Program-made: the position numbers and the translations under genes | Notes under the pieces: generated by a model | What the model was told of the DNA's origin: nothing | Database searches by the model: none | Seen by the model: the letters and a program-made list of their open reading frames with translations, nothing else | In this document: positions 1 to 64,000 of the stretch, one piece after another | How the letters are laid out: the number at the start of each line of letters is the position of its first letter | Numbering within the stretch: the stretch's first letter is position 1 | From: Argentina anserina | Lineage: Eukaryota > Streptophyta > Magnoliopsida > Rosales > Rosaceae | Direction: 5' to 3' | Length of the DNA: 64,000 bases | Assembly: GCF_933775445.1 (NCBI RefSeq) | Contig: NC_065877.1 | Location: 31,000,001 to 31,064,000, forward strand

Positions 1-78
1 AAGAAGGGGATAATCGCTTTCTCATATGAATCCCAACTCGCTATAAGAAATCGATGAATACTTGGAAAGAAAGCATTT

Positions 79-81
<3 letters not shown>

Positions 82-119
<38 letters not shown>
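82..119. repeat. (TA)n microsatellite
   Basis: About 19 uninterrupted TA dinucleotides. A second, similar TA tract lies at about 895-933. Confidence 0.9.
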
Positions 120-124
<5 letters not shown>

Positions 125-172
125 GGATTGATTAGTGTTACGAGAATATTATTATTTGTATTGTATTTTAGG

Positions 173-723
173 CACTGTTTTAAAAAGCGGCCGCCTATGC
201 GTTAGGAGGCAGGTCACCACCACGTTTTTTGTCTATTCGGTCATCTGTGGCGTTTGAGGGATTTGGCGGTCGCTTAGGTAGTCCACAATGGTTTGTGACA
301 GTCAAAATCGGTGGACTTTTAGAAATAAAAAATATATATTAAAACGCAGTGGAAGTAAAAAAATTTCATGATGAATATTTTATCTCGAATGATGACACGG
401 AAGATTAGGAAAGAAAAATGAATATTGAGTTTGAGTCTAATACTGAAAAAGTTAGTGAATGATTTGGAGAAGAAAAACTTGAGATTTAATCTTGTATTTG
501 TTTTATAATTTACCTTTTGTTTTAATATTTTTGTATGGACTTTGAATTTAAGTTATTTTGAGAATTAATATTGAGCATTATCATATATGTTTAATCATAT
601 AAATAGTTTAAATACATGTGTAAAAATAAAAATAAAAATTTAATAATTCGAATCCGCCTAACCGTCTAGGCGTCAAGAAGTAGTTGTCCGTCTGTATATC
701 GTCTAGCGTTTTTATAAAACTTG
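173..723. mobile_element. hAT-type non-autonomous element (MITE), 551 bp
   Basis: The same 8 bases, attttagg, flank the element at 165-172 and 724-731, as expected of a hAT target-site duplication. The ends are imperfect inverted repeats: the left begins cactgttttaaaaagcg, and the reverse complement of the right begins caagttttataaaaacgc. Both subterminal regions are rich in GCCTA/TAGGCG-type motifs (around 190-210 and 655-675). The interior is AT-rich with no coding capacity, so it would need transposase from elsewhere. Duplication and ends are seen; the hAT assignment is inference from the 8-bp duplication and the CA-TGTTTTA type terminus. Confidence 0.75.
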
Positions 724-892
724 ATTTTAGGTATGGTACTATCTTATTCATAAAGTAACTGAGGTCATCCGTGGATACCAAATTTTTGCCATAGGCTCAT
801 TTTGCTTGTAGGAATGGCAACTGCATGCATATGCATTTCTATAACCATGCTGGCATGCTGCACCCTGGACCTTGGTCACAATTATATATTAT

Positions 893-894
<2 letters not shown>

Positions 895-933
<39 letters not shown>
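895..933. repeat. (TA)n microsatellite
   Basis: A long run of alternating T and A in an AT-rich intergenic stretch. Confidence 0.85.
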
Positions 934-936
<3 letters not shown>

Positions 937-3900
937 CTTTATAACCGTGCGATGCACGTGTTTTGATCGCACGGATTGTAGAATTTTATGTGAAGTATAT
1001 TCTTGAAAGACAATTTTTTTATGTAATTTTGTTTCATACGAATTATAATTTTAATAAAACACATTAGTGAAATATTTGTATTTTTACATAATTGTCATTC
1101 TGTCTATATGTGTGAAAAAAATTACATAAAAATATAATTGATAGTTCACAATTTGATGAATCTTTTGAGTGCTCTCTTTGTAGTAGTAGAGATTTGTGTA
1201 GATAGCTAGGTATCGTACTACAATGCATGGTTTTGATAAGGGATCATTATTTGAGTTGTTGGGGATCAACTGATTAATCATTGAGAATTGAGTGAATAAA
1301 CAAATAGTGGTGTACATTACGAATTTGAGATTCAAGAAAACGAGAAGGAAAATGGGCTAGTTCTTACATAAATCTAAGAAATGCAAGTTATGCAAATATC
1401 ACAACACATTTGCATTTTAACGAGGATTATTTGATTTTATAAAAAATATTTAAAAACAAGTAATTTTCAATTTTATGTATTCGCTCGTTTCTTATCTGGG
1501 TGATATTTATTTGAACAGCGCATACATCAATGTAGAACTAAAAGAAAATCTGTAAATGCTCTAAAATAGCTAACTACTCGAAACACTAGATAACAATTAG
1601 TGTTCCAACTGTAGCTGCCGTCCGGCGGTTGTCAGCTAGATAAACTAGTACCTTTTGAAGAGAAGATGGCGATGGCGGAAGATAAGGCTTTAATAAGAAC
1701 ATTTATATATGCTAAATTACGAATACCATACGAAGCAAATGGCTGTTAGATTTTTGGACTACTTTGGAAGTGCATGCTAGGCTAGATGCTGCTTCTAGTG
1801 CTTTCTTTCATTGATGCATCTTTTTAGCTCTAGGAGATAAATTATTTTTGTGTTATGGATCATGATTAGCATTCATGGGACTGCCAAATTAGACCATCTT
1901 TGCATATATCTTCCATCACATGCGATACAAACATGGATGGACCCATCCACAACATCACTTAATTTCTCTAATTTTATTGAAACTGCCAGGAAACGTATAG
2001 ATTTTAAAATATATTGTATAGATCACTTTTTCAAAATTTCTTCCCAATTCTCAACTTCGTTAATAGTGTAATACTCATGTTTGTTTTCATGTTCCTTTAA
2101 TGTGTGCCTTCAAATCAACTGTGAGGGAGTGTACTCTCGTAAGTTTTGATGGTTTGGCTATATTAGACATTAAATATTGTAACCAGAAAAATAATAATTA
2201 AATTTCGTCGGATGTCGCCGAAGGGACAGGAATTAAATTTCTATTGTTGATCCAAATTTAATATATTTCACACCAGAAATTATAAAACTCAAAAGTCAAC
2301 ATCACGTTCTCTTCACTGATTTGTTTTTTTGGCGCAGGAAACACATTACGCGTCGTTTCAAATTACAAAACTAACCATCGCATTTACACCAACGCACAGA
2401 GCCGCGGGAAGGAAAACCATACCCTCTTTGGTCATTTTCGACGGATGAAAACAGCAGCGTGCTGTAACGTTTGTCGCCTAGTACACATTTGGTTTGTCTG
2501 TCGGGTCAGCTTTGGCCGCATACGGTTTTTGAGTTATAACCGGAACAGATACTCCCCTCGTGGGACCCACCCCACGTTGATGACGTGTCACCCGGAGATT
2601 CTTTCTGTTAGTTCTATTGTTTTTTTTTTTTTTAAAAATTGTTGCGGCAAAAGTTTGAAGGGAAGATTGTCAGAAGTAGCTGTAGTGGGCCCGCACTGTC
2701 AACATCGTCACGACTATCGAGGGCCTGACTCAAAAAAATCGTAGCCGAGGATTTGGGTTTTGGCGCCTTCTGCTGTTTGTACGAAGCTAAGACAGTGTTT
2801 GGCTGCGCGCCTAATAATACCAAGATATACGTAAGCCTAAATTACTAATTATACTTGCCTCTGAACATTATATGGCTTTGAACATTTGTAGCGCCAGTAT
2901 TAAGAGCATCAGGCTCGCATAACTGGAGATATGCAAAAGAAATTCGTAAGCTTAATTTGTTGTTAATTTGGCAAGTAGATGTATTTGTATTACATATGAT
3001 CATTTCTACTTTTGCTAATATTATGAATACAGTGGTCATATGATTAATAACAGTGGAATTTGTTCTCATAAGTTTAGCTTACCTAGGAAAAAAAAAGGTA
3101 TGAAACGTAAATCATTTTAGTGAGATGGGCAATCTTCATTGGGAGAAGAATGCACATAGTGGTGGTGGGACTAAAGTCCAACTGGATAAAGTGATTATGG
3201 AGCCTTACAAAGTTTGCTGCTAAATGCTAATGCATGTGACCCATGGAATATTGAGGGCATTTTCTTAGTAATGTACTTGGTAGTTTCCATCAATAGAACT
3301 CTATAAGTGAATAAAGAAAAGTAGGATAGATAAAAAAAATTGCCAAAATAGTTGATGCCATTATGTCATAGTGGATTGAAGCATCTTTGGCACCACATAT
3401 TTTGAATGTTCTTTAAAATTTGTTACGATAAAATGGTATAACAAATAGAACCACACCGAAAAGTGTGTACATGAATTATCGGGTTGAGATTTTATAAAAA
3501 ATGGACATAATTCGCCAAATTGTCAAATAATCGGTAGAGTACTGCATCGCGTTATCTTAAGCTTAATTTCATGGTAAAATGATACTAGAAAGATAACAAC
3601 AAAAAACGACCCTTCCTACATTTAAGTGTATGCCCACTTGAAGGACAAAAACGTCTGATATGGAGTTGTTGGAGTCCAAGGAATAGGGTATAGTTTGAAC
3701 AACATTAGAGCTGAACTTGATGATGACTTTATTTATTTATTTTTTGGTGTGGTTGAGTTATGTCTCAATTTTTTGTCACATGATTATGTGGTAGACTCAT
3801 TAACATCACTTAATCAGGCAATATAATAACCTCTAATGATGGTCAAACTAATCATGTCTTTAGTTCATTTCTTACTTTAAACTTGTGCATTCTCATAATG

Positions 3901-4807
3901 GAAATCATATTCCCATTAATTTAACTATACGGTGGTAAGGTATAAAGCCGACACACATTTTCATAGATGCCAACATCATTAGTTTATCTTCATCCAAACA
4001 AACCACTGTGGCAGGTTAGAATCTTCACACACTAGTACATCGTGCATGGTGATCCCATTTAATCGTCTCCCGATTATTTGAACTAGAAGTCGAACAAGAA
4101 AAGCCTCTTGGGCTCCTTCTTCTTCTTCTTCTTCTTCTGTATTAAATTTCCCTAATCAGACCTCTCCAGATTTTTAGTCTCACTTACAAGTAAGTACACA
4201 TCTGACTGCACCAGAAGACAAAGACATCTTCTTTAAACACAGAATGGTATAGTCTCTTTCAGCTCTTACAATAAAGTAGAAGAAACCAAGAACATGAATT
4301 TACATGGAGATTAAAGATCAGGGCTTTGGTAAAAGTTGGAATTTGGTAAAGTTTAATTCTTGACAAAATGGCTTTGTTTGATAATTTTGGGTAAATTTGA
4401 TGTTGGGTTTTGTCTGCTTTAGCTTAAAGCTTCCCCCACTTTAGATAATTTTTTGGGCAAGAAACCCTTTCTCCAACTTAGATGATGAGATAATGATGTG
4501 CTCAACTTCATATCAACATGCTGGACACCCAAAGTCCAAAACTATGAAGAGAGAGAATAAGAGGTGTAGGGGTGGTGTGGGACTATGGGGTTTAAACAAG
4601 AAAAAGAAGAAGGGAAGGGACACACATTATAGTTTTTTTTCTTCTTCTTTATTCTCTCTCTCACTCTGATAATTGATTCCAGTTGGAATTTTATAGAAAC
4701 CAACTCCGGTCCAATCAATTTTTGGTGCAGGGTTTCTCTCTCACAACCTTCTCTCTCTTTCTTTCACTGTGGATGCTTCTTTTTCATTGAACAGAACTGT
4801 GGTTGTC

Positions 4808-4810
<3 letters not shown>

Positions 4811-4839
<29 letters not shown>
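4811..4839. repeat. (GA)n microsatellite in probable HK2 5' leader
   Basis: About 14 GA units lie some 460 bases before the HK2 start codon and are flanked by CT-rich DNA. GA/CT tracts near plant transcription starts can act as GAGA-type promoter elements; no such role is shown here. Confidence 0.7.
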
Positions 4840-4841
<2 letters not shown>

Positions 4842-5296
4842 AGAAATAGAAAGACCCCATTTTTCATTTCTTTCTCATTTATCTCCTTAATGATTTCTTC
4901 ACAGGTTGCCCAAACAATAATCACAAGGGTTTGTTTTGAGCTCATTGCCTGGCATTATTGGTAGGTACCTATGTTCAGTGTTGTACCCCAGAAAAGTTGT
5001 GACTTTGATGGGTTTGCATGATTCACAGATGCAAAGGAAATGCACTTGGTGTTGAAGTTTGAAGTGGGAAAATCACAGAGGAAGTTTTGAGGGGTAAAAA
5101 GGTGTTGGACCACTGGCTTTTTTCAGATTTGGTGGTCTAATTCAGTTGGTCATCTTCAAACCTCAAGTGGGTTCCATCAGATTTCACTTGTTTGTCTCAA
5201 AGCTTTGATCTTTATGGGTTTGGTGTGCTCCTTGTGAAGCTTTATCTGGGTTTTTGTTAGCTTAGAGGTTTAGATAGAGTGGTGTGCTTTAGTAAC

Positions 5297-8200
5297 ATGT
5301 ATCTGAATTGCAGGGTGTCTGGGTTTAATGGCAGATTACCTGCTGGTTTAAAGTTAAACAAGGCAATGGAGCCCTTGGATGGGCCTAATTGTGTCACATA
5401 TTCCAGAAGAAAGCTTCTGCTTCTTGGGCTTTTGGGTTCTATTACAATTGTTTGGTTTTTCCTGAGTTTTAATGAGGGAATTCCGGGGATGATAGAGAAG
5501 ACTCCAGAGATATGTGGAGGGAAAGCTCCAATCTTGCAGCAGCATTTCAATGTCAGCAAGATCCAGCTTCTGGCTTTAGCTTCCTTGTTCTCTGAATCAG
5601 ATCAGGTGACTTTAAGCTCTTTCATTCTGTCCTTTACCTTATCATTAGTTTAGTTTGCAGCTAAGCTTCATTCTACTGTTCTTCATAGTGTTCCTTTACG
5701 CAATTGGCTTCACACGTGATTGAGATCTTCTAGTTGTATGCACTTTGATTTGGGAGTAAATTGAAATGTCTGGAAGACACTAGACTAATTTGGATCTTGG
5801 TCTCCTCTGCTGGTTTCTGGAGTTCCCAAAATCAAATGTTCTTTTCAATCAAAGGAGTTTCTAGTTGTATTGCTACACTTCAATGTTCTTAATTTTTCTT
5901 TGAATGTATAATGAATTATTGGTTTCTTTAAAACCTAGTGTTCTCACAGTACCTTGAGTTTTATATACTTCAATAAGGCATACATTGAAGATATATCTGT
6001 AGCCAATTCAATATGCTATGGACAGAAATACACAACTATCTCATTTCTCTTCCTTCCTCTCTTCCTCCTCTAGAGTCGGTAGAAAGGGGATGGGGGAGGT
6101 AGAGGACTAGAGGGTGGCTGGTAGGTACCCAGCTGCGAGTTTTGCAAAATCCCTAAAATTTCCTATATGGCATTGTGTTGTGATGCTGCAGTTCTATTCT
6201 TCTGGCATTTGTATGAACTAAGTTGTGAACTTTGATCGATTGAAATGAGATAGTGTCACTTTAAGTGATCATATGCTATAAGGCTCCTGGGACAGAATCA
6301 TGCAATTCATTCCTCCTGAATAATGCCATATGTTAAATGTGTATCGAAGCTTTTAACGTTGCATGTTTCCAGTTCTTCTTATTAGTCTCCGTATCCATTG
6401 CAGATAGCATCCCTTGAATGTACTAAAGAAACAGGACCTGGGTTGCTGTTAACTGAAGGCATTTCCTGTGCCCTGAAGGCAGTGTGCTCAGAAAAGACAG
6501 AATTTCAAAAGCATCATAACTCGGTGGAAAAATATGTTGAAGCTGAGGATCAATGCCTGGTTCAAGATGAAAACATCCTGAGGAGGCTTGACATTCTGCA
6601 AGAAAATTCGTTGCTACAGAAAAATTCGTTGGCACACATTTTGCAGTCTGCAGAATCCACTGATAGGATATATGAACAGGTAGAACTTTGATACTTGCAA
6701 TAGAAAAGCAGAATTATGAGTTTTAGAAATAAATGGAACCTCTTAGGACCCTTTGTATGTTCTTTCTCTCATGATTGCATATCTTTCTTTCCTACTTCAG
6801 TTATAAGTATGACATCTTTCATGGAGCATGCATGTATCTACTACTATTCCAAAGTCGAAAATCATATACGGTATTTATGTATGTAAAAAAGTGGATGAGG
6901 AACTGCTTATCTGTGGGCAATCTCTTCATTACAAATGATTTTATCTGTCTTTCTAATCTGAAAATAACAACTATTGAACTAAACAGAATTTCCTTTTTTT
7001 GTCTATATATTGTTAGGACGCAATGGAATCAGGGGCGAAAGTAGTTAGCGCAAAAATAGATTCTCAGATTGATTGTTGTTTGTTAAGGGGATGTTCATGG
7101 GTTTTTGTTGGAATGATTTTATGCTACCAATTGTCTGGTTTATCTCTGAAATTATGGAGGAAACTGAGGCAGAAGCTGGTTAATGAGTGCTCCTGCCAGC
7201 AGAAAATGGTTCAAGAGCAGCCATTGGGTTGTAGGAAGCAGCCCGAGAAACAGCAACAACAAATCCAGAGCCCTCCTAAGGTTGCATGCACGTGGAGGAA
7301 GAAGCTCCTAATCGTATTTGTCTTCTTTGGAGTAATCACGTCAATTTGGTTATTTTTCCACTTGAATGAAAGAGATTTTTTGTGGAGAGAAGAAACACTT
7401 GCCAACATGTGTGATGAACGAGCCCGAATGTTGCAAGATCAGTTCAATGTGAGCCTGAATCATGTTCATGCTCTAGCTATTCTTGTCTCCACCTTTCACC
7501 ATGGAAAGCATCCTTCTGCCATTGATCAGGTATGTCTCATACCTATCTTAAAGTTGTTCTTTGGTTACTGGATTATATTTTCTCAAATCATGAACCTGGT
7601 TCATTGGACCATATTAATAAAATAACTCATTCCAGTGGCATCCAGATTGCATTGATTGTGAATCAGAACCAATGTTTTGATATGACACGTGTTGCTAGTG
7701 AGTGATACACATGGAGTATGATATTGGAAGTATTTATTCTGTAAACACCGCTTCTATCTCTAGGATAGGTAAACAACTATTGGGCTTAACTGTAGATTAA
7801 TGTAAAGGGAAAGGGTTTTTAATACATACAGATATATCACATAGTGTCCAATGCATATCAATTAATTGGCACTTTTACCTAATATCATACTGTAGTTCCA
7901 ACCCTTTTTTGGTCTATATGTGAGCGATATAAAAAATTCTGTAAAGGCAAATGGGGTGGTCATGTGCCCCATTTCCTTCACCCAGCTTGTTAGCAGCTGT
8001 GCAAATGCTGAAGGATTTTATTTTATAAAGAATAATTAGGAAGAAAACCAAAAAAGCTAATTAGCTATCGATGTGCTCCTATGCTGTGCTATGTGGTTGT
8101 GGATAACAATGATGATGATGGTGATTATTATTTAAATTATTATTATTATTTGCAACAGAAAACATTCGGGGAATACACAGAAAGAACAGCATTTGAGAGA

Positions 8201-11200
8201 CCACTTACTAGTGGTGTTGCTTATGCTTTGAAAGTTACTCATGCTGAGAGGGAACAATTTGAGAGGGAACATGGATGGACAATAAAGAAAATGGAAACTG
8301 AGGACCAGACTCTTGTCCAAGATTTTCTTCCAGAAAGCTTGGAGCCTGCTCCTATTCAAGATGAATATGCGCCAGTAATATTTTCTCAAGAAACTGTCTC
8401 ACATATTGTCTCGATTGACATGATGTCAGGAAAGGTTTGCCTTTATCTTTCCCTCTCTCTCTTTCTCTCTCTCTCTGTTATGTTATTATTATTATTTTTT
8501 TATACTGTACCCCAGTGCTGTAGCACTTTCATCTTCAGCTCCTCTATTCATGTGTATGCCTTTACTAAATCAAAACTGTATTCAAATGAAATTTAGTACA
8601 TCTTCATTTAGATCAAAACCTTCATATGAATAATGTACAGACATAGTTACGGCTTGGTGTTTCCATAAATATGAAGACAGACAATGCGAAGTTTTATTTA
8701 GGCTGTTGGGGTTTAAAAATTAAGTTGTCTGAGCAACAAGATCTATGGTTGTTGATTCTTTGGCTTTGGCATGGTATCTGGTTTTTGAAAGACAAACTTT
8801 TGGTTTCTTGTGGTCCTACTTATTGGTCATTTCTTTTTTGTCATAGTCAACTTTTTAATCAGGAAGTTTTGTCTATTAGCTGAGATCCATAGTTCATGGG
8901 TCATTAATTTTCTGTAAAGAATATTAGTTAATTGCCTCTACAATCAGTAGTTCCTAAACCATGTTCTAATTTCCATTAACCATTAACATATGCTGATGTT
9001 AAAAACTGTTGATTAAACAATATAGGATGACCGTGAGAACATATTGCGAGCAAGGTCGACAGGAAAGGGAGTACTGACCTCCCCCTTTAAGCTATTGAAA
9101 TCCAATCACCTGGGTGTTGTTCTCACATTTGCTGTGTATAATATTGACTTGCCTCCAGATGCCACATCAAAAGAACGAATTCAAGCGACTGTGGGGTACT
9201 TTTGCGACCATGATCTTTTTTCATCCTTTTGTTTTGTTTTGTTCTCAATAATTACTAAAATGCTTTATAATAGGTACCTAGGTGCATCTTACGATGTCCC
9301 ATCTCTTGTGGAGAAGCTCCTGCACCAACTTGCCAGCAAGCAAACAATTGTTGTGAATGTTTATGATACAACTAATGCATCTTCTCTGATCAACATGTAT
9401 GGAACTGATGTTATTGATACTGGGCTGTTGCACATTAGCAGCCTTGATTTTGGTGATCCACAGCGCAAACATGAAATGCATTGCAGGTTAGATCCGATAC
9501 ATCATTAATCTTATATGTCAGCCTAGATATGACTGAATTTAATTTTTTCCCTCCAATGAAAACTGTTATCTTTGGATTGCAGGTTTAAGAATAAACCTCC
9601 TTTTCCGTGGACAGCAGTAAGTGCATCAGTAGGAGTCCTAGTCATTACCTTGCTAGTTGGTCATATATTTCACGCGGCCATAAGCCGAATAGCAAAGGTA
9701 GAGGCAGACTTTTGTGAGATGATGGAACTCAAAGTTCGGGCAGAAGCTGCAGATGTGGCCAAATCTCAGGTACAAGGCATCCCTTTTGTTTTAGTATAAA
9801 AATTTGTCCTTCAACCAACAGTCGTTTCTCAATTGAAGGATATTCTCTTTGATCATGTTGCCTGACTTTTCTCTCTACTGCAGTTCCTTGCAACTGTTTC
9901 CCATGAAATCCGGACACCAATGAATGGTGTCTTAGGTAAGTGAAATAATTCTTCATGAACCAGTTACTGTTTTGCAAAACTTGCATGGTAACATTGTTTG
10001 ATAATCGTTCAATCAAAATCCAGGTATGCTGCAAATGCTGATGGACACAAACCTTGATGCAAACCAGCAAGATTATGCTGAGACTGCTCATGCTAGTGGA
10101 AGAGATCTTATCTCACTTATAAATGAGGTTCTTGATCAGGCCAAAATAGAATCAGGCCGGCTGGAACTTGAAACTGTACCTTTTGATCTTCGTTCAGTGC
10201 TTGATAATGTTCTATCACTTTTCTCAGGAAAAACGAATGAAAAGGGGATTGAGGTAAAAAAAAAGAAATTAAATGATGACATTTTTGATTTGGTCTTTGC
10301 TGTAGTTCTTGATATCAGTTATAATATATGGTTTTTGGTTTTGTTTTGGGTGAGAAAAGTTGGCTGTTTATGTCTCCAATACGGTCCCAGAAGTTGTCAT
10401 TGGAGATCCAGGTCGCCTTCGGCAGATAATCACTAACCTTGTGGGGAATTCTATTAAGGTAAGATATGTTTCCTAATTATTGTTGGGGCAAAACTCTTCC
10501 CTTCCCATTTTACATTATAGATATGTTACAAGTTCATGAGTTTTAATTACTATGCTAATCGTTTGTTTGTTTGAAACTGAAGTTTACCCATGACAAAGGA
10601 CACATATTTGTTTCGGTGCACCTGGCAGATGAAGTGAGGGGTCCCCCTGATCTTATGGATGAAGTTCTAAGACAAGGCTTGAATTTAGTTGGAGACCTCT
10701 CAAACAAAACTTATAATACATTGAGCGGCTTTCCTGTGGTTGATAGATGGAAAAGCTGGGAACATTTCAAAACCCTAAGCAGCACAACAATGCAGGAACC
10801 TGATAGAATTAGATTACTTGTAACAGTTGAGGATACAGGTGTAGGTATTCCACTAGATGCACAAAGTCGCATCTTCACACCTTTTATGCAGGCTGATAGT
10901 TCAACTTCTAGAACTTATGGTGGTACTGGAATTGGATTGAGCATTAGCAAACGTCTGGTGGATCTCATGTGTGGGGAGATAGGGTTTGTGAGTGAACCTG
11001 GCATTGGTAGTACCTTTTCATTTACGGGGTCATTTGAGAGAGGAAAAACAAGTTCTTTAGATACGAAGTGGCCCCAGTATGAACCAGCTGTGTCAGAATT
11101 TCGAGGACTGAGAGCACTGGTAATAGATAAGAGAATCACCCGGACTGAAGTCACAAGATATCACATGCAGAGATTGGGAATATCTGTCGATATTGCTTCC

Positions 11201-12633
11201 AGTCTAGAATCAGCATGCTCTTATCTATCTAGTACGAGCAAGACAAGGTGAGTTTACCTTTTCAAGTATTATTTTATTCTTGGAGAAAGTTCCATATACT
11301 TCACCCCGAAAAGCAAAAAAGTTCATATCCTTCTTTTCAAAAGTTTGATAGAGAAGAGGGTGCTAATATAGCTTAAATTTTATGAAGCTTCTATGAGCAA
11401 CTACTAACTTCTGTTTTGATTTGGCTAATACTGTTAACGCTCCCGCTTGCAGCCTATCCACATGCTTAGCCATGGTTCTTATCGACAAGGATGTTTGGGA
11501 TAAAGAAACTGGTCTTACATTCCATCAGTCAGTTAAAGAGCATAGGCAAAACTGCAGCGTGGGGTCTCCCTTGAACTTTCCGAAGATATTTCTTCTGGCT
11601 ACCTTCATTAGTGCAACTGAACGTAATGAACTAAAATCTTCTGGTCTTGTAGATAATGTATTGATAAAGCCTCTTCGGTTAAGTGTCTTAATAGCCTGCT
11701 TCCAAGAGGCACTTGTAAGTGGTAAAAAGAGGCTTGTGAACATAAAAAAACCAACTCTTGGAAAGTTACTACGAGGAAGGAAGATTTTGGTAGTGGATGA
11801 CAATGCAGTCAACAGAAGAGTCGCAGAAGGTGCTCTAAAGAAATATGGAGCGATTGTCACTTGTGTTGGTAGTGGAAAGATTGCTTTAGACATGCTTAAG
11901 CCACCGCACAACTTTGATGCTTGTTTTATGGACCTCCAAATGCCAGAAATGGATGGGTAATCAATCTGCTTGGTCTCTATTCTCTCATTTCTGTTTTATA
12001 TTTGAATTCAATAGAAGAAGAGAATACATCCTACATACTTTAGGATACTAGGAAAGGTCTACGAGTTTTGTTTGGTAGCTTATAGAACACCTGATTGTAG
12101 CCTCGGTTGGAATCATGAAGCCAAATTTCAGAACACATAATGACTTGGTAGCACTAGTTTTTATGTACTGGTTAATATGCTTAGGCATTTCTTATATGTT
12201 AGTTCTTCGAGTTTAGCTAGTGTTGGGGTCTGAGATTTTATATTATAATATTATCTTTTTATTTTTTCTTTTAGTATAAAGGAAATATCAAGAAGAAATT
12301 TAGGTGTTGACGGCAAATGTTGTCCATTCTATGTTCCTCCTATTTCAGTACTTATCAGCTGGAATACCGTCTTTATTTTACAGATTTGAAGCAACTCGTC
12401 GAATCCGCTATTTGGAGACTGAGGTAAATGAGAAAATTGCATCTGGGGAAGCACCAGTTGAGATGTTTGGCAATGTGGAGGATTGGCACACACCAATATT
12501 AGCCATGACGGCTGATGTGATTCGGGCTTCAAATGAAGAGTGCAAGAAGTGTGGGATGGATGACTACGTGTCAAAGCCATTTGAAGAAGAACAATTATAT
12601 ACAGCAGTAGCAAAATTTTTTGAGTCTGGTTGA
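5297..12633 (+). CDS. HK2: Cytokinin receptor histidine kinase 2 (hybrid CHASE kinase)
   Basis: Membrane cytokinin receptor that autophosphorylates on His and starts a His-Asp phosphorelay. Thirteen coding exons join in frame to 1247 aa: 5297-5605, 6404-6679, 7017-7529, 8159-8434, 9026-9195, 9274-9486, 9583-9769, 9884-9935, 10024-10253, 10360-10458, 10583-11247, 11453-11956, 12384-12633. Membrane segments are near residues 39-57, 220-237, 290-309 and 597-616; the CHASE ligand domain is about 322-560. The phosphoacceptor is His655 in [10 protein letters not shown]; the ATPase N box and the DTGVGIP and GGTGIGL motifs follow. The C-terminal receiver has Asp1112/1113, phosphate-accepting Asp1157 and Lys1229. 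Met at 5297 is the first ATG after an in-frame TAG at 5258; Met at 5366 is an alternative. The long N-terminus with extra membrane segments matches AHK2 rather than AHK3/AHK4. All key residues are present. Confidence 0.96.
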
Positions 12634-14076
12634 TGGAGATGACTACTATGAATGTGGTTTTACCGGCAGTCTAGGCATCTAGCCCATTGGTCTGTTTTAT
12701 CAAGGATCAATGCCCAGAGCGGATCATGGGCTCTCCAAGTAAAAGTAGGCACATGCCATGATCTGGTCGAGAGAAAAAAAGTTCTATCCACATGTTACAG
12801 TTCCTATGGGTCCGGTAAGTATCAGTTTTCTAGGCCTGTTTCGCATATAAGCATCAAATGCATGGAGTCTGCATCATGGATTGCGAAAGTGACTTGTTTT
12901 ATTGAATGTCTCCCTGCTAATGTAGGGAACTTAAGTAGCTCACATATTTCAAAATTTGACAGCATCACCTACATTCACTTTACAATTATTTACAAAAATA
13001 TGCTTAATCATTGCTCATTTTTTGTTTCCAGGAGTACTGAGCATCTGGCTGCTGGCAATGCGTTTCGTGTGTGTATGTGTGTATACGGGAAGGCTGGCTA
13101 CTAATGGTCAAATTTTGATGATTATCTGCAAAGCAAAGAGGATATATGATGGCAGTTTCTGTACTTAATCATCTCTTTATGTGTAGATTAGTGAATTATG
13201 TTTTTTTCCTGTGTCCGGTGAAGTAAGACACAGATGTAGAATCGTTGTATGCCAGTGTCATCACATTCTTTGACTCCGATGAGATGAAAGATATATCTTC
13301 TCTGGCAAATAAACTGAATCCGTGAAGAATGAAAGATCAGATTATTTTTTGTTAGAATTGATAATGTCTACTTTGACATTATGATAAACTGAATGAGATG
13401 ATTTTAACTTATGAAGAACTTGTAACCCTGTGTCTACAAATTAGTAAAGTGAATGTTACACGTTTGTATACTAAAGTGGATGAAGAATTTCTTGTTCAGT
13501 TGCAATTGTCACAAACCTTTTATTCCCTTTGTTTCGTTGCTCTCTTCACAAACCCTGCTTCTCGTTCTTAGAAACTGAATCACATGTTGTCAACTATGTG
13601 TACTGGGTTTGTTCTCTTCATGAACTCGTGCTGTTTTTGCTATCAGTGCTTCTACCTCACATTATTTTCTGAATATTGGTCAGATGCTTTACTCCAAAGC
13701 GTGTAAAATATGTTGGCCACGATCAGTTGCATATACAGCAAGCAGTGGTCATGCACCAGAAAAGCTCTAGATACTTGCAGATGGATTTTATAGATAAATT
13801 CTTCAAGTGAATATGACTGTATTATCCACTATTTAGTACATGACAGCCTTATATACTGTTTTGTTAATTAGTTAACTCATCAATGTATGTCTGGTAAGAA
13901 AGAAACTTGAAGTTATGGTAACTTATTAAAACAGATCAAAGAATTGAAGCACTAGCTTATTATGATATTTGAGGTTCATGTCTCTGGACTCTGGTCATTA
14001 CATTTCCATTTTGGATATATATATATATATAGGTCATTATAGGTTTTTTGGATCTATTTCTATCAAACACTCAACA
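12634..14076. other. HK2 3' UTR and intergenic spacer
   Basis: HK2 3' untranslated sequence probably extends several hundred bases beyond 12633. The open frames here (for example 12652-13104) lack domains and run through AT-rich sequence, so I do not call a gene. A short TATA tract at about 14017-14031 precedes the next gene and may serve as its TATA box. Confidence 0.55.
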
Positions 14077-15232
14077 ATGTCTACCCTTCTGATGAGGATA
14101 ACACTTGCTCTTCTCTTTCTCTCACTAGTTCCACTCAGACCAGGTAAGACTCGCTATACTTTTTTGAGTTTCATGTCCATTTGTATCAGCTAAATGCTTC
14201 ATGGAAATTTAGTCACTGGATCTAGTACGTTATACTTCTTCTGGCATAGCTTCCTAATGTTTGTGTGCACGCGCATTGCAATTTACAGTGGATGCGGATT
14301 TTGAGCAATGGTGTATTGCTGATGAACAAACCCCGGACGATGAGTTACAGGAAGCAATAGATTGGGCCTGTGGTAGAGGAGGTGCAGATTGTAGCAAGAT
14401 TCAGATAAACCAACCTTGCTTTTCCCCAAACACCCTGAAAGACCATGCTTCCTTTGCTTTCAACAACTACTTCCAGAAGTTCAAACACAAAGGTGGATCT
14501 TGCTACTTCAAGGGAGCTGCCATGATTACAGAACTTGATCCCAGTAAGCACTTAACTCGGTAAACTTTTCTTTGGCAATGCATACAATCACATGATATTG
14601 AGTCAAGATAGGGCAATGTCCAAGTTCCTAGATAGAAAATGTAAGAAATGTTTGGATCTGTCATACAATCGAAGCTCAAGAGTTACTAAATTTGTTCACC
14701 AAATGAGACAGTATTTACAGTACTTCGTATCTAAATTCTAAATAGCTTCATGATGCATATTGGCACATTATTTGTTGAACAAATTTAGCAAATAGGATCT
14801 CTGGAGTAAGAAATGGAACAGCTTTTGAGTTGGCTCATACAAAAAACGAATCTGAGTTAATTTTTGTTTTTTTTTCTTTTTCGATGGAGGTTAATTTTAG
14901 TTGCACACACCAGTTGTCAACCATTTTTTTTGAAAGGCACCAGTTCTTAACCTTTGATTCTGCCAAAAAATTATATATAAAAAACAAAAATGGACCATAT
15001 GTGGGATCTATTCAAACTTGTTTGCTTGTGTTGTACACAACAACAAGCACATGTACACTCACATGTAAGGGAAAAAAGAACTGTTGTGAATAACCGTAGA
15101 TTAAATAAAACTGGATTAATTTACATAGAAGAGAGTAATTGGCAGATACAAGGCTGGAGAAATATAAACGATTTTTTTTCAAAATGTTTGCCTGCAGGTC
15201 ATGGCCCTTGCAAGTATGACTATCTTCCCTGA
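14077..15232 (+). CDS. Small secreted X8-domain protein (CBM43, Ole e 10-like)
   Basis: Predicted 118-aa apoplastic protein that may bind beta-1,3-glucan (callose), as the X8/CBM43 family does. The exons 14077-14143, 14289-14543 and 15198-15232 join in frame across GT-AG introns. Residues 1 to about 23 form a hydrophobic signal peptide (MSTLLMRITLALLFLSL). The X8 core follows with its typical pattern: WCIAD, then ELQEAIDWACG, GADCSKI, QPCF, FNNYFQ, GGSCYFKGAA, and a last Cys in GPCKYDYLP, giving the family's six cysteines. There is no glucanase domain and no GPI-type hydrophobic tail, so it resembles the short stand-alone X8 proteins such as the olive pollen allergen Ole e 10. The tiny last exon makes the 3' end the least certain part. 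Confidence 0.88.
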
Positions 15233-18200
15233 TGCAAAGGAAATGGAAGATTTGCTGATTATCAAAATTTTGGAAATGAGAATCAAATCCTAATAAAGTT
15301 TGTACTAGCTAGTTGGATGTTGCAGCAGGATAAAATTTCTTGGAATTTTCTGGTGTTAAGTTTTTTTTTTTTGCAAGCTTACTGCATAGTCTACGAAGCC
15401 TCAGGTTCAAATCATTATGTTTTCTGTATGCCTTCAAAGGCACACAGGAATGCTAATTGCTATGATGTTCTGAAGAATAGTGATTACTGAAACCCATTTA
15501 AGGCATTGAATCCCAGACACATCATGAAGTACCATGAAAGATTATAATGATCGATCACATTTCATTTCAATCTGGATGCTTTAGAGCTTTTTGAAACCTT
15601 GGATTCTCAGTGGATGAGAGCTTATGTAGAACTGATTTCTATTGTGGGCTTTTGGGGGTTTTGCTTTGGTACTTGTAACATAATCTGATTCACTAGCAGA
15701 TGCTTCACCCTTTCTGGCCCTTTTAGAGGCTGAAGAGTTGTTTATTATTCTAATTAAAACCAGTTCTGGTTTCTTCTGAGATGAATCAGAATTATCAGAT
15801 GATAGAAGAATTTGGCTATAGTCAATTAGTCCTCACTTTCAAGAATAAGATGTTAGTTTAACAAGAATAAGGTGATAGTTTGTTTCAACTTATAATGCAA
15901 AAAGTTGAACATTAGAATTCACTTGCTACCTACGTTGTGTATATTGGAGCCCTTTTGGTTTCACACTAGCTCCATTGCACAAAACATCTCCTAACAATAG
16001 ACTATATTAGAGCTGAGTTCGGTACATTACCAATTCATTTTTGTCATTACTATCTATCAACCAATTGTAATTAGTAAGTTTTCGGTATACCGATATTTTT
16101 TCGGTTGGTAATGTACCTCTACCAAGATATGATATCGGCCCAATTAAGTTTAAGGCCCAGACCAATTTCTTTGCTGACAAAAGAAATTTAAACAAACTTT
16201 ATAGTTCATAGTTGGATTTTGGACCGAACTCCTTAATACAACAATATCCCTCAAATGCAAATGTGATTATATAGTATTGTCCAACACTCCAACATCATAA
16301 CATGAACAAATTAACAAATTGAAGGACTGATACATAATAGCAACATCGATGACGTACTTCAATCTCCTTTTGTGCTAGACATTGGTTTGGACTGAGCTGG
16401 AGCTTTAGACATTAGTTCCCTAAATATATATACCGATCACATTTACTGGTGTCGATCGACCATATTTCGAACTGGAGTTGTCTATCGCCGAAGTGTCTAC
16501 TAATGTATCATAACTTTTATATTAAGTTTATAATAAAATCATCGCATTATGAAACGACTATATGAAGGAAACTTCTCGGAATCAATCAACATTATCCGAT
16601 ATGATCGATATATATATTTAGTGACTATTTTAAAATTTCATCCAATTCGGACCTCGTTTGATCGTCGGAATTTTCGGTAAACCAAAAACACCACTAATAT
16701 GCCCAAAGGGAGGACCGATTACCAAGATGCGAATGTCGAAAGTTGTTTACATATTTGAAATCACATAATTTCTAATTTTTATCACCAATCGTGCGTGGTC
16801 GCAATAAGGAAACTCATTTGGTAAAGCCCCAGTCAATGAGGTTTTATTATGTCAAAACGTTTTTTTTGTTAACCGTAGGTACAAACGGTCAAACCATGTT
16901 TAAAAAATTGACAAAAATTTTACAGTGTCCCTAAATATATATATCGATCACATCTATCGGTGTCGATCGACAATATTTCAAAATTAGAATTTATTTGTGA
17001 TTTTTTTTAAGAATGTTTTCTAATAATCCTTTTATTTTTTCAAACTCTTAAATAAGAGTATTATGTTTTTTTTTCTAATACAAGCCCGCAAGACCGGCCC
17101 GTTGACGAGCCCTAATTTGAAATATATCAACAGCTAAGATCAATATATGTAATAATAAATTAAAAAAATAAATAATTAAAAATAAAACTCGGTTGGTACG
17201 GTAATACCAACTTTCGCCAAAATCATTACCATTACCGTCTCAACTTAAAGAAGTCGGTTCGGTACTACCGTACCGAAGTTTCAGTAACCGAAATACTTGG
17301 TAACCAACTTACTTAATTCGGTTGATAAAACTTGGTTCGGTTTTATTTGGCTCATTTTTACCACCCCTAGGCTATATAAACAGCCACAAGACTCCATACA
17401 AGGTAAGTCTAAATATGTACTCTTGTACATCGATCATCACTACATTCTATCTTATCATTAGCTGAAATGACTCGGGCATCTGAGAGTCGAAGGCCATCGC
17501 GCCCGATTTCCCTATGACATTTGTGCTGTTGTGAAAGGTACCGGAGTCAAGTTAGTATATATCTCGATGCCGGAAACATACACAGTTTTGAATTCTATAC
17601 TTTCCTATTTTCTCGGGAAAACAACTCATTGGTACTGAGAATGTTATATTGTCCTCATCCCAGAAGCCATGCATGATCACTAAACAAACAAGAGCTCATG
17701 GAATTGAGTAAACAATTCCAGCAGTTTAGGTCCAAAAACTTGGACACATAATTAGTGAAGAGGAGGTGTTACCAAAAGGAAGAGGAGAAGATAGCAAGAA
17801 GGTCCTACATGTAACCCTAAATGCAGAGCAAGATCGAAGTTTGGACCCAAATTTTTTGTATTTGCAGAGAGCAGAAGGAGAGAGCATGTAAGAAAAAGAA
17901 GATGAAGACAAAAAAACCATGGAAAGCATGCAGGAAGAAGATGCTGCTCCTATCAATCTATTTTCCCAATTCGAAAGCCGAAGACATGGTCGGTGTGATG
18001 ATAGGAGAACTCACAATTGTGGTTCAAGAAATCAAGAGCTCTCATAATTTCCTTTTGCTTCACTCATCATTTCATTTTCATCGTTTGCTTCACTTCATGT
18101 AACTTTGGAACGCAGAGTAAAGTTGTTTGGTGGTAACTGTGAAAAGTGAAAACATTGTATGTCTTAGTTGCAAGAGATCATGTTCTTTATCGCATATCAT

Positions 18201-18238
18201 TCGCCCTACTTAATCATCTGTCGTTTGGTTTAGTGACA
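15233..18238. other. Repeat-rich intergenic region
   Basis: No supported gene. 16.0-17.36 kb is transposon-derived: GGTTCGGT/ACCGAACT motifs recur on both strands and the stretch ends in ttaccacccctag, an end seen on plant non-autonomous elements. A related sequence of about 55 bp occurs twice, at about 16428-16480 and 16931-16985. A TATATAAA motif near 17373 follows the repeat, but no long frame runs downstream. 17734-18100 contains short open stretches in several frames, possibly a decayed gene or non-coding RNA; I cannot name it. Confidence 0.45.
16428..16985. repeat. Pair of about 55-bp direct repeats about 500 bp apart
   Basis: Both copies read ccctaaatatatat followed by cgatcacat, then ggtgtcgatcgac and atattt; they differ at a few bases. 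The first copy starts near 16428 and the second near 16931. The palindrome gtcgatcgac is in both. They may be remnants of the ends of one element; no target-site duplication was found. Confidence 0.55.
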
Positions 18239-18247
18239 TATACTTTT

Positions 18248-18640
18248 AAATTAATTTCAGTTTATCTTTTTAAATTTCACACCTAAAATCAATTCATCCT
18301 TAAAATTTTTATTTTAATTAGTTCACCTCTATACTTTCAAATAATATCAAAGAATGATAAAATTCAGATTTTCTTGGTTAAAATCCGATCAAAACTATCA
18401 AAAGAAGACTTCAAATTATATATGCAAGACCAAAACAAAATTCATAATAATTTTACAATAACACTTAAGCTTTAAATTTAGGTCTCGTAGCATAATTATC
18501 AATATAATCCATATAAAAATATGAATTTTGTCCTTCTTTGATGTCATTTTAAAAGTATAGGGGGTGAAGTGATTAAAATAAATTTAAGGGGTGAACTGAT
18601 TTTATGTGTAAAGTCTATGGGGGTAAACAGAAACTAATTC
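18248..18640. mobile_element. Mutator-type foldback MITE, 393 bp
   Basis: Two inverted arms of about 107 bp (18248-18355 and 18534-18640) can pair along nearly their whole length with scattered mismatches. A perfect 9-base direct repeat, tatactttt, flanks the element at 18239-18247 and 18641-18649. Long terminal inverted repeats plus a 9-bp duplication are the hallmark of Mutator-like elements. The central part of about 178 bp has no coding capacity. Arms and duplication are seen; the superfamily is inferred. Confidence 0.85.
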
Positions 18641-18649
18641 TATACTTTT

Positions 18650-21600
18650 TATTGTAAATTTATAAGATAGAGTTTAAATCTCGTAAATTTTAATGATTAA
18701 TCGTTATTATCAGTACTTTGAATCTTTAGTTACCATATACAACATGAGATTATTATTCAAAACCTTCATTTACATTATATGAAAGTTAGCTGCTTATATG
18801 AGCTGAAAACTAAATACATCAATTTTGAGTACATATCATCTTTTTAATTATTGTTATGTTACTCGATTTTGAGTTTTTAAGCCATAACAAGAATGGAGTT
18901 TGCCTAGAGTACATGTGTTGCATAAGCATTTGAAATCTCCTCAAACACTTGTATTGGAGAAGATTAGAGGTCATTTTAGCTTGAACCTTAATCTTACTTG
19001 ATTCTTCCTTGAAGTAAAATGATACTCTGTCTCTCTTCCTTTCTCTTTTGCCATGAAGAACAAACACAAAATGCCAAGTAGGGATTGAGAAAGGGTGATT
19101 GGAGATAAGCTAGTGGCCGCGCCACTAACTACACTCACTTAGAGGGGACAAGGAAGCAACAAGATACCCTTATTTAAACTTGTCAAAAGAACATCTGATT
19201 CTACTAATTAATTAACATACTTAATAAGGACTTACAATCACTTTTGCATGCTAACATTCATGGATTCAAGGTCTGATATTCTCTCTTGGGGTCCCTAAAT
19301 AAACCCCTTCTTAATGGTTCATTAACAATTATTTATGCTTCTTCTAGGATAAGGATTTTGTGACTGATATTCCACATCTTGTTTTCTAGCATCCAGAGTT
19401 TTTAATAGTCATATAGTTGCATGCGCATAGAGTGATTTTAATTGACCAGAAACCCCTAACATTGAGCAACAGAGACAAGGGTTTCTTCTTGTATGTGAAT
19501 AAAAGGAAGAACTTGAAAATTATTGAAGTTTGGTTGAAATTTTTGTACTCTAACTTTATTCATACTTAAAAACAATTTTAATAAGTAATATATCGACATT
19601 TGAATATCCCAAATTGTATTCAATGAATAGTCTATTGTACGGGCAGAAGGAGTCCGGTCAAGATTGTTTAACTGCGTACTGATTAAAGATTATGTCATTT
19701 TCAATCAAACGCATGTAGAGAGAATTACTTCATTGAAGATGATTTTGAAATAAAGGAACTAATGCCTTTACTAGCACTCCTAATCCATTAGTGGGTTGAA
19801 TAAATTCGCTGATATTATTGAACACCCCATTATTAAATACCGTCCAAAATAATTCTAGCATATATTGATATCTTGAACAAATCATTAACATAAGGGCAAC
19901 TTGATCTTTTTGCAGATAGGAATCATAGGATTGATGAATGAAAGAATAGTTGAATATATGCATGACAAGAAAGGCAGAGCATGTTATCTGAAGTGGACGG
20001 CACTACTTTCCAACGTCATCTCTTATTTTGATCACTTTAACCACTATTAGGCTCTCCTCTGCTCAACCCATCTATGTCACTTTCCCAGATGAACCAGATC
20101 ATCACCATCCCCACCATCTTGGTTCAAACCCCAAATCCCACTTCAACCAAATGGTCCAACTCCAACTTAAATCTACTCCCACTCTCCAAGTCTTTCTCTT
20201 TGAAGGTCTATCTACCACACTGAACTGTAATTTGTCCTTCAGTTGAATTGCCAATACTGTGGTACCAATTGACCCTAAATCAGTTTCCTGTACCAAGTTT
20301 CTTAGGTAACTTCTGCAGACTCAACTAGAAGTTGCAACTAGCGAGTGAGCAAAGATGAAGGATCAATGAGGCAAGTACATACATGTACAAAGTTCTGAGG
20401 TGCCTTCCACCGACCTAACTAGAGATTCTTGATCATGTCAGATTGACATGTAGCATCTTCATTGAACTTGATAGTTAGGTTTTTTTTTTATTTTCAAACA
20501 AATGGTAGTTGGGTTTTTTTTTTGGCTACCAAAAATAGTAGTTAGGTTGCTTTTGAAAAAAAAAATTTGCTAAAGAGGTGTTTATTGTTAATTCTTCGTT
20601 CCTCTAATCTGTTAAAGAGTTACCAAATGCTTTAAGTAATATTAAAATGATATCATAACTTTCAAATAAAATACGTGAAATGAGCAAAACGAACTCTTTT
20701 CTTTTGCTCATCTGGAATCAATTCATTTGTAATCACATTGCGTCATTGCAAGTCAAATAATGGTCTTCAAATCAAGGCAATATGCTATAGTATCCACAAA
20801 AGATCTTAATTGTACTATTTTAAACCATTCCAAAATTTCCATAAAAAAAAAAACCATTCCAATTACATTAGGAAGCCAACTTTAGGTGATAATATGGGAA
20901 AGTTCTATTATTCTAGATAAGTGCATCATGGTTTATCAAAATTGCTGGTTATGTTTGAACTATCCTATTGAGCACATGGAGAGTATTATAGTAATTTCGA
21001 GTAGAACCCAAGTTGCAAATATGTAGTGGTAGTGATGTAGTTTCAAAGCAATTGCTGGGCTTTTTCCAATTGAGATTTTTTTATAGCCCACATGTGATTT
21101 CTCTTTATGCTCTCTCCATCTCTCACACTCCCTCACTGAAGAAGGCTTCTCGGGTATTGGAGTGGAAATCCAGACCTTGAATTTCCTGCGATAAGGTATT
21201 CTTGTCAAACCAAGATTTGATGTTCAACTTGGTGTTATTCTTAGACCAATGTTCTGTCATTTATGAGATTCTAAACCCAATAAAGTTTACTCTAGTTTCA
21301 CTCACGGTAGTGGTTGTGATAAACCATTCCATAAATGGAAGTTTGGAGGTGTAGGTTCAACGTTTTCATGTCTGATTGTTTGTTTCTATAATTGGGTTTG
21401 TGATGCTTCTTCAAGGTATGTCATGTATCTACTTTCCTTTTCAGTTGATTTCACTGCTGCTCTGTTTTCATATGTTCTTTGTTTTTTTAGCTGTAATGAC
21501 TCGAACTTGAAGCTTGAAAAGTTTCTGTTGGTTTGTTTTCGTGTGTTTCTGAGCTCATCATTGGCTTTAAACTAATGGGTTTCTTATAAAATTAAAATTT

Positions 21601-22524
21601 GATTTGAATTTGATTATGTAAGGCCAAAGATCAGTACTTTCTTGTTCTCTGATGATTTATTGGATGAAATGTGGTATTTTGTTTGTTTCATCTTTATTAT
21701 GACTTAATTATCAAAAAGAATACTTGAGAATCCCCCAAATTAATTTAGAATTCGTTGTTTCTTATTGAATATCAAGTCTTCTGTGCCCAAAGCATCTTTC
21801 AGCTGTTGCAATGGAAAGGATGTGTGGGGTGGGGTTAGCAAATTTTATTCAATTGGTTGAGATAAATCACTTGCTGGCCTTCAAGCGCCTTCTTTCGGTT
21901 TAAAATTCAACCGAGGGATCATAATTTCAGAATGTCTAACCTTCATCGGTTGGGAGGTTAATAGGTGCAAGAGAAAATTGAAGGAAGTGAAGATCATGAA
22001 GTTACCAAATGAATCAAATTTATGTAAATAAACAATCTAAGCTATCTTACACTTTCGCTGAGGATGACTTTAAGTTATCTTACACTAGCTGAGTATACAA
22101 GATAAACTGGGAAAGGGGATTGATCCTGTGGTATCTTCTCTTTTACCAGATATGAAAATTTAATTCAGCCTTGGAGATTTGAAGTTTCTGTTCACTTTCC
22201 CAAATGTGTTTCTGATTACTTTCTCAAATGCACAGGAACTAAGCTGCTTTTTACCTGTTATCTTTATGGTATGATTACTCACAGATCTCCTCATTCAGTC
22301 ATTCTTTGATGCAGATTATGCTGTATGCTCGTTCTATAGTAGGCTGTGACCTCTTTGTCCCAGATATTGGTACAACCAAGGCCTTTTGTTGTCATAAAGG
22401 GACTGTTCTACCAAGAGAATTCAAGGTTTCCTATAAAGCTCCCATGAACACAGTATAACATACATAGAGAGAGCAATCTTTTGGCAAGAAAAAACGAATA
22501 CTTCATTGTTGCAGCTCTAGTCCA
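18650..22524. other. Intergenic region and 5' flank of the GRAS gene
   Basis: AT-rich DNA with no supported gene. Short ORFs (for example 20028-20246) have no recognisable domains. From about 21.1 kb the DNA looks like a transcribed leader: CT-rich at 21110-21140, T-rich between, and a typical acceptor (tgttgcag at about 22507-22514) just before the GRAS start. A 5'UTR intron is therefore likely, as in many PAT1-type genes, but its donor cannot be fixed by eye. Confidence 0.45.
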
Positions 22525-24180
22525 ATGCAAGCGTCAAAGCAGCTCAGGAGTTTAGGTATGTCGAAACAGTTGCACTATCAACCGATGCAAGAAGTAGAAG
22601 CCTATTGCTTATCTCCATTCCGAATCTTGGACCACCAGCCGCCATACAATGAGAGCAGCCAAAGCACCCACTCCACAGCTCAGAGTTTCCACAAGAGGTA
22701 CTGCACATTGGAGTCATCCTCAGCAAATGGCAGCTACAATGCTCTTTATAACTCCTCATCAACTGGCAGTTTCTCACCCAATGGAAGCCCAATGTCACAG
22801 CATGAGCAAGATTCTCATTACCAGCATCATTCTCCTAATCACACGTACGGCTCTCCAATAAGTGGGTCCTGCATCACCGATGATGCAACTGACTTCAAGT
22901 ACAAGCTAAAAGAATTAGAAACTGCAATGCTTGGCGATTCCAATATCTTTGACAACTATTGCAGTTCCCTTCAGAATGGGGCAAACAATCCCAGGCCAGA
23001 AGTGGACAGCTGGGGGCAGATTATGAACTCATTATCTAAGAAGGATTTAAATCAAGACCTCATCTTCTGTGCAAAAGCAGTAGCGGATAATGATCTGTTG
23101 ATGGCACAATGGATGATGAATGAACTGCGTCAGATGGTTTCGGTTTCTGGTGAACCAATTCAAAGGTTGGGAGCATACATGTTGGAAGGATTAGTTGCAC
23201 GTCGAGCAGCCTCAGGGAACAGCATCTGTAAAGCACTGAGATGCAAAGAACCAGCAAGTTCTGAACTGCTGTCTTACATGCATATTCTTTATGAGGTCTG
23301 TCCCTACTTCAAGTTTGGGTATATGTCTGCAAATGGAGCCATTGCTGAAGCCATGAAGGATGAAAATAGAGTCCACATCATTGATTTTCAAATTGGTCAG
23401 GGGAGCCAGTGGTTGACTTTAATTCAGGCTTTTGCAGCAAGACCTGGAGGACCACCCCATATTCGAATAACTGGCATTGATGATTCGATGTCAGCTTATG
23501 CCCGAGGTGGAGGACTCAATATTGTGGGGAAGAGGCTATCTAAGCTTGCAGAGATGTTTAAGGTGCCATTTGAGTTCCATGCTGCTGCTATCTCTGGTTG
23601 TGATGTTCAGCTGGAGAATCTTGGGGTGAGACCTGGGGAGGCTTTGGCCATGAACTTTGCATTTATGCTGCATCATATGCCAGATGAGAGCGTCAGCACT
23701 CAGAATCATCGTGACCGTCTGCTGAGGTTGGTTAAGAGCTTGTCTCCAAAAGTCGTGACACTTGTTGAGCAAGAATCAAACACAAACACTGCTGCATTTT
23801 TTCCGAGGTTTGTGGAAACACTAAATTACTACACGGCTATGTTTGAGTCAATCGATGTAACGCTTCCGAGGGATCACAAGGAGAGGATCAATGTCGAGCA
23901 ACACTGCTTGGCCAAGGAAGTTGTGAACATTATAGCTTGTGAGGGGGTCGAGAGGGTGGAAAGACATGAGCTTCTCGGGAAGTGGAAGTCGCGGTTTGCA
24001 ATGGCAGGATTTACTCCATACCCTTTAAGCTCCTTGGTGAATGCAACCATCAAGACACTGCTCGAGAAATACTCTGACAAGTATAGGCTTCAAGAGAGAG
24101 ATGGGGCGCTCTATCTCGGCTGGAAGAGCAGGGATTTGGTTGCTTCTTGTGCATGGAAGTGCACATCCGGCACCAACTGA
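22525..24180 (+). CDS. PAT1: GRAS transcription regulator, PAT1 subfamily
   Basis: Nuclear/cytoplasmic GRAS-family regulator; PAT1 in Arabidopsis acts in phytochrome A signalling. It is an uninterrupted 551-aa frame, as is typical of this intronless coding family. The N-terminus (residues 1 to about 170) is variable and rich in Ser, Gln and His. The GRAS domain then runs to the end: leucine-rich region I (LNQDLIFCAKAVADND, then RLGAYMLEGL), VHIID at 283-287 followed by FQIGQG, the PFEFH stretch, the VSLSPKVVTLVEQE-type region with TNTAAFFPRF, then RVERHELLGKW, and the SAW motif ending in W533 and W544. The GRAS core closely resembles Arabidopsis PAT1, but SCL5, SCL21 and SCL1 are close paralogues, so the symbol is tentative. 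The start is the first ATG after the probable splice acceptor; an in-frame ATG at 22558 is an alternative. Confidence 0.93.
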   Translation: MQASKQLRSLGMSKQLHYQPMQEVEAYCLSPFRILDHQPPYNESSQSTHSTAQSFHKRYCTLESSSANGSYNALYNSSSTGSFSPNGSPMSQHEQDSHYQHHSPNHTYGSPISGSCITDDATDFKYKLKELETAMLGDSNIFDNYCSSLQNGANNPRPEVDSWGQIMNSLSKKDLNQDLIFCAKAVADNDLLMAQWMMNELRQMVSVSGEPIQRLGAYMLEGLVARRAASGNSICKALRCKEPASSELLSYMHILYEVCPYFKFGYMSANGAIAEAMKDENRVHIIDFQIGQGSQWLTLIQAFAARPGGPPHIRITGIDDSMSAYARGGGLNIVGKRLSKLAEMFKVPFEFHAAAISGCDVQLENLGVRPGEALAMNFAFMLHHMPDESVSTQNHRDRLLRLVKSLSPKVVTLVEQESNTNTAAFFPRFVETLNYYTAMFESIDVTLPRDHKERINVEQHCLAKEVVNIIACEGVERVERHELLGKWKSRFAMAGFTPYPLSSLVNATIKTLLEKYSDKYRLQERDGALYLGWKSRDLVASCAWKCTSGTN

Positions 24181-24931
24181 TGGTTCCTTTTGGAATGCAG
24201 CATGACAAACTTGAATAGAGCATGTTTTTCTCATCTGCTTTTAATTTTTGTTAGCTGATAACTGCTGTGTGCGCTTCAAAATCTGGAATTGGCCGTTTTC
24301 TTTGAGGTCATTTCAGTACCTCAAATCTCTTGGGTTTGGTAGGAAGAGAACTGATTTCAGGTGCTTGTCCATGGTTGAGAAACTGGCACCGATGCTTTAG
24401 GAGTTTACTTGAAAACCAATAAATAAAGTGAATTGAAAATGTAATGGTCCTTTTTCCAATCTTAATGTAAGTCTAGAAACCAAACTGATTCAAATTATAC
24501 CATTGGAAGTTAAATCCATTCAACTAATAACAATCTCAACTAATCGGCATATTCTGCAAGTCTTCAGCATACATTCATCTTCACAAATCCTTGAAGCTAC
24601 AGAATTTCGATCCAATTGCTAAGTTTACAGGATACTACTACACTAACCGTAGCCCTCATACTTGGGTGCTCCCGCGTCACCAGTCTAATGACCTACATAT
24701 TGAGTTTATTTAATCTAGACAATTTACACACTTGTGACACTGACATACATCAGTTTCATTTCATCAACTCCTACAGTCCTACCCTCCAGCCAATAGTACC
24801 TGCCTAAAGGTGTTCCTCTCCCAAAAGGAAAATATAGGAAGAAGAATAAGATAAACAACTATGGCAGAATGTGTTCCGGTACATAAATACATTATTTAGA
24901 GTCCAGATGAATCTCAACGGAGCATGGCAAG

Positions 24932-26806
24932 TTAACCTTGAACAGGTTGCGCTTTTGGCTTTTGCTTTTCTTGCTCTGATGGAATACTCCCTGCCTCGCC
25001 ATTCTGCAGTTTATTTGCTCTGCAACCAATAGTATCAGGGGGGTCACCTTCTTCTCGGACACACTCTTTACCAATCAATTGTTCATTTGATTTTCTTTCA
25101 GTACCCAAATCAGAATCAGCAACCGTACTAGAGGCAGCAGCATCTATCCTTGGTGATTTAGTTCTTGGCTCGAGACCAGGTTGCTCGATTGGTTTAACTT
25201 CACATTGTGGGCAAGCACATGTCCCAGTAACATGTCTGGCAGCATACTCTTCTACTTTGGTTCCAGGGTCATTAATCTGGGCTGCTGGCAACACATTTGA
25301 TGCTGCAGTATTAGGTGTGACAATCCTTGAGGGGGGCACATCATGGTCATGTTGCCCCTCATATGTGGCCATGACCACTTTTGAATCATTAAATGCCCTC
25401 TCGACATGTTTCTTAACAGGACATCCAGGATGTGAGCATCTGTAGTAACTCCTACACAAAGCAATTGCAAAAGCAAAGACGTGAGAAGAAAGCTCCAAAG
25501 TAATAGCTCATACCAAAGAAATCAGGACCAACTACAGATTAACAGATTCCCTACACATCCTACTCTGACAAACCTACTGAATTAAACTAATGCACATAGA
25601 ATCATATGTGCAAGTTAAATGAAGAAAAAGTATGCCTTACTGAACAAGGGATTAGGTGCACACTTTACATAAGAAAATTAAAAAGCAGACCATTTAATCT
25701 ATATATACCTGGGATTTGGATTTCCTTTTACTAATTTTTGCCCATATTTGCGCCATCTGTACCCATCATTGACAATATCAACCTCACTCATAGTCTGAAC
25801 AACAACACGCGGTTGACGAGTTGGCTTATTTATCAGAACGTAGTTTCCATTATGTTTTTCCTTCTTCCTGTTTTTTTATTGGTCAAGGGCAGTTAAACAA
25901 AGGTGAGATTGACCAGAATATCGAGTTAGGAAAATATAGAATAGTTAATGCGATAACATACTGTCTTTTTGGGTCTGGATCACCATCTCTTGTTCTATTA
26001 GATAGAGAGAGAACACCCTGCACAGCTTCATTCTCTGCAGCATTTGAATGCTGAAGGGGTTCTACTGGCTCCGTGCTGTTAGATGTGTTGCCATGCGCCT
26101 CCAACGGTTTATCTTCATATAAGAGGTTATCAAATAAATAATGGACCAAATTTCTCAATGTAAAAGCCAGAACCAGAACCAGATATAACTAAGTAAGTTT
26201 ATCACCTTCACCACTGGTTAACAACAGCTGCTCTGCTTTATCTTCACCAACAGACACAGCAAAACCAACAGCTATAGGGACACTCAGTTGAGGTTTAGGA
26301 TGTTCATGCTGGCCAAAGTAAACGGTATCTGTTATCTGCCCATTATGGGCGCGTTCAACTTGCCTCTTCACGTCACATTTAGGATGGGTACATCTGTAGT
26401 AACTTCGTACATATATATTTCCCCTAACAAGTTTCTGGCCATATTTCCTCCAGTTATAACCATCATCTAATGGTTTCACACGCACTCTAACTGAAGTGCT
26501 TCCTTCATGACCAGGTTGCAAGACAAGAGCACGAGTCTCAGGTGTCAGCAATGCTTTCTCAGATGTTAATGAGGAAACACTTCCTTCTTGAATTGATTCC
26601 AATGCAGTAATACCCCCATAAAGCACCTGCAATGCTTCATTATGTACTTCAGATGGAGCACTTCCTTTCTCATCTGACTTCAACGGACAGACCCCATTAG
26701 TTGGTGTTTGATGTGGTGTCACACAGCTTTCAGTATCAACATTCTTTTTCTTCGGTACTTTATCAGTTGCAACTTCATCCGTTACATCCTCCCCTGGCGA
26801 AACCAT
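24932..26806 (-). CDS. WRKY1: WRKY1-type group I transcription factor (two WRKY domains)
   Basis: Nuclear W-box-binding regulator. Four coding exons on the minus strand (26806-26206, 26112-25962, 25867-25709, 25451-24932) join to 476 aa; Arabidopsis WRKY1/ZAP1 is 487. Domain 1 has WRKYGQK at 119-125 with zinc ligands Cys139, Cys144, His167 and His169; domain 2 has WRKYGQK at 289-295 with Cys309, Cys314, His338 and His340. In the second domain the intron splits the Arg codon of the PRSYYR motif, the conserved family position. A basic stretch KRQKKEK (249-255) may be a nuclear signal. The C-terminus ends [12 protein letters not shown], echoing WRKY1. ATG at 26806 is the first after an in-frame TGA 15 codons upstream. 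A 5'UTR exon probably lies near 27.55-27.7 kb. The gene converges with the GRAS gene. Confidence 0.95.
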
Positions 26807-29640
26807 GTGAGCTTGATTCTTATACCAGACACGAGCTTCTAGTTCAACTCACAGTCCGGTCAAACAACTTGCCTTGCCTCCAAATAATGCACATGCTGCT
26901 CCATATTCAACTCTGTTCATGTAAACGAGCACAAGTACAGCAAGGTCAGAACTTGCTAGCTTCAGAACAACTCAGAGCAATAATAATTATAAAAAAAGAA
27001 CAGAACTTGGACACTCCCATCAGTCACTTAAAAGCCATAACCATGTCTAATACAAACTTTGCTGGCTACATCTGAAAAGCAGTCGTAGAAGCAATATTAC
27101 AAGTACTACTTCCGAAATTTCGCTACTTCATTAATGAAACCATTCTCCAAAATTAAGTTAAAACCTTCTCCACCACTAACCAACCACCAAAAAATTCACC
27201 CAGATAGAAAATCGAGGTCACAAACTTTAAAAAGGTGATTTTTTTTTAATATAAAATTCCAGAATTAAGTGAAGCAATCCCATTAGTACTACTCTACTAG
27301 CTCAGCTCTAACAGTTCATTAGGGTTTTAGACAGCTTTGACTCACACAATGGAAACTAAACAGCTCAATTACACTAATTTAAATTTCAAAATTTTCACAT
27401 TTTCAGCAGCCAAACAGAGCCTAAGCCAATCAAGAGCTACAATTTCAGCAAATTAATCTCCCAAAGTATAAAATTCCAACCAAACAACTCTGTGAATTCC
27501 GGGTTTGGAATAAAAAAATTCAAAATTTACTGAAACAAATAATCAGGAAAACAATAAAATTGTGGAGCTGAGAGTTCAAACCGTATGAATTTCGCGATCA
27601 GGCGGTCCGAAACCGGCGGCGGGGGAGTGAATCGGAGGCGGTGGGGATTAGAGCTCCGGGACGAGAATTGGGGATGAGTGAGGGAGGTAAGAGTCGACGG
27701 AGTACTGGGTTTTTTTTGTTTGGTCTAATCCATAATTACGATGGGGGAAGAGAAAGAGGAGGAGAGATGGGTTGGGTGGGAGGAGGTGCAGGGAGGAATC
27801 TGTGGAGCTTAGTTGGTATTGGGTTTTAGCCTTTAGGGCTCTATCAGGCTCTATGGGTGTGAGAAGAAGAATATGATTACACGGGGGGTGGGTGGGTGGG
27901 GGGGGGGGGGGGGGGGAGGCAAGCATGTGGACCATAGGAGGCTTAGTTCCTCCTTGGGGTTTGGACCGGGCCATCATATTTCTCTTTTTGTGTTCGTCAA
28001 AGTGTGATGTATAATCATATTTATGTTCCTCTCTTTGATTTCCATTTCTCTTGATTTGGTATGTACATCTTGATTCAATAATGTGTTTTCTTTGGTGTAT
28101 TATATTTTGTGCCTTTTCAGGTTCGATTTGTTTCTCTTCATGAGTTTAATTGGTTCTGAAAGTACGATTTGAGTTATGTATGGTCGCGCAGTTCCGGTGT
28201 TTTTGACGTTGTCGCTTTGCTAGTGTATGACTATTGTACATATCCGCCGCCTTAGGATTCCAGGACCGACCCATAGAGACTATCTTATTTTTCCCAACCA
28301 AGAGAGACATCAATGACGTCAACATTAGATCGATGACGCCCACCACTGCATCACGGACCTGAACTAAAACACCTCAAAGAACCTTTGCCACCTCTAACCA
28401 CACCGGAAAACGGATTGACGCACCTCTGTGCCACTACCAAAGTAACCAAATCATTGATGAATAAGTCAAAGTCTTGAGAAGACCTGTTTCATCCATATAT
28501 AAGTCTTTGGATGTGATATTGGGAAATTAGAGTTGCACCTCTAAAATTGCTATATATATCTCTATTACTAAATACACCTCATTTTTCATTTTTTATTTAC
28601 TTTAAAATTTAAGTATACCTCGTCATACAATCATACTTACCAAAATACCCTCCATGTGTTTTTATGTTTATCAGTAATCTATTCTTGTTTACAATATGAA
28701 ATCACAATTAATTTAGATATGATGATTCTTTGGAGGATTGGATCAAAGTATACCTTCCAAGTTTCTAAGCAATCCTATTATGTCGATGCTACTCATGAAT
28801 TTATGCAACATGAGGAACTATGGGTTCTCTGTTAATTGTCCCCACTCTTATAGAATTTGGAAACATGAGCAGCCTTGTGTTCATAGATTACTAGACACAA
28901 ACACACCTGCTTGATATAGTTGAATAACTATATAAGGTGGTTATTTAGAGATATGGGTGGTTACTTAGAGATATAAGTGGAAACTGTTAAGATATTTCTT
29001 ATTTTGAATTATCTGTTTATTTTACAAGTTACTATTATATCCCTCCCTATTTTACGAGTACTAATCTATTTTAATCTTTGAAGGTTAAAATTGTACATTT
29101 TTTTTAGAAATGGTTAGGAAGCCCTCTTCTGATTATTAGAGTATAGATATGAGTTAATCAAATTTCCTATCATCATAATTTTTTATCAAATAACAAAAAA
29201 TCTTCATAGAAATCTTTATATAAAGACATTAGATAAATATCAATTTGTCTTTTTCTGTCTTTTCATAAGCATTGACAAAGTCAAATCAAAATATAAAAAA
29301 AATAGAGGTACAAGTAGCAATTTCAGAGGTGTTACTAGAACCTCTTATGATATTCTCTATTTAAGTATATGTGCATGTTAAAATATGCTCAACTAGACAT
29401 CTCATTTGCTATAAACTTATAATGTTGTAGTAATGGCTGAGTGTGGCCACACAATGTCATTGCTTGGTCATAACACATTTATGACGATATAATAATATAT
29501 ATTCTATACCCTAACGTGAAAAACACATTAATAAACGATGTCAGAATATGCTCAGATTTAAGTAAGACTGACACTCTTTAGTGAAGACCAATTGACGCTC
29601 TTATGTCAGCCGTTGGGCATAACCCTCCCACTACATAACA
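26807..29640. other. WRKY1 5' leader, promoter side and AT-rich spacer
   Basis: For the minus-strand WRKY1 gene this is upstream DNA. 27580-27700 is GC-rich (accggcggcggggg type) and is the best candidate for its first non-coding exon. A long G tract sits at 27883-27919. From about 28 kb to 29.6 kb the DNA is AT-rich, with no gene and no clear repeat ends. Confidence 0.45.
27883..27919 (+). repeat. G-rich tract with quadruplex potential
   Basis: A run of G blocks (GGGGGG T GGG T GGG T, then about 19 G) on the plus strand, so C-rich on the WRKY1 coding strand. It contains more than four G3 blocks separated by single T, the classic intramolecular G-quadruplex pattern. It lies about 1.1 kb upstream of the WRKY1 start codon and some 200-300 bases beyond its probable first exon. 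Confidence 0.85.
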
Positions 29641-30587
29641 TGGTCAAATTGTTTTTTTTTGAAGGAAATCACTTGGTTTATAAAAAAGATGAACAAATGT
29701 TAGAATAGTCATTACATATCTATCTGCTACTATCTCTAGATAGACAAGAAGTTTGTGAACATACTCACAGTGATACATATCATATGACTAATTCTAAATG
29801 ATGCACATTTATTTGTGGAACCCTATAACATAAAGAATATTATAGAGCCCAGTACAATAAAATAATACTCGGCCAAGACCCAGGCCCAAGTCCTAAGCAG
29901 ATCCAAAGACACCAAACCCCAAAACCAGACCCAGACTCAAGCCGATCAGCCTAAGCCCAAACCTGGCCTGTAATGGCCTATCTCCTCCTTCCACCAAAGA
30001 AAGCCTTCTACGCCAACAACAGATCTCCGACGACCAACACCGCAACCCCAAACCAATGTGAATCTGAGCCGCAGCCTATAACTCGATTAGTCGATGGAAC
30101 CACAACCCGACCACCCGATCGGCTGGAAACTCGACCAACAACCACCAGCAATCTAGATTGGTGTCCCTTGTCGTCCACATGCATGCTTGCAATCCATAAG
30201 ATTCCGCGTCGACCTTGTCGACAATGAGACCTCACCCCATCCATAGATCAAGCGAAGGCACTGCTCTTAAGCCATGCTACCTTCACCCCCACGAGAACAC
30301 CCACATCCGCTTCGGTCCATGTCTGTTGATGTTAGAGCCAAGAGAATACCATGGTTCGAAAGTCGATGCCGCCGCTCGAGCACCTCGTTGTCAATCTACC
30401 ACCACACGAACTGGAGGGTTTAGAACCCCCGTCGCCACTAGCCATAAGGGCCCCATCATGCAAGCTCGATCACTTTGATAGCTAGGGAGAAAAATGAAAC
30501 CACTAGTTTTTTGTGCGTTACACTCATGATCTCCATCTCCTAATTACCACGGGAGAAATAATACCCGCAAGACCAAACAATACTGAG
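29641..30587. other. Transposon-like GC-richer block, class uncertain
   Basis: A T-run at about 29651-29659 begins a block that turns C- and A-rich from about 29870 to 30480. Read on the minus strand it would end in a poly(A) stretch, as a truncated LINE or other retroposed copy would. No reverse transcriptase motif is visible and the open frames across it are unconvincing. The right side abuts the nested TIR elements starting at 30588. Confidence 0.3.
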
Positions 30588-32568
30588 CTAGGAAGCACGG
30601 ACACGCCTCTTTGCTCACGTATCGTGTGTCCGACACGGATACGATACGTCAAAAAATATGTCAAATACGCCTCAATACGCATACTGCAATCTGGATACGG
30701 ATTGGACACATGAATCCAAAAATGGACACGCAAATAATTAGGACACGAGGTTTATTTTGTCATTTGCAAACACATTCTTAGATTCATCTTAGAACCGCCG
30801 ACTTCACTTTCGTCATTCTCATATTCATCTTCTATGCGTCGTCCCTCCTTGTGGAGAGTTCTTGAATTTTCAGGGAACTCGGTCGATTGGGTTGGAGATT
30901 TGGCACGGGTATGTCTGACTTCTCCCTGATCTTCTTCTTCTATCTCTCTTGATTAAGTTATGGATTCGACATTTTTGAGATTTGTTGTTAGATGAATTGA
31001 GTTTTGACATGGGTTTAATTAAATTGAGTTGTGGGTTGAATTAGATTGAGTTTTGGGTCTAATTGAAGATGAATGGAGTTTTGTCTTGAGATTAATGTTG
31101 TCCAGATGCCTATGATTTTTTTAAGATCTATAATAAGGGAAATTCTACAATGTGTTATTCTATGAAATGCATAACTGGAAAGGTTTAAAATCTCATGTTC
31201 TTATCCCAAATTACTGCAAGGTTCTACAATCAAGTGTTTGCCCACGGAAATTGGTAAGGTACTTTACTCTGAAAAAGTTGGAATCTTCATGTTCCATTTG
31301 TGCTACCTTTCTCCGTGCCCATAGAATGGCAAGACCGCAATTCCGTTATTTTATAGGTGATGGAATCTTCACTAATATTTATTACTGTCTTTACAAATTG
31401 ATATTTGCATTTAACTTATAACATCTGGTAGCTAGTTCAAACCAATTAGTTTTGTTTTCAGTGTTTATTTCCAACGATATTGATTACTAGGGGTGGGCAC
31501 GGGACATGATGAGACGAGACGGGGCTCATCCCACGTCCCATCCCACTCTTTTGAATCGGGACGGGATCGGGATAGGACGAGGGTTTTTAAGAATGCATCA
31601 CACTCATGATTAATCCCGGTTGGGACGGGACGAGACAAATCCCACCTTCCTATGAAGTTAAATAAAAACCTATATTTTTACTTTTTCATTAACAAAGTAA
31701 CATTTAATAATGAAATTTTAACAAAAAAAATGCATATTATGTTTAAAATATTATAATTTAGCATTATTATTTGAGTTGATATAATTTTGGAGTTATTAAG
31801 AACATAAATTAGTTTCATTTTGATACAAATATATAAGAATTTTTAAGTTTTCATTAAAGGTGAGACGGGACGGGACGAAGCGAGATAAAAATTATTCGTC
31901 ACACGTCTCATCCCACTATTATAAAACGGGACGGGATCGGGACAGGACAAACGTTTTTAGACCTCTGTCCCGTCCCGTCCCTATGAATTTCAGGACAGGA
32001 TCGGGATTTCCGTTTTTTATGCCCACCCCTATTGATTACTGACTATTAAAACATGTAAAATTTGGTGTTACTTGAAGTCTTGAGTAGGAGAGTCTTGATG
32101 TATATGTTGACTTGATGAGTTCTTCAAAAGTGTTCTGCAAAGGAAGTTAATAGTGAAGTGATATGATATTTCTTCGTCCAAATTTTTGCATTTAGGTGAT
32201 AGTGATATTGCTACCATCATCATTAATGAAAGTCTGACAGAAGGAGAAGAAGCAAATAAATTCTATTAGTTTTAGGAAGTATGAGTAAAGGAGGATCAAC
32301 TTCTATTAGTTTTAGTGTTGGATCAGTGTGGTAATGTTGGAGATGGAGGTGGTCATGAAAATCGTCGAATAGATGATAAAATTCGAGATGATGTTGTCTA
32401 ACTTAAGAAACTATATTACTTATTTTTTTAATTATGTATATATATTTAAAATAATATTTAATTAACGTGTCCAAAACGTGTCCGTGTCCAACAATAATTT
32501 CATTTGGCGTGTCTGCGTATCGAATTATGTCTAATACGGACACTCCTGTCCGTATCGGTGATTCTTAG
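30588..32568. mobile_element. TIR element (hAT or Mutator-like), 1981 bp, carrying a nested insertion
   Basis: The left end ctaggaagcacggacacg and the reverse complement of the right end, ctaagaatcaccgatacg, are imperfect terminal inverted repeats. Flanks are atactgag (30580-30587) and ataccgag (32569-32576), an 8-base duplication with one mismatch. Both subterminal regions repeat ACACG, GTGTCC and GATACG motifs. Without the nested 542-bp element and its duplication it is about 1.43 kb. 32156-32400 has an acidic, Glu/Asp-rich broken frame that could be the remnant of a transposase tail, but no catalytic motif is visible, so I treat it as non-autonomous. Confidence 0.65.
31489..32030. mobile_element. 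Nested non-autonomous TIR element, 542 bp, with 10-bp target duplication
   Basis: Perfect 11-base terminal inverted repeats (aggggtgggca at the left, tgcccacccct at the right) are immediately flanked by a perfect 10-base direct repeat, attgattact (31479-31488 and 32031-32040). Inside, GGGACGGG/GATCGGGA motifs are repeated in both halves, and the middle is AT-rich. A 10-bp duplication fits Mutator-like elements better than hAT (8 bp). It inserted into the 30588-32568 element, so it is the younger of the two. Confidence 0.85.
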
Positions 32569-33627
32569 ATACCGAGCAAATCAAGTTATTTTTCTTAGGT
32601 ACCTATTATTATTATTTTTTCCTTTTTAATCTTTTTAGTTTGGCTATCACATATTCCAGCACATAATCCCTTTGGTCAAAATCAATCTGGGGTTCCAATC
32701 AAATGCATTATGTGTTGGTTTAAGATTGTGTCATTTGTATGCAATGTCTGGTCCATTTGGATTTGGTTTCTGGACAAAGATAGCCTGCATATAAGGCGTA
32801 CTAGGGTAGCTTGGGTTATCATGGGGTATTAGATTTTGTGATATATAACTTCATCAGAATTTGTTTGGCTTCGGTTTATGGCGCTTGGGGATCTTTGCAA
32901 AGTCAATAGAATCTAGTTCGTATATATCAGGGATGAGTTTTACAGTGAATCCCTGGCGACATGTAAGAGAAATGCTGCAATGGCCGGGCAAAATGATTCC
33001 ACCAAATCCCCAGTTCCCGTCTTACATCCAACCCAAAACTGATAGATAACATGTATCATGACAAATTAAGAAAGAGAAATATAAGGAATTCAATACAACT
33101 TCATATTCATTCATAACCAAAACTGGTATGTGTTACAACTTAAAAAATGGAATGGAATGGAATTGTAACATAAATTCCTACAAATTGTAGGATACAATGG
33201 ACAAGAGTGTCCAACGTTCACAACCAAGTGACTAACTACTTCTACTTGGGCTTCTGATACTCTTGATGTAGAAGTGTAGAACTAGTAGGCTGTGTTTGGT
33301 AAGGCTTTTGGCATCAGTGATTATAAGTTAAGCTGTTGTCAATCGTTTGGTAAATGAGCTTATCATCTTTTGCTTGAATAAGCCAGTGTTTTTAAGCCCG
33401 AAAAGGAGAAGCTCCTCCTTAGGTCCTTTTAGAAGCAGAAGCTGCTCAGCCACTGTAGAGCGAAACACTGTTGTTAAATGAATTTTTCGTAATACCGGTT
33501 CCTACCCTTTTATGTTTTGATGAATTACGGGAAAACGCCACTGAAACCCTCGTCTTCAACCTCTCTTCTGCGCCGCTCTTTAGTTTCTCTTATGCGCCAC
33601 TCTCTCTCTCTCGCCACTCTTCAGTTT

Positions 33628-33629
<2 letters not shown>

Positions 33630-33664
<35 letters not shown>
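33630..33664. repeat. (CT)n microsatellite
   Basis: About 17 CT units in the pyrimidine-rich leader of the PIF/Harbinger element. Confidence 0.9.
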
Positions 33665-33667
<3 letters not shown>

Positions 33668-35003
33668 AACAACATCACAAGCTCTCCTTATCTTTTCACT
33701 GCTTCGTCAATCACCAATCACGATTCTGAGTTCAAGAATCCAAAGCAACGCATCTTGAGATCACGAGTTTGGGTACATATGCAATTTGGGATTAGTGGTA
33801 TGATGTTTATGATTTGAAGTTTGTTTTGAAATGTGTATCAATGAAACACGAAATTAGTCAGAGTTAGAAGCTAGAGAAAGTTTTGTTTTGGTTAGATTGC
33901 TTTGGGATTTCGGGTTCATCTGTTATTGTTGGTTGTTAGTTTGGTTTGCAGTATGATTCTTGATTCTGTGCATATTGAGGTTTGCTGGTTCTGAACATAA
34001 TTTCTTGGGTAATTGAATGATGTTTGAATGGGTATATAATAATTTCTGATAATAAAAGGAATGTACTGGTGGCAGTTTGTATTATTATCCATCGGAGGAT
34101 GAATATTGGTCATTTGGTTCAAAGGAGATGACCTTTGTAGTTTCTCTGACCTTATTGGTTTATGTTGAAATGTAGATCATGTGTTTGTCATTGTTTCTTT
34201 TCAATGCCTTTATGACAGACATGAGCTTTATAGGCTGATGCTGATAGAGTGCTCTAGCTTTTTGCAGAGCCTACTTGGTAGAGGGTAATATATCAGAGAT
34301 GCTAATAATGTTACAGTTGGATAATCTTAGTTAGGGGAAGGCAAAACTGTAGAGTTTTTCCAAGTTAAGAGTAGTATGGGACGATTTTCCCTTTAGTTGA
34401 GAAGAGACTGGCAAGACATATGACATACAGTATTAGATTCAGTCATGCATGTCCTTTGTTTGACAATTGAGGCCTCAGAATACTAGAAGCTTGCTATTTC
34501 CTTAGATATTATCTCTGCTACCGTATGTTTGTTACCTGATTTCATAGTAGATTCACTTCCAGGTAATCTTCCTCTTAGAGCAACTCCAATAGAGAGGTCA
34601 AATTTTGTTGTTAATTTTGAATTTTGACATGTGACATGTCAAATATGACAAGAAGTTAATTTAACAAATCTCATCTCCAAGGGAGATGTTAAATTTGAAA
34701 TATTTACCATGGAGTTAAACATTCAATAAGACATGTAAATAAGTAAAAATAACAATTGAATAGATATGAGCTGCTGTTTTATATTGCTACTATGTTACAT
34801 ATTGTCCTCCATCTTCATAAATGAAGTTTGAGTTTGTAGACTTGGCAAGTTTAATAGCCTTTGCTAGTTTTAAGAAATATGATTAATAACTCTGATAACT
34901 CATCTGAAAACTAACATGCATAGTTATATTCAATATGCCTAGCTACAACTACTTTATACCTTTGATACCAACAAGCATTTATAACGTTTATTGGAGGTAA
35001 TAT

Positions 35004-35340
35004 AAATTTACTAAAGTTTATTACCTCTGGTAAACTTCTACTGGGGGTATTAAACTTGAAAAACAGTATTTCTAAAGGCCATAACACACCTTAAAACGAA
35101 GAAAAATCAACTTAGATGCAAAAAAATAAAGTTTACTGGGGGTAGTAAAAATTTACTAAAGTTTACTAGAGGTAGTAAACTTCTACTGGGGGTATTAAAC
35201 TTGAAAAACAGTATTTCTAAAGGCCATAACACACCTTAAAACGGAGAAAAATCAACTTAGATGCAAAAAAATAAAGTTTACTGGGGTAGTAAAAATTTAC
35301 TAAAGTTTACTACCTCTAGTAAACTTTTACTGGGGGTATC
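35004..35340. repeat. 145-bp tandem duplication bearing a hairpin
   Basis: The block starting taaacttctactggggg at 35031 recurs at 35176 and, partly, at 35320 (offsets 145 and 144). The copies are almost identical across the shared aaaaacagtatttctaaagg and ttagatgcaaaaaaataaag segments. Each unit boundary carries an inverted repeat, aaagttta..taaactt, around a 6-base loop. The loop reads acctct in the first and third boundary and its reverse complement agaggt in the second. Confidence 0.85.
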
Positions 35341-36356
35341 AAATCTATGATACCTGCATCTGTAGTATTGATTTAGGCCATACATAATAAAAGGTATGAA
35401 ACTACTTAATGAAGGCTTTCCATGATTGTCACCTTCTTGCTGTGGCAGCTTGACTGCTGTTTAGGCTTTCCTAAAAGCAGCTGTCTAGGTTACCACCCTA
35501 TAGAGTGCCCCAATAATTGGTGCATTGTGATATAATGATAGTCTGATATACCATATAGATTCAAGCAGTCTGTCCAATCAATCAACCAAATACACAGGTG
35601 TTTGCTTGTACCTTATGATTACATTCTGGTTTAGTTTTCTTCCTCCATTTTTTAGTTCATATGTCGACCCTCATATACAGATATTATGAGATGCTTCATT
35701 TCTGAATGGAAACTTATCACGATATGGAAATAATATCATTTATAGGTAGATTAATATATCTTGAGTTTAAGTTTCAGCTTTTCTCACCTTTATGCAATGT
35801 TTATGGAGTGAGAACTCTTACACGGTCTTGATATTAGACACATCAAGGAGGGGTGGTTTTGCCAAATCTTACCGAAAGACTTTGATTAAGAGGCTAGGTG
35901 TTTGTTAAATGTGACATCTGATCGAATTTCACAAATTCTGAAACGTAGAAGTGATGCTAAGTACATGTTATGTAGTACTGTGTTAGTAATACAATCCTCA
36001 ACATGTTAGTTGTTAGATCACTTAGATGCATAGAATTTTAGTGTACCACATGTGTATCTAAATAAGTTCAATTACTGTTATGATTAATTTAAACATCTCT
36101 TGTTGTTTTGAATTCAATCAAATTAACATATATTCATCTTCTGCATTCTTTAGGTAAATAGCCATTCTGATTAAGGAGAGAGTTGCAGTAACTTACAAAA
36201 TAGCAGTGTTCCCAAGGTATCTCCTCAAATTTGAACCTTAACAACAAATGAACTATATTCTTGGACATCATGTTAACTTATGTATTTGGTGACATGTGCA
36301 TGGTTCCTATATAGTTGTGTACTTGATTGTTTGTTTTCATTACGTATATGTGATAG

Positions 36357-37197
36357 ATGGAAAATTCCAAAGAACAAGCTAGTTGGAATGAGAATTTAGT
36401 TGAAGTTTTTGTTGACTTGTGTATCAAGGAGGTGCATAAAAATTCAAAGCCATGTTCTCATTTTTAGTTCAGCTGGATGGAAGACTATTGTCAAATCTTT
36501 TGTTGAACAAACCGAAAAAGATTATACCAGAAAACAACTTAAAAATAAGTGTGATTCCCTTAAAGGTGACTGGAAATCATGGAAAACATTGAAGAGTTAA
36601 AAAACCGGTCTTGGGTGGAATCCCGTACTCAACACCATTGATGCGGATGAGGAGTTTTGGCGTGAACATATTGGGGTACGCGAATCAGTTTCTTTCAATT
36701 TATTTATTGATAAATATATTTACAATGGGCTGTTTTTCATACATCTTATGATAAATGCTACTGTTTTTATGCAGAAAACAAAGGAATATGCAAGGTTTAG
36801 AAAAAAAGGAATATCACCCGAGTTGGATCAGCTGTTCTTAGGTACTACAGCCACTGGAAAGCATGCATGGGCACCATCTTCTACACTTCCTATCCCAGAT
36901 AGTCCAAAGGAAGGTGATAATGATAACTACCATGAAGGTAGTGGTGACTCTAATGAGAGAGATGTATCCACCAACACTTTTCCTAAGAGGAAAAGAAGTG
37001 AGAGATCTTTGAAATATAAGGAAAAACTTCCTGCAAAGAAGGAGAAGGTTGGGGGTGCTGTTCAGTTGGCCAAAGAAATTGGCAGAATGTGTTCGGCAAT
37101 TGAAAGTAGAAGTACTGCATCTTCAACGGTGCATAATGTCCGCACTAGTATTGTTGAAGTGATGAAAGATGTAACTACATTGCCTGGAGCTGAGTAG
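36357..37197 (+). pseudogene. PIF/Harbinger ORF1 (Myb/SANT-like DNA-binding protein), broken
   Basis: In active elements ORF1 binds DNA and helps the transposase. The frame starts MENSKEQASWNENLVEVFVD, followed by the trihelix/SANT pattern GWKTIVKSF, QLKNKCDSLKGDWKSW, then GLGWNP and EEFWREHI, as in plant PIF ORF1. One frameshift in the T run at about 36461-36465 exposes a TAG (36465-36467), and an in-frame TAA sits at 36598-36600. A GT-AG intron (36676-36774) then joins a C-terminal exon with ISPELDQLF, a basic segment KRKRSERS that may be a nuclear signal, and the end at 37197. The element therefore cannot make intact ORF1. Confidence 0.8.
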
Positions 37198-37576
37198 GGC
37201 ACTAGGTTGTGGTTCTTTGCTACTCGACTGTTTTTGAGTCCAGAGAAGAGAGAGATGTATTGCACTATGGATAATCCTAACATGAAGTTAGAATGGTTGA
37301 ACTTTGAGATGACCGAGAAATGAGCTTATGCTATTTATGAGAAATTATTAGTTTCGTATTTTCATATCTTATCTCAAGTTGGAATGTTACTCAAGACCAT
37401 GAAACTATGTTTTATCTTCTATTTTTCATCATGTTGACGCCCTTTATATATATGCATTTGAGTTTTGTTATATTTGTGTCTCTATTAAATTGTTGATCAT
37501 TACATTATATGAATAGTTTTCATTTATATGATTTACATGTTTAGCCCTTGAAATTTGCAGGTTTTGTCATTGAATT

Positions 37577-38923
37577 ATGAACAATCCAGGTCATGATGAT
37601 GAAGTTGACGAAGAGATATTCTTGCGAGCTGTGCAACTTAATGCTCTACTGATTCAACATTATTATGAGAAGTATGTCCACAAAACTCCTTGTACGACAT
37701 CTGAACAAACAGGTTATAGGTGGATGATGGAAGTTTTATGTGGGAATGAAACCCGGTGTTATAATGCTTTTAGAATGCAAAATGACGTATTTTATCGCTT
37801 ATGTACTGATTTAGAAGTTATTAACAAGGAGTTGTTAGGTTCAAATAGAACTAGTCATATGGAGGTCGTGGGAATGTTATTGTATTTGTTAGGACAATGA
37901 TGTGGAATTAGATCGGTAGGAGAACGATTTCAGCATTCCAGTGAAACCGTGTGTAGATATATTAGTGAAGCAATGGATCTAGTGTGTGAGCTAAGTAAAA
38001 AAATAATTAAGCCAGAGGATCCTGAATTCAATGGTGTTACACCAGAGATAATGAGGGATAGAAGATATTATCCATATTTTAAGGTAATTTTATTGTTTGC
38101 TTACAAATATTAGACAATATAATTATTTATAGTAATTTTCAAATAACAACATTATTCACAGGATTGCATTGGGACTATTGATGGAGTGCATATTTCTGCT
38201 TTAATTTGCGATGACGAAAAAACTCCATACATTAATAGGAAAGGATTTCCATCACAAAATGTTATGGCGGTATGCAATTTTGATATGCAATTTATCTTTG
38301 TATGTGCGGGTTGGGAATGGTCAGCTCATGATACAAGAGTATTACAATCGGTTCCTCGAAATCCTAATATGAACTTTCCTCATCCTCCACCAGGTAATAT
38401 ATTTAATTTTAGTCAAAAATTTCATTTCAATTCATGCTTCAAATGACATTTTCACAAATTTTATTACATGATAATTTTGTAGGAAAATATTATGTTGTGG
38501 ATTCAGGATATCCCACTCTGCCATGGTATTTGGGACCTTATAAAGGGCCACCACAACACTTCCAACAATATCGTGGCCGAGAACTAAGAAATAAAAGAGA
38601 ACTATTTAACCAAGCACACTCTTCACTTAGAGGAGTTATAGAACACTCATTTGGAGTTTGGAAAAAAATGGAAGATTTTAAAAGACATGCAAGGATATTC
38701 ATTCGAGAAACAAGTGAAGATTGTCATCGCTACTATGACACTTCATAATTATATCCGAAGATATGCACATCGTGATAGACATTTTGTCCGAGGCGAAGAA
38801 AGGGAAGGTGGTGGAGATGAGGAAGATGATGATGATGATGATGAACAAAATCATCATGGCGCACAAGAAATTGATATATTAAGAGACATGATTGCTCAAA
38901 GTTTGATGAATGCACGTGATTGA
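37577..38923 (+). pseudogene. PIF/Harbinger transposase (HARBI1-like DDE nuclease), broken
   Basis: Reads as three exons, 37577-38083, 38162-38393 and 38483-38923, with clean GT-AG introns. The catalytic triad region is recognisable: first Asp in GTIDGVH, second Asp in VVDSGYP, and Glu in GVIEHSFGVWK. At the start, the helix-rich FRMQNDVFYRLC and GERFQHSSETVCRYI segments match the family. Damage: an in-frame TGA at 37898-37900 (probably CGA to TGA after loss of a CpG) and a frameshift in the A run near 38662-38670, after which the frame changes to one reading KQVKIVIATMTLHNYIRR. The tail is acidic (a run of Asp). An in-frame ATG supports the start; the stop at 38921-38923 is the family's usual end. 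Confidence 0.88.
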
Positions 38924-39436
38924 GTATTTATGTATTGACATGATCCTAATCAGAACCAAATTATCAATATCAGAGTATATTGGTTTAAGATAATTTTAAA
39001 ATTATCCAATATTAATATGCCATATATTTTTAGGCATTGTTTTAAACTAAAATTAACTAAAAATTATCGTACATGTTTAAATTGGTCATTTGACAAATTA
39101 AAAGCATAAACTAATTTGAGTTTACCAAATGCTTTGCCATTACTTCTGTCACTAACAGCTACTTATATAAGCCAGTTTACCAAACAGTCTGCAACTTTAT
39201 TTATCAGCCACTTATTTTTAGAAATCAGTATAAACTGACTTTTTTTATAAGCCAAACTGTATCAAACACACCCTATGAAGACAGCTCTTTTGTAAAATAT
39301 GAAGCTGGGTGTCAAGTGTAATATGAGGGAGGGTCTCAATCCAAACCCCAATCCCAATTTTCCCAAAATAATAACAAGTGAGATCCCCGTAATCTCACTA
39401 ATATCCACTTTACATAATCTAAAACTAAGAAGATTA

Positions 39437-39820
39437 TCAATACGATTGATTCTTCAAAGGGGCTCCTAACTTGACAAGCTTGCTCCAATTTACGATCTCT
39501 TTGAGGGCGTTCCACTGCTCAATATTCCCAATCGGTTTCCTCAAAGGATTATCGCATTTCCTCCTCTCATGAGTTTTTGGAAGACTAACAGTCATTGTGA
39601 AATCCTCATCGATCAGATCCTTGAACAGAGCTTCCCACTCTTGCTTGTTTGAAACCGGCAGCAGCAATGGATTGTTAGCCTTGGCCCTCGTTCTGGAAAC
39701 TAGAGGGAAGTCATCAGAGATTGGATTCCTCCTTCCGTCTACTTCAAGTTAAGCACCGGCCGTCTCTCTCATCACTTCATCTTCTTCTGGCAAAGGCAGC
39801 GAAAAACCCTTGACAGACAT
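39437..39820 (-). pseudogene. Unidentified minus-strand ORF with an in-frame stop
   Basis: From ATG at 39820 the minus strand reads 127 codons to a stop at 39437, interrupted only by TAA at 39749-39751 (codon 24). The readable part is hydrophilic with Trp and Lys (QEWEALFKDLIDEDF, EQWNALKEIVNWSKLV). I do not recognise the family. A tatatagag motif at about 39925-39934 lies upstream in the right place for a TATA box. It is either a recently broken small gene, or it starts at the internal Met (39667, 76 aa), or it is spurious. An intron removing the stop would have to be implausibly short (about 18 nt). Confidence 0.4.
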
Positions 39821-40228
39821 ATTAATATGATACTGAGAATTACTACAAGACTTGCAGATTTCGAACACAGAGAAATGAAGCAGAAGAAGAGTTGTGGATG
39901 AACCCAAATGGGTGAACTACTCTTATATAGAGTTCGTGTTTTCCTGTAGCATTTGGAAATACAAATCCAAATCCTAATCCTCATCTGAATTGGGAAATTT
40001 CCGATTCCTAATTGGTTTCGGGGTGTCGAAGTGGATTATCACGGAGATGCTTCTGTTCAGTTGCGTTCAATTTTGCTCCTGGTTTCCGACGAAGAATGAT
40101 TTATTAATATAACCCGTATATTCCTGTTATTTACATTATTGCCATTCCTTTATCTCATCAGGTGCGACGCGTCATATATCCCACGCGCTTCACATAATAG
40201 TCTCCGATTCCAATCCCAATTCCTTATC

Positions 40229-40242
40229 AAACCCTAAAACCC
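40229..40242 (+). promoter_or_regulatory. Telo-box (AAACCCTAA) upstream of ESS-2 gene
   Basis: aaaccctaaaaccc lies about 85 bases before the start codon. Telo-boxes near the transcription start are common in plant genes for translation and RNA processing, which fits a splicing-factor gene. Confidence 0.6.
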
Positions 40243-40324
40243 AAATTAATCCTTCCCCATTGAATTCCAGCATCAAACTCTTCTTCATCCCAAACCCGAA
40301 CCCTAGTTCCCCACCTCCTCAACA

Positions 40325-41818
40325 ATGCTCGGAACTCCGGGTCGCTCCCCCCGCCACCTCTCCTCCCCTACCCCCTCTGCAATTTCCGATTACTCCACCT
40401 CCTCCGCCGCCGTCGCCACCACCCCCAGAAACCCTAGCGGCGGCGCCTACCCGAAGGTCCTCGACGAAGACACTTACGTCGCCGTCCTCGAGAAAATCAT
40501 CGAGCGCGACTTCTTCCCCGACCTCACGAAGCTCCGCGACCGCCTCGACTGGCTGGAGGCCATCAAGACCCGCGACCCGATCCGGATCCGAGATGCCCAG
40601 CTCCAGATCATCGAGCGACGCGGCCACAAGGCGACCCGCACCACTCCAAACCCTAGCGCCGCCAAAACCCCCGGCTCCACTTTCCTCCGCAGCTGCACGC
40701 CCCTCGATGACTTCGACAACAAAACCCCCATAGCCCCCGCCGCGGTCCCCACCGCCGCCGGAGTTGGCTCCGGCGGAGACGGGATTGAGGAGTCGCTGAG
40801 TTTGGACCAGTTTGTGAGGAGGTATACGAGTGAGGACAATGAGAGCTTCACGAAGATTCTGGAGAAGGAGAATAGGAAGAGGAAGGAGAGGTATGATTAT
40901 CTCTTGGAGGGCGAAAACTCCGATAAGGCGGCGGCGATTGAGGATGCGAAGAGGAATAGGATAACAGATGGATATGGAACTTCGGATCAGCCGATGAGTA
41001 CATTGGAAGGGTGGAAGTTTACGGCCAAGAATCTGTTAATGTACCACCCTGCCGACCGCGGTGAGGCGCCGCTGACGCTGGAGGAGCGGGCGGTGAGGAT
41101 GAAGAGCTTGGAGAAGGAGATTAGCCGCACCAATACGAGGTTTCATGGCAAGATGATGGATAGGCCGAGAGAGGAAGGGAGCTTTGAGGTGCTGTATGCT
41201 CCTGTGGCTGGGGGGACGCCCGTGATTATGGATAGAGACGGGGATAAGCTTAAGAAGTATGATTTGGATGATTTGAGGAAGACGCCGCCCAATCGCTTTT
41301 ATGTGGAGTCGGAGAAGAAGGCAGACAATGGGTATACCTTTGTGAAGACGCCGTCCCCTGCACCGGGGGTTGATGAGTCACCGTTTATAACGTGGGGTGA
41401 GATTGAAGGGACGCCGCTGAGGTTGGAGCAGGAGGACACTCCTCTTGATATTGGTGGGAGTGGAGGACCACATTTTAGGATTCCATGCCCGGGTTCGAGA
41501 GAGGAGAAGGCTTACTCACTGTCGAGAGTAGCTGCAAGGAAATTGAGGGAGAGGGAAAAATTGTTTCCGAAGCCGCCTTTGCCATCGCCTTCCAGAGCTG
41601 GTAGCGCCAGTCCAAGTGTGAGGACGCTCTCTCCTGCTGCGCAGAAGTTTGTAAGGAATGCAATTGCCAAGTCTTCGTCGACTGTTGATGAAACTCTTAG
41701 AGCCAGTTATCGAGGTTCAAGTCCTGGTCTGGCTACTCCTAAAGGTGGAAGGAGTGTGTCAAGGTTTAGTACTATGAAATCCAGATCACCTTCTGCAAGG
41801 GAGGGCTCACCTTGGTAA
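40325..41818 (+). CDS. ESS2: Splicing factor ESS-2 homologue (DGCR14/Es2 family)
   Basis: Nuclear protein of the Es2/DGCR14 family, associated with the late spliceosome (C complex) in animals. One intact exon encodes 497 aa, close to the family's usual 450-530. The opening is Ser/Pro/Thr-rich and low-complexity, then the conserved Es2 start LDEDTYVAVLEKIIERDFFP (about 43-62) followed by LRDRLDWLEA. Further conserved blocks are SLDQFVRRYTSEDN, the KENRKRKERYDYL helix, GWKFTAKNLLMYHPAD, NTRFHG, and near the C-terminus ITWGEIEGTPLRL, FRIP and SREEKAYSLSR. The tail is Ser/Arg-rich with SPS motifs that may be phosphorylated. The first 450 bases are strikingly GC-rich compared with the neighbours, and a spurious frame overlaps there. 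Start is the ATG at 40325. Confidence 0.95.
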   Translation: MLGTPGRSPRHLSSPTPSAISDYSTSSAAVATTPRNPSGGAYPKVLDEDTYVAVLEKIIERDFFPDLTKLRDRLDWLEAIKTRDPIRIRDAQLQIIERRGHKATRTTPNPSAAKTPGSTFLRSCTPLDDFDNKTPIAPAAVPTAAGVGSGGDGIEESLSLDQFVRRYTSEDNESFTKILEKENRKRKERYDYLLEGENSDKAAAIEDAKRNRITDGYGTSDQPMSTLEGWKFTAKNLLMYHPADRGEAPLTLEERAVRMKSLEKEISRTNTRFHGKMMDRPREEGSFEVLYAPVAGGTPVIMDRDGDKLKKYDLDDLRKTPPNRFYVESEKKADNGYTFVKTPSPAPGVDESPFITWGEIEGTPLRLEQEDTPLDIGGSGGPHFRIPCPGSREEKAYSLSRVAARKLREREKLFPKPPLPSPSRAGSASPSVRTLSPAAQKFVRNAIAKSSSTVDETLRASYRGSSPGLATPKGGRSVSRFSTMKSRSPSAREGSPW

Positions 41819-43690
41819 TTTGTAGTACTCTTTGTTTGATGTTTATCATACTGATTACTCTTGTATTTGGCACCAAATAAGCCTTCTCTTTTGAACTACA
41901 TATGTAAAAATTAGCTGATTGTCCTTTTGATGACAAGGAGTAAGTCTAATTGCGTGGTTTCACAGTATGAGTTTTATTGGTTTATTGCTACTCCATAATT
42001 TACTACTTATTTCACTCATGGATCTCTGTTAGCATTTCCTTGCATAGACTTTTCTTTATGTTGTTAAAAAAGAAATTAGGTTTCTTGATTTGCATATGTA
42101 CTACTGCACATGATCATTAATCTCCAATTGATAGTTGTGTCATAGGTAATGTTGTGACTGCATAGCATGAATCAGAATGTTGTAATAGATGTAGTTTCAC
42201 AATACTTACATTGAATTCCTCATATTAGTAGTGTTGCCGGTATTGATTCCTACTATTTGATGTGGATTGAAATCCCTTTGAAACATTTGCTCCTTAATGT
42301 GGATTGGCTGGAGTGGATAGTCATATCTGGGTGCATCTTAATGCCTTGTTGTATGGTCAGTCTATATGTTCATATGGTGTGTTCTATTGGAGACAATCTT
42401 ACCATCAAATAGGACATTATACTGTGGAATCAATCTCCTGAGATTGGCTTTCTGATCAAACTTCCACAAACTTGCATGAACTGGATATTGAAGTGTGCAT
42501 CTGCTACTTGTGTCCCGGATTCTTTTACAGGTTAGTAAAGTGTAGATTAGTTTCACATGTTCTCTCACTGGTTGCTTTTAAGGTCAATTACCTGGAAAGA
42601 TTGGTTTATACTTCATGTTATTTGTGATTCCTGACCTTTAATGAAGCAGCTAGACTCTAACTATTATTGAGGTGCTTCTGTTGCTCCAACAGATTAATAG
42701 GAAGGGAATAGGAGTGCCTTTATTTAGAAGTTTACGTTTTATGATTAAACAGGACATTAGAATCTAGGTATGGACCTGCATTGGCCTTTTTATCATGCTT
42801 CAACAAAGGTCTTCAAACTTCGTAGTTTAGATCATTTACTGCATGAATTCAATCAGGTTTGTATCTGTGATTCATGTGTGCTTGAATCTTTTACAGGTAA
42901 TTATAGATTCTTTTCACATGCTCTCTCACTGATTGCTTTTAAGGTCAATTGCCTGGAAAGACCGATTTATACCTTATGTTATCTGTGATCATAATTTATG
43001 ATGAAGCAACTAGACTTGTACCCTTTCGTGTGCTTCCGTTGGTCCAGCAGGTCTTTAACGAAAAAATCTGTTTCATCTTGCTCGTGTTTATGAGTTGATT
43101 TTTTTTCGGGTTCTTGCCAGCTTGCTTCTGGCTGACCGTCTTGAAAAAGTTTGTCAAATAGTTTGGAACCGTGTTATTCCATTCAGTGCAGCTCATGACG
43201 GGGACTTGGTTTCTCTGCTATAATCTGCATGACTTTTCATCTCAACCATGTTTGTATTTTGTGTTATAGAGAATTAAACCCCTACCATTGAGGTAGAAGC
43301 TCAGGCTCATGCTTCATAAGGTCATAGTTATTAAAAAAAAAAAAACTACTGTATCCCAGCGAGTTGCAGATGTTTGATTTTGCACGGAAAATATGTGACA
43401 TTGTGGAATAAGAGAGGCTCATTAATTCAAGCACTTGATGAGCAGCCATGGCAATCTCAAATAATCTTGAACCTTCCAATTGCAACTGCTGTTATACAAT
43501 TTGACATTTCACAAGACTTGGCAATTGGGATTCAATGCCTTTCTAACTAAGGGAAAAGAAAAAGAAGGATATTGTTTGGTATCAACTGGAACCTACTTGC
43601 AATGAGTTTAGTTTTCACACAACAATAATTCTATGGATAAGAGACAAGAAAAATCCAATTTCGGATAATCATAATTTGATTGTTTGGTCA
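41819..43690. other. ESS-2 3' flank and spacer with a diverged direct repeat
   Basis: No protein gene. Two diverged copies of a stretch of about 200-230 bp lie at about 42470-42700 and 42831-43060 (offset about 361); both contain ttttacaggt, tctctcactg, ttgcttttaaggtcaatt and cctggaaaga. The rest is AT-rich. Confidence 0.5.
42470..43060. repeat. Diverged tandem direct repeat, two copies
   Basis: The copies share ttttacaggt, ttttcacatg-like, ctctcactg, gcttttaaggtcaatt, cctggaaaga and gaagcaactaga-like blocks in the same order with an offset of about 361 bases. They include sequence resembling an exon-acceptor end (tttacag|gt), so they could be duplicated gene fragments, but neither encodes a frame. 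Confidence 0.65.
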
Positions 43691-43698
43691 ACAAGGGC

Positions 43699-43706
43699 TA
43701 TAAAAA
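43699..43706 (+). promoter_or_regulatory. TATA box of the WNK11-like gene
   Basis: tataaaaa stands about 30 bases before a pyrimidine-rich stretch that would hold the transcription start. The probable 5'UTR then contains an intron: donor cag|gtaccc after 43843, acceptor ttgcag ending at 44140, 14 bases before the start codon. Confidence 0.65.
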
Positions 43707-44154
43707 GCGCTGCCGTTGTGCACCATTTTCTTCTCCTAATCAAACACTGATTCTCTTTTTCTTTTGGTTTGCCCAAATCATATATACGTTCAAAGAATTT
43801 GACTTTGCTGCCCTTCAAGATTCTTCAACTCCTCAGTTCTCAGGTACCCTCCCTCTCTGTTAATGCATGTAAATCATATGCTGCTCTCTATATATAATAG
43901 CTTCAATTTGAGCCCTTATTCAATTCACATTGTGCTGTTCAAGCTAAGAAATTTCATACCCTTTTACGTAATTCTTAATCTTGGAGTGTTAATTAGCTTC
44001 TAGGGTCTTCTTAGAATTCGATTTTTCGAGGTATAATCGCATAAAGTTGTGAATTTTACTGTTTATTTCCATATGATCACATTATGGTAGTGGTGGCAAT
44101 GCTAGTTTTTAGTCTCAAGTGGTTTGTTGTAACTTTGCAGGTTGAATTGGGAAG

Positions 44155-45578
44155 ATGGCAGTTAAGGATACTAGTACATTTGATCCAGAATCCGAGCCCT
44201 TTGTGGAGGTTGATCCAACAGGGCGGTTCGGGAGGTATGATGTTCTGCTTGGCCAGGGTGCTGTCAAGAAGGTCTACAGGGCGTTTGATCAGCACCAAGG
44301 TACCGAGGTTGCATGGAACAAGGTGCGGTTGAGGAACTTCTGCGACAATCCAATGCTGTTGAATCACCTCTACGCCGAGGTTAAGTTGCTGCAGGAACTG
44401 GAGAATAAGTACATTATTGAGTGTTACAGTGTTTGGAAAGATGTGGAGCGTCACGCTTTGAATTTTATAACCGAGGTGTGTAATTCCGGGAATTTGAGGG
44501 ATTACAGGAAGAAGCATCGGCGTGTGAATATTAAGGCGTTGAAGAAGTGGTCTAAGCAGGTGCTTGAGGGATTGGAGTACCTGCATACTCATGAGCCGTG
44601 CATTATTCATAGGGATCTCAATTGCAGCAACATCTTCGTCAATGGGAATAATGGACAGGTAAATTTACTTTACTGGTCACGTAGGGATAAGGTGGATGGT
44701 GTTTCAATTGTTTGGTTGTATGTGACATGACAAGCACTAGGTTATAAGTTAGAGGAGCAGAAGTGGAGCTATATAGGGGCCTGGGGTGGCCCTGGTCCCC
44801 TCAAGCTTCCATTTTTAGAAGCTTACTTCTGCAATCCTAGCTCTGCTATGAGCTTCAGTGTTATATTTAGGCCTAGTCTTCCGAGGTGAAAATGAATTGG
44901 GGACTAAGGAGGTGGAATTCTGATATTCTGCATGTTTGGTTAACCTTGGAATCGTACATTACTATATCAGTTTATCTACATTCTTTACTGCATAATCATG
45001 ACCGATTGTAATTTAGAGTCTTTGATATGCATTCCAATATCTAGTTTTCCTGAAAAACAAGTAGTCCCTTGCTTGTTTCGACTGCAGAGTTCAACCTCTA
45101 ACAATAGAACAATGTAGCAAGTCAATCTTGGCTTTCTCTCATAATAATGCATAAATTTACAACCTCTAACCATGATGAATTTCATTTACAGGTGAAGCTC
45201 GGTGATCTGGGATTTGCAGCAATACTGGGGAGGAGCCACAAAGCACATACTGTTCTAGGGACACCTGAGTTTATGGCACCTGAGCTCTATGAGGAGGATT
45301 ACAATGAGATGGTGGACATATACTCGTTCGGGATGTGCTTGCTGGAGATGGTAACGATGGAGATACCATATAGTGAATGTGACTCCGTTGTCAAGATATA
45401 CAGGAAGGTCACAGCTGGTTTAAGGCCTGACTCCCTATCCAAGGTGGCTGATCCAGAGGTGAAGGCATTTATTGAGAAAGCCTTAGGCCAGCCGAGGGCA
45501 AGACCTACAGCCTCTGAGCTACTGAGAGACCCCTTCTTCCTTGAAGTTATTGCTGAAGAGCCTGATCCGAGCTCCTGA
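44155..45578 (+). CDS. WNK11: WNK-family Ser/Thr kinase, WNK11-like
   Basis: Small plant With-No-Lysine kinase, 296 aa, two exons (44155-44658 and 45192-45578, phase 0). The ATP-binding Lys is absent from subdomain II (VAWNKV, Asn55) and instead sits in the glycine loop GQGAVKKVY as Lys38, which defines WNK kinases. The catalytic loop HRDLNCSN gives Asp154; the metal-binding motif is GDLG (Asp173) instead of DFG, as in other plant WNKs. [11 protein letters not shown] and the [11 protein letters not shown] segment complete the kinase fold, which ends near 285 with PFFLEV. There is almost no tail after the kinase domain, which fits WNK11 rather than the long WNK1-type members. A 5'UTR intron is likely (43844-44140). 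Confidence 0.94.
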
Positions 45579-47579
45579 TGGCTTATCGAAGCTACTGGTG
45601 TTTTCAGACAGATCAATGCTTGGCTGTGGGGCTTAACTCTCATGTCTGAACTAGCAAATGAGGTTTTTCTGTTCTGAGGTAAAATGATGGTAGTATTGCA
45701 AACATTAGTTGTTAACCCCTTGTAGTTGGATTACACTCAAATTGAATTTAGTGCATTTATTTATATGTTTAGAGGTTTTTTTCACAAATTATTTATACAT
45801 GTGGAAGCCAGAAGTACTTTACTAACTTTAGTGTTAGAGCAAAATCAGTGACTCCCATGTTACGTCCCACATGTGATTATCATATCAGATTAATACTTTC
45901 TGGTTGAGAATAAAGCAGCAATCCCTTGACAGATCAAAAATAAATATGTATTTCTGCAACTTTAAAGGAATGTACTGCTTCAGCCGAAAGTATTATACCT
46001 GCATGTACTTTCTTTTGTTATTGTTGACCGTAGCTGTACTTCAGTTCTTGAGAGTTTGCTGTCTGCTTTCTTAGAGGTTAAACAATTATACATAATGTTA
46101 TGTTACATGAACATAAGCACTTGCATGGTTCTTGAAAATTGTAGGGTTCAGCAGAGCCGCGAGCAGAGGGACGTTATTTTGAATCCGGATCTTTGAAGCA
46201 GAATGGAGAATTCCTCATTTCTGGGTATCAGAAATATGCATTCAATATGATATAGCAACAGAACTAAGAACGGTTGCGTGGTAAAGGCTAAATGAAGTAT
46301 TACATTGTTGTGGACTCGATGAAGACTATTTCAGCTTTCAAGATTAGGCCATGGTTTAAAGATGTGTATAAAAGGAAGTATGAACTTGCAGAGGGTACAC
46401 TAAGCAAAAGTCGTTATTGGGATTGGATGTTGTTGGGAGAAAGCAAGCAATGCCCCTTCATCCAAAGCTCCCCAAAATTAAGTAAACGTGCCGTCTTGGG
46501 TGTTTGTGTTGCTACATCATTTCTAAACACCATGCTTCACCCTCACTCCGTCTTTTCCCCTTTATCATATTCTAGTCCTTTTCTCTCAAGTCTCAACTGC
46601 TAGTTTACTAGTTTATGTCTCATTCTTCCTTTTCTATTTCCCAACACATCATTTTGCAGATCTCCATCTCTAATTAACTAGACTTTTCATGAGGACATGG
46701 CAGTTAACCATTGTTATATGTATCTTCTAGTCCACCTAAAGGCTAAATAGCTTAAACCCCGTATCTTTAAGACCCTATTTCTGGAGTCACTAAATTTGGT
46801 CAATAGCCACCCAATTCAAATTAACCTTTTCATCCATGACATATCTTGTTCATGGAAATTATCAGCTCCATCTAACAACATCACTAAAACTATGCATCTC
46901 ATGATGTAAACACATGATACTATGACGTATCACGATATAACATGTTAGATTGTCTGACAACAGATCGTTTTTACAAGAACTACGAGTGAGATCAGATCAA
47001 CAAAGGTAAAGCTTTTCTAATTCGATGGGCATCAAATGAATTAGGATTTTCAATCAATTTTTGATGGTATACAATTTGTGGTTTGATACATGCATAAGGT
47101 CAAAACTTGCAATGCAAGCAAACCGCGTGGAAGGGGGTGGAAATTTACCATATTCTACATTGTAGTGACTAGTCATGACCCAAGTTGAATTGAATTAACT
47201 TCTCATCATTCGAGAACGTTTTTGAAGCCTTAAAATTTGGATATTGATCAGTGTTTCACTCGTGTGCATCTGACTTTGACCAGAAAAACTAAGCTGCACG
47301 AATGTATTTGTGGACAAAATTTCTAAAACCACCTCTTTTAAATCATTTTTCCCAATTCATCCCACTGGCTTTGTCATCAATTCATCAAATCTAGAAGCCT
47401 TACTATTTTCTTCGTTTTCTTCAGACAAGTTTAGAGCATTTTGTGGCAACTGGCTAAACCGAAGGCATTATATTATGAAGCATATGTTTGTGCTAGCTTG
47501 TTGACTTAAACTGACTCCTACTGCTTTCTGAAGTTTCAGTTTCTGTTTCTGTCTAAGAGCATTTTATGAGCTCTAGCAA
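45579..47579. other. WNK11 3' flank and AT-rich spacer
   Basis: Probable 3'UTR of the kinase, then AT-rich DNA with no recognisable gene or element. The ORF at 46292-46603 has no domain and I do not call it. The last 100 bases (CT-rich, gtttctgtttctg) are the likely leader of the NPH3 gene. Confidence 0.45.
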
Positions 47580-49883
47580 ATGGAAGTTGCAAGCCCACTA
47601 AAGGATAGTTCTTCTCTATCATCAAGTCCTTTTTCTTCTCCAAATGTTGGAGCCTTGCTCAAGATCAAGATCATTTCATGGTAAGATGGTTTTTTTTAAT
47701 TACTTTCATGAAGCATTTTATAGTTTTTCAAGATGATTCACTGATGTGTGATTCTTTTTTCAGGACTCAAGAGACTGGTTTGCCTGTTTCTGTTACTGTC
47801 CGAGTTGGCGGCAAGACCTTTAACCTTCACAAGGTAAGGAAATGAATCTTAGAGGTTTAGTTTTCATGGAAGTTTTAGATCTCAATATTCTCAACTTATA
47901 AACTGTCTCATTTTGACTTAGGCTTTTGCAATTTGTGATTTTTCAGTACCCAATATTTTCAAAAAGTGGCTATTTTAAGAAAAGGCTGAATGAATCAGCT
48001 GAGGTTGATCTACCACTAGACTTCCCAGGAGGTCCAGAGACTTTTGAGATGATTGCATTATTCATCTATGGCTCCTCCACATTGATTGACCCTTTCAATG
48101 TTGTAGCCTTGAGATGTGCAGCTGAATTTCTTGAAATGACAGAAGAATATTTTTCTGGGAACCTCTGCCAGCGCTTTGATCTCTACTTAAACCAAGTGGT
48201 CATGCAGAGTTGGAATGACACCCTAATAGTACTTCAAAAGTGCCAAACTTTGCTTCCATGGTCTGAAGACTTGCTAATCGTGAGTCGCTGCATTGAGTGC
48301 CTAGCATTCATGGCTTGTATGGAGATTCTTGATCCGGAGAGAAGGCGTGACACACCAGTACTCACATTGGATACTTTGAGCACCCGAAATTGGAACTGTG
48401 AAATGGGGAAGGAGATTATGAGTCAGGACCTCTGGATCAAGGATCTCATTGCTCTACCATTTGGGTTCTTTAAGAGGATAATAGGGTCCTTGAGAAGACA
48501 AGGTATGAAAGAGAAGTATTTGAGTCCCGTTATTGTTTTCTATGCTAATAAATGGGTACTTTCAAAGAAGGCGATCCAATTGTGGGAGAACTCTGGTCAC
48601 AAGATTGGGGATGATCATAATGTTTCAGTCATCCTTCAAGGTGTTCTTGATTTGCTTCCCAAGGGGGAGAAGGCTAGCCGAGCAATCCCCGTTGGGTTTT
48701 ACTTTGCAACTCTCTCGAAATCCCTTGAAGTAGGTTTGAGAGATGATAGCAAGGCAAAGTTGCAAGAGCAGATTGTAAATCAACTGCACTTTGCCCAACT
48801 AGAAGACTTTATCTTCCCGGAAAGTGGAACTGAGTCAGTATCATCTAGCATGGAGCTGGCTACGATGGAGAGCATAATTTCGACATATGTGTCAGCTAAC
48901 TTGGACAAGGATCATAGCCTTTCAGCAGGGAATTCTATTGTTGCAGAATTGTGGGATGCATATCTTACTCACATAGCTACTGATCCCAACATGCAGCCTA
49001 TAAGATTCATGGAACTCATTGAAAGATTACCAATATCATACAGACACTGTCATGACAAAATCTACAGGGCAATGAACACCTTCTTGCAGGTAAACATGAT
49101 CTACGGACTTTCCTATCTACTTAAAATTACTCTAAAACCTAATGTTGACACAGTTGTACATTTTTTATTGTTCAGGCACACCCAACTGTCTGCCAAGAAG
49201 AGAAGTGGGCAGTGTGCAAGTACCTTAACTGCCAAAAACTGTCACAAGAGGCATGCATTGAAGCTGTTCAAAATGAGTTGATGCCACTGCGTTTGATTGT
49301 TCAAGCACTTTTTGTGCAGCAACTCAGCACACACCAAGCTTTCAAAGAATGCTCAGATTCGTTCCGATATGTACACTGTGGAGAGTTTTCTGGGAGTCTC
49401 TCAAACTCAAGGTGCCCAAATTCTAAAAGTCAGAATCTAGGGGATTGTCCTAGTCCATATACAGATGGAGCAGAGCCAGCTAGCAGCAGACCCTTGAGCA
49501 TTTTGCTACAAAAGGACCTGGTCAATCAGAGACCTGACCTATCGAGGAAAGAATACGAGTCAACAAGCTTCAGAATTCAGAATCTTGAGCAAGAGCTCAT
49601 GTCACTGAAGCGAAGCCTTCAATGGCAGAGCATTTCAAAGAAAAAAGAGCTGGTTTCAGCCACAGTACCAAGCATAAAACCATATAGTAAGGAAAGCAGA
49701 TCGATGAGCAAAAAGGGCAACCCACTTGGACATGCAACAGGTTGCATTGGCTCCATGAATTTCGCTTCTCAAAGAAGGTATGCAAGTCGACTGCTGAAGG
49801 TCTTTCGCAGAATTTCTTTGTTCGGAAGCAGAAAACAGAAGAGAAAGCCAGGTTCTAGAGCAGCAGAATACCTATCAGAATAA
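47580..49883 (+). CDS. BTB/POZ-NPH3 domain protein
   Basis: Member of the NPH3/RPT2-like (NRL) family, proposed substrate adaptors of CUL3 ubiquitin ligases; NPH3 itself acts with phototropins at the plasma membrane. Four exons (47580-47680, 47764-47833, 47947-49089, 49176-49883) join to 673 aa. The BTB domain begins near residue 44 with VTVRVGGKTFNLHKYPIFSKSGYF. The NPH3 domain (about 195-530) shows WIKDLIALPFGFFKRII, then AELWDAYLTHIATDPNM, RFMELIERLP, and the family's conserved Tyr at 454 in CKYLNCQKLSQEAC, then NELMPLRLIVQALFVQQL. A coiled-coil-like helix (IQNLEQELMSLKRSLQ) and a basic C-terminus follow. It resembles Arabidopsis At5g48130. The first two exons were placed from splice sites and the BTB match. 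Confidence 0.92.
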
Positions 49884-50333
49884 TTTGTATGAAAATTAGA
49901 ACCAGTAATGATCCTACAAATGGTGCCAATAATAACTCATGTCAAAATTGTCTTTACTTTATATGCTTGGTTTTAGCCAGAGATATAGGCATACCTATTT
50001 ATTCAAATGGTCAGCAAGTAGTTCTTGAAATTGTGAAGTGGATAAACATGGATAGAAGAACTAAGAGATACGGATTTCTAACTTATTTTCTTGCTCAAAC
50101 TTCACCACAGTAGCAGTTTTCGAAAAAAAAAACACTACTTGTATTAACATAAAGGGGGATACATGAGAGTTCATCACTACACCCAAGCCAAGGAAACCAT
50201 TAAGGTTCAGACTCCCCATGTTTGGACTTCAACCTACGGCTGCAGCCTGCAGGCAGTCAGCTACTTTTGCCTCATATAATACATAGCAATCCTAAAGAGA
50301 CATGTAATAGCAGAGAAAGAGCAACTGCTGTTT
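49884..50333. other. Spacer between convergent NPH3 and thymidine kinase genes
   Basis: 3' untranslated sequence of both genes (they face each other). The open frame at 49889-50113 has no domain. A polyA-like stretch (gaaaaaaaaaac) sits near 50121-50132. Confidence 0.5.
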
Positions 50334-51489
50334 CTAAATAACTTGGGCTATTTCTGAGATAGTGCCACTCTTAGATTTATGAGACTCCACAACACTTCTT
50401 GCAGCTTTGATAAGAACTTGCCCATTAACATAGTGTTGGCGACAAACAGGCATGTACACATCAGCCCCGCCAATCAGTTCAGTCTCGGTCGCCTCCGTCT
50501 TCCTTAGGGTAAAGAAAGCTCTTTTACCACACATTTCGCATCGAGCTGTCAACTTGGTCACTGTATCAGCAAGCGGCACTACATCAAGCACCGAGCCAAA
50601 GCTCCTCCTGTCAATAAGAATCGTAGACACCATTTAAAACCAACTTACATCACAAGCACAGTGACAATCAAACAGACCAAACAAAAACTCGAACTAAAAA
50701 ATTAAGCACCTCAAGTAATCACCATCCAGGCCTGCAACAATCACAGTCTTCCCATCATGATCAGCAGCCGTGCAGCAGAAATCATACAGATCATCAAAAA
50801 ACTGAGCCTCATCGATACCAACAACATCAAGCTGTAAACAAACACCGATACCAACAATACAATTAGACCCTCTAATCCACCTAATCAAACTACACAACCT
50901 GCAAATAGCCTCAACCCCAGTTCACAAAACATCACAACAAACACAAATCCTTCAGTCAGTACTTTTATCCTAACTAAATAATCTTCTCAGACCCACTTCA
51001 CAGAACATGCCTCATAACTCATAAGCTCAAATTTCATCATAAAAATAAAAACTTTTCTAAAACCCAAGAATACTCATCTCCAAAAACTCACCTTTTCATA
51101 AGCATCTCCTCCAAATCTGTGCCTAAACGAGGACAGATCCGGCAGAGCCCAGCACGGAAACTTGGCCCCATCATGAGTCACCACCGAATCAATAGCATAC
51201 CTGTTATCCTTGCTCGACTTTATCATCGCCACATTTCTAAGATTCAAAAGCCAAACCAGAGATAAGAACTGGGTCAAAGTTTCAAACTTTAAACTTCAAA
51301 CTCAGATCACACCCAAAAAAAAAGGTTGAAACTTTACCTGCCGCTGGCGCCCTCGGACTTGATGCGGCGGAGGAGAGCGGTGGTCTTGCCGGCGAACATG
51401 GGACCCATGATGACGTGGACCTCGCCGGAGGGTCGGCGGGAAGGGGAGGAGTCGGTGTTGAGGGGGATGGAGGGTTTGAAGGAGGCCAT
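50334..51489 (-). CDS. TK1A: Thymidine kinase, cytosolic TK1a-like
   Basis: Phosphorylates thymidine to dTMP (salvage), needed for DNA replication and repair. Four minus-strand exons (51489-51338, 51236-51092, 50831-50710, 50607-50334) join to 230 aa; Arabidopsis TK1a is about 238. The P-loop GPMFAGKTT is at 29-37, the catalytic and Mg site DEAQFF begins at Asp106 with Glu107 as the general base, then [13 protein letters not shown], then the zinc site (CEMCG, with a later Cys in VCRQHY) and the substrate lasso [11 protein letters not shown]. The start MASFKPS lacks an organelle transit peptide. The frame stays open to an upstream ATG at 51723, which would add 78 residues; this is less likely because that stretch is low-complexity and lies in the probable 5'UTR. 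Confidence 0.95.
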
Positions 51490-53651
51490 GGTTTTGGGGT
51501 TGGAGTTGGAGAAGGGATTTGAAGTGAGGGGAAGAGAGAGGAGAGAGGAGATGGGAAGTGAAGGGTTTTCATGAGTGAGAATAAATAGAGAAACTTGAGT
51601 TTGAAAAGTTTGGAGGGAAACCTGAAAGTTTTGGTTTTGGAGGTAAAAAGGTTTGGATTGCTCAGCACACTTCTTCGGAATTTTAAATTGTTCGGCACAC
51701 TTCTTCAATTTCCAAATATTCACTCATTTTCTTTCCCTTTTTTATTTGGAGATTTTTAGAATGTATATATAAATGTCGGACAAATTAATGTGTATCCCTT
51801 TTTATTTTATATTTTATATCATCCATATTATATACATTGACCAAGGAATGTATGAATGTTCAATGTTTTGTTTCAATTTTTTTCTATATGAGACTTTTAG
51901 AGAGAATCAATAACACATTAAAATCATATATATACATATATATATATATATAGTTCTATAACGCGACATGCGGTGTGTGCGGTGTGCTCACGCCTAGTTC
52001 ACTCGATAAAGTCTAAAATTGACACTAATATTTGTTTAGGAGCTTAAACTTAGGCACAAAGAAGTGACAATAACATGAAATGAACTATTCAAATGCAAAT
52101 CAATGAAGACCGCTTTCGATGATCTACTCATAGTCAAGGATTGTTGGCTGGATTTATTTTCTGATTTAAACAAACATTAGTTCAAATGTATTTTTTTTCC
52201 ACGCTCATCAAAAGGGAATGAGTCTCTCTTGGGTATGAACTCGTACGTTGTTAGACTGCGATCAAAAGCTCCCGAAGATTATATAAGCTGATGGATCTAT
52301 CTGAACCCAAAATGTAAACAGCAAGGTGACCGTGTTTAGGTGATGGGGTGAAGGGGACAGTGCAACATAACTACATATATAAGGCATGCATATGTATTCC
52401 TCTTTGAACTATAAACTAGTTCACTGTATATGTTTATTTCTTCCATGTAGTCGATATTATATGCTGCATGTGAAAGCATGATGCCTCTTAATTCGATCGA
52501 TCTAGCTCCTTGATCATGATTCAGCACATGCACCAACTAGTGGTTATAGCTAGACTTACAGCCGAGCTAGCTGCACAGACCAATTATATATATATATATG
52601 ATATGTACATATATATGCATGGATCAATCTAATCCACTCACCTAAACCGTTACATCAAAACTTTGGATAAAATGAGGAGTTGAGGACCAAACTAATTAAC
52701 CCAAGTACCCAACAAGCTCGATCGCCCTATGATTACATCATTTACTTGTAATAAAAGGGTCGTGTTTGTGTAAAAATCGGGCAAATGTTAGTAGAGTACG
52801 TACGTAGGTCGAAATGTAAGAAAAGGGCAAACTTATAAATAAAATGCAGGTAAGAAAAGGGCTGACGGTTTCTACGACGCCAGCTACATACAAAGAGTGG
52901 GAAGATCAAAACAACTATCTTTTCGTGGAGTGCAGTCAGTGCACGACTGCACGTACGAATAAGGTTACCAATTTTAATCACCTACATGAATCATCCACAA
53001 ATTACAGAATTGTTGAGAGAGTTCGGATTGAAAAGTCTGATATCGGATGCCGATAGCAGGCAAATCTCCCATCTCTGGTAACGGGGGACTGCCTGCTGTG
53101 ATTTGGAATTTTGGATCGCCATACCTTATTGCCGTCCTAGCTTACAAAAAGATTTGACGCTCATCTGCGTTTGCATATCATGTTTAACTTTCTGTTATAC
53201 ATGTTTTGTTTTCAAACCCTCGATCAGTTCATTTTTGTTTTCATTTCATCAATTTAGTTGGTGGAAAATGGTGTTGGGTGACAGTCTTAGATGGTGATGA
53301 TTGTAACGTTAAATGATAAATTATGCTGATCGTATTTCCGGAAGATGAATTCAATGGGGCTGGCTTCTTTGGGGTTTGACCCTTTTAAGTAATCGATCTC
53401 GATGGTTAATTTGTGGTCTGCTTCGCCAAATTTTTCTATGTTGTGCATCTTGGTATCGTAGGCCTCGTTATCTGGTTGGATCAGATGGTGTTGGTAAACA
53501 TGGTTAAGCTAAATGATGTAGATGGTGTCGCTAACTTCGTGATTTCGGTGGGATAAACCTTGGCTTAGGTGGTCACGGTGAATTTTTGCCATGGATGTGG
53601 AGGATGCTTAGATCAAAACAAAGATGTCAGCTCTAAATACCGGTGGTAACC
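51490..53651. other. TK promoter side and AT-rich spacer
   Basis: CT/GA-rich leader of the thymidine kinase gene to about 51.6 kb, then AT-rich DNA with TA runs (around 51930 and 52585). No protein gene is supported; short ORFs such as 52844-53056 have no domain. Confidence 0.45.
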
Positions 53652-54117
53652 TGTTGAGAATATACATCACACATTGAGAATTAAAATATAACGTGTGAGT
53701 TTATAATGAGTTGAGACACTCCATCCATTATCAATTGGTTTTAGATGTGAACCTCATATTACTTTATCATGGTATCAGAGCAGGTTACTCACGTCCACGT
53801 ATGAAACCCAAATAGTCACACGAACTTCATCTTATCCAAAAAATGTTGTCCACGTGCGTAGCTTGAAAATTCGCCACACATGCGGGAGCGTGTTGAGAAT
53901 ATACATCTCACATTAAAAATTGAGACATAGTTTGTGGGTTTATAAGAATTTGAGTCAATTCATTCATTGTCAATTGATTTTGGATGTGAATCTTATATCA
54001 CTTTATTATAGTATCAAAGCGGGCTACCCATATCCACGTGTGAAGCCCAAATGACCACACGGACTCCACGTCACCCAAAATGTTGTCTACGTATATGGCT
54101 TGAAAATTCACCACATG
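53652..54117. mobile_element. TRIM retroelement in tandem: LTR-internal-LTR-internal
   Basis: Two 118-bp direct repeats (53652-53769 and 53891-54008) begin TGTTGAGAATATAC; the first ends CA. They differ at about 24 of 118 positions by eye. The first is followed directly by TGGTATCAGAGC (53770-53781), the primer-binding site complementary to initiator methionine tRNA; the second by its mutated form tagtatcaaagc. The 121-bp internal part (53770-53890) ends in a purine-rich tract, atgcgggagcg, next to LTR2. After LTR2 the internal segment is repeated (to about 54117) and then breaks off without a third LTR. No protein is encoded, as expected of a TRIM. An LTR-internal-LTR-internal order suggests unequal recombination between two elements. 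Confidence 0.8.
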
Positions 54118-55570
54118 ATAAATGTTGTCCTCATGTTATATGAATTTATTTACCAAAAGAACAATAAAAAATAGTTTTTGAGATGAGACCCAAGCGTGCT
54201 AGTGTGCAAAGTAACCCGAATATGCTATTTTTTGACCATTTTAGGCTACTTCTAGCACACACTTTTATGACACACTAACCCATGAATTGGAGACGGAGTG
54301 TGCCACAATGTGAGAATTGTGGCACAATAGCCCATGAGTTGGAGAATGCCTAATAGTCTTTAACCTAGCCTACAAGAATTTTTGGCCGTGTGATTTTGAT
54401 TTAAAAGAGAGGAAAATATAGCAAATAATAAAGACTAGTAAGTGAAATTAATTGATTATCTATTGAGAGAGCGTTAAATAAAATGTCTATAATAAACCCT
54501 GTAAAACATCATCGTTAGTATAGAATAAACAGAGATCGTTCAGTCCGGGGAATTGAATGGAACTCTAAACTTTTAGTGTTAACAACTAATGCGAGGTTTA
54601 AGATTGATTATTAACTACTAAAATAAAACTTAAATTACTATTTACATGATCGACTTCTCTTTAACAAACTTAAACCAAATTTACCATAACACCACATAAT
54701 TACAAGTTCGAACCTATTATGCATTCTAATTCGACCAATTACATACTTTTTAGACACCAATACAATTAGAACCTTAGGGGATCATCTAATCATGCAATAT
54801 TCAATTAACATTTAGATTGACTTAGGGCCTAATCTAAATTTGCATGCAATCGAATTCAATAACACTTAGAGTAGAAATCAAACAAGATTACACTTAAGCA
54901 CCAAATCTTTGTTTGAGACATGTTTCATGTATGACGTCACCCACTATGGTTTCACATGCAAATTTCCATAATTTTTACCACTTTTAATCAACACAAACCG
55001 AACATACTTAGGGCATGATTCGATTTGTGTCAATATGGTTGATGAATCTAGCATTCAAACACAATCTTAGGGACTGCATCCAAGCACTAAATTCATATGC
55101 ACATATCTGAAAATTATCTAAAAGTATGAGAAAGATGATTAGAACACAACAATATATATACAAACTCATTAATTATAGGAAACCATCAATTCGACAAAGA
55201 TCCAAAAATCTAATAAAACAATCTGAAAATTTCGATTCTTAATACAAACAATAATCTCACACAAACATCATACTACAATCTTCATAGACAAAGTATTGTA
55301 GACAATCAAAAACGAACAAACCAATGGAGATAAGTTGCGAGAATCACACGTTGTAGGAACTTTGGAGGTGTGTCTTCAATGGTGATTTCGGTGGAGATGG
55401 AATTGGTATATGGGGAGAAAAGCTTGCTGTTTTGTTGAAGAATGTTTGAGATAGTATTTTGGTAGAGTTTTGGCTCTTGAGTGCAAAGGAGAAGTGATGA
55501 TTTTTCTTTGTGAATGATGTGTTATTTATAGAAGAGTTTTGGCTCTTTGGATATTATAGCTTGAATTTTT
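54118..55570. other. AT-rich, retrotransposon-like spacer
   Basis: AT-rich DNA without a gene. The sequence from about 54530 (gatcgttcagtccggggaattg) onward has the look of non-coding retrotransposon DNA, but no LTR ends or target-site duplication were found. Confidence 0.35.
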
Positions 55571-55960
55571 TCTCCTCAATTTCTTTCACTTATTTTTGTC
55601 ATTGGTGGGTGCAATCTCATTTGATAAATTCCTTATTTTTCTCCTTTTTAGGTGTCTCATTCTTTTTCTCTTGCATTATCTCTTTTTATTCTCTTCATTT
55701 TTCTTTCTCCTCAATTTCTTTCACTTATTTTTGTCATTAGTGGGTGCAATCTCTTTTGATAAATTCTTTATTTTTCTCCTTTTTAGGTGTCTTATTCTTT
55801 TTCTCTTGCATTATCTCTTTTTATTCTCTTCATTTTTATTTCTCTATTTTTCTTTCACTTATTTTTGTCATTGGTGGGTGCAATCTCCTTTGATAAATTT
55901 CTTATTTTTCTCCTTTTTTAGGTGTCTCATTCTTTCTTTATTTTCCTCTTTTGCTTCTTT
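55571..55960. repeat. 135-bp pyrimidine-rich tandem repeat, about three copies
   Basis: The block tctcctcaatttctttcact, then tatttttgtcattggtggg, recurs so that tgggtgcaat falls at 55606, 55741 and 55875 (offsets 135 and 134). Copies are very similar, the third losing ctcc at its start. The long hydrophobic frame across it (55596-56036) is a by-product of the T-rich repeat. Confidence 0.85.
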
Positions 55961-57379
55961 TCCTCTATTTGTTTTCTTCATGCTAGATACACAATCTCAT
56001 CTTTTAAAATATGAAAATAATAAAATAAAAGAATAAAGACAAGATAATTCATATAAAAATATAAAGTAAGTTACTAGAATATGAGAGTAAAAATAGGAAA
56101 GTTACGGAATAAGCGTTTCAATTTAAGTATAACTTTCCTAAATAGTACGTTTTCTAGTCTAAAAAAGATTTCTAATGCAAGTAGGATTCTCAATATATCA
56201 CAAATGTTAGAGAAATGCCGATTAATGAAGACTCCTAATTTAACTAGGTTTTCTAGTTACACAAGGAATCATACTCTAAACAAGACTCTTGACAATTTTT
56301 GTATTTTCAACCTGTTTTAACACCAAAATGCAACCAACGCCACCATAGACTCCTAACTTGACTAAATGACTCAATACTACAACAATAAGAGTTAAGTAAA
56401 GTACAACTGGAGGTAAAAACATATTAAGAACGTCGCACAAAGTGCTCATATCATCTATTGTATTGGGTAACATGTTTAGACTTTAGTGCATTTCAAGTAA
56501 TGCTAGGATTGCTAGCTTAAATTTTCTAGACACATTATTAGATTTTACATAGCCTCAGTTTGGGTATTAAGTTCAAAAATAGAAAAACTCAGTTTTATGA
56601 AAACATGATCTCATATGCTTTTCAAAATCGTGGCTATTTAAGCAACTCATAATGTAAAATATAAGTGTTTATTTTGCTCAAATCTCAATACCAAATTAAA
56701 CCGTAGTTCGGTAACCCACTATAGTCGACATATGAGTTGATTTAGACATGCCGTTGAGTAAGCAGTTGTTGTCATCTTAGAGGTTGTGTATTGCCAATGG
56801 TGACGACTTTATTTAAGTATGCAAGATTTTGGTCTCAGTTGCATTTCATGTCAAGTTATGAGATGGGTAGTGTTTTTGGGAGTTTGAGTTAGCTTTTTCA
56901 TTCCTTTAACATCTAAATCAGTGCGTCGAATGAGATATTGACGAAGTACAAAGTTATCTCAATTAAGAGGAAAAGAAATGAACTTAGACAGTCAAATTAA
57001 GAACATGTATACTCAGACATTCAAATTAATTGTTCAATCCGCGTTGTATTGACATTGATGCATATTTAAAGAAAGAGATACAAAAATATAAATAATATTT
57101 CCACAAGAGTTAAGTTGAGTCATTATACTCTAGTCGTAACGGGTAAAGGTGTGGATAATCGTCGTGATACTATTCTCTTTCTCCGCTAAAGATTTTGTCC
57201 TTACCTCATTGGTAAATTTCTTTATGATAAAGCAAAATCAGGGATGGCCTCTAAATGAGATGGATGGTAGTATGGTACTAAGAAGTAAGAACTAGCTATT
57301 AAATTTTTCTTTTTGTTTGTTAGTTAGTTTGGCCAAGGATAGGATTAGCTACTCATATCCTGTTCTTTTGGCAACATTT
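55961..57379. other. AT-rich spacer
   Basis: No gene or clear repeat ends seen. Confidence 0.4.
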
Positions 57380-58176
57380 CAAGAACGGTACATGAACTAT
57401 CTTCCATTAATAATTAAGGGTACTTAACTTTCGTATCTACAACATTAATATATGAACTATCAAATTCGAACCACTTTTGATAGTCTTTGTTAGCTCACCG
57501 TTAACTTACCATCACATGACATATTTGCAAATGACAGTTTCGTCTATTCCAATTTTCTCATCATTTTACTATGATAAACCCTTATTCCTTACTGATATTA
57601 CTTCTGGCTTGTTTAGGTCAGCTACTTAGCCCCGTCAAGAAGCATAACTTCTTCCCTCATACTGCATACTCATACTATTAGAACTGTAGGATCTTTCCTC
57701 CGTAGTAAATCCTAATTGTGGTATTTATCCTTTTAAGTCTACAACACCATTCACCTTCCACCAAACCCATAAACTCTAAGTACAATAAATTTGACTACCA
57801 AACCTCTTTAACCACCCCTAAAAGACATCGGAGTGAGCACTTTATTCATACCTCAATATATGGGTGGATCTCCACCAAGTCTAAAGTACCTCCTTCTCCA
57901 TTGTTGAGTACGGTGAGTCCGGGAAATCAAATGTCATTGATCTCACAAAGAGAGAGAGAGAACTGACTTTTCCAATCAGTGTATCAGGTAAGATTAAGAT
58001 TAAGATGAGGTATACCACTCTACTCTTCATATTTTTAGTAATGGCATGATTGTATCGGTAAGCTAACAGAGATGTATAAAAAGTTGTTCAAATTCGATAG
58101 TTCATGTACTAATATTGTAGATATGAAAGTTAGTACTCTTAATTATTAGTGGAGGATAATTCATGTACTATTCTTA
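57380..58176. mobile_element. Foldback/TIR element, about 797 bp
   Basis: Inverted arms of about 96 bp: 57380-57475 (caagaacggtacatgaactat, then ataattaagggtacttaact) pair with the reverse complement of 58081-58176 with scattered mismatches. The middle of about 600 bp is ordinary AT-rich DNA with no transposase. No convincing target-site duplication was found, so the superfamily is uncertain (Mutator-like foldback is my guess). Confidence 0.7.
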
Positions 58177-59473
58177 TAATTTGACTTTTTTTTATTGGTT
58201 ATAATTGCACCACTAAACAAAATGAAATAATGAATCTTAAACTTGAGCACATGCACATTGTACAAAACTAAAAACTAAATCTAAAGTGATGGAAATCAAG
58301 GGCTAAGCTGGTTTCAAACAAATTTATGCAGCCTCATGTGATGCATGACACCCCTATATGCGGCTACTAATGTTGATGTTTTCCACCATGCATAAAAGTT
58401 AAACAGAGGGGAGAAGGTCCAGTAAATCTTCCCATTTTATCAGATCAGATCAGAGAAAAACCCACATTTTTCACTGCCCAAATCTCTCTGATTTCTCTGT
58501 TTGGGCATTTTCAGAGGAGAACTTGTGCTCAAATTTGAAATCAAACCCACACATTCTACAAAATCCCAAAAGGTTAAAAAATAGGGACAATATAAAGGAG
58601 GTGAAAATCTTCATCTTGCCAATTTACAGAGTTGCCTCTCCTCCTATATATTCCTTGCAGACCTCCCCAAACACCTTATCTTTCTCTCTCTACAAATACA
58701 CATTGTTTTTTTCTTTTAATCTTTTTTATAATCTCCTACCCATCTGTTTGGTAACTGAATTTGCATTTGGTAATCAAATAAACACCATTGAAAGAACAAA
58801 TAAAAAGGTTGGACGAGGGCAATATATAGACAGAGAGGAGGTTTGAGCATGCCCTCTGTTCTTATTCCTACGCTGCCTCCTCTCAGATCTTAGTTTCCTT
58901 CCAAGATTTCGCATCTGGTTTCTCTTTAAACGGTTCGTTTTTATTGGATTCGTGATTTGTTTGTTTCATCTCTTTTGTGGGAATTTTTGTTGTGTTTAGA
59001 TTTGGATCCTGCTTCACTTTTCTGATTGATATTGTTTCTGGGTTTACTTAATTCAGGGTGCAGTCTTTGATCGGTGAAGGATCGGATGCTTCATAATTGA
59101 ATCCAGGATTACCCTGTTTCTTGAATCGGATTACAATCTGTGTTTGTAATACTTTATATTAAGGTAGTGTTCTTTCTAGCTTGATTGGTTTGCTATGTAC
59201 TAATCCGCATTTGACTTCAGATAGCTGGAGCTTGGATTGGATTGGATTTTCTCTGCATTGATTGTGTTGAATTCATCAGAAAGTTTTGTGCTTTGTAGTC
59301 TGAGATTTATTGGATCAATGATTGATAAATAAAGACCCTGTCTTTGTTTGAATTGGTTGTCAGATTATGATAAAGTTTGCATCTTGATTGAGTTGGATCA
59401 CTTGATGCAAGTTTTGGTTGGCATTCGTGAATTTGCTGAGGTTTGAATTCGTGTGGCATGTTTTGCAGAGAAA
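58177..59473. other. Promoter and 5' leader of the hnRNP gene
   Basis: CT-rich leader sequence, with a TATA-like aatatataga at about 58820-58829. A short upstream frame of 14 codons (ATG at 58849, stop at 58891-58893) could lie in the transcript if it starts before it. The exon before the start codon begins after ttttgcag (ending 59468), so a 5'UTR intron is present; gt near 59164 is the best donor candidate. Confidence 0.5.
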
Positions 59474-61198
59474 ATGCAATCCGACAGTGGTAAATTGTTC
59501 ATTGGTGGCATATCTTGGGACACAAATGAAGAGCGTCTGAAAGAGTACTTTAGTACTTTCGGGGAGGTGGTAGAGGCAGTGATCATGAAGGATCGGACCA
59601 CAGGCCGTGCTCGTGGTTTTGGTTTTGTAGTTTTTGCTGACCCTAGTGTTGCGGACACTGTCATAATGGAGAAGCACAACATTGACGGAAGGATGGTAAT
59701 TAAAATGCTGTTCTTTGAATTTTTGAATGAATGTAGTTTTATCGTTCAGTTGTGGTGTTACGTTCACATACATGATAGCATCATGATTAAGCATTTTTGT
59801 CTGAGCACTTCAAATGTGAAAGATAGTGCACTGTATAATAGGAGTCAGGGTCTGATATTTTAGTTGCAAAAACTCTTTCGTTCTTTCTTGAAAGTAAGAT
59901 TGGTAAATGCATTACTGCTATCATCTAGCTGATTAGTTAATCCCAGAGCTCATGTTATTTGACATATGTTTTAAGTTTGCATTCTCTGTCCTCAGGTTGA
60001 GGCGAAAAAGGCTGTCCCTAGGGATGACCAGAATATAATGAGTAGAAGCAGTGTGAGCATCCAAGGTTCTCCAGGTCCAGGCCGTACAAGAAAGATATTT
60101 GTAGGAGGCTTAGCATCCACTGTCACAGAGGGTGACTTCAAAACTTACTTTGAACAGTTTGGGACGATCACAGATGTTGTAGTGATGTATGATCATAACA
60201 CACAGAGGCCTAGAGGCTTTGGCTTCATCACTTATGACTCAGAGGAAGCAGTGGATAAGGTTTTGCTTAAGACCTTTCATGAACTGAATGGGAAGATGGT
60301 TGAAGTCAAGCGTGCAGTTCCTAAAGAGTTATCACCTGGACCCAGCCGCAGCCCACTTGGAGGATATAACTATGGTCTGAGTAGGGTCAACAGCTTCCTT
60401 AATGGCTATACTCAGGGATATACTCCAAGTACTGTTGGAGGCTATGGTCTTGGTAGATTTAGTCCAGTAGTTGGTGGTCGAATTCCTCCATTTGGTTCAG
60501 GTTATGGAGTGGGAATGAATTTTGAGCCTGGTCTCAACCCAGGTTTTGGGGGAAGTGCAAATTATAATAGTAATGGAAGCTATGGGCGTGGAGTGAGCCC
60601 TTATTATATCAATAATTCAAATAGGTTTAACAGTCCCATTGGTTATGATGGGGGTAATGGAGGAAACTCATCCTTTTTCAGCTCAGTGACTCGGAGTTTG
60701 TGGGGGAATGGGGGGCTCAATTCTAATTCTGCAAATTCCAACGCTTACATGGGTTCAGGAAGTGGCAGCATTGGAGGAAGTGCATTAGGCAATACTGGAG
60801 TTAACTGGCGATCTTCGGCTATTTCACCTCAAGGTGGGGGAAACAATGTTTCTAACAATAGTGTGAATCTTGGTTATGGAGCCGGTGATAACAGTTACAG
60901 TTTGGGATCAGGAGGGTATGGAAGAAACAGTGGTACAAACGTAGCCCCTGCATCATCGTTTGCTGCATCAAATGGTGGGTTTGATGGAGCCTTCAATGAC
61001 TTTTACAGTAGTGGTTCAGTTTATGGAGATCCCACTTGGCGATCATCAAATTCCGAGCGAGATGGGCCTGGACCCTTTGGTTATGGACTTGGCAGTGCAG
61101 CTTCTGACGTTTCAGCTAAAAGTGCTCCTGGTTATGTTGGTGGATATAGTGTTAATAAGAGACAGTCAAATACAGGTAACAGCAACATTACTGCCTAA
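59474..61198 (+). CDS. hnRNP-like RNA-binding protein with two RRMs
   Basis: Nuclear/cytoplasmic RNA-binding protein of the plant hnRNP A/B-like group. Two coding exons (59474-59695 and 59996-61198, phase 0) join to 474 aa. RRM1 has RNP2 LFIGGI at 8-13 and RNP1 RGFGFVVF at 47-54; RRM2 has IFVGGL at 108-113 and RGFGFITY at 147-154. A linker ends each RRM (VEAKKAVPRDDQN and VEVKRAVPKELSPGPSRSP). The C-terminal half is a Gly/Asn/Ser/Tyr-rich prion-like region. It ends in SVNKRQ plus a short tail. It strongly resembles Arabidopsis At4g26650/At5g55550. The start at 59474 is the first ATG after the 5'UTR acceptor. The intron after RRM1 sits in the same codon context as in that group. Confidence 0.95.
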
Positions 61199-63514
61199 TA
61201 TCTCCCTCAACATCTGTTATTAATCTTTTTCTTCATATTTTGTGCTTTGATTGGTTGGTTGAAATATATAAATATTTCACAGTGATATTGTCCATAGAAA
61301 TGATTTAGTTTATGGTGCTGTTGTATGTTGATAATTTAATTTCAGTGTAGAATAATCTGGATCCATTACACACTCCTCTTTCATTATTGTGCTAAAATCA
61401 CAAGAAAACAAGCAAAGATCCTTAAATAATATAGAAAATAGGAAAGTATTGTTTATTGTAAATTGGGAGTGTCAGAGTGTGGATATCACTTTGCCCATCT
61501 TACACTGGTGATTTCTGACATCGTCTAAACCTTGCGTGAAAGTTGTTTGCTTCGCGGTGTGATGCACTGCATTTCAAGTACGAGGTGATTTGAAATGCTG
61601 CATTTAAGTAATACTTCATGTTAATTTTATACTCAGTTGTTGATCCATGACGTTGACTATTTGAGGCATAGATCTATCATGCTTTATTTGAGTTTATTGA
61701 TGAATGAAGAAACACTGGGACTTTGTCATAAAAGAAAGGGGCTTCAGATTTATTTTTAGTGCAATAATTTGATTTGATACTTTATGATGTTGAGGGAGTT
61801 GCAGCTGGCCGGTGGCCATTCTTGTCCTGTTAATTCCATATAAATATACCCCTCTTGATAATCTGTGGTTTGGCGTTCCCAACTGCCAATCAGTTATTGC
61901 TTGTGAAGAGACGTATTCTACCTTGTTCATGGTGATGATGTGGCAGTATGGTGTCTCCTGTTTTCGTACTTTTAGTTGATGCCACAGATATTTGTGCTCA
62001 ATTATTTCTATAGGAAGATTGTACATTTTTTTACTAATGTTTTTTCTGCGTGTGATAGGAAGATTGTAGATATTTTTACTTTTGTCTCTTGTAAAAGTTG
62101 TTTTTGCATGCAACTGTTATATCTTGCAATATGTTATCTTTTTCCCTTTGCAGAATCCCAGCATGAACTATCAAAAGCCGAAGTTGGTTTTTTTTCTTCC
62201 TTATAGAATATTTTAGTAGTCTTTGGCTTTCGTTATTTCATCTTGAAGCAGTGCGTGTGTAGCCATAGGCTTTGTTTGTACACGTAGACCTAACAGAATA
62301 CACAAGTCAAATACAGTTATACACTTATTTGGCATGACAGTGGATTCTTTCTCTGCGTTCGCTCACATAATGATGAATGATGTTTGTTTATTGTATTCAC
62401 TGTCCTTGGTAGATTCAGATTTTCCACCTATCTTGCAAATTTGCCATCATTGAAAAATTCGTTTAAATTATGATTGAAAATGTGTTGCTCACTGGATTGA
62501 TTATCAATATGGTAGTACTTACAGACTCCTTTCTTTTTTTCTTTCAGGAATTGCTGCCTAGGATCATCATTTCTGATACCACGATATTGTAGGTGAAGAT
62601 AATCTGGTGAAGCAGGTGAATTGTGAATTTTGGACACCACCCTCATTCATATAGCTCAGATAAGAGAAATTTGGTTAGTAAGAGCTAACTGGAGTGCCTG
62701 TTTGAAGAATTAAAATTAGAGTAGAAGTTAAAATGGATTTTGTGTTAAAGCTTGAGTTTTTGAGTTATCATTTTAGGTTTTATATTTTTTTTTCATTTTG
62801 GTCTTTGAGTGAGATGTAAAATCAGATTGCGGGATATAGTCAGAAGTGTATCATGCATCTCCGGTGAGGCGGCGATACCAAAAAGGGAAAAAAAAGAGAG
62901 AAAAAAAACAAGAAATAGACTGATATATATCTTTTTCCTTAGATTTATATCTGTAACATCTCTGGCAAAGCTGTGAGTTCTGGTCAGAGAATGCTTGTTT
63001 AATTCTTTCTCCCATCAATCTGGTTTGTTCATTGTACCTGAGAATACTGTTGATTTATTAGTGTGAAACATTTAAGGGTTTACCCATCTAGGGACCCCAT
63101 TAATAAGCAATTGCATATTCCGGTTCTTACTCTTTAACAATTCTGTATGCAACATTTTAAAATTTTTGGATCTTGTTTGTGTTTGCTTTGGTGAAATAGT
63201 ATTAGAAATGACGCCTTTTCCTTGCACCAAATCGTTCTGGTTCTTACGCTAATGGCTGGTGATATTTAGTGTTTCAGTTTCTTGTTGACACTTTGTCACT
63301 ACCTCACTAGAAATATAGTAGAAACATCATGTTATTGGCTTTCTTTCCATATATATGTTCAAAGACTCATTGTTCAGTTATTCCATACATCAACAGTTCT
63401 CAAATTAAAAAATTTAACCGACCAAAGTTTTCGCTCTCCCTCTCTCTAAAAGCCTCGGCTGCTAGGGTTAGGGTTTTCACAAAAATTTCTTGGTTGTGCG
63501 GCGTATTCTCTTCA
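61199..63514. other. hnRNP 3' flank and spacer
   Basis: The 3'UTR of the hnRNP gene is probably long or spliced: acceptor-like ttgcag (about 62149-62154) and tttcag (about 62543-62548) lie in transcript-like DNA, but no ORF is supported. The DNA is AT-rich, without repeats that I could recognise, to the telo-box of the next gene. Confidence 0.4.
63463..63476 (-). promoter_or_regulatory. Telo-box cluster before the DUF4283-like gene
   Basis: tagggttagggttt on the plus strand is AAACCCTAACCCTA on the other, about 40 bases before the start codon. It is a typical plant telo-box position near a transcription start. Confidence 0.6.
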
Positions 63515-64000
63515 ATGGCAACCTCAACTGCTTCAGTTGCTTGCATGGCTGCTCGGCTGGCGGCTAAGCTTTCTCTATCCAACGAGGAACCAATGGATCT
63601 GGGCAATCTCAAGTGCCCAGACGCCGGTTTCGTGACTCCAAGGTTCTATTTAGTCGGAAAGCTCCACACAGTGCGTACTCCTCTGTTTGATGCTTTCCGG
63701 GGAGCTATCAGATTTATGTGGTGTCTTACAGCGCCGGTGGAAATTCAGGTCTGTGGAGATCGATACCTATTTACTTTCAGAATCTTGAAGGATCTCAATC
63801 ATGTGAAACAAGAGGGTCCATGGGGGTTTTCAGAGGGCAATGATCTTGTTCACGACTATAATGTTTTCTTTGACATCATGGCCATTCCACTCGATTTTGT
63901 TTGGATATGGCCTATGGGTGGAGATAAAGAACCTCCCACCAGCGTTGCACACTTCGGCGGCAGCAAGACGTGTGGGGGAAACAATTGGTCCAGTTCTGAG
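63515..64000 (+). CDS. DUF4283-like protein, 5' part only
   Basis: The frame runs open from ATG at 63515 to the window end (162 codons), so the C-terminus is missing. An N-terminal leader of about 50 residues is followed by the DUF4283-type fold: RFYLVGKLHTVRTPLFDA, then FMWCLTAPVEIQ, VCGDRYLFTF and LNHVKQEGPWGFSEGNDLV, then a Val-Trp-Ile segment (DFVWIWPMG). In plants DUF4283 mostly occurs before a CCHC zinc knuckle in proteins derived from LINE retroelements, some now host genes. No zinc knuckle is visible yet. The telo-box upstream and clean leader argue for a functional gene rather than a dead element, but a retroelement cannot be excluded. Family assignment rests on a motif-level resemblance. 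Confidence 0.6.
   Translation, partial: MATSTASVACMAARLAAKLSLSNEEPMDLGNLKCPDAGFVTPRFYLVGKLHTVRTPLFDAFRGAIRFMWCLTAPVEIQVCGDRYLFTFRILKDLNHVKQEGPWGFSEGNDLVHDYNVFFDIMAIPLDFVWIWPMGGDKEPPTSVAHFGGSKTCGGNNWSSSE

What the first reader, a model, noticed from the sequence alone, without database searches (positions are those of the whole stretch)
5297..8434. HK2 exons 1-2 look like a decayed copy of exons 3-4 (TM plus half CHASE)
Seen directly: exons 2 and 4 are both exactly 276 nt, phase 0 at both ends. Aligned without gaps, about 21 of their first 55 residues are identical (for example EDQ followed by LVQD at the same index). The last part of exon 1 (residues 37-103: membrane segment, then FNVS and an Ala-Leu-Ala helix, ending SDQ) matches the end of exon 3 (membrane segment, FNVSLNHVHALA, ending IDQ). 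The receptor thus carries a degenerate half-CHASE module before its real CHASE domain, separated by another membrane segment. Known: AHK2-type receptors have longer N-termini with extra membrane segments. Inferred: these arose by tandem exon duplication, and the extra module sits in the same compartment as the ligand domain.
Basis: partly seen in the sequence, partly recalled or inferred. Interest (0 to 1): 0.75.

Follow-up and report, generated by a model that had tools for sequence, protein, structure and literature searches.

The report
Duplicated half-sensor in receptor HK2
The HK2 class of plant cytokinin receptors carries, ahead of its hormone-binding domain, an ancient and remodelled extra copy of that domain's membrane anchor and dimer-forming stem, made when the gene's first two exons were duplicated before the main flowering-plant lineages split.

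Summary
Confirmed. The window holds the HK2 cytokinin-receptor gene of, probably, Argentina anserina. Exons 1-2 are a tandem copy of exons 3-4: BLASTP 47/135 identical; copy-1 versus copy-2 profiles E 9.7e-53. A copy-1 profile's only significant PDB match is the AHK4 CHASE structure (E 1.3e-17; next 0.46). Intron positions and phases match. The unit is both exons whole, including an upstream membrane segment missing from the window's gene. Copy 1 of eudicots, monocots and magnoliids forms one clade: one event before they split, probably after HK2 parted from HK3. Amborella and water lilies were not sampled. It is more than decay: a dimer-contact loop is 9 residues shorter in 137 of 147 rows, another contact is Tyr-to-Cys (135/147), and a second cysteine is in 144/147. 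It lacks the PAS core, so hormone binding is unlikely; I infer a lumenal structural or assembly module; a relic is the main rival. Exon 2, a 0-0 cassette, is absent from 10 of 157 rows. The loop was known; a 2023 paper guessed in one sentence that it is a degenerate sensor. No structure prediction ran.

The parts
5297..5605 (+). HK2 exon 1 (aa 1-103): N-terminus, membrane segment aa 40-58 (5414-5470), stem aa 61-103 on the lumenal side (inferred); 5' half of copy 1
   Evidence: P0001 begins at M24 of this reading and matches it
5549..5557 (+). N-V-S glycosylation motif of copy 1 (N85); copy 2 has the same motif at N339
   Evidence: N85 in 146 of 147 rows; sequons listed
6404..6679 (+). HK2 exon 2 (aa 104-195), phase 0-0: copy of exon 4
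   Evidence: exon 2 versus exon 4 profiles E 2.1e-23; exon-2 profile finds AHK4 CHASE in the PDB, E 1.3e-8
6419..6421 (+). Cys109 codon, copy-1 specific; aligned with predicted dimer-contact Tyr372 of copy 2
   Evidence: C in 135 of 147; Tyr372 column Y 145, F 2
6554..6556 (+). Cys154 codon, copy-1 specific
   Evidence: C in 144 of 147; aligned copy-2 column T/S/A/P, no C
7017..7529 (+). HK2 exon 3 (aa 196-366): membrane segment aa 213-231 (7068-7124), linker, membrane segment aa 293-311 (7308-7364), CHASE stem; counterpart of exon 1
   Evidence: exon 1 5' part versus exon 3 5' part E 5.7e-10; TM+stem parts E 4.7e-27
8159..8434 (+). HK2 exon 4 (aa 367-458), phase 0-0: first exon of the Pfam CHASE domain; counterpart of exon 2
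   Evidence: PF03924 E 3.3e-11
9026..12633 (+). Exons 5-13: rest of CHASE, last membrane segment (aa 597-615), kinase and receiver parts; not duplicated
   Evidence: exon borders; hydropathy; no copy-1 profile matches any of nine later windows

Best explanation
What it is (shown): in an ancestor of HK2 the first two exons (upstream TM, linker, TM, stem helix, first CHASE exon) were duplicated in tandem. The 5' copy lies in front of the complete receptor and was kept in magnoliids, monocots and eudicots. How it works (inferred): copy 1 adds a second loop, anchored by two membrane segments, on the side of the membrane where the hormone sensor is. It keeps the stem register and an N-glycosylation motif, has lost most of the predicted dimer-contact residues, and never had the PAS core with the key hormone contact. 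It therefore acts as a structural or assembly module in the ER lumen or apoplast, probably tied by its own cysteines, that affects folding, membrane placement or packing of the HK2 dimer, and does not bind hormone. Because exon 2 is a 0-0 cassette, it can be skipped or lost without breaking the frame, leaving only a short stem loop.
For: Origin: BLASTP and shuffles. Copy-2 HMM finds copy 1 in 145 of 147 rows at E<1e-3, reversed sequences in 0 of 147. hhalign E 9.7e-53 over 211 columns; three collinear pieces match at E 5.7e-10, 4.7e-27 and 2.1e-23, while six off-diagonal pairs and 27 comparisons with later windows give E 0.0032 or worse. PDB searches with profiles of copy 1 (9 rows), exon 2 alone (12 rows) and stem alone (12 rows) each put AHK4 CHASE first. 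Phase-0 introns at the same places in both copies and in HK3 and HK4 of the same genome. Copy 1 is one clade, support 100/100, in a tree of 32 rows. Function: from the FNVS asparagine to the exon end copy 1 has 19 aa in 137 of 147 rows, copy 2 has 28 aa in 147 of 147, and the window genome's HK3 and HK4 also have 28 (sequences); C109 135/147, C154 144/147; topology by flanking charges.
Against: Exon 2 is no better conserved overall than the 5' part of exon 3 (TM and linker): mean pairwise identity 0.30 against 0.29, with 0.83 for exon 4 (67 rows). 10 of 157 rows lack exon 2. The two cysteines are not lost together: of 15 rows missing one, none misses both, so an obligate C109-C154 bond is unsupported, and the number of cysteines in the loop is odd in 93 of 147 rows. 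Pfam does not see copy 1 as CHASE. A 2023 AlphaFold-Multimer study left this AHK2 region unfolded (PMC10779265, passages). No structure or functional test was made here.
Confidence: 0.6

Rival explanations
1. Neutral relic: the duplication is real, but copy 1 is kept only because its two membrane segments set the topology; the loop sequence drifts and has no job.
For: Exon 2 identity equals that of the exon 3 5' part (0.30 against 0.29); the last 37 residues of exon 2 are the least conserved (0.25). Exon 2 absent in 10 of 157. Even a close relative diverges there: 63/88 with Fragaria P0003, against 91/92 in exon 4.
Against: Nearly invariant positions in a fast background: N85 146/147, C154 144/147, C109 135/147, also in most of the magnoliid and monocot rows.
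Confidence: 0.3
2. Second ligand sensor: copy 1 binds a cytokinin-like or other small molecule.
For: Descent from a sensor exon; of the 22 AHK4 pocket residues listed in PMC3491891 (passages), nine fall in the exon-4 part, and three of these keep the small residue in many copy-1 rows (G 67, A 56, A 83 of 147).
Against: The other 13 pocket residues, Asp262 included, lie in exons that were not copied. The strand-forming end of exon 2 is its least conserved part.
Confidence: 0.04
3. The duplication happened before the HK2/HK3 split and HK3 lost copy 1.
For: HK3 also has an upstream membrane segment; its likeness to the first segment of copy 1 is weak (c-Evalue 0.0064).
Against: Holding copy 2 and HK3 together without copy 1 is rejected at p-AU 0.037, whereas copy 1 + copy 2 is not (0.45). 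Only one HK3 and one HK4 were in the tree and copy 1 evolves fast, so this is weak.
Confidence: 0.15
4. No common descent: chance or helix-composition similarity.
For: Both segments follow a membrane helix.
Against: All and the matching introns.
Confidence: 0.005

Closest known systems
AHK2-clade cytokinin receptors; apple MdCHK2 (PMC5611679, passages)
   Same: [quoted passage not shown] This is the same gene class and the same loop.
   Different: In the passages seen the loop's origin and its relation to CHASE are not given.
The remark on AHK2 in 'A Model of the Full-Length Cytokinin Receptor' (PMC10779265, 2023; passages)
   Same: [quoted passage not shown]
   Different: One sentence without data in the passages seen; it did not show in their models. 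Added here: homology statistics, exon unit, phylogenetic depth, shared deletion and cysteines, exon-2 absence.
CHASE sensory module of AHK4 (PDB 3t4j and six more entries)
   Same: Copy 1 aligns with chain positions 7-133 (stem and start of the hormone-binding part).
   Different: Copy 1 stops before Asp262, lacks the PAS core and the rest of the module, has a 9-residue deletion and its own cysteines.
HK3-type receptor (own genome, L008)
   Same: Upstream TM + linker + TM + stem + 0-0 CHASE exon (510 + 282 nt): the layout of the unduplicated unit.
   Different: Only one copy.

Membership tests
CHASE domain (PF03924) | Match to the Pfam profile above its cut-off | tested here: not met
   The window's copy 1 has no hit at E<=10; none of the 9 copy-1 members of A1 hits CHASE. 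Copy 2 hits at 3.3e-11.
CHASE domain (PF03924) | Homology to a solved CHASE module | tested here: met
   E 1.3e-17 copy 1, 1.3e-8 exon 2 alone, 7.7e-7 stem alone; AHK4 first each time, next best 0.46, 0.52 and 0.0018
CHASE domain (PF03924) | PAS core with the hormone contact Asp262 | tested here: not met
   Asp262 lies just behind the border of the copied exon; 13 of the 22 pocket residues in PMC3491891 fall outside the copied exons (numbering read off the alignment)
CHASE dimerisation subdomain | Seven predicted contact residues (H147, F158, K162, T171, Y175, R178, E182 of AHK3; PMC6539988 section 5 read) | tested here: not met
   Copy 2 has all seven letters at the same spacing. In copy 1 two fall in the deletion; Y is C in 135 of 147 rows, H is kept in 4, T in 34, E in 62
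Cytokinin receptor, AHK2 clade | CHASE, kinase and receiver domains, extra upstream TM segments, HK2 orthologues as best hits | tested here: met
   P0001 'histidine kinase 2 isoform X2 [Argentina anserina]', 100% identity over 95% of the query, with the Pfam domains listed; upstream TM segments
Tandem exon duplication | Collinear homology with the same intron positions and phases | tested here: met
Tandem exon duplication | Leftover similarity of the introns | tested here: not met
   No intron match above noise (best E 0.29); exon 1 versus exon 3 DNA 71% over 66 nt, E 1.3e-4. Not expected to survive at this age

The most novel reading that the evidence does not exclude
Copy 1 is a new kind of receptor part made from a dimerisation stem: its dimer-contact Tyr became a nearly invariant lumenal Cys and the other main contact was deleted, turning a reversible contact into a covalent, redox-dependent lock or assembly clamp on HK2 dimers in the ER, with exon-2 skipping as an on/off switch.
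Probability: 0.15. Interest if true: 0.8.

Novelty: new variant of a known kind. Interest (0 to 1): 0.5.

Why it matters
Cytokinin receptors differ in their N-terminal membrane architecture (4, 3 and 2 predicted TM segments in apple CHK2, CHK3 and CHK4; PMC5611679, passages). For HK2's extra segments and loop I found no more than a one-sentence guess in print. A two-exon tandem duplication explains why HK2 has more than HK3, dates the HK2-specific loop, and gives exact residues (C109, C154, N85) and an exact cassette (exon 2) to test for a role in receptor assembly, ER residence or signalling. It also warns against treating the loop as mere disorder in models.

Tried and rejected
Pfam on copy 1: no CHASE call, hence profile methods. 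Remains of the lost first TM in the window's 5' leader: best in-frame score 23 against 22 and 20 in the other frames, not above background. Another copy-1-like stretch in the genome: the two matches reported are exons 1 and 2 themselves. Intron similarity: none above noise. C109-C154 as an obligate disulphide: not supported. Nelumbo query 1-300: 6 hits, so an Asimina query was used. The two large protein searches list only the best 120 of 1154 and of 1118 hits; none of the listed names is Amborella, a water lily or a gymnosperm, but unnamed rows cannot be judged. Some listed rows are labelled 'histidine kinase 3' or '5' by their sources (for example P0121, P0122, P0125, P0134); I treat them as HK2-type because they carry copy 1. 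Rows in the tree (15 of 147), in A1 (9) and in A3 and A4 (12 of the 15 printed) were picked by hand to span lineages. dN/dS needs orthologue DNA, which was not held.

Literature: 10 searches. I saw search listings; passages of PMC5611679, PMC3491891, PMC8657898, PMC5975490, PMC6054150, PMC4378623, PMC10779265, PMC13206810, PMC6539988 and PMC1863423; and section 5 of PMC6539988 in full. Steklov et al. 2013 was seen only as cited by others. The one hint found is in PMC10779265; subscription papers and preprints are not covered.
Full report
WHAT IS THERE. The window lies in a plant genome (G000:C6:31000001-31064000). The gene at 5297-12633 (+) has 13 coding exons and gives 1247 residues. P0001, 'histidine kinase 2 isoform X2 [Argentina anserina]', is 100% identical over 95% of the 460-residue query and begins at M24, so the species is probably A. 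anserina (Rosaceae). The genome search found CHASE matches at three loci: this one, L007 (HK4-like) and L008 (HK3-like); the class names rest on similarity.

Exons 2 and 4 are 276 nt, phase 0 at both ends, with 21 of 55 identities. BLASTP of 30-195 against 281-458 gives 47/135 identities, 65.5 bits, E 1e-18 for one sequence against one; 0 of 2000 shuffles reach the score, for the whole and for each of three parts. The equal length is partly luck: 22 of 146 rows show it.

THE UNIT IS TWO WHOLE EXONS. Of 157 proteins taken from three searches, 156 plus the window were placed; P0146 was not. Exon 2 is present in 147 of these 157 rows; the copy-2 HMM finds copy 1 at E<1e-3 in 145 of 147 (misses: P0144, P0151), reversed sequences in 0 of 147. 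On a 67-row non-redundant subset of the first alignment (146 rows), copy-1 against copy-2 profiles give probability 100, E 9.7e-53, over 211 columns from the first membrane segment to the exon end. Cut into pieces, only the collinear pairs match well: exon 1 5' part with exon 3 5' part E 5.7e-10; TM+stem E 4.7e-27; exon 2 with exon 4 E 2.1e-23. The six other pairings and 27 comparisons with later HK2 windows give E 0.0032 or worse. The first piece rests on rows that keep an upstream segment of the type LFLKICRWVLVRMALNCK (for example Nelumbo, Tetracentron, Magnolia, Asimina). The four named Rosaceae proteins (P0001, P0003, P0004, P0005) and the window start after it.

OUTSIDE TEST. A profile of nine copy-1 sequences against 177,635 PDB sequences finds AHK4 CHASE at 1.3e-17; the next match is 0.46. 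Exon 2 alone (12 sequences): 1.3e-8, next 0.52. Stem alone (12 sequences): 7.7e-7, next 0.0018, a designed protein.

INTRONS. Copy 1, copy 2, HK3 and HK4 of this genome all have phase-0 introns after the ...DQ end of the stem exon and after the next exon (HK3 510+282 nt, HK4 342+234 nt). In the rows printed both HK2 copies and HK3 share a stretch that HK4 lacks, so the template was of the HK2/3 type.

AGE. A tree of 15 copy-1 and the matching 15 copy-2 rows, one HK3 and one HK4 (173 columns) puts the copy-1 rows (magnoliid, monocot, eudicot) in one clade, 100/100. The tree with copy 1 outside copy 2 + HK3 is rejected at p 0.037; copy 1 + copy 2 is not (p 0.45). The published order is HK4 first, then HK2/HK3 before angiosperm radiation (PMC5975490, passages). 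So: one duplication, before the magnoliid-monocot-eudicot split, probably after HK2 left HK3. With one HK3 and one HK4 and long copy-1 branches this last step is tentative. Amborella and water lilies were not sampled.

MORE THAN DECAY. From the FNVS asparagine to the exon end, copy 2 has 28 residues in 147 of 147 rows, copy 1 has 19 in 137 of 147. The missing stretch holds contact residues F158 and K162 of the predicted dimer interface (AHK3 numbering, PMC6539988, section 5 read); all seven listed contacts fall at the same spacing in HK2 copy 2. The Tyr175 column (Y 145, F 2 in copy 2) is Cys109 in 135 of 147 copy-1 rows; Cys154 is in 144 of 147; the matching copy-2 columns hold no Cys; N85 is in 146 of 147. 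Among 16 named magnoliid, monocot and early-eudicot rows C109 is in 15, C154 in 14 and the 19-residue length in 14. Two more cysteines (C125 111/147, C131 91/147) look younger: C125 is in 0 of the 10 magnoliid and monocot rows and 4 of the 6 eudicots of that list, C131 in 3 of 10 and 4 of 6. Against this: exon 2 as a whole drifts as fast as the exon 3 5' part (0.30 against 0.29), while exon 4 is at 0.83; and the two cysteines are never lost together (12 lack C109, 3 lack C154, 0 both).

CASSETTE. 10 of 157 rows lack exon 2, with a junction at or within five residues of the exon border (P0065, P0118, P0121, P0124, P0126, P0132, P0138, P0143, P0150, P0157); P0065, P0121, P0124 and P0126 are labelled isoform X2. 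Both placed Papaver rows lack it, which suggests loss; the isoforms suggest skipping. These are gene predictions, so annotation error is possible; P0118 also lacks part of the stem.

HOW IT MAY WORK. Flanking charges place the N-terminus and the linker after aa 231 in the cytosol, and copy 1 and CHASE on the other side. Copy 1 ends before Asp262, the key hormone contact; 13 of the 22 pocket residues of AHK4 (PMC3491891, passages) lie in exons that were not copied. Hormone binding is therefore unlikely. I infer a lumenal structural or assembly role; a relic with a merely topological role is the main rival.

PRIOR KNOWLEDGE. The extra loop is described in apple (PMC5611679, passages). [quoted passage not shown] Ten searches of the open library (listed under Tried and rejected) showed no fuller account; subscription papers were not covered.

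Noticed in passing
P0065, P0118, P0121, P0124, P0126, P0132, P0138, P0143, P0150, P0157 (orthologues); window exon 2, 6404-6679: Exon 2 is absent in 10 of 157 HK2 rows, four of them labelled isoform X2: a possible skipped cassette exon in a hormone receptor.
   Followed up: partly
5216-5296: In-frame stretch just upstream of the ATG weakly resembles the first membrane segment that other plants keep, with an in-frame stop at 5258-5260; the score is not above other frames.
   Followed up: partly
Lumenal loop of copy 1, aa 60-206: Rich in cysteine (3-7 in 133 of 147 rows) against 1-2 in 145 of 147 in the matching part of copy 2.
   Followed up: partly
22468-24180 (+); 24932-25504 and 26189-26845 (-): A GRAS-domain reading frame and two reading frames with WRKY domains (Pfam).
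   Followed up: no
40307-41815, 44146-44727, 47917-49278, 59975-61195 (+): Es2 nuclear protein, protein-kinase, NPH3 and RRM reading frames (Pfam).
   Followed up: no
34981-35343 and 55569-55935: Two tandem arrays of 145-bp and 135-bp units, 2.5 and 2.7 copies, 91 and 93% matches.
   Followed up: no
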